Source: Cliona cf. orientalis (taxonomy: Eukaryota > Porifera > Demospongiae > Clionaida > Clionaidae). From it: 64,000 nucleotides of DNA. The translations under genes and the position numbers were made by a program. The stretch is taken from assembly GCA_963930775.1 (NCBI GenBank), contig OZ005689.1, forward strand, positions 1,860,001-1,924,000, in the 5' to 3' direction. The notes below the pieces were generated by a model. That model was given only the letters and a program-made list of their open reading frames with translations, ran no database searches and was not told where the DNA came from. Of the stretch, positions 1 to 64,000 are shown in pieces. Numbering within the stretch: the first letter of the stretch is position 1; the number at the start of each line of letters is the position of its first letter.

Positions 1-2033
1 GCATTTGCTTCCAAAGACAGTCCACCTCCCTTTTGTGCGACATTGTTAGCAAAGTACAATGTTGCTGTCTTTACTTGTGGTGTCACCAACAATGACATAG
101 CCTTGATAGACGAGCTGATGGCATGGAGCCCGCCCCCTTTATGGGCAGCAGTGTTATGTAAAAGTGCAAATGTACTCACATTCAGGCAGTTTAGTTCACT
201 GTCCATGAGGTAGACCCCTCCCCCATTTCTATTTGCCACATTTTGTGTTATAGTGATGTTACCATTCATGTAAAGCTTACTATCGATTGAAAGAATTGCC
301 CCTCCATTGTCCGCATGGTTGTGTTCAAAAATGCAGTTTCCGTTGAGGAAAGCGTTGCTCTGAATTAGGGTTATTGTACCCCCTTCCTGCATGTAGCTGT
401 CTATGATTGACTGTGGTAGTCGGTTATTTGAAAATCGGACCATCCCCATTAGAGTGATGTTGCTAGAGATTGCCACTATGGATCGTATGTTGTTCGATAT
501 CGTTGCATTACCTGAATGATGTCCAATGAATTGTGAAGTAGCCAAGTGTATGATGGCATATCCATTCACTGCGGAATTGTTTGCAATTACAAGGGAACCA
601 TAGTACTCTATTGTAGAAGTGATTGCTCCAATAATTGGTTCATTATTGTTTGTGAAATTGCTGTTGATCAATGTGACCATACTTCCTCCACAACTCAGTA
701 CTGGTAGGCTGAATATGTACTCAGTGTTGTTATCAAATTCACAATCACTTATCACAACCATGCCACCTGTAGCAATGATAATTTGTCCAAAATTATGTTT
801 AAATTCACTTCCATCGATGGTACAGTTACTGTCACTTATAAACATTGATCCTAGGCAATTATTATAAACTTTAACGTTCTGTATAGTGCACGTGATGCAG
901 CCTTGTGTCGTTAGTATTCCACCATCACCAAAATTATTATAAAACTCATTTATTCTTATTGTGATACTGCTACTGCCACAAGATATTGCACTCCCATTGT
1001 TGCTTTGGAATAAATTTCGCTCTACTACGCCAACACTGCCACCTTTCAGTGCGATAACTCCATCATAGTCCACACTGTTGTTATGGAATTCATTTGACTT
1101 GACACTGACAGTGCTGCCATCAAAATACAACACACATCTAAGGTTACCTTCAAACTTGCATCCATGTACTGTGGTATTACTCCTGTATGAGTTCAGTCCT
1201 CCTTTATACCTGGCGTTGTTGTTGGAAAATTCACTTGCTTCTATTGTCATGTTGGAACTACTTGAATAGAGCATCCCGAATAGGCCACTATTGTTGATGA
1301 ATGTACTAGCATTTATGCTAATAGTGCTCTGTTGCTCTGCAAATATTGCTCCACCATAATCAATATAATATAACTCTCCATTGTCTTCAAAGATGCTGTG
1401 GCTGATATTAATATTGCTGTGGTTTGCAATAATTGCACCACCCACCCGTCTAGTATAGCTACTCCCATAGTAGTTTGAAAGAATGTGTTGAGTTTTTCCA
1501 TTTGTATTCGATGAGAAAGTACAGTTGATAATCTCTGCTGTTGTATTAACTAGTTCTAGTGCCGTTCCACTGTTCCCTTGACCCCTGAAGGTTGAGTTAT
1601 GAACCACCAAGCTGTCTACGTTCACCACTTGATTGCCTCCACATCCAACAAACTCCAGATTAGTGATGTAAATATCTTGCGAGTGACTGAAAGTGATAAT
1701 AATATTATTGCTTGAATAATATCTAAGATTTGTACTATGACACCTGATCACTGTGATCGTCTGTTGAGAATTCGAAGTCATCGAAATGTTTCTTAAATTC
1801 GACATAGTTAGATCAGTAGTAAGGTAGTGCCTTCCGGGACTGAAGACAAGTGTGATGTTGGACTGTAGAAAGTGAGAATATCTGGCTACAAACTGGGGAA
1901 GAGTCAGGCATGGTTGGGAGGGACAAGCATCAGTTACTGAGGCTGTTGTAATGTGGTACTTCACACTAGCTACTTGGTTTAGGAAGCAGAAGGGGAGCAT
2001 CATGACAAAAAGGCTTACTAGATGATGACCCAT
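1..2033 (-). CDS. Large beta-helix / multi-TM surface protein, left copy (partial, 3' end outside window)
   Basis: An uninterrupted reading frame of 677 codons starts at the ATG at 2033 and is still open at base 1. The protein begins MGHHLVSLFVMMLPF, a hydrophobic signal peptide, followed by a conserved segment (TDACPSQPCLTLPQFVA). After that come many degenerate repeats rich in Asn, Ser and Gly (patterns such as NNSxxxGGAI and SNITLxG), typical of right-handed parallel beta-helix domains. It is clearly a paralogue of the plus-strand gene at 3529, to which it lies head-to-head; start, signal peptide and repeat order all match. Around 1100-1185 it has an extra beta-helix rung (about 22 residues) that the right copy lacks. 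The membrane domain seen in the right copy should lie beyond the window. N-glycosylation sequons are abundant, which fits an extracellular location. The ligand is unknown. Confidence 0.85.
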   Translation of the reverse strand, partial: MGHHLVSLFVMMLPFCFLNQVASVKYHITTASVTDACPSQPCLTLPQFVARYSHFLQSNITLVFSPGRHYLTTDLTMSNLRNISMTSNSQQTITVIRCHSTNLRYYSSNNIIITFSHSQDIYITNLEFVGCGGNQVVNVDSLVVHNSTFRGQGNSGTALELVNTTAEIINCTFSSNTNGKTQHILSNYYGSSYTRRVGGAIIANHSNINISHSIFEDNGELYYIDYGGAIFAEQQSTISINASTFINNSGLFGMLYSSSSNMTIEASEFSNNNARYKGGLNSYRSNTTVHGCKFEGNLRCVLYFDGSTVSVKSNEFHNNSVDYDGVIALKGGSVGVVERNLFQSNNGSAISCGSSSITIRINEFYNNFGDGGILTTQGCITCTIQNVKVYNNCLGSMFISDSNCTIDGSEFKHNFGQIIIATGGMVVISDCEFDNNTEYIFSLPVLSCGGSMVTLINSNFTNNNEPIIGAITSTIEYYGSLVIANNSAVNGYAIIHLATSQFIGHHSGNATISNNIRSIVAISSNITLMGMVRFSNNRLPQSIIDSYMQEGGTITLIQSNAFLNGNCIFEHNHADNGGAILSIDSKLYMNGNITITQNVANRNGGGVYLMDSELNCLNVSTFALLHNTAAHKGGGLHAISSSIKAMSLLVTPQVKTATLYFANNVAQKGGGLSLEAN

Positions 2034-3528
2034 GATTTTTTTGGATGTTGTCACGGCATTAATTTTTTCTTTTAAATTGACTCAAAAGTGATTGCAGAGG
2101 AAATTGAACTATTGGACTTGAAGTGACTTAGCTACTACTGGTACAGCTATAGCTACTGAAACTACATGGTCAGTGCATGCTATTTTATAAGCTGCCTTAG
2201 TCTACTGGTGTGATTGCAAAATCATACGAGTTGGCATAATCAGTTATGTATAGTGTCTGTTGGGTTGGTGATGAAAATTTTGTATTTTATAATTAACAAC
2301 ACGGAACTATAAATTAATGTTGGTGGTCGAAAATATTATCCTTATGGATGATCAAATTTAAAAGCAAGCAACATGTTTATTGTATTCAATTTGTTGCATA
2401 AAACTTTGTAATAATTGCAGAGATGTTTAGGGTGCAAATTATGCAAGGAAAGAGCTGTACATACACATCTCTATTATGCAGCACATCTATAACTACAATG
2501 CTATAATACTTTGATGACAAGGAAGATGATCAAACAGCAAGCTGTGTTTACTCCCCCCTTATAGTTGTTTGATAAAGTTGTACGGGGAAATTTGAGGTGT
2601 TTTTGCGAATCATTGCTATTCTCACAGTCTATGCCATGATAATCTTGTATTTCAAGTCAGAGGGATCTCAAAATAACATTGCAGCTTCAACATCGTAACA
2701 AAACTTGCTGGCAAGTTTGTACCTACCTCAGATCAGTTTGTTAAACATCCTTGGAGCCAATAATAGCAGAGTGAGCTCGATTCACAGTCAGTGGCAACGT
2801 GAGAACAGCTCACAAACAAGCCATGCTAATATAACTCAAACAACCTCAGCTTCGCTCAGAATTGTTTATACAATGTCATTTCATAACAGTGGAACATACA
2901 TGCATACATACTAGTAGCATTGGATATGTTAAAATACTGCATTGCAAGCAGTTATCGTGTAGGTAGAGATCGAGAACCTTAAGCTTTGAAATTGCAATGA
3001 TTCCAAAACACCTCGAATTTCCCCTACACCACTAGCTTTTATCAAACAACTATAGGTGGTATTAAACACAGCTTGCTACCAATCCGGATTGTAGTTTTTG
3101 TTACAAGTAGGATCTAAATGCACTTCTAGCTCTTTCCTTGCACAACTTGCACTCTAAACACTCTATATAGTATTACAAAGTTTTGTGAAACAAATCCAAG
3201 TGTGACAATAAACATGTTGCTCTTCAAGATGATCATCCATAAAATTAATATAGTATTTTCGACCACCAACATAGTTCCGCGTTGATAATTATGCTAACCC
3301 AGTCACTATAGATTTCAACCAAACACAACAATACATATTAACTGACTCACGTTTCCGCAATGAAGTTTAGACAACTTAATTCCTATTGATATTCACGGTA
3401 CACAGCTACCTACCAGTAGATATAATTATTTTTTGTTACCACTACTTGAAGCAAGTGTTATGAAAGTCTAGAGGCTCTACTCTCAGTTTTCATCAAGAAA
3501 AGTAAAGCTGTAACAACGTCGAAAAATT
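2034..3528. promoter_or_regulatory. Divergent intergenic region between the two palindromic surface-protein genes
   Basis: The 1.5 kb between the two divergent start codons holds no convincing coding sequence. Its outer parts are inverted copies of one another, so both genes carry the same upstream sequence, including presumed promoters. Only the central ~370 bp are unique. No clear TATA box was identified, and the promoter role is inferred from position alone. Confidence 0.45.
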
Positions 3529-6500
3529 ATGGGTCATCTAGTAAGCCTTTTTATCATGATGCTCCCCTTCTGCTTCCTAAACCAAGTGGCTAGTGTGGAG
3601 TACCACATTACAACAGCGTCACCGACTGATGCTTGTCCCTCCCAACCATGCCTGACTCTCGCCCAGTTTGTAGCCAGATCTTCTCACTTTCTAAGGTCCA
3701 ATACCACACTTGTCTTCAGTCCCGGAAGGCACTACCTTACAGCTGGTCAGACTGCGTCAAATTTAAGAAATATTTCGATGACTTCAAATTCTCGACAGAC
3801 TATTGCAGAGATCAGATGTTACAGCACAAATCTTGGATATCATTCAAATATCACTTTTAGCAACTCCCAAAATATTCACATCACTAATCTGGAGTTTATT
3901 GGATGTGGAGGCAATCAAATGGTAAATGTAGATAATTTTGTGATTCTAAACTCAACCTTCAGGGGTCAAGGGTACAGTGGAACAGCACTAGAGCTAGTTA
4001 ATACAACAGCTCAGATTGTCAATTGTACTTTCTCATCAAATAGAAATGGTAAAACTCAATTATACTTTTTTTCAAACTACTATAGCTATAGTAGACAGGT
4101 GGGTGGTGCAATTATTGCAAACCATAGCAACGTTAGTATCAGCCACAGCATCTTTGTAAACAATGGAGAGTTATATTATATAGATTATGGCGGAGCAATA
4201 TTTGCAGAGCAACAAAGTATCCTAAACATATATACTAGCGTGTTCATCAATAATAGTGGCCTATTAGGAATGCTCTATTCAAGCAGTTGCAACATGAGAA
4301 TAGAAGCAAGTGAATTTTCTAACAACAGCGCTATATACAAAGGAGTACTGAACTCGCATGGCAGCACCATCAAAATCAAATCAAATGAATTCCATAACAA
4401 CAGGGTGTATTATTATTATTATTACAGTAGTGGAATTGTGACAATGAAGAACGGCAGTATGGCAGTGGAGCAGAATTTATTCAAAGGCAATAATGGGAGT
4501 GCAATATCTTGTGACAATAGCAGTATCACAATAAAAACTAACAGGTTTTATGATAATTTTGGTGATAATGAAATGCTTAGAATACAAGGTTGTATCATGT
4601 GCACGATACAAGATGTTAAAGTTTATAACAACAGCCTAGGAGTATTTATGAGAGACAGTATCTGTAGAATCAATGCAAGTGAATTTAAACACAATGTAGG
4701 ACAAACTATCCTTGCTGTAGGTAGCATGGTTGTGATAAGTGATTGTGAATTTGATAACAACACTGACTTATTCATATACAACCTACCAATACTGAGTTGT
4801 GGAGGAAGTATGGTCACATTGATCAACAGCAACTTCACAAACAATAATGCACCAATTATTGGAGCAATCACTTCTACAATAGAATACCATGGTTCCCTTC
4901 TAATTGCAAACAATTCCGCAGTGGATGGATATGCCATCATACACTTAGACAATTCACAATTCATTGGACATCATTCAGGTAATGCAACAATATTGAATAA
5001 CATACGATCCCTAGTGGCCACCTCTAGTAACATCACTCTAATGGGAATGGTCCAATTTTCAAATAATCATCTGCCACAGTCAATCACAGACAGCTACATG
5101 CAGGAAGGGGGTACAGTAACCCTAGTTCAGAGCAATGCTTTCCTCGGCGGGAACTGCATTTTTAAACACAACCATGCGGACAATGGAGGGGCAATTCTTT
5201 CAATCGATAGTAAACTCTACGTGAACGGTAACATCACTATAGCACATAATGTGGCAAATAGAAATGGGGGAGGGGTCTACTTCATGGACAGCGAATTAAA
5301 TTGCCTGAATGTGAGTACGTTTGCTCTTTTACATAACACTGCTGCCCATAGAGGGGGCGGGCTCCATGCCATCAGCTCGTCCATCAAGGCTATGACATCG
5401 TTAACGACACCACAATTGGATGAAGCAACACTGTACTTTGCTAACAATGTCGCACAAAAGGGAGGTGGACTGTCTTTGGAAGCAAATGCAAAACTATATG
5501 TCCTAAAGTATTATGGTGGCATAGCAGAAGGAGCAACTTTCTTGTATCCAAAAGCAAACATAATAATCTTTTCTGCCAATAGTGCTGACTATGGAGGAGC
5601 GGTATATGTGGATGATGACACCAACTCTGGTACGTGTTCTGGTGACCCAAAGATCGAATGCTTCTTTCAAGTCTTACTCTATATTGAAGGCTTGTACAAT
5701 CTGGATACCATTCCTATAGATCTTCTCAATTATACACGAGAGAATCTTAAGACACAGAGCCTATACTTCGATTCAGACAATAATGCAAGCATTTCTGGTG
5801 CCACCCTCTATGGAGGACTAATAGACAGATGTGCTGTTAGTCAGTTTGCAGAGGTTCATACTAAGTATACAGAGCTATATGAAGGTGAAAGCAATGGAAT
5901 TATGTATTTAAAGCATGTCTCAACGATTGCAGGATCTGATACATCAGTTTCATCTCGACCAGTTAAAGTGTGCCTCTGCGTTGATAATGAACACAACTGC
6001 ACCCATCAAAGACGGATTGAGGTTAAAAAGGGAGAAACGTTCACTGTATCACTTGCTTCCATCGATGAAATTGATCACACAGTGAGTGGAATCATTCATG
6101 CTTCATTTAAGCTTGCTGGGAGCATCGTAGCATCAGGCCAGGCCACAAGACAAATATTATCTAAGTGCACCAACCTGAAGTTCAATGTTTTCTCTCCCCA
6201 CAGCACTGAGCAACTCACTCTTTATGCTTTAGATGGTCCATGCAGGGATGTGAATCTCTCAAAAATTTCACTAGATATAAAATTTCTCCCTTGCATTTGT
6301 CCAATTGGTTTGCAAATTGCAAGGGCTAACGACAAAACAAATTGTGTATGTGAGTGCCACAAGAGTATCGCTCAATATGTCGATGAATGTGACAGATATA
6401 CAGGAGCATTTCTTAGAAAATCTCAATTAAAAGCATGGATCACTTTCACTAATAGCACCGAACGATCGGGTTACCTGCTATACTCTCACTGCCCCTTTGA

Positions 6501-8064
6501 TTATTGCAACACTCTCAACATATCAATAGATCTCAACCAGCCAAATGGAGCTGATGCTCAGTGTGCCTTCAACCGGTCATCTCTGTTGTGTGGATCTTGC
6601 CAACCTGGTCTCAGCCTCTCTCTTGGTAGTCCACTCTGTCTTCAGTGTACAAACAACTGGCCTACGTTACTTTTTGGTATTACCATAGCGGCAATCGTAG
6701 CTGGCATAGCACTTGTGGCTATTTTGTTAGTACTCAACATGACTGTTGCTATTGGCTCTTTAAATGGACTGATATTTTATGCAAACATTGTCTATGCAAA
6801 TAAGAGTATTCTACTTCCTTTTCAGGAGACAAGTCTTGTCACGGTGTTTATTTCCTTATTAAACTTGGAGCTTCAAGTTGATACATGCTACTTTCCCGGA
6901 ATGGACACTTATATCAAAACATGGCTGAAGTTAGTTTTCCCTGCATACGTCTTCTGCCTAGTAGGTCTAGTCATTGTAATCAGCTCCCATTCTATCAGAT
7001 TCTCAAAGCTCATAGGAAGTAAGGATCCAGTGGCAACTCTGGCTACACTCATTTTGTTCTCCTATGCTAAGACTCTTCAGGTCTGCTTTGAATCACTCTC
7101 TGTTGGAATTCTTGATTATCCTGATGGCTCTAGAAAGGCAGTGTGGCTCCCTGATGCAACTATCCAATACCTCCATGGAAAACATGTTCCTTTATTCCTT
7201 GCAGCTGTTCTCATTCTCCTGGTTGGTCTGGTCTACACCACTCTTATCTTCGCCTGGCAGTGGCTCCTCTACCTTCCTAAATGGAAAATCTTCCAAGTAT
7301 GCTTCAACAATCAGAGATTAAAGCTGTTCATTGAAATTCACCACGCACCTTTCACACCCAAGCATCGCTACTGGACTGGACTGCTGCTGATTGTTCGTGC
7401 TCTGTTGTATCTTGTAGCTGCTGCAAATGTTTCTAATGATCCTCAGCTTGCTCTTTCTGCTATTGTATTCACCATGATTTGTACCCTTTTTCTCACAGCC
7501 TTCATCGACATTAAAATGTACAAGAAAGTGGCACTAAATGCCCTTGATACTTTCTTCATCTTAAACACTCTTTTGTTCTCAGTATTCACTTGGTACTCAC
7601 TCAACAGTCCTAACATCAATCAGAGAGCAGTTGCCTACACTTCGGTCCTCACTACTTTTGCCATGCTGTGCCTCATCCTCCTCTACCATGTGTACACGTG
7701 CACTAAAATCTTCTCAAAGGTTAAAAAGCTCATGATCAACCAGAGCAGCACTCTTGGTAGCAGAGTAGACGACAACCTTATTGAAGTGGACCCTCGGCCT
7801 ACAGTACGAGCTAGGCATCACCTGAGGGGACTACCTGATGGCCTGATGAAGGAATTACTGGAAAAAATCACCGTCCCTGCCAATACTGTGGACCACGATG
7901 ATAATATTATACCACTGCTTGATCAACAGCCTGCAGTGCAAGTGGGCACAACGTACTCAATAGTTGAATTGCCCAAACCTGGGGCCAGCGGCCAGGATAC
8001 TCAGCGAGAGACTGAAGAAGCCAACATACGTAGTGTATCAGGTTCTGGAATGACAGCTAGTTAG
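3529..8064 (+). CDS. 1511-aa beta-helix / Cys-rich / multi-TM surface protein, right copy
   Basis: Single-exon gene. Residues 1 to about 22 are a signal peptide (MGHLVSLFIMMLPFCFLNQ). About 25-780 is a long Asn/Ser/Gly-rich run of short beta-strand repeats with GGAI/GGGV/GGGL turns, resembling Pmp-like right-handed beta-helix ectodomains. About 790-1040 is Cys-rich and ends in a juxtamembrane CGSCQPG...CLQC motif. About 1044-1395 contains eight or so hydrophobic segments (WPTLLFGITIAAIVAG; TWLKLVFPAYVFCLVG; VPLFLAAVLILLVGLVY; LLLIVRALLYLVAAANV; others). About 115 residues form a charged cytosolic tail. Similar large proteins are known in sponges and cnidarians, but the function is unestablished; a receptor or adhesion role is inference. 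A run of six Tyr codons (4408-4425) sits where the left copy has a different, longer sequence. There is no sign of disruption. Confidence 0.9.
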   Translation: MGHLVSLFIMMLPFCFLNQVASVEYHITTASPTDACPSQPCLTLAQFVARSSHFLRSNTTLVFSPGRHYLTAGQTASNLRNISMTSNSRQTIAEIRCYSTNLGYHSNITFSNSQNIHITNLEFIGCGGNQMVNVDNFVILNSTFRGQGYSGTALELVNTTAQIVNCTFSSNRNGKTQLYFFSNYYSYSRQVGGAIIANHSNVSISHSIFVNNGELYYIDYGGAIFAEQQSILNIYTSVFINNSGLLGMLYSSSCNMRIEASEFSNNSAIYKGVLNSHGSTIKIKSNEFHNNRVYYYYYYSSGIVTMKNGSMAVEQNLFKGNNGSAISCDNSSITIKTNRFYDNFGDNEMLRIQGCIMCTIQDVKVYNNSLGVFMRDSICRINASEFKHNVGQTILAVGSMVVISDCEFDNNTDLFIYNLPILSCGGSMVTLINSNFTNNNAPIIGAITSTIEYHGSLLIANNSAVDGYAIIHLDNSQFIGHHSGNATILNNIRSLVATSSNITLMGMVQFSNNHLPQSITDSYMQEGGTVTLVQSNAFLGGNCIFKHNHADNGGAILSIDSKLYVNGNITIAHNVANRNGGGVYFMDSELNCLNVSTFALLHNTAAHRGGGLHAISSSIKAMTSLTTPQLDEATLYFANNVAQKGGGLSLEANAKLYVLKYYGGIAEGATFLYPKANIIIFSANSADYGGAVYVDDDTNSGTCSGDPKIECFFQVLLYIEGLYNLDTIPIDLLNYTRENLKTQSLYFDSDNNASISGATLYGGLIDRCAVSQFAEVHTKYTELYEGESNGIMYLKHVSTIAGSDTSVSSRPVKVCLCVDNEHNCTHQRRIEVKKGETFTVSLASIDEIDHTVSGIIHASFKLAGSIVASGQATRQILSKCTNLKFNVFSPHSTEQLTLYALDGPCRDVNLSKISLDIKFLPCICPIGLQIARANDKTNCVCECHKSIAQYVDECDRYTGAFLRKSQLKAWITFTNSTERSGYLLYSHCPFDYCNTLNISIDLNQPNGADAQCAFNRSSLLCGSCQPGLSLSLGSPLCLQCTNNWPTLLFGITIAAIVAGIALVAILLVLNMTVAIGSLNGLIFYANIVYANKSILLPFQETSLVTVFISLLNLELQVDTCYFPGMDTYIKTWLKLVFPAYVFCLVGLVIVISSHSIRFSKLIGSKDPVATLATLILFSYAKTLQVCFESLSVGILDYPDGSRKAVWLPDATIQYLHGKHVPLFLAAVLILLVGLVYTTLIFAWQWLLYLPKWKIFQVCFNNQRLKLFIEIHHAPFTPKHRYWTGLLLIVRALLYLVAAANVSNDPQLALSAIVFTMICTLFLTAFIDIKMYKKVALNALDTFFILNTLLFSVFTWYSLNSPNINQRAVAYTSVLTTFAMLCLILLYHVYTCTKIFSKVKKLMINQSSTLGSRVDDNLIEVDPRPTVRARHHLRGLPDGLMKELLEKITVPANTVDHDDNIIPLLDQQPAVQVGTTYSIVELPKPGASGQDTQRETEEANIRSVSGSGMTAS

Positions 8065-8607
8065 TGCGGCTGTTCAACGTGAGGAACGATAATATGCTGA
8101 TAATCATAATAAGTATGAGATTTAGAATTTCAGAGTAGCTAGATACACTTTTAGTTGTATGACATTATTACACCATATATTATTGCCGCTACTGTAAAAC
8201 TAATAATAGAATTTTACTGCCACTTTCCTGTGATCTGATCGGTCAATAGGAGGTAACTAGGGTCAAGTGGCATAAACGGCCCCCAAATTTTCACGTGCTA
8301 TTGTGACAGGGTTTTAGGTCACCGGTATCTTCAATGGTAGAAAATTTTCGCAGGGCCATTCTTGCCACTTGATCCGGTATTAAACTAAGTAGCTTAGTTA
8401 CTTATAAAATTAAAATTTTGGCCAATAGGATCTATGGTATTGTGATAGCTACAAGGAAAATAGCTGTACTACTATGACAACATTTGTAATTCACCTTGTA
8501 GATTATGGTAAAGGGTCGACGTCACTATGGCACATTTCAGTTATGCAATGTTACGTAATCATCTAAACCAACATTCACCTATGTCTGATATGGATGTAAC
8601 TTGGCAA

Positions 8608-8638
<31 letters not shown>

Positions 8639-9665
8639 TCCCAGGCTGCTCCCTGTATTAATCCCTGTGTACCAAGAAGTTAACATGCACATCTAGTGGA
8701 TCAACGACTCCAAATTTTCATGTCAGCGTGACAGGGTTTGGGTTTCGGGGACCTGTTAAATATTTTTACGAGTCGTTCTTCCATATAGATCCCATCTAGC
8801 AGTTACTTATGTGTAGACGTATATAGACAAGATCAAGGATTTTTAAAATTATCAGTGAAATGCAGAGCAGAGATGTAGAGAGAGAAATATCAATACAACA
8901 AAGAAAGTGAAATCTACAACGATAATTACGTAATATAAACGTGTCTGAAATCTATTGTGATAATGCTTCGGTACAAAGGTGCCCATCCAGTATAGTAATA
9001 TTGCACGTGTGCCACTCCATGAGGATGTGATGTATACAACAATGTCATTATTATACGCTACAGAGAAATGGACTCAAAAACGAGAGAGATAAACTGAACA
9101 GGAAAAAAATTTAAGAAAAAAGTGAAGTCACAACGAATAAAATGATTTGAGCCACCTTTAGTTCTGCGAGCGTGAGCATGACGACGATTATAGGAGTGAG
9201 CTTTCTAGCATGTTATAATGTGTTCAAGTTGCTCTCTGGTATATAATATAATAATATGTGAATAATCGTAACTTGCTAGTGCATGTAGTGCGGTATCGAT
9301 GAACAAAATAAAACTTACAAATAGACAGACAGACAGACAGACAAACAAAAAGAAAACGCAACGACTTTTTAAAGTATACATGTATGTACACAAGTTATAT
9401 ACGGTAGGTACTAGAGATGCCAATAAGAAAAGAATTGGTTTCGTGCAAAAGGAGAACAAAAAAGGTGGTGGCAGTTCGAAAAAAAAAAAAAAAAAAAAAA
9501 AAACTTGAGTGCTATCAGTAATACACAGAACAGAGTGAGAGAGAATCCTTGTGAACACATGACATACGATATTGACAATATTTACAAGTTTACCCTCACA
9601 TAAAATTAACAACGACGATGATGACGATATATATACGACGTACGCATACACATAAAGGCATGGGC
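8065..9665. other. Intergenic region between surface-protein gene and GSK3 3' end; small foldback repeats
   Basis: No gene is supported here. It holds two diverged copies of a small foldback repeat. One is 8259-8375, with ends GGGTCAAGTGGCA and TGCCACTTGATCC. The other is about 8697-8792, with GGATCAACGACTC against GAGTCGTT...GATCC. Both enclose a shared CCAAATTTTCA...GTGACAGGGTTT core. A 25-base G run lies at 8613-8637 and an A run at about 9480-9503. Short open frames here are low-complexity. The GSK3 3' UTR presumably occupies the right end. Confidence 0.6.
8613..8637. repeat. Poly-G tract (25 G)
   Basis: Uninterrupted G run on the plus strand. It is one of several G or C homopolymers of 20 bases or more in the window. 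Confidence 0.9.
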
Positions 9666-21928
<12,263 letters not shown>

Positions 21929-22018
21929 CTCTGTAGTCCCATGAAAGCGGTCGCCAAACAAGAACCCGGGGTGGCTAGCTCGCGCGTCGTCCTCGTCAGC
22001 TAGTACTTCTTCCAAGTA

Positions 22019-22748
22019 CTACACACACAGGTAGTGGGTCCCTTTTATATCGGGGGAAGAGGGGGAACTGGAAAGCGTAGTGGATCGATGAACGGTTCTT
22101 GTTCGTTGTTGGACGGATGAAAGGGCGTCCCTAGAACACGATGGCGCCTTCTTTGAGATGGCTCTTCTCTCTTCTAAAGCTACAGGTAGTCCTACTTGAA
22201 TGCGCCTCACCGCTCCGCTAGTCCCAACAGTAGCTATCACACTTGTATTTGAACTAGTTTACGGGGAATTTCGTTTCGAAATTCGGACATAGTTTACGAT
22301 GTTTAAAGAAAAAATTACACAATACTTTCGCTTAATTGGATAGGATACTACATACCTCAAACCGCATTCTACGTAAACATGACATTGTATTATGCAAGTG
22401 AGTACTGTTTTACACTGCCATCACATACTATAGCACAAATCCAGTTAGGTTAATGATGTCAACACAGTGCATGTATTAAAGCCCATATGCCTGGTCCCAA
22501 ACCCCTGGAGGCACATAACTAGCTACATACAAACATAGGGTAACAGCTGGAGCAACGTGCACATGTACAGTCCGTGATTGCACTAATAATTCTTGCGATG
22601 ATACTATAAATATTGCTCAAAATTTATTATTGATAATTATTATGCTGTGAACTTTGCTACCAGGCATGGCAGGAATGATTCAGAAAATCTGCCTTACCAG
22701 GCTTATGGTAATTAGCCTTTAATTATCAACCATAGATCAGGTTGTATG
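22019..22748. other. Region between GSK3 start and SV2-like A stop
   Basis: The GC-richer part at 22019-22250, directly upstream of the GSK3 start, may hold its promoter or 5' UTR. An open frame here (minus, 22240-22019) resembles nothing recognised and is not called. The rest is AT-rich and presumably contains the 3' UTR of SV2-like A. Confidence 0.4.
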
Positions 22749-25700
22749 TTATTTTAATAATGTCTTCCTGGTTGTTTTCGGTAGTGGTAGTGCTGCAAGC
22801 ACACCGACTAGCAGGACGCTAGCCACGATGAGGATGGGGATACTGGGATTGACACGGACGAATGCACCAAAGATGTTCGTTCCAAGTATAGCACCAAACC
22901 TGGCCATCAGCAGGTGAACTCCAGCTGCTGTTGCCCTGCAATATTACAATAAAATGTAATATCCTTATGCATGATTATCGTATGTGTAAAATACGTTTTC
23001 TGGTAAAGGTCGTCAATAGCTACAAAATTATTATAGACGTACGAGAATTCACAATCTATTGAATTGGTGTTCAATTAGAATAAGTATGGTATGTAGCTAA
23101 TTACAGATTCCTCAGCTGGCTATAGAGGAATGTGGTTGGGAATTAACATAAACTTGTAGGTGCATGGAATACTGGATATTATCCGGGTGAGTGAGGCACC
23201 TCCCACCTTTTTAACGTTAAAAATGGTAAGATAATCCAAGCTTGGAGCTAGGGTCTGCACCAGCTAGTTTTCATGGTTATGCATAAAATTTATGTGCATA
23301 CAGAATTCAAATGACACTGTATATACTATTATGTTACCTTATACCTTAGGTGGGTTGGGTAGACTTCGGCTATGATGAGACTGGCGTCATTCCAGGCTGG
23401 AATGGAGAGAGCAGTGAAGAGGCAGAGAATGAGCACCACAAACTCCTCAGAGTGGACAACATAGAGGAGAAACACAGACGCAGTCGACAGGAAGATAGTG
23501 AAAGCTATGGATAGAGCATAATATTATAAGACTCAGCATTCAGGCTAGTTACAGCGCAGATAAAGGGAATGAAGATGAGCGGCCACCCTGTATGGCCTGT
23601 CTATAAGCACAATTCTTGCCTATAGAGGTTTGTAAAGTACACACGGGGGTGGTTGATTTTGATATTTCTTTTGATATTGCCATTAGAGCCAAAAACCGAG
23701 CCCTTTTACTTATCTGTGGAGCCAAAACGACTTATATAGTTGACGACCCTGTGCCTATTATGGTATTTTCTCAATAATATCAAAAGTAGACACCGGTCTG
23801 CAAAAGTAAACCTAGGAGGGGACGAGAAACAGATAATTTATTTTGCATGGCCTAATGGCCACTCATCTTGTCCCAACTGCATGCATGTATCACCATAAAT
23901 ATCTGGGATAGCAACCCTGGCCCTCTATAGTAATGGCCAAACTTTATTCCCAATAGTGGCCGCTAGAGGAACTAAGGGACCTGCTTCGGTTGCATGAAAT
24001 TACACATATATCAAGCTTCTCTCAATGTATTACAGCAGTCTATACTATAGCAGCTTCAGGGGTACAATTGGCATTCAAACTACAGGAGAGTAGCTGCTGT
24101 AGGTGGCGGTTATAGTTAACTTACCAAGCCAGTAGTTTCGTCGAAGTAAATAGACAGCAATTGCAGAAACCACATAGCCGGGAAGAGTTGCAGCTGAAAT
24201 GATGAAACTATCTCGATACACGGTTGAGATATCAGATTGATCACAATTGATGTCAAAATTTGTTACTTGATTTTTGCACATGGTAGCATTATTATCGTTG
24301 AATATTGAACCATTAACGATTGTAGTCTCATTGAACGTAATTCCATTTAAAGTGGTGTTCTTCACTGTCAACTTATCAGTTTCATTCAAGCCATGTAAAT
24401 TGCAGAGAGTGGATGAAGACACGTTCAGCGATAATTCAAAAACGTTAGTCCAAGTTATTCTCAAAAACTGCGAATTCTCAATGGTGCAGTTGTGGAAGGC
24501 ACAATTGTCAGCAAATAAGGATCCATTGATGATAACATTGTCAAAGATCACATCACGAAAGGTCACGTTGCTAAATATTATGTCACTTATCATCCAAGAC
24601 TGAAGCCGAGTTCCCGAGATTACGGTGTCACGAAATGTAGTATTCTTGCAACTACAGTAGCTCTTCAGCGTCTCCGTATTGAAATGGCTCACGATTTGTC
24701 GACAGTTTGCATCGAATGCAGCTTGCTTTTGCTCAGTGGTTATTTCACCGACGTAAGTTGGAAACCACAGCATCACACCAAAGGCACTGTAGTGAGTGAT
24801 CAGGATAAACAGAATGGACACGGAATAAACCTAAGAACAAGACACTAAAATTAATAGCACACTGAATTCAGCTGCTGGATACTGCTACATTATACACCAT
24901 GATAAGTTATTAGTACGCTACTTATAATCATTATTAGTATATTATTATAGTGTGCATAAGTAGAGTGCTATTAGTAATTATTAGTACTGCTACATAAGAC
25001 AGCATGCATTACCGTATAGCGGGAAACTTTTGGGGGAGAAAACTTTCATGAATTTCGCGATTTTTCAGCCATCCGCGAAAGTTTTCTCCACGAAATTCTA
25101 GGCATGCCACACCCATTATGCGACCAGTTTTAACATTCCTCGAAAGTTTTCTCTGTGAAATGCTCCTTTCTTATCAATCCACGAAAGTTTTCTCCCTCGA
25201 AAATTTCCCGCTATACGGTATGTTACATGTATAGCTACAAGAACTTGAAATTACGCAGTAGCTAGGTCACCTGAATGCAAGGGAAAACATTATAACCATC
25301 AGTAGGAGACTGGTTCTGAGAAACTTGCGATGGTAGAGCTCCGATGTCCTCTTTAAAATCTGTAAAAATAGCATCAACAATTGTTTTACTGAATCCTTCA
25401 GTGCTGTTGACAATTCTCACCTCAGTGATCTTGCTTGTGAAGTTCCTCCATCGTCCATCAGAGTGCCTGAACCATGCAGTTCCTCGGACGTCTACATCAA
25501 GGTGGATTCCCTTCACCTGCATGTATATACACGTAACATTATCATGCTATTGCTGTGGCCATAATAATACTAATATTTAGACCCTCCCATCTGTCTTCCC
25601 CCCCCCCCCCCCCCCCCCACCCTACTCCACCCTACCCTGAACAATAGATGCTCTGAAATGTAATATTTCAGTGTACCTTTATTAGTAGAACACTCAATAT

Positions 25701-27656
25701 TGCAGCTGGGGGGTTAAGATTAATGATTGTATGCATCTAGTGTACACATTAGTTATAGCTAATACTGAGAGAGTACACAGCTACTATAATTATTGTACAT
25801 ACTGGATACTCGGGCACATCTTTTTTGTGAAGATGATTGATTCTGTAGACCATCTGCAGAATCTTTAAGGCCTTTCCCTCCTTCCCCGCCTCCAGCAAGT
25901 ATCTCGGTGTCTCTGGCATCACAAGGTAGAGAAGAGCACCCAGGATGGACGGTAGTGCTGATAGAGCCAGGAATATCCTCCAGCTGTGGAATCGGAATGA
26001 GCCAAAGGATGGTTGAATGCTTGTCATTGGAATGAGGATCCAGGCTAGGCCACCACACATGAACCGTCCTAACATCCAGAATAGGCCCTGGAGACTGAGG
26101 AATGGACCTCGATACTTGTTGCGGACGAATTCGGAGTTGTAGGGAAAAAGCACCGGTAGCGATCCACCCACCCTGCAATCAATCATACATGTAGATGGTC
26201 CATCATGTCTGCATGATCTGATAGTGGTATTAGGGCATACCTGGTCATGCATATCACACGCTCCCACTATTATGCACACACTAGAGATGGTATAATAATA
26301 ATATTGTTTGTACTCCTTAAATTATTGTGTCAATCGACATTGTGGAAAAGTTGTGAGTGTTATCAAGACCTAATTTAGTGGAAGGTTACACAAAGGCCAG
26401 TTACTAGAGCTACAAATGACTGGTCATATTCATTACTTAGTGAACGTGCAAGTACAGTATCATGTGATCAACACATGCATGGGCTAAAATATTATGCAAT
26501 ATCTACATTGTATGTGAGCCTTCATGGCTTCAGAGATTGAAATCTAGGTAATGGAACAATAATTAATCATGATACTTTTAATAATATAGAAACCTAACCT
26601 TGCAGTATCTCAGCTCCTCTTTTATTACATAATAATTACTAACAGTTATATAATATCTATTAAGCAATGCAGTACTACCGTCACCTCAACTCAGTTGCCA
26701 ACTCTTTTATGATTACTTAATATTAGCTAATACTAGCACATGTACATGTACATGCACAGTACATGTATACGTGCAACTTACCCAAATCCACTGAAGAACC
26801 TCATCAAAGTGAACAGCCAATAACTCGGCACAAATGCTGAGGCCAAGCCAAACACCCCACTGCAGGTCAGCGACAGCAACATGGTCAATCTTCTCCCAGT
26901 GACGTCGGCAACACTGCCCCAAACGTAGCTACCAAAGAGCATTCCAATGAAGATCACGGAGCTGAGAATCGCACCCTCGGTATTGGACATTCCAAATTCC
27001 TCGGGCTTGTTTAGAAGAGGTAGAACGAATGCCAGAGAGAGGATTTCTACTGCATCAGCGCAAAATGCTATCCCGTTGACGATCATCAGGAAGACGTGAA
27101 ATGGCCCGAATCCGAGATATTTCAACGCCACTTCGTACTCGGTCACGATTCCATCCTCATCAATTTCAGGCTCTTTCACAGACTGATCCGCTGCAGTTTG
27201 CCGAGTCTTTATGAGATTTTCATGATCATTCATCAATGCCTCACCATCTCTTTGACTACCTGTACTTGTGTCAATTCTCACTCTCGGCATGCCTCTGTCA
27301 TTTATACTGAGAGATTCATCTTCGATCATGCCCGTTGCGCCAAAATCCGACGTCTCTATGTCACTGCTTAACATCCTGGGCGAGCTCGAGCCTCGTGATC
27401 GGGCTGCTGCCTTGAATCTGCTCATAGCTGCAGAGTTCCCGGCTGCGACGGTTGTGGCGGTGGCTAACTCGGAGGCCGTGTTCGCACTGAGTCTCAGTTC
27501 ACCATCCTCACTGGCGGGGTCCTGCTCGCTGCAGTCAGAGAGAAGAGCCTTCTTCTCGAGCCGAGCCGAGTCGTCATATCGAAATCGTTTGGACATACCA
27601 CCGGAAAGGTCTTGTAGCTCCAGCTCTGGTTCTCCGTGAAGTATCGAGTCTGACAT
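22749..27656 (-). CDS. SV2-like major facilitator transporter, copy A
   Basis: Twelve-TM MFS protein of the synaptic vesicle glycoprotein 2 type. Exons (minus): 26782-27656, 25803-26172, 25421-25516, 24125-24830, 23345-23504, 22749-22935; about 797 aa. A long acidic, Ser-rich cytosolic N-terminus (~185 aa) precedes TM1. MFS motif A is seen as GSVADVTGRR, and the family block VGGSLPVLFPYNSEF follows. The large loop between TM7 and TM8 has pentapeptide-like repeats (SNVTFRDVIFDNVIINGS), the SV2 hallmark. The last exons match copy B exactly in length (160 and 187 bp). Oddity: the 89-bp exon 4 of copy B has no counterpart. Either TM7 comes from an extended next exon (VYSVSILFILITHYS), or exon 3 runs on to 25271 (246 bp, also in frame, giving ~847 aa). 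Substrate unknown. Start chosen at MSDSILHG; upstream in-frame Mets exist. Confidence 0.88.
25010..25220. mobile_element. ACCGTATAGC-family foldback element in SV2-like A intron
   Basis: The ends are TACCGTATAGCGGGAAA and TTTCCCGCTATACGGTA, a perfect 17-base terminal inverted repeat. It may have a TA target duplication. Internal copies of CGAAAGTTTTCTCC are present. It sits in the intron where copy B has its extra exon 4. Related elements are at 62812 and 63954. Confidence 0.8.
25598..25618. repeat. Poly-C tract (21 C)
   Basis: Homopolymer in an SV2-like A intron, between exons 2 and 3. Confidence 0.9.
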
Positions 27657-28228
27657 AGTCAATAATCCCGGATGAAGACATTTATATGGTGTGAGAATAC
27701 ATACCGTACTACCCATAGTCTCGCAAGCCACACCCTCCAATTGGTCCAACGACATCGAAGGGTGTGGCTTGCGGACTAAACCACAACCCACAGATGTAGA
27801 TCTGTATTAATTTTTCTATCAAACACTATGGTTAAACATATCCTACCTATATTATAGATTTCAAATTTTATGCACAACAACTGCCGTTTCCTCACGTACT
27901 CTTTGAATCCCTCCCCCCGACTCTTCTCTTCACTATACAGAAGGAGCGATATAATATTATTATAGGTCTAGCTATTTTACAAACCGTCCAAATGCACACA
28001 CCGATTCAAGTTCTCTAATAACAACATTATTATGGAATGGAATTTATCACTGAGGCAAACATTTTTAAACTAATGGGACAATGAAAAATAATTTATTGCA
28101 TGTAATGTCATAATATTATAAAAATCAAAGATTCAGATTCGCAATAAAAAAATCATCATGCCTGTTATCACCGTCAGAAAAATAATAATCATTATCCTGT
28201 AATTAAATTAAAATAATTAATAGTAGTG

Positions 28229-28415
28229 CTATTTCAGTAGCGTCTTCCTGGTTGTCTTCGGTAGAGGGAGGGCTACGACTCCGCCCACTAACAGCACCCC
28301 GGCCACGATGAGGATGGGGATACTGGGATTGACACGGACGAAAGCACCAAAAATGTTCGTTCCAAAGATTGCTCCAATCCTCCCCATCAGCAAGTGGATA
28401 CCAGCAGCCGTTGCC
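28229..28415 (-). pseudogene. Orphan last exon of an SV2-like gene (duplicate of B exon 7)
   Basis: 187 bp from acceptor to stop, encoding ATAAGIHLLMGRIGAIFG...TTRKTLLK, nearly identical to SV2-like B exon 7. The splice acceptor, reading frame and stop are intact. Its only partner is the exon at 38808-38967; no 5' exons exist in the window, so an independent full gene is unlikely. It could still be spliced into transcripts that start upstream, for example from the B promoter. That is speculative. Confidence 0.8.
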
Positions 28416-28526
28416 CTGCACACACAGAAATCAAGAAGAGCATCGCTGTTAAAGAAGCCAATTGTCTCCAAGCACTTAAGCATAAGAAATTATTATTAAT
28501 ACTCAACATACACTGTAATACCATAC

Positions 28527-28853
28527 AACATAAGGGGGGACCCTTAATCCATGTATGTAATTGGTAAGCTGCAACATAAGGGGGGACCCTTAGTACATGT
28601 ATATAATTGGTAAGCTGGTGTAAGCGGCTTACAACGTAAGGGGGACCCTTAGTACATGTATGTAATTAGTAAGCTGGTATATAGCTATAAGCGATTTATA
28701 ACATAAGGGGGGACCCCTTAGTACATGTAATTGGTAAGCTGGTGAAAGCAATTTATAACATAAGGGGGGGACCCTTAGTACATGTATGTAATAATTATTG
28801 GTAAGCTGGTATAAGCGATTTACAACGTAAGGGGGGACCCTTTATTATACAAC
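28527..28853. repeat. Tandem repeat, ~62-bp unit, about six copies
   Basis: Units share CATAAGGGGGGACCCTTAG, then TACATGTATGTAATTGGTAAG, with AAGCGATTTACAACG-type ends. The matching place in the B locus (about 48060-48115) has only about one unit, so the array expanded after the duplication. Confidence 0.85.
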
Positions 28854-29540
28854 CAAAAATCAGAGCAACAATTTTCTAGAGGCCTGCGCTGCTAAGCAGG
28901 TGCTGGCACTAGCCACTGAGCCTCGAATTACATCTCTATGTTTTGTGAGCATGTACTGTTAATAGATTATCATGCATACTAACCACATTATCCCATGATT
29001 GTGACATTAAACATACCTCTGAAATAAAAAAAAAAAATTATAACCCCATCCTCCCGTCGACCTTCCGAGCTCTAGGCTGGAACGTTGGTCAGGGTACACT
29101 GCAGACATTACTGCAGCCAGTTAGGCTTCTGTGTCACAGCCACAGGGGACCAAAGTCAGCCTATGGTGGATGTACAGGCTTTATCCAGGATGGTGGATAT
29201 TCAAGGGAGGAACCTGGGCGACCCCTAAGCTGTAGTGTCGTGGTTAGTGAACGTCGCCGTTAGTGAAATGACAATTATGCGCATGCGCACGTGCGGCCAA
29301 CGAAGGTGCAATATTAACCCTATTAAAACTCCAAAGTCCGTATGTACGGCTAGCAATCCGAATTCCCTGCGAGGGCGGGGTCTGGGGACGACACTAGTAT
29401 CGCCGAGTATCGCGCCTATGTTTCTGAGTAAATCTAAGGATGGGTGCCTATAACTCAGCTCAGAGTAAGCGTAATACCCCCAGCTGCAGGGTAGCCTAGA
29501 ACCCAGGCTCTGAGCATGGGTTCTATGCTGGGTTCGAGGC

Positions 29541-29653
29541 TAGTCTCGTAAACCAGACGCCTATTCCGCAGTACTGGGTGTATTTCATCTTTCCGCGTGC
29601 TGGTGATGAAATACACCCAGCGCTGCGAAATAGAGGTCTGGTTTAAGAGACTA
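29541..29653. mobile_element. TAGTCTCG-type foldback element, 113 bp
   Basis: Ends TAGTCTCGTAAACCAGAC and GTCTGGTTTAAGAGACTA. Flanks are GGTTCGAGGC (left) and GGTTCGATGC (right), a 10-base near-duplication with one mismatch. It sits inside a further palindromic surround (about 29484-29675). Confidence 0.65.
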
Positions 29654-29740
29654 GGTTCGATGCTACCCCTGGTAGGCCCTGCATGCATGAAGTTTTTGTA
29701 TCACTGTAATGCATAATTAAATGCATAGCAGCAATAGCTA

Positions 29741-30770
29741 CTCATCAGGCTCAAACGCATAGACTCGGATTAGGTAGTCAACTATAGCTATTCAATATAA
29801 GCCATTTATTGATGTTCACTAACTGCAGCAGCTTCAACGAAGGGGCTGTGGTTAGTGGAAACACTGATGAGACTAGCATAATCAGATGCAATGATCACTA
29901 GAGTCAAAACCATAACAGATTAGGTGGTCGGCTATACATTATCCGTTTTAATGTTCACTAACTGCAGAAGCTTCAACGAAGGGGCTGTGGTTAGTGAAAA
30001 CAAGTATAATCAGATGCAATACTCATCAGGTTCAAAGGTATACACATTAGGTGGTCAACTATGATGAGACAAGTATAATCAGATGCAATGCTCATCAGGT
30101 TCAAAGGTACACAGATTAGATGGTCACCTATGCATTATATGAGTAACTTTATTCATGTTCACTAACTGCTGCAGCTTCAATGAAGGGGCTGTGATTAGTG
30201 GAAATACTGATAAGACAAGTATAATCAGATGCAATGCTCATCAGGTTCAAAGGCACACAGATTAGGTGGTCACCTATGCACTATGAGCCATTTTATTGAT
30301 GTTCATTAACTGCGGCAGCTTCAACGAAGGGGCTGTGGTTAGTGGAAACACTGATGAGACAAGTATAATCAGATGCAATGCTCATCATGTTCAAAATTTT
30401 GAACATGATGAGCATTGCATCTGATTATACTTGTCTCAACAGTGTTTCCACTAACCACAGCCCCTTTGTTTAAGCTGCCGCTGTTAGTGAGCATGAATAA
30501 AATTACTCATAGTGCATAGTTGACCACCTAATCTGTATGTTTAAATTACTCATAGTGCGTAGTTGACCACCTAATCTGTATGCTTAAAGCATACAGATTA
30601 GGTGGTCAACTATGCACTATGAGTAATTTTATTCATGCTCACTAACAGCGGCAGCTTAAACAAAGGGGCTGTGGTTAGTGGAAACACTGATGAAACAAGC
30701 ATAATTAGATGCAATGCTCATCAGGCTCAAAGGCATACAGATTAGGTGGTCAACTATGTTGTAGTAATGG
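29741..30770. repeat. Left array of ~145-bp repeats
   Basis: Repeats read GTTCACTAACTGCAGCAGC, then GGGGCTGTGGTTAGTGGAAA, then GATGAGACAAGTATAATCAG, TGCTCATCAGG and GATTAGGTGGTCAACTATG. About 30395-30588 is inverted relative to its neighbours, producing two palindromic junctions (GTTCAAAATTTTGAAC near 30390 and ATGCTTAAAGCAT near 30588). Confidence 0.85.
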
Positions 30771-31275
30771 AGCTACATGCCCTATTCAAATTAAAGAAAA
30801 TTTCTACCTGCTCCTTCTAATAAAGTTGATAATGCTGCTCCTGCAACTGCAGCGTTATTAATAATTTTCATCTGCAATCTCAACCTGTAACTTTACTGAT
30901 AATAGGTGTTAATTGACTAGTAGACTGACTAATAGCTACTAGTAGCCCTTACAATCACTTTAAATGCTTCTTACAGTCTACGGTGAATTCCGATACAATA
31001 ACTCAACAAAAATAATATCATGTAACTTCCACATAAGAATAAAATATCTACGTAACTTAATTCAACATAAAAGTCAAATATCTACAGTTCCTACACCCCC
31101 CTCCCGTTGTATAATAATAGAAGGTAGGATCTTCTTTCAAGTAGTAGCAGCGTTCTGTTCTTGGGTGTCATAATATTATTTTGATGGCTGCGCTTTTGTT
31201 TGTGCTATCTGGAAGTTCAGGGATACTGTATATGACACACTTGAACTCTGAAACAGAAATATAGAGGAAGATCAT

Positions 31276-32276
31276 TATTATGGGGTGCCGATTGTGTCAA
31301 AATTCCTCACTGGCAGGCATTTTGAAGAGTCTGGAGATTATGAAAGTGGCTATTATTATAATGGATATTTGCATAAAATTAATCACAGTGCATAATTTGA
31401 CATGAATCACGGACATTAATTTTAAATTAGAGATGCTACAACTGTGGAAATTTATGAAAGTAGTGGTTATTCACATAAATCTCACTGGTAGACGTTGTGT
31501 AACTTGCAGCAGATATTTGCACAGTTTGTGATAAATTTCTGTACGTAGTGGCAGATGTTACGCATGCAGAAATTTACGAAAGTAGTGGTTGTTTAAAAAA
31601 AACACAGTGGACATTGAACTCAATATAATATTATAGTACAATAGGTTGTGTGCCCCATGTAAACACACACATGAGCACAAAATTTAATACTGGACCCACG
31701 AGCCAAGACTTGGGGCATGCCAAGGTTAATTATTAATTTTAATTCTTCAGGGGCCTTTCCGATGACCATGGACTTGCATAATCATCCCTGGCTCTTCCCG
31801 ACCCCTCCCACTTCTGACCAAAAGTACTCATAACACGATTAAATTTTGCTAATTGTATTAGCCAATAATAATAGATCTCTGTCAACATATCTTTGCTTTG
31901 GTGGTAGTTTAATCCCCACAGCACCTTTTATATATGCATGGGGCACACAACCTATGGGGTTGACGATATTGATTTTAATGTCTACTATACATGTGTTCTT
32001 CTGTAAACATCCACTACTTTCGTAAATTCCTGTGACATCACTAAAATTTAATGTCTGCAATTTATACAGTATCTACCAGTAAGATTTACATAAATATCCA
32101 CTACTTTCATAAATCTCCACAGTTGTAGCATCTCTAAAATATGTCTTCTGTGATCCATGTCGAAACTTTCACTGTGATTTATGTGAAATTAATATCCACT
32201 ACTTTCGTAAATCCCCAGACTAGCTTTTCTAAATGCCCGCCAAAAATGAATTTTGACACAAATGGCACCCCATACA
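31276..32276. mobile_element. Nested foldback element, ~1 kb with ~380-bp arms
   Basis: Left end TGGGGTGCC, right end GGCACCCCA, flanked by TA on both sides. The arms, about 31276-31660 and 31945-32276, are imperfect inverted copies and carry several ATTTACGAAAGTAGTGG-like repeats. No coding sequence. Confidence 0.7.
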
Positions 32277-32279
32277 TTA

Positions 32280-32570
32280 TCAATGTATGAGATAAACTTT
32301 TGCATTGTTTAGTGTGCGATTAAGAATGCGATATGGCCCATGCATAGGAATAGCATGGCTAAATATCATGGCTTCTTTCTCATTTGGTATAAACACCATA
32401 AAATCTAGCACCAATTCCATACTGTGGCAGTTTGGAGTGTTTGTCATACATTTCTTTCTGCTTGACTTGAGCTTGCTTGGCACGATGCTGCTCTTTGTCA
32501 ACTCCAAGCTTCTGAAAGGTAAGTAGTAATCTCCAACATCTACTTCATAATTTAGTGCATTTGTTAGCAA
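32280..32570 (-). pseudogene. Decayed retrotransposon integrase C-terminal fragment (Ty3/gypsy-like)
   Basis: A 96-codon frame includes VLDFMVFIPNEKEAM, then HGPYRILNRTLNNAKVYLI. This resembles the end of Ty3/gypsy-type integrase, where a GDLVxVxxP strand is followed by HGPYRV and a short core. The upstream integrase and reverse transcriptase are not visible. The fragment lies inside the 8-kb element, probably as a nested relic. The assignment rests on motif resemblance alone. Confidence 0.4.
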
Positions 32571-33399
32571 ATTTTCAGTAGGTAAGCATGGATATCTCTA
32601 CCATAGATCAAGTAGATTATGGTGATTTTCTTGTTTCTTGGATGGTGCCCTATATACATATAAATAATAGAAATGGTATATCTGTTGAACAAGGCTGGTC
32701 AACAAGATGACTCCCTGCAGGTGGATGCTGTAGCCCTGAATTTATATCCTAATCTGACTGAAAACAACTGACTCAAGGATCTTAGAGCATGTTTGCTGTT
32801 AATATAATAATGTAGCTCACCCTCTAGTACATCGAGGAATTTAAGCTGACCTGCATGCGCATTTTAACCTCTTAGCAAGTCTAGGGCCTGGTGCTTCTCA
32901 AGCTCACACGATACTTTTACTATTCCTGTCTCCGCTGCATACCTATCCAAGTTGCTATGGCTAGTCTGGATCTCCAGTTTGCTTCCTGTATAGCTAATAG
33001 CTTTTGGGAGAATCTCCTCAACTTCTCGTCATTTCCCCTATTTTATAGCAGCAGATAATATTATAGACACAATATACCATATTGTTATTGATAGACTGAC
33101 TAGCTAAAAGCCCTTACAATAACCTTGCATGGTGAGTATACATTAACTCATTATCATATGATAAAATTAATATTCAATATCCATTTGCCTACAATCATAA
33201 TAACAATTTGAAAATATAAAAGTTTGCTCTATTCACTAAACGATATTAGAGATAAAAGTTAGTCTAAGAGCATAATAATATTCACAGACCATGTCCGCAA
33301 GCTAAATTTTAAGGATCATGCAGTACGTAAGTGGACATGCATGTTCATGATAACCAGCCTCTGTGGCGACTGGCGACCTAGTCTGTTGCGACTTTGCAC

Positions 33400-35830
33400 C
33401 TAGAAGCTGCGGCAGTTAGTGAACATTAATAAAATGGCTCATAATATTATTGCATAGTTGACCACCTAATCTGTATGCCTTTGAGCCTGATGAGCATTGC
33501 ATCTGATTATACTTGTCTCATCAATGTTTCCATTAACCACAACCACCAAATGTGTATGCCTTTGAACCTGATGAGTATTGCATCTAATTATAGCTACTTG
33601 TCTCATCAATGTTTCCACTAACCACAGCCCCTTCATTGAAGCTGCTGTAGCATTGCATCTGATTATACTTGTCTCATCAGTGTTTCCACTAACCACAGCC
33701 CCTTCATTGAAGCTGCCGCAGTTAGTGAACATGAATAAAATTAGCTACTCATATATTGCATAAGTGATCACCTAATCTGTGTGCCTTTGAACCTGATGAG
33801 TATTGCATCTGATTATACTTGTCTCATCAGTGTTTCCACTAACCACAGCCCCTTCATTGAAGCTGCCGCAGTTATTGAACATGAATAAAATTACTCATAT
33901 GTTGCATAGGTGACCACCTAATCTGTGTGCCTTTGAACCTGATAAGCATATGCATTGCATCTGATTATACTTGTCTCATCAATGTTTCCACTAACCACAG
34001 CCCCTTCGTTCAAGTTGGCTCAGTTAGTGAACATCAATAAAATGGCTCATTTTGCTGTTGATCACCTAATCTGTATACCTTTGTGCCTGATGAGCATTGC
34101 ATCTGATTATACTTGTCTCGTCAGTGTTTACACTAACCACACAGCCCCTTCGTTGAAGCTGCCTCAGTTAGTGAACATCAATAAAATGGCTCATTTTGCA
34201 TAGTTGACCTCCTAATCTGTATACCTTTGAGCCTGATGAGCATTGCATCTGATTATACTTGTCTCATTAGTGTTTCCACTAACCACAGCCCCTTCATTGA
34301 AGCTGCCGCAGTTAGTGAACATGAATAAAATCACTCATATATTGCATAAGTGACCATCTAATCTGTGTGCCTTTGAACCCGATGAGTATTGCATCTGATT
34401 ATACTTGTCTCATCAGTGTTTCCACTAACCACAGCCCCTTCGTTGAAGCTGCCGCAGTTAGTGAACATCAATAAAATGGCTCATAGTGCATAGGTGACCA
34501 CCTAATCTGTGTGCCTTTGAACCTTATGAGCATTGCATCTGATTATACTTGTCTCATCAGTGTTTCCACTAACCACAGCCCCTTTATTGAAGCTGCCGCA
34601 GTTAGTGAACATGAATAAAATCACTCATATATTGCATAAATGACCACCTAATCTGTGTGCCTTTGAACCTGATGAGTATTGCATCTGATTATACTTGTCT
34701 CATCAGTGTTTCCACTAACCACAGCCCCTTCATTGAAGCTGCCGCAGTTATTGAACATGAATAAAATTACTCATATGTTGCATAGGTGACCACCTAATCT
34801 GTGTGCCTTTGAACCTGATAAGCATTGCATCTGATTATATTTGTCTCATCAATGTTTCCACTAACCACAGCCCCTTCGTTGAAGTTGGCTCAGTTAGTGA
34901 ACATCAATAAAATGGCTCATTTTGCATAGTTGATCACCTAATCTGTATACCTTTGTGTCTGATGAGCATTGTATCTGATTATACTTGTCTCATCAGTGTT
35001 TCCACTAACCACAGCCCCTTCGTTGAAGCTGCCGCAGTTAGTGAACATGAATAAAATCACTCATATATTGCATAGGTGACCACCTAATCTGTGTGCCTTT
35101 GAACCTGCACTGTAAAAAATGAATAGTGACTGTCACTGCGTGGTAGTGACATCTGTGGCAAAATGTAGTGACTGTCACTACGTTTTGCCACAGATATCAC
35201 TACCACGCAGTGACAGTCACTATTCATTTTTTACAGTGCATGATAAGCATTGCATCTGATTATACTTGTCTCATCAATGTTTCCACTAACCACAGCCCCT
35301 TCGTTGAAGTTGGCTCAGTTAGTGAACATCAATAAAATGGCTCATTTTGCATAGTTGATCACCTAATCTGTATACCTTTGTGTCTGATGAGCATTGCTTC
35401 TGATTATACTTGTCTCATCAGTGTTTCCACTAACCACAGCCCCTTCGTTGAAGCTGCCGCAGTAAGTGAACATGAATAAAATTACTCATATGTTGCATAG
35501 GTGACCACCTAATCTGTGTGCCTTTGAACCTGATGAGTATTGCATCTGATTATACTTGTCTCATCGGTGTTTCCACTAACCACAGCCCCTTCATTGAAGC
35601 TGCCGCAGTTAGTGAACATCAATAAAATGATGGCTCATTTTGCATAGGTGACCACCTAATGTGTATGCCTTTGAACCTGAATAGTATTGCATGCATCTAG
35701 TTATACTTGTCTCATCAGTGTTTCCACTAACCACAGCCCCTTTGTTGAAGCTGCCTCAGTTAGTAAAATCAATAAAATGGCTCATATATATATAATGTAT
35801 ATTATGTATATTATAGCTGACCACCTAATC
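33400..35830. repeat. Right array of ~145-bp repeats, about 16 copies, opposite orientation
   Basis: Units recur about every 140-150 bases: GCATTGCATCTGATTATACT, then TGTTTCCACTAACCACAGCC, then GCTGCCGCAGTTAGTGAACA, then AATAAAATCACTCAT and ACCACCTAATCTGTGTGCC. This is the reverse complement of the left array unit. One copy is split by a palindromic element at 35106-35240. Confidence 0.9.
35106..35240. mobile_element. Near-perfect palindromic MITE, 135 bp, inside the right array
   Basis: Ends TGCACTGTAAAAAATGAATA and its reverse complement. Inner arms include GTGACTGTCACTGCGTGG and GCCACAGATATCACTACCAC. It interrupts a repeat unit at GAACC/TGATAAGC. The near-identity of its arms suggests recent insertion. 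Confidence 0.85.
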
Positions 35831-36637
35831 TATTACTATGTTGCACCTGATGTGTATTGAGGCTATAGTTACGCTTGTCTCATCAGTGTGATCATGATAG
35901 ATACTCTGCATCTGGTAGAGTGTTGCATGCATCTAATTATGCTGCAGTCTCTACTATTAATTAAACCACATGTAGACCCTTTGTTGAAATTGTAGTAGCT
36001 AGTTTAATTAAGCTTGCAGCTGTTAGTGAACTGTGTGATAAAGTCATAATTATATTGTGTATGCCTTTACTGGCAGAATTCTGTAGCTTACCAACAGTTA
36101 CTAATGTGCATTAATATTATTATTAATAGATGACGGCTAAGTTAGTGATAAGATTAATGGCTGTTATAATCTTTGGTATCAATATTACACTGGAATAGTT
36201 TCATATTAAAAATATTGCTCCACTAATCACACTCTCTCTTGATCACACATTTCATAGCTGCATGATCGCCTACAGTAATAAGCTTTCACCCATGGGTCAG
36301 GAGTTATTAAAGCTTCCAGATATCAATTCTATGCAGCTATAGTTAGCTAACATAATAGCTAACCAATGCTGTATATACATGTTAGTTATGAACGAACACA
36401 TAATATTTTATATCACTACGCAGGTATGAACAAAAAATTTAATTTTAAAATTAAGCCCTTTCTCTACACTCATTGCTCTCCAGATAGCTAACACATTCTT
36501 CTTGGAACTCAGCTGCACTTGCCAGTCTTGTGACTATAATATACAATATATAGCTTTGGTGGATGATTATGACTGCAAAATGTAGCGGTAAAAAAATGAT
36601 AAATCATCATTAATTTTTTCCTCGGCCTACACAGAGA

Positions 36638-36693
36638 TAGCCTCGTCCCCAGGCCCCTTCCAACGCGAAGGGAGGGGCCTGAGGGCGAGGCTA
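36638..36693. mobile_element. 56-bp TAGCCTCG foldback element with 9-bp target duplication
   Basis: Ends TAGCCTCGTCCCCAGGCCCC and GGGGCCTGAGGGCGAGGCTA. It is flanked by perfect 9-base direct repeats ACACAGAGA (36629-36637 and 36694-36702). Confidence 0.85.
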
Positions 36694-36973
36694 ACACAGA
36701 GAATGATTAGAGGAGCATGCAGGGCAGTATTAGCTGGAACCCATGGCCACATGTAGCTAGTGTGCTTTGTTTCATACACCCTGGCCCTTTGTCCATGTTT
36801 AATTCAGCGGTAGGCCCTGCCATGGACTGACTTAATAGTCTGGCGGACCAGCCCCATGGCATACGGGCGTCACAAAGCGTGGCCGACTAGCTAGCAGGAT
36901 CAGACGCTTCCGAATTTAGTTCTCAGCGGGCACGCGCGCGCAGGACGCACACGTACTCGTTTTAAACTTCGGA

Positions 36974-37158
36974 GTGGCTATTGATCCGGCAGTCGACGGT
37001 TAGGGGTTCCTCTAGGGTAAAATTATGGGTTTAGGCTAACCGTTGGGGTCTAGAACTTGCCTCGCTGCTCACAAAACGAGATACAAGCGAATCGTGATTG
37101 CGCATGCGTCAACGATCTCCATAGGCAATGTATTACGGACTGCCGGATCAATAGCCAC
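36974..37158. mobile_element. Foldback element near the right end of the 8-kb element
   Basis: The 21-base ends are GTGGCTATTGATCCGGCAGT(C) and their exact inverse at 37138-37158. TTTAAACTTC occurs on both outer sides. Non-coding. Confidence 0.7.
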
Positions 37159-37285
37159 GGCGTTTAAACTTCCCGCCTGATGGCGAGCGGCGGCCCGCTC
37201 TTGTAATATTCATTAGCTCACTAACGGCGACGTTCACTAACCACGACACTACATAAGCCATATATAACCATGTGCAGTTTTCAGC

Positions 37286-37923
37286 TAGTCTCGTGCCCAG
37301 CCTCTTTACCGCACGCGGAAAAAGAGTCTGGTGAAACGCGTATTCAATTTTGGTTCCGCGCGGTGAGATTGGCCGCGTCCAATCAGATTGCAGAACGGTG
37401 TCACGTCATCAAGAAAAGATTGCGATGCTTCACCGTGTACTTTGCACTTTACTTGTAGGAGATGGCTACATGTAGTTGTTGGACAGCGAAACTGACATTC
37501 AGCAAGCGATCATCGAAACTATCCCACGTTTGAATCATGCTAGTGTCTGTGAAGTTTAGGCGAAAGTGGTAAGCTACATTTTAGCCAGCAAGAATGTGTT
37601 TATCTCTCTTAGTCTACCAGGAGAAAATTTTTTCCCTGTTTTTGAAAGCTTACCGCCGTCCTTTTGGGTACAAATCAGGCAACGAGACAAGCATAGCACT
37701 CGGAATCCACTGTCCAAGGATCCCGCTGGCACCATAGCCTACGGTAGGTGCTTTTCAAACACTTTGCGCGAATAATAATATTAAACAGTGATTGCGCCAT
37801 CGCTTATAATGACATTCATTGTGCCTGTGTCAGAATACGTCACGTACGTATGGAACCAAAATTGAATACGCGTTTCACCAGACTCTTTTTCCGCGTGCGA
37901 TAAAGAGGCTGGGCACGAGACTA
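37286..37923. mobile_element. 638-bp TAGTCTCG foldback element with 9-bp target duplication
   Basis: Long inverted arms: TAGTCTCGTGCCCAGCCTCT... and its reverse form ending at 37923. Flanked by perfect 9-base direct repeats GTTTTCAGC (37277-37285, 37924-37932). No transposase. It lies between the 8-kb element and the resumed SV2-like duplication. Confidence 0.85.
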
Positions 37924-38807
37924 GTTTTCAGCTGCAGATGCCAGAGGGGGTACCGCTGACATCGTCTAGCCCCGATAGTCCCTACCGGAAAACGCTATTT
38001 ATTGAGCTGGAACAAGGGGTAGCAAAACGCGTATGGGTTTACGTTGGAATGTACACACCGTCACATGACGTAATTAAAAAGCTATGAATATCATTAACTA
38101 CACCGCGTCGCGCATAAGTGTATCTCAGTAAGGCCCCTCCAAATCAATTAATAGTTTCTCATCCCCCCTTAATTTCCGCCCGCATGCATTTTGTGATTAG
38201 GAGCACAATGCAAAAGTATACCGCATCCTTTTTTGCAAGCGATTTTGACGACCATTTCCATCAAAAATTGCACATATTGACGACCATTACCACCGCCCGC
38301 CCGCATCAATTTTGAGCTCAGAGGGGATGAGAAACTACTAATTGATTTGGAGGGGCCTAACTGAAAGAGCTTTGGAGCTGGAACAAAAACCAGAAGGTAG
38401 CTCATAACCAGATGAAAGCAGCTATCATGGTTCTGAACACGCTACTTCATATCTAGACTGTACCATAAAAATAGCTAGACTCTTCTTCCTCAAATTGATA
38501 TTAGCAAATGATAATACTTCGGCCAAAAATACTTGTAGGTATTGTAGGGTAATGTAGGTCAGCAATCTGATTGGTCAGTTGGAGGTCCACTATTTCACTT
38601 CGCTTTGTTTGGGATGCTACAGCCTCAGGCCTCTAAGTGACCAATCGGATCACAGTATTTGTTACAACTATTCTTGCAATTTTTGGAAAAAACATAACCA
38701 AGAGTACCTCTGAAATGAGAATAATTATGCCATATTATCAAGGACATTAATTTTTCAACCATTCCCAGGGCAAAGCCTATTATAATAATAATTTTTGCCT
38801 TACATAC

Positions 38808-38967
38808 CTCAGGTGGGTTGGGTAGACCTCGGCTATGATGAGACTGGTATCGTTCCAGGCTGGAGTGGAGAGAGCAGTGAACAGACACAGCATCACTACC
38901 ACAAACACTTCAGAGTGGACGATGTAGAGGAGAAACACAGAGGCTGTGGACGCCAGGAGGCTGAAAG
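38808..38967 (-). pseudogene. Orphan penultimate exon of an SV2-like gene (duplicate of B exon 6)
   Basis: 160 bp with intact acceptor and donor, encoding AFSLLASTASVFLLYIVHSEVFVVVMLCLF...IIAEVYPTHLR in pieces, matching exon 6 of SV2-like B. Its downstream partner exon is ~10.4 kb away at 28229-28415. No upstream exons follow; duplication ends in the GA-rich tract just upstream. Confidence 0.8.
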
Positions 38968-39196
38968 CTAGAGAGAGAGAGGGAGGGAGGGAAGAAGGGA
39001 GAGGGGAAGAGAGAGGGAGTGGGAGATTTTATTATAATAATACTATTAGCTATGCATGAAAAATATCCGAGATCTGAGCTTAATATTAAAATTAATGACA
39101 TTATGTATAGCTATTACAGAGAGAGACAGAACACACCAGCCGGGTAGCTAGCTATGGTGTAGCTAGGTAGCTAGCTATCTGGTTATTGATTGTGCA

Positions 39197-39221
39197 CCCC
39201 CCCCCCCCCCCCCCCCCCCCC
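39197..39221. repeat. Poly-C tract (25 C)
   Basis: Uninterrupted C run on the plus strand. Confidence 0.9.
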
Positions 39222-39229
39222 ACGGTTAG

Positions 39230-39745
39230 CATTAGATTTTATGTCAGGTCAAAGGTCTCTGCATATGGCACAATCATAACATTTCGATAACGTCAGCCCA
39301 GAGTGTAATCTGTTAATTTACTTGGGAAGATTTTACATGAGGTCAAAGGTCACACATAAATCCTCACCTGATTATTGTATTTAATAATGCTATTATATGG
39401 GAAGATTTTACGTGAGGTCAAACGTCTCTGTGTATGGCAGGATCAATAGCTATCAGCCCAGAGTGTAATCTGTTATTTACGTGGGGAGATTTTATGTGAG
39501 GTAAAAGTTCACACATAAATCCTCACCTGATTAGCTATTGTGTTCTCGGATTCTATTATATTACATAAGTACTTTGACCTTACGTAAAATCTTCTCATGT
39601 ATACATGTACAATCCTTAACAACTGGGCTTTCATTACATGTGCCGTAAAATGCCCCCATGATTAAATCAAGGTGCAAGTCACGTAAAATCTTCCCATGAT
39701 TAACCCAAGGAACAAGTCACGTAAAATCTTCCCATGATATAATCA
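39230..39745. repeat. Cluster of GGGAAGATTTTACGTGAGGT repeats in both orientations
   Basis: Plus-oriented copies lie near 39327, 39401 and 39484, usually followed by CAAAGGTCACACATAAATCC or CTCTGTGTATGG. Inverse copies (CACGTAAAATCTTCCCATG) lie near 39580, 39680 and 39717. They are non-coding and probably nested foldback DNA. Confidence 0.7.
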
Positions 39746-40554
39746 TGGCAATTTCTATACTATTACATAAACATCTATTTGACCAGTAGTAGGCTATCAA
39801 CTATTAAAGCTTCGAATTCTTGGCTTTAGCTATATACTTTGTACTAGATCTGCTGATCTGGCATGCATGCATGTGGTGCTATTACGTAATACCGTGCAAA
39901 GTGTTGCAGGCTTAGCTTGTAAATTTGCAACATGTAGCTAGACTAGCTAGTCACTACTGCAATAAATCGAGGGTTTAGCACCAATGGTGTTCATTAACCC
40001 TCAGCGCATGTGCGAGGGTTACGGCCCGGTATAAAAACGATTGTCATACCCGTCAGTAGTCCGGTAGCAACGTTTGAGCAGAGTGAGAATGTCGCTATTG
40101 CACACTTAAATAGTTGGAGCTGCTTGCTATGAGGGGTGTAGCTTTTGTAGCTAGCTAACTAAGTCCCCAAGAGTTGGAGGTCAGGCTATAGTGAGAGAAG
40201 TTGAGTTGATGTCGACACCACAGTGTGGAGTTCTATACAACACACTAGGGTTGTTGCTGCACCGTTGCACCTTGAATAACACTGCTGTGCATGCAAGTAT
40301 AATATTAGCCTCATCCCTGTCTCACCCCGGCCCCAGCCCTTTAGCTACCTCCTTTTCTGCATGCAACTGTTGAAGCATTTAGCTAATGCCATGCAACACG
40401 CTGAGGGTTTTGTGCTCGAGAGAGCTCTAGTTCTTTATGTTATATGCTTACCAAAAATATGAGCTTTCCTACACGTTTGGCAGAGGACAGGGCAAAAGTT
40501 TGTTGATAAGTGAAATGATTGTGTAGAGAATTTTGCCCTATCCTACACATTTCC

Positions 40555-41116
40555 TAGCCTCGTCCCCAGGCGCCCCGATCTTTTCAACTGCACGCGAGAA
40601 AAGAGGGGGAGCCTGGTAAAACTTATCACGTGCGTGACGTCAGGTGGAACCGACTTCCATATATGGCACAACAGCAAGTTGGCCAAGATCAAGCTGAGAG
40701 TTCGAGTTCTTCAATCAGTACGTTACAATCAGCTATGAATCAGCAAGCCAGGGCCCTTCAGTCCCTTCGCTGGGTGTCAAAAGCCGCGATTTGCATGGTA
40801 AACTCGATCGTGCCAACGTCTAAGTCGGTTCCACCTGAGCGTGGACACGACTGAGTTGCCACGCAAATCGCAGTTTTTGACACATAGCAAAGAGGCTGAA
40901 GCGTCTCCTCTTGCTGATTTATAGCCGATTGTAACGTTCAGATCTAAAAGCTCGAACTTACGGTGAGATATTCTGTGCCTCAAGCCGGCCAACTTGCTGT
41001 TGTGCCATATATGGAAGTCGGTTCCACCTGACGTCACGCACGTGATAAGTTTTACCAGGCTCCCCCTCTTTTCTCGCGTGCAGTTGAAAAGATCGGGGCG
41101 CCTGGGGACGAGGCTA
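40555..41116. mobile_element. 562-bp TAGCCTCG foldback element with 9-bp target duplication
   Basis: Ends TAGCCTCGTCCCCAGGCGCC and the exact reverse form. The arms of ~150 bp continue through CAGGTGGAACCGACTTCCAT. A further inner inverted part (GCGATTTGC...GCAAATCGC) follows. Flanked by 9-base direct repeats CACATTTCC (40546-40554, 41117-41125). Reading frames inside are arm shadows. Confidence 0.88.
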
Positions 41117-41125
41117 CACATTTCC

Positions 41126-43665
41126 TATATACATGAAATCCATATTTTTGTCTAGTGATGCATGCATAATAAGAGATTGAAAGAGAAAGGAGAGGATCGA
41201 AGAGAGAAGCCTTAATAATATGATACATATCTCACATGAGACATCAACATCAATTATTAACAAATTAGATTAAAATCACTTGGCAATACTTGAAGCAGCA
41301 AAAGAGGGAATAGCTAAAATTATCAACACAGTTGTGAATTGAAGGGTGTGTGATGGTATCAATACAGACATGAATGAATGTTAGAAGGCCTTCTAAGTCT
41401 GAACTATCCTGCATAGCTACTAAAAATAATAATATTATTATTGAAGTAATGACTGCATCAAAATTTAATAATATTATAGTTGGTTGAAAGTTTCACACAT
41501 GATTTATTATGCTAGCAATGAGTTATTTGACTTTCATGCACTTGTCCTCCGACGTACTCTCAATGCGAGTCTCAATCTAGAACGTGGAACCAACGTATAT
41601 ATATTATCAGTATTGCATTCTGTGAAGGAAGGATATTAAAAAAATAATAATAATAATGACATTAATTATAATATTGTGATACTTTGCTTTATTATAATGT
41701 TGCCAACATGCATGCACCCAATCCCGTACAATCCATACACCTGTGCACTGGCATCCTATACATGTACCATACCCTCGCGAAAGAGGACCCACTAGGAATA
41801 TCAGCCCACCCCCATTTTGGACTCAGTTCCCTGCTAAGGTCTAAAGTATACTCATATATATGCACACGTGTGGCCGCCCTGGAATATGTGCGATCGGTGT
41901 GGTTACGAGCGTAAATCGTGTACGATCAATTGCTTTTTTAGTACATGTGCTGAAAAGTGGCATGCTTGGTTGGAGCTAAAGTGAGCCCCACACAAGTGAT
42001 GTCAATCAAATATATATTTGCCGTACGTCCGTTATTCCGTGTTTACCTGTCTTCTATTTCAACGATCTGCAATATTAATTTTTATTGTGTATGCGTTATA
42101 ACACGTGATAGTATACAATACAGTGTAGAGTCTCCTAGCTAAGTACAAGAGAGCGAAGGCTTCAATGTAAAATAAAAGAGGAGCAAGTTTATGGAGCAGA
42201 GAGATAGCTGCAGGCAAGGCAGTGAGTGCAGAGGACTACAAATTCAAGGGCCTGAAGATTCAGGAACAAGTGACTTCAGTGGCATTGCCAGGTGGGTGCA
42301 TGTGGGTTCTTTTGCACCCAATTCATGCACCTGTGCATCCATCCTGGCCTATGCATGTGTAGTTTTGTTGTTTACCTATAGCCTGTCAGAATATGCATGT
42401 TTCACTATACCATCACAGCCAGTAATATAACATGTATTATAACATTACATACGTATACGTGGAATAGTACCTGGGCTATCATTATTGCAAAAATTATATT
42501 AATAGTGCTACATGTATACAGTAACTATTATATACACTTCCACTAGCTTAAGTTTATGCATCCACCTGTGCCGTTACTTTCGATAACTTGCACCCTGTAA
42601 ACAATTATCTAGAGACGCTACTGACTCAGTGAGTGACTTTTACTAGCGAACGACCATGGCTAAACTAGGAGGTCACTATAGATATTGATAAGTAGAGAGA
42701 CATCTGAATCAAGGGCCGTGACACTCAGTCAATCATCAAAATAATTACACATAATTTATAGACTTGCTAGAATATAGGTTAGAAGTTCCCACTAATACAG
42801 AATATTATACACACAATGTACCTTGAATCATAACCACAAGAGGGTTGCTCAATCCCCCTATGGAAGTTACCATCACAAATTCTACTTTGAACGGTGAATG
42901 TGCACCAAAGAATGTTTGTCTATGATTATATTGCTGTGGTAGGAAGGCTACCAAAAGGTTGGAAAGAAAGCAGCAGCCAGCGTTTCGATGGAAAAGAACG
43001 AAAAGACAAGCGTGTCTATAAATAGAGATCATTAGTACACAAAATCAAAGAAGCAGTTGCTGTCCTTTCCTAGCTGCAACTATGGCAATGGCTCCATATC
43101 ATGGACGGTCAATATTAGCTACACGGCTGACTTTTTTCATAACTCGATCAGTATTAGAGTTCTAAAAGTTATGAAGCAGACTTTTTTTAGAGGAATGATT
43201 CCTCTATCAATCTATGCCAAAACTTGAAAAAAAAATATCACCTTGGGCAACTAAATAGGCCTGTATCTCATATTGATCTCCAGTGCAATAATAATTATTA
43301 TGGTTGGATTTGTGGTGGAGGGTCATAATAATAATATTATTATTATGTTGCGAAGGATCATAGTTTATGATTCAGTATACCATTATAGATGCCATGCCTT
43401 AGTTGCTGTTAATGCTGGAGACAATTATAGCTAATGCACAAAGCAGTGACCATAGCGAAATTGAAATTAAGGAACAAAATTCCGATATTGATGTATGCAC
43501 ATCACTCACTCAGTCTGCATATAAAATCTTCACTGCTCCAATCACTTAGGGGAGGGCAAACTGTGTGTATGTGAATGTGTGAATGTCACAGTGTGTGTAC
43601 ATGTGTTTATGTATGTGTGTGTGTGTGTGAGCTATGACACTTCTGCAAGACAAGACTTAACTCAC
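41126..43665. other. Gene-poor AT-rich region; possible extra exon at 42822-42933 (minus)
   Basis: No full gene is visible. One minus-strand candidate exon, 42822-42933, has an acceptor and donor and reads QYNHRQTFFGAHSPFKVEFV, then MVTSIGGLSNPLVVMIQ. It could belong to the secreted protein gene upstream. However, its phase does not join directly to exon 2 of that gene, so a further exon would be needed. The rest is AT-rich with short ATT/AAT repeats. Confidence 0.3.
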
Positions 43666-44394
43666 CACAGACAGAGTTGGAATCACTCACCATACCACTA
43701 GGGCACTCATCTGTACACTTATTTTGAAGGTAAAAGCTACAGCACACATCATAATATGTTTGCCCAAGAAAGCAACGTCCCTGTCCCTGGTTACATTCAT
43801 ATGGACACGCTATGGACACATTATTATTATTATTATTAATAATAAGAAGTCAATGCTAGACTCACGGTCACAGTGAGTGGTGGGGTCAGCTCTACTAGAC
43901 TGCCAATCATCAATACATCGTCTGCACTGGTCAGCAAGTGGTGTTGAGAGTGTAGCTGTTGGATTCAGAGTCTGGACAAACAAATCACTGCCAGATACAA
44001 TAGCACCCCAAACAGGTTGCCCGTTTTGTTCTATACACTGAAACTGGTACTGCCTGGTGACTATGGTGCTGGAATTACTGCAAACGGTCAAACTGGACTC
44101 AGTGTCACTCTGAAAATCGCACTGAAATTCAACTACCACAGAAACAAAGGAGGATGTGTTTATTCGATCCCCTGCTGCGTCACACACTATGGCGAAGTTC
44201 ATGATTCTCACAGGGACAGAGACAGTACTACTTCCCCAAGGGACAATGCCCCGGGCCACGAGTCCCTGGGTGGAAAACTCTGTGGTATTTCCAAGATCAT
44301 CGATAGTGATGGGAGGGCACGACCAGGCTTGCGCATCAGCAAAGGACATCAAGGCCAACAACAGAATGAAAGGATACGTTCCTTTATGATCCAT
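43666..44394 (-). CDS. Secreted cysteine-rich protein, 5' exons (partial model)
   Basis: Not matched to a named family. Two exons are supported: 43866-44394 and 43666-43809. The start at 44394 gives a signal peptide (MDHKGTYPFILLLALMSFA, cleavage likely after ADA-QA), although the frame is open further upstream. The ~175-residue mature region has six or more Cys, several N-glycosylation sites (NTS, NSS) and a C-terminal CRRCIDDW motif. Exon 2 continues in phase with CPYECNQGQGRC, then VCCSFYLQNKCTDECPSGM, an EGF/furin-like Cys-rich module. A good donor (G/GTGAGTT) at the end means more exons lie downstream. A secreted or cell-surface role is inferred from the signal peptide and Cys pattern. 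Confidence 0.6.
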
Positions 44395-46026
44395 CTTTGC
44401 AATTGCTTGCGTGATATTGAAGGCTCTTCCTGACGCTAGCTGCACGCTATGTGTCTCATCCCCAGACCCCATACACTCGACTTGTAGGCGTCGCGCGGGA
44501 ATCCGCTGCTCAAACACGCACGCGCATTGAATTTTTACATAAATTAATACCACTACAAATAATAGGCATGCGCAATCGCGTGCAATGTGCATTCTTGTGG
44601 TTGCTCATGTGCTAGCAAGAGTCTCGGTGCTATAGGAAACCTATCTTGCAGTACTGCTCAGTGCTTGTGCGCCAAGGGTTTTGCACTGTAGTGCTTCATT
44701 CTAAGGGTGTTTTGGTCAATCATACGAAAAATTTAATTAGCACCAACGAAAATTTCCCGCTATATGGATATAGGGTATATGTGGGTATTGTGAGACAGTT
44801 GGTATTATGGGGCATCCATACTAACAAATTAAAGATGGAAGTTTCTGGTTTGGGGGTCATTGTATTATACCTAATTAGAACTATTACCTACTAAGTTGAA
44901 TTTGCTATCCACCTCAGGGTTTATGCTTTTGTTGCTTAAAAATGTAGTGAAACAATGATTTTCGGTTTTTGGTGTATCAGTTTTACAGATTTGCTTATTT
45001 GTTACATCAAACTACATATTTTTTGGAGGTTAACACTCAAACCTCACTTTAAGAATGCCAACTTGGATAAGACATCATCTTAAAACACCTCATGATAACC
45101 TCCTTTATCAGTGGGAAGGTGGTGTCTCATAATAGGGACAGGCGTCCCATAACATGTTCAGTACTGATAGTAAAACAATTTTTAAAAAATTACATCATTT
45201 AGTAGTGAAGTTGATATTTATAACCCATGTATTAGAGGCCATAGGCTGTCCTTAAAAAATATACCACTTAAATTATTCCTAAAACAATTGTGTAAAAGTA
45301 GTCACAAGTTTAGTCTCTCATAACTGGGACATGTACCCTAATATTATATACATAGCGGTCTGCATTTTATTATGTAATCTATGAAATACTACACTTAAAA
45401 ATATCCCACCTATCACTGGGCAAATATCCATCTCCCAAACTATTGGATTGATGGTGGATTGATATAGGAAATTGGATGTGTCTTGATATGTCCTAGACTG
45501 CATGGCAGTTCAAATTTCTGCTGATGTGCCCACCGCAGGATAGGGCTAAGTGCCGGGTAGCGGACAGATAGTGGGCACATCATGTGTCATACAGCTGTAC
45601 TCTAGCAGACAGATATTGGAGCACATGAAATATCCTACGGTCACCAATACAGGGAATGTTACAACCACATGAACTATCCCATGCACGCCACGTCACCCCA
45701 CCATTATACAGAAATCATTATAATCAGTGCAACATTCCATAACAAATTTACAGCAATCAAGAAATCTAGTATAATAATATTATTATAATATATTATAGCA
45801 AACTTGTGTCTCAAAAGTTTCCTCCATAAATTGGTATTCTTTGAGTTCTTCCTTCATCTGACACCATCATATCAACTCCATACTGCTTTTAAGATACTGC
45901 CAGCGCTAGTGTAGGCATCGCTGCATTTTCTCACTTCTGTCGTTTCTTTCTCTCCTTTTTTCTGGACCAATCCTTCCCACTGATCCTACAAACAGTAGTG
46001 ATAATCACACTCCATTGAAATATACA

Positions 46027-46680
46027 ATCATACAAAGCCAGATTGATGGAAGTACAAAGCCCAACATATCAGACTGCCAAATGTACTCCCACAAAGTCCA
46101 ACATATCGGGCCGACGGAAGTATACCCACAAAGCCCAACATATCAGACTGACAGAAGTACACCCACAAAGCCCAACATATCAGACTGACGGACATACCAC
46201 CACAAAGCCCAACATATCAGACTGACAGAAGTATACCCACAAAGCCCAACATATCAGACTGACAGAAGTACACCCACAAAGTCCAACAAATCAGACTGAC
46301 GGATGTACCCCCACAAAGCCCAACATATCAGACTGACAGAAGTATACCCACAAAGCCCAACATATCAGACTGACGGACGTACCCCACAAAGCCCAACATA
46401 TCAGACTGACAGACGTACCACCACAAAGTCCAACATATCAGACTGACGGAAGTATACCCACAAAGCCCAACATATCAGACTGACAGGAATGCTGCCAATT
46501 TTAGCTTATTCCGGTACCACAGCTAGTTCTCAGTTCAGAATTCAAAACACTTAAAGTTATTATCATGAAATTGGCAGCATAGCAGACTGATGAACATGCC
46601 CCACAAAGCCCAACATATTAGACTGACATAAGTACACCCAGAAACCCCAATATATCTGACTGACAGACATAGAACCCAAA
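46027..46680. repeat. ~37-bp tandem satellite, about 14 units, interrupted
   Basis: The unit is CCCACAAAGCCCAACATATC followed by AGACTGACAGAAGTATA. Units alternate slightly (GACGGA/GACAGA) and the period is not a multiple of three, so the open frame seen across it is not a gene. Bases 46489-46580 are a separate insertion. Confidence 0.9.
46489..46580. mobile_element. 92-bp foldback insertion in the 37-bp satellite
   Basis: Left end ATGCTGCCAATTT; right end AAATTGGCAGCAT. It interrupts one satellite unit and the repeat resumes afterwards at CAGACTGATG. Confidence 0.75.
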
Positions 46681-47440
46681 CAATATTGACCTCGGAAAGG
46701 TATTTTCTTTTTAATGCTCACCCTGCAGCACGCTAATATGGGATTTTATAGCTATAGGCCTAATTTTTATGCCAAAATTAAATAAGCTTACCTCCTTTTG
46801 ACGTTTATATGGCGCAGAGAATCCGCCCAGAATGCTGTCCTTTCACTTAAAGCAAGTGCATGTTCTTAGCTTCTCAGAGACACATGGAAACACTCCAACT
46901 TTTGGCGCCAGATCTTGGGGTACAGAGTTCACCGATCAGCTGTAGATTTAACCCCTTGGTTTAACTCCGCCCCCGATGGCCTCGCAGTGCAGTGCTAGCG
47001 CTAGCGCTGGAGCTGCTAATCGTGAGAAGATAGCTTTTCTCCCAGTGAGCCTGCGATAGAAGCGGCGAGTATCAACTTTAGAACGGTGTACCACGCTGAT
47101 CATCATGAATGCAGATCTCTGCCACGGTCAGAAACTATCAGCTATACTAGATAGTACTATGCAAGTTGATCTATCCTGATAGAAGTGTTAGGTTTATGAC
47201 AGCACAACTATCCACAACATGATATGCAGTATGACGTACGTAAGATAGTTGTAATATCCTGTATCTGGGATAGGCAAAATGATAGTTGGTGTGGCCAGTA
47301 GTGGACAGGTGAGGGATAGTAGCAGCTGGTCTATCCTCCATGTATCATGCACATCATGACGTATAGGATAGTTCACTTTTTGCCCTGTGTATATTATATT
47401 ATAGATTAATTTTCAGGTTTTATGCACATGTGCAACAATC

Positions 47441-47456
47441 CCCCCCCCCCCCCCCC
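47441..47456. repeat. Poly-C tract
   Basis: A C run of about 16 bases at the left edge of the duplicated B-locus segment; the C copy has CCCTCCCCCC here. Confidence 0.8.
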
Positions 47457-47753
47457 GAATCCGGACTCTTCTCTCCACTACTGAAGGATAGATCTAGCTA
47501 TTAAATTTTTATGAATTATTCGAACCGTCCAAATACACACACAAATTCATATTTAACATTATTACGGAGAATTAATTTTATTAAGGCAAAAATTAAATAA
47601 TAACGGGACAATGAAAATGTATTGTGTAATGTCATAATAATTATTATAAAAATCAAAGATTCAGATTCGCAATAAAAAATCATCATGCCTGTTATCACCG
47701 TCAGAAAAATAATAATCATTACCCTGTAATTGAATTTAAAATTAACAGTAGCG

Positions 47754-50700
47754 CTATTTCAGTAGCGTCTTCCTGGTTGTCTTCGGTAGAGGGAGGGCTG
47801 CGACTCCGCCCACTAAAAGTACCCCGGCCACGATGAGGATGGGAATACTGGGATTGACACGGACGAAAGCACCAAAGATGTTCGTTCCAAAGATTGCTCC
47901 AATCCTCCCCATCAGCAAGTGGATACCAGCCGCCGTTGCCCTGTACACACAGAAATCAAGAGCATCGCTGTTAAAGAAGCCAATTGTCTCCAAGAACTTT
48001 AGCATAAAAAATAATAATATTAATACTCAACATACACTGTAATACCATACAATATAAGCATGTATGTAATTGGTATATATAAGCGATTTACAATGTAAGG
48101 GGGGACCCTTAGTTACACTACAATAATATTATACAACGGAAAATATTTTTTCAGAGCAACAATTTTCTAGAGGCCTGCACTGCTAAGCAGGTGCTGGCGC
48201 TAGCCACTAAGCCTCGAACTACATCTCTATGTTTTGTGAGCATGTAGATTATCATGCATACTAACCACATTATCCCATGATTGTGACATTAAACATACTT
48301 GTGAAATAAAAAAAAAAAAAATTATAACCCCATCCTCCCATCGACCTTCCGAGCTCTAGGCTGGAACGCTGGTCAGGGTAGACTGCAGACATTACTGCAG
48401 CCAGTTAGGCTTCTGTGTCACAGCCCCTATAGTCCCTACCGGAAAACGCTATTTATTGAGCTGGAACAAGGGGTAGCAAAACACGTATGGGTTTACGTTG
48501 GAATGTACATACCGTCACATGACGTAATTAAAAAGCGATGAATATCATTAACTACACCGCGTCGTGCAAAAGTGTATCTCAGTAACGGAAAGAGCTATGG
48601 AGCTGGAACAAAAACCAGAAGGTAGCTCATAACCAGATGAAAGCAGCTATCATGGTCCTGAACATGCTATACACTTTATATCTAGACTGTAGCTACCATA
48701 GCACACATGAAAATAGCTAGACTCTTCTTCCTCAAACACATCATAATGATATCAGCAAATAATAATACTTAGGCCAAAAAATACTTGTAGGTATTATAGG
48801 GTAATGTAGGTCAGCAATCTGATTGGTCACTTGGAGGTCCACTATTTCACTTCGCTTTGCTCTGGATGCTACAGCCTCGGGCCTCTGAGTGACCAATCAG
48901 ATCACAGTATTTGTTACAATAGTAGGGTAATGTAAGTATTGTAGGTATTGTAAGGTATTGTAAGGTATTGTAGGGTAATGTAGGGATTGGTCACTTGGAG
49001 GTCCACTATTTCACTTCGCTTTGCTCCGGATGCTACAGCCTCAGGCCTCTGAGTGACCAATCAGATCACAGTATTCGTTACAACTATTCTTGTAATTTTT
49101 GGAAAAAACATAATAAGAGTACCTCTGAAATGAGAATAATTATGCCATATTATTATCAAGGACATTAATTTTTCAACCATTCCCAGGGCAAAGCCTATTA
49201 TAATAATAATTTTTGCCTTACATACCTCAGGTGGGTTGGGTAGACCTCAGCTATGATGAGACTGGTATCGTTCCAGGCAGGAGTGGAGAGGGCAGTGAAC
49301 AGGCACAGCATCACTACCACAAACACTTCAGAGTGGACAATGTAGAGGAGGAACACAGAGGCAGTGGACGCCAGGAGGCTGAACGCTAGAGAGAGAGAGA
49401 GAGGGAGGGAAAAAGGGAGAGCAAGAGAGAGAGAGGGAGGGAGGGAGAGGGAGAGAGAGAGAGAGGAGGGAGGGAGAGGGGAGGTGAGGTTAAAACAAAA
49501 TTATAATTTAAAGAGCTCAGTTAACATTAAGAAAATAATCCCTCCTTAGTGTCAATCGTCAAACAATAATCCTATTCATCATTATTATTTTTTTACTGAG
49601 TCAACATTTAGCCTCGTCCCAGGACCAAAGCTGATTCCCCTGAAAAGCTGGGAGGGTCTGGGGACGAGGCAAGGAACTTCCAATGACTATCACTTACCTA
49701 GCCAGTATTTTCTCGTCAGGAAGTAGACAGCAATGGCCGACGCTATATTACCAGGAAGAGCCGAAGCCGAGACAAAGAAACTATCCCTGTAGACAGTGAA
49801 AGAATCGGACCTCTCACAATCAATCGTGGACTCTAACAATGCTTTATCACACGTGCTATTGCTCTCCGGAGCGAGTACTAATTCAGATGGGCTGGTTATG
49901 CTCGTCAGATTTGTGAGATATCCATTGAGAGTTGTATTATAGAGTATCATAGGAGGACCCATAGTCATATTGTTGCCACGAAGATCGCATACGAAAGACG
50001 AAGATATGTTCAAACCTTCCAACAATACTCCTTCCCATGATAGTTGCACAAATTTCGAATTTTTCACAACAGAGTTGCGAAACACGCAGTTATCAATAAA
50101 CCGAGAGCTATTTATGACGACGTTGTCGAAAGTTACGTTCTCGAACGTCACGTTACTAAAAATAGCTTGACCGACCATCCACGATTCGAGGTGAGCGTTG
50201 GAGAGTGAGATATCTTTGAAAACGGTGAAATTACACCCACAGTAGCCACGGAGAGAGGAGATACCGATGGATGTCACGTTTTGCTGGCATTTCTCTTCCA
50301 GCTGAGCTCTGTCGCGGCTCGTGGTGATGTCAGTGACGTAGGTAGGATACCACACTGATACACCATACGACCTGCATGTATGTATGTGTATGAGAAATAA
50401 AACCATGACAGGGATTCCCCCAGAACAGAATCCAAACTGGGTGCTTAGCAGTGCTCATAAGCTCCTGATGATATTCATAGGCTTTTAATTAAGTTGTCTC
50501 TAAACTCCACCCATTTCTTTGATGTTTATTCAATTAGCCCAAAGTCAAACCGGGTGGCCCACCCTGATTCAGGTATGCTGTGCATGATATTGTACATGTA
50601 GGTACTATTCTTAGGATTTTTAATGATCCTAATATCAGTGGAACCCCTCTATTCACCATGTATATTCCGGATACCCTTGGGACAGCTATAAGTGTCCTGA

Positions 50701-53700
50701 CTAAAGGAGGTGTCCTCATTTCAGGGATCATTTTGTATATACATCTCTAGCTGGGACCATAGGTAGTGTCCTGATTAAAGGAGATGTCCTCATTTCAGAG
50801 GTATTCTTATAGAGGGATTCCACAAGAATTTCTGAGTTCGAGTATGCAAATGCAGCAAATTGGGATCTGCAGAAGCTTCTAAAAAGTTTATGTATCTATC
50901 TAGTGGATTATCTAACTGTAGGGACTTACCCAAACGCAAGGCAGAACTGGATCAGCATCAGAAGAATGGTGCGTCGAAGCAGCTTACTGTTGTACAGCTC
51001 TCGTGTCCTGTTTAGTACCTGCATTACGTAATGATTACATCATACACAGCTAAGACCGCTGATATGCATTGCATAAATCTACATTACATAAATTATTAAT
51101 GATTACATCATACACAATTAAGGCCACTGATTACACATTATGATTACATAATGATTGCATCATATTGCTAATTAACTAAAACCGCTGATTATGCAATATA
51201 TTATATACATACACATTATGCAATGCTTCTAACAATAGCCAGAGGTGAAATTAAAGTCCCTGAAGTGAAGCCAACCCTGGAGACTATGGAAGCATACAAA
51301 GTTGCCACTGAAATACCTTTTGACCTATGCAATTAACAGGTGGTCAGTATTACATATCTCTAATAGCGTACATGTACATGTTGCTAACTTGTAGTGTTTC
51401 GAGTAATGGATTACATCATCACTGTTACACGTGCGTATGTACGGGATTCCCTCATAAAAGCATACCATGTTCACCAACATGCAACACATGCCAGTGTTCT
51501 CCCTAGGCCCTTTCAGCATAGTGACCCCTTCAATAGTCATAATAACTAGGGAAATGCACAGCATTGTGGGGCGAGCCTGAGCAAGCAACAGATGTTTATG
51601 TTGCCCCAAAAAGGCTAGTTATAGGCTGATCACGATTCACAATTATGCGCTTGTTGCTAAGTAGTGTTCCGTTTGATATGATCTTTGGTTGTCCAAGCTG
51701 ACTCTCTCATGTCAACGTGCACTCAAGTCTCGTTGCCTGGGCCTCTCTATCTCTCTGCGCATTGCCGACCAGCTAAAATAAATGCTGCTCATTTATAGCT
51801 GCCTCTGTTCAACACTCTGCTCTTTGCCTTCTTCGCTGTTCCTCGCGCTGTTGAGCTGACTCCGATTGATACTGAACTGTCGATCGCCACATATCGCGTA
51901 CCGACATTGACAGACACGAGTGTAAATTTGCAAGTTGCTGAATTAGAACAGCATATAATACGGAATCCGGAATGATCGACATTGGGCGGGGCGTAACTAA
52001 GGAAGAGACCGACGTACCATATATATATCTCATTCGCGCAGTTCATACCCGTTTATGTGGGGCTCGCTCAGGCTCGCCCCAATTATTATTTCTTTGACGT
52101 GGTAATCAAACATATATGTAACTGGAGAACTGGTAAAAGGTTAGCTACAAATAATAAATCTAGCTTTTTGCCTTGTTGGCCAATGCATCCACTTTGGAGC
52201 ATTTGGTAGAAAATGTTCATGTATACGGTACATGTACATGTACATTATACCTCGAATAGCCTGCTGATGAACCGGTCAAATCTTCCACTGCTGAATCTCA
52301 GGCCCGAAGACACTCCACCATCCTTCTCCAAGTGAATGCTCTTTATCTGGAAAGGAAAATTAATAATCATCTACTAATGAATGAAGTTTTGTGCAATTTA
52401 CATAATATGCACGACATTATACATAATAATTATTATTAAACATCACAGCAGTTATCAGATTTTGGGGGTAAGGTTTTAATATCATTTCTGTTACAATTTA
52501 CAAAACATAGCTTTGTAACTCTTCAGTTGTACTGCTTCTACACACAGTGTGCGGTAACATAAATTATTATTGGTTAATCAGATGCCGATTTTTGTATATT
52601 TGAAAATTTTTACATAGCACTCTCCAAGAAGCCGTGATCGTCTAGTGGTTAGGACATTACGTTGTGGCCGTAATAACCCAGGTTCGAATCCTGGTCACGG
52701 CAAGTCATCTCTTTTTTTTCCCTGATATGGTCAAATATGTGTCTAGTGGTCGTAGCCACCTGTAGTTCAAGCTCCAAATGGCAAACTCCCATACATTGCA
52801 CACCTCTTTAAAGCAGTCACCTCCCTGCTATAGCCACTGATCACTACGGTGGCCCATTCTAGACGGGTTCCACAGTACTTGATAAAATTTTTATACAACT
52901 CTCACCAAGAAGCTGTGATCGTCTAGCGGTTAGGACGTTACGTTATAACCCAGGTTCAAATCCTGGTCACGGCAAGTCATCTCTTTTTTTTAACTGATAC
53001 AGTCAAACAGTATAGTGGTCACTGAGTAAAGCAGCCACCTAGTTCAAGCTCAGAACTCCATACCTCATGCACATCTCTTTAAAGCAGCCACTAGCTGATC
53101 GCTGGTCCATTATACATGTACATGTAGACGGATTCCATAGTACTTGATAAAATTTTTACACAACTCTCCCCAAGAAGCCGTGATCGTCTAGTGGTTAGGA
53201 CATTACGTTGTGGCCGTAATAACCCAGGTTCGAATCCTGGTCACGGCAAGTCATCTCTTTTTTTTCTGATATCCAAAGAAGAACTATATATACATGTATA
53301 GCACAGTAAAGACATCTCCTTTAATCAGGACACCGTGCACGGTCCTAGCTACATGGAATAGTGGACAAACTGCCTGAAACGAGGACATCTTCTTTAATCA
53401 GGACACTGTAAGTTGTCCCAGGGATGTCTGAAATAGAGGTTCCACTGTATTATCATGTTTAGATTAGGGTTAACATTGGTGGTTATAAAAAGCTACAGCA
53501 GCGATGTCCCCAGTGCTAAATAATTAAAGAGCAGTGCTGTGGTACACATCAAAGCATACCAATTTTATCAAATTAGTTAACCATGTGTAATAAACATCTA
53601 AGGAACTGTAGACCTTCAAGAGCAGTGCTGCATGCTCTAACCACATGCATGGTACTGTGCTTTGTAGGTCAGTTGTCTAGGAAAGTTAGGGAATGGCATC

Positions 53701-55465
53701 TTGGCATCTGTCTATGTCACTATATAAACTGAAAGCCTTCGAGTATAACTAGCCACTGCTTATTTACCCTTTCCACTGGACAACTGAATGCACAGTATAC
53801 AGACAGTGGAGCGGGTGAACTTACTGGAAACTCTGGCACATTCTTTCTAAAAAGGTGGTTGATCTTGTAGACTCTCTCGAGTACCTTCACCGCCTTCCTC
53901 TCCTTCCCCACCTCCAGTAAAAATCTTGGGCTCTCGGGCAGAATGAAGTAGAGCAGTGCTCCCAGTATTGAGGGTAGAGCTGACACAGCAATGAATAGTC
54001 TCCAGCTGTGAAATTCTATAGAGCCCAGGGAGCTGTGTATGCTACCGACTGGGATGATCATCCAAGCGAAAGCTCCGCAGAGAAGACGCCCCACCATCCA
54101 AAAGGTGGACTGGACGCCGAGGTAAGGACCACGGTACTTGTTGCGGATGAACTCAGAGTTGTAGGGAAATAGGACTGGTAGGGAACCACCAACTCTGCAG
54201 AGGGGGAGAGGAAGGGAAACAATGTTTTCCCCAAGCAAAATTCAAGGCATGACAGGAGGGCATAGTTTGGGGGTGGAGCCTGTGGCCACATCAAAGCATA
54301 TTGATTATCACTATTCCTACACCAAAGGAAACTGTACTGAAGGCTTGTTGGGCTGATATGTCCTAGATATGCTAGGGAGAACACTGGGAAAGGGAGAGAG
54401 ATCGATGGTTTAAAATTCACGGAGCATCAGAAAGAAGAGAAGACAAGTAAGGAGGGGAGGGGAGGAGATGAAGAGGAGAAAGCGGGTGAGAGAGTAAAAG
54501 GGAGAGAGGCAAGGGAAGAAGGTGTGAGTGAATGGTGGTGAAAGAGGTAGGGAAGGTACATAATGTCCCCGTATAATACAATAAAATTAATATGGCGAAA
54601 CCCCTCTGAATCTATATAATTATAAGGACATCTCTGAAATGAGGACACCTCCTTTAATCTATCCCAGGGATATCCGGAATAGAGGGGTTCCACTGTAATA
54701 TTATATGGAACTAGAAATTATTGTCACGTGATGATTTCTAGTCCTATAAAAAAGTTTTAATTACATAACCACTCACCCAAATCCGCTGCAGAAACGCAGT
54801 ACAATGAACACTGAAAATGTCGGAGCAAACGAAGATGCCAGTCCAAATACTCCGCTCAGAGCAAGCGAGAACAGCAGTGTGGTCCTTCTCCCGGCAATAT
54901 CAGCCAAGCTGCCCCAGAAGTAGCTACCGAACAGCATACCGAGGAAAATTATCGAACTAAGAACAGCACTCTCAGCGTCCGATATGCCAAACTCTTCCGG
55001 TTTGGATAGGATGGGGAGAACGAAAGAGATAGAGAGAACTTCGACAGCATCGGAGGATAGAGCTATACCGTTCACGAGCAGGAGACAGCAATGGAATAGA
55101 CCGAATCCGAGGTATTTTAATGCCACTTCATATTCTCGCACTACCCCGTCTTTGTCGATGTCGGGAACAGGAGTGTTCGTCTCGTTTTTATCGGACGTAC
55201 TACTGATCAGGCTTTTTCGATCCGTATCGCCGAATAGCTCGACTTCGGAGTCCGTTGCGTGTCCGTTTTCGGCTCCCAGTGCATCGTCCACGACGCTCAC
55301 ACCTCCGCCATCACCGAATTGCGTGGTAGAAATTGCCACCGAAGTTCGAGGGCTACCGTTTCGTCTATCGCCACTGAATTCGATGGTGTCGGCTCCTCCG
55401 TTCTCGCCTTCATCTTCCAGATGAAACTTTCTCTCTCTCAGATCGTCAAATCCCAGACCAGACAT
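47754..55465 (-). CDS. SV2-like major facilitator transporter, copy B
   Basis: Seven exons (minus): 54777-55465, 53825-54194, 52251-52346, 50930-51018, 49698-50371, 49226-49385, 47754-47940. All phases agree and all introns are GT..AG; 754 aa (vertebrate SV2A is 742). Order: acidic cytosolic N-terminus (~125 aa); TM1-6 with MFS motif GSLADIAGRR and VGGSLPVLFPYNSEFIRNKY; a cytosolic loop; TM7 (TILLMLIQFCLAFG); a large loop, ~430-590, with pentapeptide-like repeats (FSNVTFENVTFDNVVINSS) and paired Cys; TM8-12; and the C-terminal PLPKTTRKTLLK. This loop repeat between TM7 and TM8 is the SV2 hallmark. An in-frame Met at 55495 would add ten residues. Its intron 2 hosts tRNA-His genes. It is divergent from ASCC2, 163 bp between start codons. 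The transported substrate is unknown. Confidence 0.93.
48795..49080. repeat. Tandem copies of a foldback repeat in SV2-like B intron 6
   Basis: CTGATTGGTCACTTGGAGGT, CACTATTTCACTTCGCTTTG, then GAGTGACCAATCAGATCACA: the two ends are inverse to one another. Two copies lie here, against one at about 38560-38660 in the duplicated segment. Confidence 0.75.
49609..49671. mobile_element. 63-bp TAGCCTCG foldback relic
   Basis: Left end TAGCCTCGTCCCAGGAC; right end CTGGGGACGAGGCA. The last base differs and no target duplication is visible, so this looks like an older copy of the same family. Confidence 0.65.
50636..50822. repeat. CAGTGGAACC-family dispersed repeat
   Basis: Starts CAGTGGAACCCCTCTATTC; ends with the inverse (AGAGGGATTCCAC). 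Inside is TGTCCTGACTAAAGGAGGTG and a second TCCTCATTTCAG copy. Relatives in other introns: about 53302-53450 and 54623-54700. Confidence 0.75.
51568..52080. mobile_element. Foldback element, ~513 bp, GGGGCGAGCCTGAGC ends
   Basis: GGGGCGAGCCTGAGC at 51568 is inverted at the right end (GCTCAGGCTCGCCCC, to 52080). The interior (51720-52050) is GC-richer than its neighbours and has open frames with no recognisable protein. It lies in SV2-like B intron 3. A target duplication is not clear. Confidence 0.6.
52631..52702 (+). tRNA. tRNA-His (GTG)
   Basis: 72 nt, cloverleaf complete. The acceptor stem GCCGTGA pairs with TCACGGC; D arm with GTGGTTAGGAC; anticodon stem-loop TTACG-TTGTGGC-CGTAA with anticodon GTG; T arm GGTTCGAATCC. 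No intron. A CTCTTTTTTTT terminator follows about ten bases downstream. It lies in intron 2 of the oppositely oriented SV2-like B gene. Confidence 0.95.
52912..52974 (+). pseudogene. Decayed tRNA-His copy with the anticodon arm deleted
   Basis: It matches the flanking tRNA-His genes but lacks about nine bases spanning the anticodon loop (CGTTATAACCC instead of CGTTGTGGCCGTAATAACCC). It also carries changes such as GCTGTGA and GTTCAAATC. The acceptor stem keeps most pairing, and a T-run still follows. Confidence 0.9.
53177..53248 (+). tRNA. tRNA-His (GTG), second intact copy
   Basis: Same 72-nt sequence as the copy at 52631, with anticodon GTG, followed by CTCTTTTTTTT. The ~270-bp spacing and shared flanks (GATAAAATTTTTACACAACT before; TCATCTC plus T-run after) show that the three tRNA units arose by tandem duplication. 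Confidence 0.95.
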
Positions 55466-55628
55466 TGTTGAGGTCCTTCTATCAATGAGCGTCACGGGAT
55501 GAAGTTAATAGGATTGGTAAGGGTCGTCACACAGTTTGTTTACACGTACGTGACGACCCTTGCCGAATATGCCTATTGTCGACCCTTTACCGTATCACTT
55601 GCTAGTATTGCACCACCACATGATCTGA
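55466..55628. promoter_or_regulatory. Compact divergent promoter region, SV2-like B / ASCC2
   Basis: 163 bp between two divergent start codons. It holds an exact 12-base inverted repeat, AAGGGTCGTCAC (55519-55530) and GTGACGACCCTT (55550-55561), with a 19-base loop. A related GTCGACCCTTTACC follows at about 55578. A role as a shared regulatory element is inference. Confidence 0.55.
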
Positions 55629-56987
55629 ATGGCGAAGCTACAGGCACTTGAGTCGCAGTCCTTTGAAAGATCGAACCCCAAGACGGGCCTTGTGGAGCAG
55701 ATACCAGCTCTGGTAAGTTTAGGTGAGGGTGATCTAGGGTATATGATTAAGAGAGAGGGGAAGGGAGAGACAGCTGCGGGGGGGGGGGGGGGGGGGGGGG
55801 GGGGGTGAGAGTTTATTGAATCCATCTGCTATTGGGGAGTATAAAAAGTTTTCGTGTTGTTTTAATATAGGACAATGTGTGGTTGGAAGAGGTGAATTTC
55901 CTACCGTACCTCCCTCCCAACTCCAAATCCAATCGAGTGGCAGAGAAGGGAGAAGGTTCCTCCAAGGGAAGTGAGGCGGCCATGAAGGTGGATCCTCTCT
56001 GGATGGAGGCACTGGAAATGATCGATGGAGACCTTCACTGGCTGCTACAACAGACACACCACAAGTTCTGGTGCCAGGTGAGGGGGAGAAGGAGGGGATG
56101 GAGAGAGAGAGAGGAGTGAATGAATGTGTGTATCATTTGTGGTCTCTAAATTGCATGTACCAAAGCTTGATTTGAAATCCCACCTATAGGTGATGTATGA
56201 TGCTTCATTGCATAAGTTTTTGGACTCTTATCTTCGCTCAGCACCAAGGTAGGCAATGTTCACAGTGCTATATAACCATGCAGTATGCATTCACTCTCCT
56301 ACACAATATCTTTCCATGCTAGGAGTTACGATTCGCTAACTGTGGCTAGCCTCCCGCTGAAGGCCAGGGAGCTGATGAGGAACATCCACAAGAGAGTCTT
56401 CATGACCTTCCTCAGAATGGCCACCAACAAGGAGTCCACCGTGAGCAAAAAAAGACATACTAAGTATTTATCTCTCAGAAACTCAGTCTGGTATTCCTTT
56501 GCCGTAAATGTTCAGCACTGGTACACTAAATGTCATAATTTTATATCCCTCACCCCCGTAATACAGTATACCATAAGGATATTCCAATGGGGTGCTTCAT
56601 GTTATTCATAATCATTTAATAAGCATAAACTCCACCCTTTCCTTTGATGTTTTTTAGTTAGTCCAAAATATTTAAATATAGGTGATTCATCACCAATTAT
56701 ATTATAATTGATGCTCATTCAATCATAAATAATACATACATGTACATATACATGCAGGACCACTACCTGAGTCCCGAGGTCCATGGTGGCATCGTCTACG
56801 ACCACTATCTCTTTGATGTGCCCAAGATCCTTGACCTGTGTGTGCTCTACGGTGAGGGGAACAGACCTCTCCTCTCTAAGATGATAACCAACCTGTTTGA
56901 GAGTCAGCCAAAGTACGTGGAGGACTGGTGCTCCACTATTAAGAGTCTGCTACTGGTGAGGGCTTTGGTGGCCATCACAAATTTAAA

Positions 56988-57050
<63 letters not shown>

Positions 57051-58204
57051 CCACTCTCTCTCTTTCGGTCCAGATATTTGACAAAGTGTCTGAAAAGGTT
57101 CTCAATCAAAAGCCTGGGGAAGCAATGCGACTAGATGAAGCAAAACCGTAAGTGTGCTCTATTTGCGTGATATACATATACATGTACATTGCATTATATA
57201 ATGCCAAGGGTTTATAATTATAGGCCCTTGATAATGCCTGCTCAGTACGTATTATAATGGCTACCATATTATTGCTATAGGATGACATCATCTGATCTAC
57301 AAGATGTGGTTCTCTATTTATCCGACGTGGCGGTAACATTGAAATGCTTTGTTGAGGTGTACCCTCGCTGCACCCTACAGCTGGCCTCGGCCGGGTGGGT
57401 GGAGAGAGTTGTCTCATTCTACGGAGCCGTGATACCAGCTCTCCAGGAACACTGGCACAGGCTCAAGGGAGAAATAGAAAAGTAGGTCTCTAAGCAACAA
57501 ACTTTAATTTGAAGATGGAACTTTATATATATTAGTTTACAAGACATTGTACATGTAAGTGGATCTGACTTTTGCTGGAATTAGGTTCATAATGCATGTA
57601 TTATTATAATATTATAATAACCTTGCTCATTTCTCCCTCATCTTACTCGCTCACCAGTTCACAGTACGTCAAGTCTCGTTTCCGTTCGCTAAAGCGTGAC
57701 CTCACCTGGTTGGTCGACGCCTCCCTACATCACGTCTTCATCTCAAAGGTCGGCAAAGGTCAACCGAAGCCCGCTCCCGGGACCGGGAAAGGGGAGGGGC
57801 CAGGAGAGGAGGAGGGTAACTGCTGTGAAGTGGACGCCTTCATTACAACGATCACCGCCATACTTCCAGAGAAAGTGTAAGCTAGTAGCCACTACTCAGT
57901 GTCTTCAACTTTGTTGGTGAATATAATATTATTGTAGAGCAGTAAAGTTTTGTTGCTAGTGCAAGCCATGGAAATATCTTCCTAGAAAAATTGCATGCAG
58001 TGAAATTTTCCAACTGGAATATTTCTAGTGTTAAATATTATGTTATAATAATATTATGAGAGAGTGGTTTTAATTTATTCTTGATTTCTTTATCAGATTT
58101 CTTCGTGAGTTTGAGAAGCACTTCAGTCTGAAGGACACAGTAAGGGAGATACAACAGGCTCACCCTGAGATGTATCCTTTACCATATTACTCTTCAGCCT
58201 CTCT

Positions 58205-58264
<60 letters not shown>

Positions 58265-61211
58265 TCTGTCTTTCTCTCCCTCTCTCTCTCTCCCTCCCTT
58301 CTCTCTCTGACTCTCTCTCCCTACATACATGTACTTCTCTCATTATTTGTACATGACCTTCTCCTGTGTGTCTCCTTAACTTAAGATTATCAGCCCAGAA
58401 ACAAACTTTGACTACATTCTGTCTGCCCTTGGCTACTCCTCTCCTCCGGCTGCTGCGTGTAGACCGAGTGCAGCTGCCTCCTCCTCCTCCCCCTCCTCCT
58501 TCTCTGATGGACCCAGGGCAGCTGCTATTGATGAGGGAGTGATGATGTCACTGATCTCACAGGTCAAGGAAATTCTCTCTCATCTTGGCGATGGCTTCAT
58601 CAGGGTAAGATGGTTAACATGTACATGTAGCAAATTAATGTTAGACTCTAGCTGTCACAAATACTGTGATTTGATTGGTTAAAAACAAGGGTTCTAAGTT
58701 ACTTAGAAACCCTCTACTTAGAATCCCTCTACTTAGAAACCCTCTACTTAGAAAGCTAGTTCCTTAGGCAATAACATACAAAGTGTTACTAAGCAACAGC
58801 ATGCTAGAGTCTAAACAAGTTAGACACCTCAGCCAATGGGATCTACAGTCTTTAGAATACTTCAGACACTTATAAAACCCTCAGGCTTCGCCTTCGGGAT
58901 TTTATATCAGTGTCTTCAGTATTCTAAATCCTGTAGATCCCTTGGCTTCAGTGTCTAACTTATATTTAGTTGATGCAAAACTTTGCTTTTTGGCCCAATC
59001 CACAGAAATATCGAATGCTAGTACCCACACGTTAGTTAGTGATCTTTCCGCTACTATATACTGATACTAGTATTCTTTGAGTATGATTTTTTCACCTGAC
59101 AGATCATTAACCTTCCCAAGCTTATATTATTATAACATGTGTATCGTTTCTTCATCCTCCCCAGGCTTGTCTCATGAGCTACAGCCATAATCCTGAAGCA
59201 GTGATCAACCATGTCCTACAAGATGACCTTCTCCCTCGCCTCAAAGAACTGGACCAGTCACTGACTTCCCTCCCTCCAAACTGGCAGACCTGGTCCAGCA
59301 TCGACGACGACACATCAACCAATCAGAGCAGAGGAAGAGAAAAGGAGGAGGGGATTTCCCGGCTAGATCAAGCAGGTGCCGGTGGTGGTGGTGGTGATGG
59401 TTTCCATGGCGACTCCTTACTGGACCAGAGGAGTAGTGTATTTGATAACGATGAGTTTGATGTGTTTCGGAGGAAGGATGTTGATCGATCCAGGGTACAC
59501 ATCGGCAAAAAGTGAGTTACATGTAATTTATATATTATACACAAATGTAGTACATGTACATGTACTTGTACTACTACATGTATATATAAGGAACTGGATA
59601 AGCCGTATGTGCTTATTCACTTTTACTAGTCCCTGGCCTGATCCATCTACATGTATACAATGAAACCTTACCTTCTTTGGTTCCTGTGTGGGCATGTTGT
59701 ACGAAGAAGTCTCATACACTGTAATTTCAACCTAGGGACACTTCTGCTGTACTTGTACTCATGTATATTATGTTCAAAATCTCTAAAATCATAATTAATT
59801 TTTATAATCTAAACTGAATCCAAGAAGTCACAGCACTAGTGATCTGCTGTGGTACAATAATTCTATCCTCCTCCTTCAGATACGACGGTACCACAGTGTC
59901 CTCCCTATTGGATGACAAGTCTCATCTCTCCACGACCAGGGACAAGTACAAATCCTACGAGGTGGAGACCCCGTGGGTGGGGTATGTCAGCGAGGAAAGA
60001 GCGCTGCAGCTGGAGATGGAAGGGGGTGTGGCCGCCGGAATGGGAATGGGGATTGAGATGTACGACCCCTACAATGACGAGTATGATGATACGTATGATT
60101 CTCAGAATGTTGGAGCGGCAGATAATGACTCTGCAGATGAGCTCTTCACTGTCAAACGGTAAGCCAGTTTTTTTATGGAACCTCCGTATAAGCTAGTGCA
60201 ACAGGACACTATCCCTTGTCCCAGCTACTTAGAGACATTCAGTGGTCGTTGAAAAGATTGGAACCCAGGGACAAGGCTAGAGAACAACCTGGGTCCTCTG
60301 AGACTAATAGAGATATCCGTTTAATGTCTGCAATAAAGAGGCTCTGCTGTAATTTGAACCATATTCTCTATGTCTGTTTTAACCAAAATTTCAGTTGGAT
60401 CCTAGGCACCTGCTACATGCATGGTTTGCAGTCTATTTTATGATAAATTAAAAATAATCAGCTACTGGATATTAATTACTATGTAGATGAACATGTTAAT
60501 TAAAAATTATATAACTAAACATTATAATTATTATGTCGTTGTAGGTTAAACGAGAAGGGTCTGTATCGTCGAAACTGGACTGAGAGATCCGATGAAGACG
60601 AAGACCTCGACGAGAACAAACAGACAAACATCAGCCCCATTCCTCCGCCCACCGGTGGCTCCCAAGGCCCCTCCCACCATCACAACCAACCTATTCCTGG
60701 AAACTTTTCCCTACTAAAAAGAGACAAGAGTGAATCAGCAAATCCCAGCGACTCCATACCTAAAGCAAAGTCAAGCCATAAACCAACCGACACAGACAAA
60801 CAAAAAGAACTCGAATCGTTCGGTGGTGGGAAAGGAAAAAGATTGCAAAAGGGACGTGCAAAAGATCAGCGACATCATCCTTCACTGGGTAGACCAGAAG
60901 ACGGTGCCGGCAAAAAATTAGAAGAAAACGAAGCAAAAAGGGGAGGGACAGAAGGCGGAGGGAAAGGTGAAGAGGGAGTGGCTAAAGGGATAGTTGGAGG
61001 AGCTAAGAGTGGAGGAGGTGGGGCCAAGGGAGAAGTGGGAGGAGCTAAGGGTGGAGCCAGAGGAGGAGGGGCTAAAGGGGGTGGGGGAGGAGAGCAGAGG
61101 TCTCGCCAGTCCAAGGAGCGTCACAAGGGAAGTCGAGCCAACCACAATAGAAGAGCTATGGCCGATAGGAAGAGAGACAGAGGAATGGCTGGACCACCAG
61201 CTAGATACTAA
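55629..61211 (+). CDS. ASCC2: Activating signal cointegrator 1 complex subunit 2 (ASCC2), complete
   Basis: ASCC2 is the ubiquitin-binding subunit of the ASCC complex (ASCC3 helicase, alkylation repair, ribosome quality control). Thirteen exons: 55629-55712, 55871-56077, 56190-56248, 56323-56440, 56758-56955, 57074-57147, 57281-57481, 57658-57876, 58097-58171, 58394-58604, 59165-59511, 59880-60158, 60545-61211; 912 aa (human 757). N-terminal conserved blocks: HHKFWCQVMYDASLHKFLDS, RVFMTFLRMATNKES and FDVPKILDLCVLYGEGN. A CUE domain lies at ~462-510 (MMSLISQVKEILSHLGDGFI), followed by NDEFDVFRRKDVDRSRVHIG and DEYDDTYDSQNVGA. The basic C-terminus RANHNRRAMADRKRDRGM is diagnostic. A long Gly/Lys repeat region (exon 13) is expanded relative to vertebrates. 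The exon 9/10 junction is the least certain. Confidence 0.95.
55778..55805. repeat. Poly-G tract (28 G) in ASCC2 intron 1
   Basis: Uninterrupted G run 66 bases upstream of the exon 2 acceptor. Confidence 0.9.
56991..57063. repeat. (CT)n microsatellite immediately upstream of ASCC2 exon 6
   Basis: A CT run that also serves as the polypyrimidine tract before the acceptor at 57071-57073. A comparable run lies at about 58199-58315 before exon 10. Confidence 0.9.
58640..58972. repeat. Foldback repeat in ASCC2 intron 10 (copy 2 of the 13379 family)
   Basis: TTAGACTCTAG start and ~90% similarity by eye to 13379-13621. It has an extra internal triplication of AACCCTCTACTTAGA absent from the other copy. 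The end hairpin CCAATGGGATCTACAG / CTGTAGATCCCTTGG is preserved. Confidence 0.8.
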
Positions 61212-61534
61212 TGAACAATTAACAAACTTGAATGCTTAGAAATTGTACAACGTCGTGCACAAGTTCCTCTCTTCATGTATTATAAGCTTAAAATTATTAT
61301 CCGAGCAAAAATAATTAGAACCCCATTCTTGAACAAGTGTCATACAATGATACATATCCCCGTATTAAACTTCTTCCATAATAATAATTATTATGATCCA
61401 GGAATCTGCATTGTCTAGATCTGTTACCATATCGCTCCAAGCGATCGCAGCTGTTTCCGTGTCGGATCTACAATAACTGATCATTATCTAATAATTAATT
61501 CTTATTACTGCAACAAAGCCGCTATTATTAAAAG
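61212..61534. other. Spacer between ASCC2 stop and the repeat-protein start
   Basis: An AT-rich stretch of 323 bases. It must contain the ASCC2 3' end and possibly the promoter of the next gene. No canonical AATAAA was found. Confidence 0.4.
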
Positions 61535-62051
61535 ATGGGTAACTGGGTTAGTAAACGTGAAGACGGTGCTGAGATATCGATTCAGAGTTTCATTTCATGG
61601 TCGGAGATTATTGGGGAGTCTAGAGAAGAAGATATTCCGAGAGCTGAGGATCAGGAGCCACCAGCAGACTCTTGCAACTCGGACTCCAATCCAGCTTACG
61701 CGCTCTCTACTGGCGGCGCCACGACCTCTCTCTCAGGGGAAGTTCAGGTTGTTCCAAGAACTCCGGAGCCACCTGTAGATCACGACTCCAACCCAGCGGC
61801 TTACTCGCCCCGAGTCGCTGACTCTGAGTCCATAACTACTGGCGGCGCCGGTGCCACGAACTCTCTCTCTGGGGAAGTTCAGGCTGCTCCAAGAACTCCG
61901 GAGCCACCTGTAGATCACGACTCCAACCCAGCGGCTTACTCGCCCCGAGTCTCTGACTCTGAGTCTACTGGTGGCGCGGGTGCCACGAACTCTTTCTCAG
62001 GGGAAATTACTGTTCCGATAACTCAGGAGACACCCATCACTGATCATCCAG
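61535..62051 (+). CDS. Unknown protein, first exon: myristoylation-type N-terminus and ~45-aa repeats
   Basis: Not recognised. The ATG begins MGNWVSKREDG; Gly2 with Ser6 and Lys7 fits the N-myristoylation consensus, suggesting membrane association (inference). Then come 30 ordinary residues and a Pro/Ser/Glu-rich region. That region holds about 2.5 tandem units of ~45 residues: PRTPEPPVDHDSNPAAYSP, DSES, TGGAGATNSLSGEVQ. A donor (CCAG/GTATAATG) at 62051 leaves phase 1; without splicing, the frame stops at 62089. Downstream exons were not found in the window. Composition is GC-richer than the surroundings, as for the other coding exons here. The near-identical DNA of the repeats implies recent unit duplication. 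Confidence 0.55.
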
Positions 62052-62089
62052 GTATAATGAAGTATCAATGGTATTTTTATGGATTTTAA

Positions 62090-62811
62090 TGAAGTATTGT
62101 AGGCACCATTGCGGATTATAATGAAGTATTGAGGGGACATGGCAATGAATAACGAGTATTGATGGGATAGCTCATCCAGGGTGTGGAGAAATTATTATCA
62201 GTTTTATAGGGTAAAATGAGGATTTTGATTAATTTTATGGGATAAATCAGAAAATTGATTAGTATCGATGATGATTTTGTGAATTTTAAGTAGTATTTAG
62301 GGTAGAAAATGCAAATGATCCCTTCCCCCACAGGGGTGTACGCCCATTATCTGGAATAGCCCAAGGAAATAGATCTACAGGCTGGCATACCAAAATGTTG
62401 ATGGGTTGATTAATTTTCTTGATGCATTGGGGTATATACAGCTAGGTGAAGCTAGGTGACAACGAATTCTCGGATCTGGAGCCTGATTATCATGTACTAT
62501 CCTTAATATCTTTAGATTAATCAATTATCAGTGTCAGAAAGCCTCATGCAGAAGCACTCTGGGGGAGCATGCATGCTTTAAGGCCCCCCCCCCCTAGCCC
62601 TATATAGATGCATGGATATTGGCTGAAACACTACATGAGACCCTCACTTTAATTTGCAGAGCATTAATTTTTCTACCCTTGTATATTATGCAAGTAGGGA
62701 AGGTTTGATGGTTCCTTGTATATGGTTTATGTCAGTGTATTATAGCTAAGTTCTTAATAAATAATTATTATTGGCTGCATGGCCTACACATTAACAAAAT
62801 TAATTATTATA
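62090..62811. other. Non-coding AT-rich stretch downstream of the repeat-protein exon
   Basis: Just after the exon, short near-repeats (ATTATAATGAAGTATTG and TTTTATGGGATAAA types) occur at about 62050-62290. No gene is seen; it is probably an intron or 3' region. Confidence 0.4.
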
Positions 62812-63423
62812 TACCGTATAGCTCCAAATTTTCGTGGCACAATATTTTCGTGAATTTCGTGATTTGACTTCTGATCACGAAAATTTTCCTCACGAAAATT
62901 TAGTATTATTGTGGGCGTGGCCACGTTCTGCATAGCCTTGGCCCAACATCTACGTATGCGATACTAGTGAACGTGTGAACTGTCTGAAACGAAGTGTTAA
63001 ATCGCTGCTAACGATGTACAGACTCTGTACGTTTACTTTCAGGAAAGGAGCAAAAGTTCCTACCAAATCCGCAATGATCTTTGTCCAACACGACAATTTC
63101 CTTCTTGTATCGAATACGCCAGCAACCACGTTGAAGAGATGGCCAAACGGACGACAGCAGAAGGCGCTAAAGGCATAAAAAAAAGGCCCGTATAAGTCTT
63201 GTCTAGTTTCTTTCTCTTCATACTAGCGTGCTAGTCCAATACCGAGCCACGTGCAATTGTGGGCGGGGCGACAACGTGAATTGTCCGCACAGGGGCCGAG
63301 ACACGGCAGTATTCACGAAAAAATGTGGCGATCACGAAATTTTTATCACGAAATTTTTCATTCATGGGATTTTCAGCAATTTCACGAAAATTTTGAACCA
63401 CGAAAATTTGGAGCTATACGGTA
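62812..63423. mobile_element. ACCGTATAGC-family foldback element, ~612 bp
   Basis: Ends TACCGTATAGCTCCAAATTT and AAATTTGGAGCTATACGGTA, an exact 20-base inverted match. The interior is rich in CACGAAAATTTT in both orientations. A short open frame inside (62975-63178) has no recognisable protein features. Confidence 0.85.
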
Positions 63424-63953
63424 GTCATTGTTAATATTGCGACCAATTATGGCATTGTCAGTGAATTTAGCTTAAGCAACCACTATTATGATGTGCAGAT
63501 CATGCATGACATTGCAAAAATTATTGTGATATCGGGGAGTATAGTACAATATATAGCTAGGATCAAGCAACAAACACAGTGTGTTCTGGGGACTAAATAT
63601 GGTGGCCGAGAGAGACACATGTACACTCCATATGTCTACGACTGTATCACTGTTAAGTGATTCGAACTGTAAGTGGTTCAATCTCAACTGTGGGCAAACT
63701 CTATCATGGTACTGGTGACCCACTGTGGTCACCATGACAGAAATTGCCCATTGAAACTCCCACTTAGGGTGACCACTCACTCAGCAGTCTCTGATCATGC
63801 AAACATTTGTAAATAGGTTGCATGGGTGAAATTCCACAAATTGCAAGCCAAACCAAGTGTTGTGTCTGTCATTATCAAGGAACAGATGTTCCCTGCATGG
63901 CCAATATGCATGGCAAGCTAGTTAGTTCCTGACCTCTTGAAGCATTAATATAT

Positions 63954-64000
63954 TACCGTATAGCCGGAAATATTGGCAGGAATTAAATTTGGCAGTTGAG
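63954..64000. mobile_element. Start of another ACCGTATAGC-family element (runs off window)
   Basis: Starts TACCGTATAGCCGGAAATAT, the same terminal repeat as the elements at 25010 and 62812. The right end is outside the window. Confidence 0.7.

Follow-up and report, generated by a model that had tools for sequence, protein, structure and literature searches.

A probable Ginger-like foldback transposon with mirrored tandem-repeat arrays, and a gene-bearing sister element, in Cliona cf. orientalis

Two groups of DNA transposons with integrase-type transposases are among the described systems closest to the element considered here; duplications of Ginger elements are typically 4 bp. Ginger1 elements (2.6-7 kb) use a Gypsy-type integrase as transposase, have TIRs with TGTNR ends and CCGG/CCGT targets, and encode a protein that has YPYY and GPY/F motifs and a C-terminal cysteine protease, either OTU or Ulp1 (Bao et al., 2010; PMC2836005). 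Ginger2/TDD elements also have an integrase-type transposase, with an H2C2 zinc finger but without GPY/F, as well as TGTNR ends and an RTATAY target preference, and two of the TDD elements, TDD-4 and TDD-5, produce 5-bp duplications (PMC2836005). TIRs built of tandem repeats with secondary binding sites have been described as arising by convergence in different superfamilies (PMC3573991). Statements on published elements, here and below, refer to the available portions of the papers cited.

The 64-kb window, that is, the whole stretch of DNA analyzed, contains an 8023-bp element (Table 1) which, as originally predicted, has perfect, identical 36-bp TIRs and TAAGC on both sides. Past these 36 bp the two ends remain about 90% alike up to ~50 bp, and the termini read TGTAG...CTACA. 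Seven two-ended copies in the genome (216.8 Mb searched) end at the same bases, in agreement with the proposed boundaries. Perfect 5-bp duplications flank five of the seven, with 4 of 5 bases matching in one further copy and no duplication in the other (the sequences are TAAGC, GCACC, GCTTG, TATGG and ACATG, plus CGGGG/CGGGC). The left flank of the window element falls inside a dispersed repeat, and a genome search with the joined flanks gave 40 scored matches from 676 candidates, two being the element's own flanks and 38 crossing the junction, the latter reaching just 27-28 bases into the right flank. A single TAAGC was present in all five of the junction-crossing sites that were fetched. The element is confirmed as mobile, with the boundaries first noted. 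Its terminal blocks proved to be family-wide in part, while some of their stretches have no match in many relatives; for example, the partly palindromic stretch on the left is without a match in 7 of 10 other well-preserved left ends and is present in three (E5, E7, and E11).

Table 1. Features of the window element (positions within the window).
Feature	Position	Strand	Remark
Whole element	29231-37253		8023 bp
Left target-site duplication, TAAGC	29226-29230	.	single copy in 5/5 fetched empty sites
Left 36-bp TIR	29231-29266	+	starts TGTAG; two GTTAGTGA motifs, same direction
Left terminal block common to family	29267-29480	+	
Partly palindromic stretch, left block	29484-29653	.	
Left array, ~145-bp units	29713-30759	-	small inverted part at 30397-30584
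Core	30760-33399	-	inverted relative to ends when set against C13 element
Decayed fragment of family integrase-Josephin gene	30766-30898	+	~codons 1083-1123 of 1140; 82% DNA identity to C13 gene
~1-kb stretch, long inverted arms	31262-32276	.	missing from C13 core
Right array, ~145-bp units	33400-35886	+	partly 290-bp dimer
Near-perfect palindrome (MITE-like) within right array	35106-35239	.	judged by eye
Right terminal block, in part common to family	35900-37217	-	
Right 36-bp TIR	37218-37253	-	
Right target-site duplication, TAAGC	37254-37258	.	

Genome-wide, the 60-bp left end has 25 matches, both ends counted, and the ~145-bp array unit has 573. The proposed search for a copy with a transposase was answered by a sister element on contig C13, which has an open frame of 1140 codons between its arrays; the left end of this element lies in an N run, so its two ends are not both seen, and it measures at least 32 kb without its nested retrotransposon. 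The C13 protein has an integrase core (rve, 8.1e-14) and a C-terminal Josephin domain (4.8e-9), both above the curated Pfam cut-off, and the Josephin part alone scores 1.9e-10. It matches PFV integrase at 2e-17 and has D178, D244, and E280, the second and third of these being separated by 35 residues (DD35E). The match to an H2C2 zinc finger is weak (Pfam 0.026); H95-H107-C146-C150 agrees with a loose form of the motif. YPYY and GP[YF] strings were absent in a simple pattern search. Residues C934, H1053, and D1071, compared by eye with ataxin-3, presumably occupy the positions of its catalytic triad, and a phmmer search of solved structures with the Josephin part returned no solved Josephin and a chance match only (E 0.021). 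Forty scored matches to the C13 gene, from 663 candidates, comprise the gene itself, which is the single open copy among them, a C-terminal fragment (99%) within the C6 element, and sequences whose identity does not exceed 32%. Part of the gene's end also occurs in six further deletion copies, with an array/gene junction common to them.

The original prediction that no transposase is visible holds for an open gene in the window copy, but not for the decayed piece that persists in its core. Its inability to name a superfamily has been largely resolved by the Ginger-like transposase frame of the sister and this remnant. Because the sister has an integrase-type frame and the window copy retains a remnant of the same gene, we consider the window element, with a probability of about 0.82, to be a non-autonomous copy, shortened by internal deletion, from a family of Ginger-like DNA transposons that have foldback architecture. 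From sequence, it is predicted, and very likely, that the element moves with a retrovirus-like integrase.

Likeness to the Ginger groups was judged on published descriptions, domain profiles, ends and duplication length. The family has the Gypsy-integrase-like DDE transposase (the rve, PFV integrase and D-D-35-E results above), TGTNR termini in the form TGTAG, and TIR-bounded copies without reverse transcriptase, for which no match was found in 11 core ORFs of at least 80 aa, although the gene-bearing copy has its own left end in the N run. The 5-bp duplications of five of the seven two-ended copies follow the TDD-4/5 pattern. The likeness to Ginger1 extends to the presence of a C-terminal cysteine protease domain, but Josephin stands in place of OTU/Ulp1, the duplications are mixed 5-bp sequences rather than CCGG/CCGT, the YPYY and GPY/F motifs of Ginger1 have no counterpart, and the C13 element is far outside the Ginger1 size range. 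The RTATAY preference of Ginger2/TDD is not seen here, and the available text on Ginger2/TDD does not mention a protease or arrays (PMC2836005).

The two arrays of ~145-bp units run mainly in opposite orientations as predicted, apart from a small inverted stretch within the left one. The TIR-like core does occur once per direction in the unit: the TIR scores 12 and 10 against the two strands of the majority unit, whereas of 2000 dinucleotide shuffles one reached 12 on either strand and none reached 10 on both. GTTAGTG has 42 occurrences in the 8023-bp element vs. 4 in the remaining 55977 bp of the window. The presence of many TIR-like sites, putatively bound by transposase, is supported. Conservation was assessed over 454 units from 16 elements (of 565 matches), weighted by element; the 11 best-conserved 10-base windows overlap TTTCCACTAACCAC, followed by CAGTTAGTGA in 12th place. 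Constraint on the second unit motif is weak, since it ranks just 28 of 137 windows when the unit is cut at another phase. The idea of a satellite born from a transposon end is borne out in that the unit has motifs in common with the TIR, but no clear free satellite is seen, as 13 of 14 clusters, drawn by eye among the unit matches listed (part of the 573), have a TIR end.

A possible, though not favored, explanation is that the transposon is the same and its arrays are without function, having arisen by neutral satellite growth from duplicated end sequence, driven by unequal exchange and by slippage in inverted repeats. Consistent with such growth, higher-order blocks vary by copy (in the left arrays, identity peaks at a lag of 4 filtered units in E12, 5 in E3, and 9 in E8), a 2.48-kb block is repeated at 98.8-99.7% in the right array of the C13 element, and units of different elements are about as alike when they lie on the same side (mean 0.860) as when they lie on opposite sides (0.856). 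Less readily accommodated are the TIR-like motif A, which is more conserved than any other block of the unit at either phase tried, the orientation of units, which is mainly kept by side with few inverted units (the mirror pattern is broken in E1, E4, and E15, the last being rearranged further), and the presence of units on at least one side in all seven two-ended copies, even E7, which has four, + only.

Compared with five other copies, the window and C4 copies have their core in reverse orientation. The ~1-kb stretch with inverted arms in the window core has no counterpart in the C13 core, the matches to which break off at 32277 and continue from 31261, although only two bases separate these points in C13. 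The cores of E2, E3, and E12 are 99.1-99.7% identical (where compared to E12), with 22, 25, and 90 right-array units aligned, and array length differs far more between copies than core sequence does. Because of the flipped cores and this variability in length, we infer that the arrays act as recombination substrates as well as extra transposase-binding sites, while neutral growth would fit the array lengths equally well. Transposase from the C13 copy or a relative would bind the GTTAGTGA motifs of the TIR, pair the ends, excise the element and insert it into a target cut with a 5-bp stagger. Extra sites for the same transposase, oriented by side, would be offered by the arrays and might raise affinity or help end pairing; unequal exchange would lengthen and shorten the arrays, and the core would flip when the two mirrored arrays recombine. 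Josephin is a deubiquitinase fold, and the analogous OTU and Ulp1 domains in Ginger1 lead us to guess that it may stabilize the transposase or its complex, or regulate either. A bolder and rather doubtful proposal is that the integrase-Josephin fusion and ends grown to arrays of up to 90 or more units per side define a third Ginger-type branch, in which arrays provide graded transposase binding, as a platform or a decoy, and a switch that flips the internal gene when the mirrored arrays recombine.

Long inverted ends built of tandem repeats are a foldback trait, and Mutator-type foldback elements are the usual source of such architecture. The integrase frame might then be a passenger, and the resemblance to Tetris, assigned to Mutator by its authors (PMC4079207), points that way. 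We regard this as very improbable: the duplications are 5 bp and not the 8-10 bp of Mutator foldback elements, the TGT..ACA ends are like those of integrase elements, six deletion copies have remnants of the integrase gene at a common junction, and the 10 other core ORFs of at least 80 aa gave no Pfam match better than 0.09 (a 191-codon frame common to three elements reached just this value, and nine further frames had no match at 0.1). Less probable still is a virus-derived or Polinton-like element, which would share the retrovirus/Gypsy-type integrase and the long inverted ends; polymerase, capsid and ATPase were not matched in those 10 frames, the 5-bp duplication differs from the 6 bp given for Polinton (PMC10045372), and in one viral-contig scan for transposase relatives eight stretches fit a pattern and none encodes a relative. 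Long arrays are hard to assemble and the C13 copy contains an N run, but with the same ends and arrays on different contigs, empty sites and the shuffle results, an assembly artefact or chance repeats can be practically dismissed.

The preferred assignment, a deleted Ginger-like element with foldback architecture, combines features already known singly, tandem-repeat TIRs in Galileo and Tetris and proteases (OTU, Ulp1) in Ginger. Josephin in a Ginger-type or integrase transposase, and its combination with tandem-repeat TIRs, were not found in searches of the openly accessible literature. The C13 frame suggests that Ginger-type transposases took up a further ubiquitin-type cysteine protease family beside OTU and Ulp1. 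The family lends itself to testing how the number of sites affects integrase-type transposition and how satellite-like arrays grow within a transposon. Tetris, a foldback element of Drosophila virilis, is similar in having TIR-internal tandem repeats with a stretch (37 bp in Tetris) common to the TIR end and in its variable, satellite-like arrays; it differs in its 8-10-bp duplications, Mutator affiliation and 220-bp unit, and its authors found no copy with a transposase (PMC4079207), whereas an open putative transposase gene is present here in the same genome. Galileo, of the P superfamily, has a P-type transposase, 7-bp flanking sequences and at most three ~210-bp repeats per TIR, and resembles this family in having long TIRs that are repetitive inside and contain secondary sites for transposase binding, such sites being predicted here, and in repeat numbers that are unequal between the sides of one copy (PMC3573991). 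With the present family, a Gypsy-integrase-type transposon would join the superfamilies that have tandem-repeat TIRs.

The window element (E1 in the table) has identical 36-bp ends, beginning TGTAG, with TAAGC at either side, and this comparison bears out the original prediction of a mobile unit bounded by 36-bp terminal inverted repeats (TIRs) and a TAAGC duplication. Because its left flank lies within a dispersed repeat, the joined flanks could be searched for in the genome. Among the 40 of 676 candidates that were scored, 38 crossed the junction, reaching only 27-28 bases into the right flank, and two were the element's own flanks. The expected empty sites were also found: at all five places retrieved, TAAGC stands once, in the same surroundings. 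The boundaries are therefore base-exact and insertion was accompanied by a 5-bp duplication; the window element has moved.

Searches with the 60-bp left end gave 25 genome matches, left and right ends pooled, and those with the unit (the ~145-bp array repeat) gave 573. The unit matches listed, which are part of the 573, grouped by eye into 14 clusters, 13 of which include a TIR end, and 20 + 10 genome stretches were retrieved for comparison. Seven elements, 2.4 to 16.2 kb in length, have two ends; perfect 5-bp duplications flank five (exceptions E3 and E7), and their target sites have no obvious common motif. The remaining loci, with one end or no end visible, appear truncated or decayed. Fragments resembling kinase, Ig and death-fold were seen by eye near some family copies.

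Positions of family members and other features (window numbering unless a contig, C, or retrieved stretch, L, is named)
Feature	Position	Observation
E1 (window)	29231-37253	both ends
E2	C14	both ends
E3	C6:5.61 Mb	both ends; duplication matches at 4/5 bases
E4	C5:8.23 Mb	both ends
E5	C4:6.50 Mb	both ends
E6	C2:14.49 Mb	both ends
E7	C1:10.07 Mb	both ends; no duplication
LTR retrotransposon in E12	L035:5824 to L036:663	4.84 kb, inside right array
191-192-codon frame	L033:5226-5798; L019:6513-7085; L017:5979-6554	common to three elements
125-codon frame	L021:4650-5024; L024:5335-5709	in cores of two elements, antisense to transposase remnant
Gene remnant, window core	30766-30898	82% match to the terminal part of the E12 gene, about codons 1083-1123
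Inverted-arm stretch, window core	31262-32276	~1 kb, long arms ~68% alike
MITE-like near-perfect palindrome	35106-35239	within right array
Diverged duplicates	24075-29141; 47461-55495	both with pentapeptide-like and sugar-transporter stretches
Copies of 27916-29141 and 38358-39019	47461-49435	without intervening element of this kind
Tandem array	46054-46486	37-bp unit, about 12 copies

A candidate transposition enzyme is present within the family. The core (the part between the mirrored arrays) of the C13 element, E12, holds a single long frame of 1140 codons from stop to stop, with the first Met at 15, a Pfam integrase core (8.1e-14), D-D-35-E residues at 178, 244 and 280, and at its C-terminus a Josephin domain (4.8e-9, or 1.9e-10 when that part was searched alone). 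This gene was the sole match in a six-frame genome search for Josephin, which intron-split host genes could escape. When the protein was searched against the genome, the 40 scored of 663 candidates comprised the gene itself, an E3 fragment that matches its C-terminal part at 99%, and 38 others at <=32% identity. Ten further core ORFs of >=80 aa gave no Pfam match better than 0.09. The 191-192-codon frame, possibly a second transposon gene, had no significant Pfam match in its L033 copy; the 125-codon frame resembles a Gypsy integrase end by eye, and its L021 copy found nothing in Pfam. E12 spans at least 36.9 kb, in the order - array, core, + array and right TIR, its left end lying within an N run. 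Its nested retrotransposon, probably young, has an open frame of 1391 codons, and its two 303-bp LTRs are identical.

Aligned with the C13 core, the window core is 72% alike across 1138 columns and 67% alike across 376, and its gene remnant carries, across three frames, the same residues as the E12 gene in broken form. The array-gene junction lies near codon 1083 in six copies (E1, E5, E15, E4, E6 and E8), which would most simply share one deletion-derivative ancestor; E3 has a separate junction near codon 1026. With the left and right terminal blocks as reference, E1 and E5 have the gene fragment pointing inward from their left array, and E3, E4, E6 and E8 have it pointing inward from the right array, as does the gene of E12; E8 and E12 are represented by one end only and E15 is further rearranged. 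Since the array junction is common to both orientations, the core would most simply have been flipped by recombination between the mirrored arrays. The matches flanking the inverted-arm stretch stand two bases apart in the C13 core, so this stretch looks like a nested inverted-repeat insertion.

Left-array units are mostly on the - strand and right-array units on the +; the repeat period is usually 142-152 bp, in part as a 290-bp dimer. Units carry CCACTAACCACA, then CAGTTAGTGAAC ~30 bp further, and the TIR carries GTGGTTAGTGAAC and GCCGTTAGTGA in the same direction. Local alignment of the TIR with the majority unit scored 12 on one strand and 10 on the other, rarely equalled by dinucleotide shuffles (12 on either strand in 1/2000; 10 on both in 0/2000). 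Conservation was ranked by 10-base window in 454 nearly full units out of 565 hits (fetched loci and window; 16 elements, equal weights): the 11 top windows overlap TTTCCACTAACCAC and the 12th is CAGTTAGTGA. With the unit cut at a different phase (452 units), CCACTAACC ranks 5/137, all four higher windows overlapping it, and the second motif drops to 28/137. The first motif thus leads in both phases, and constraint is clear on it and weak on the second, these ranks being modest evidence since adjacent windows are non-independent. We propose that a C13-type enzyme would bind both TIR and units, pair the ends, and then cut and paste the element, with arrays expanding through unequal exchange and cores flipping. 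We place the odds that the arrays serve as enzyme-binding sites at about even, the main alternative being neutral array growth.

The cores of E3 and E2 are 99.7% and 99.1% identical to that of E12, each over 4.6 kb. The right arrays of E2, E3 and E12 contain 22, 25 and 90 aligned units (23, 25 and 90 with another filter). Such different counts beside near-identical cores mean that the arrays change in length far more quickly than the core changes in sequence. Long arrays may be misassembled; however, repeated array blocks are non-identical, a 2.48-kb block recurring in the C13 right array at 98.8-99.7%. In left arrays, the best-identity lag, in filtered units, is 4 in E12, 5 in E3 and 9 in E8.

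Judged from its parts, the window element is a Ginger-like DNA transposon, because of the family's putative integrase transposase, TIRs with TGTNR ends, the short duplication, and the finding of no reverse transcriptase among core ORFs of >=80 aa. These are Ginger features described in PMC2836005, duplication lengths being given also in PMC10045372. The family fits neither Ginger1 nor Ginger2 fully: compared with their descriptions in PMC2836005, it lacks the CCGG target, YPYY, GPY/F, OTU and Ulp1 of Ginger1 and the RTATAY target of Ginger2, and it shares its 5-bp duplication with TDD-4/5. At the level of architecture the element is clearly a foldback, like Tetris, whose TIR repeats share 37 bp with its ends (PMC4079207), and Galileo, whose TIR repeats hold secondary binding sites (PMC3573991).
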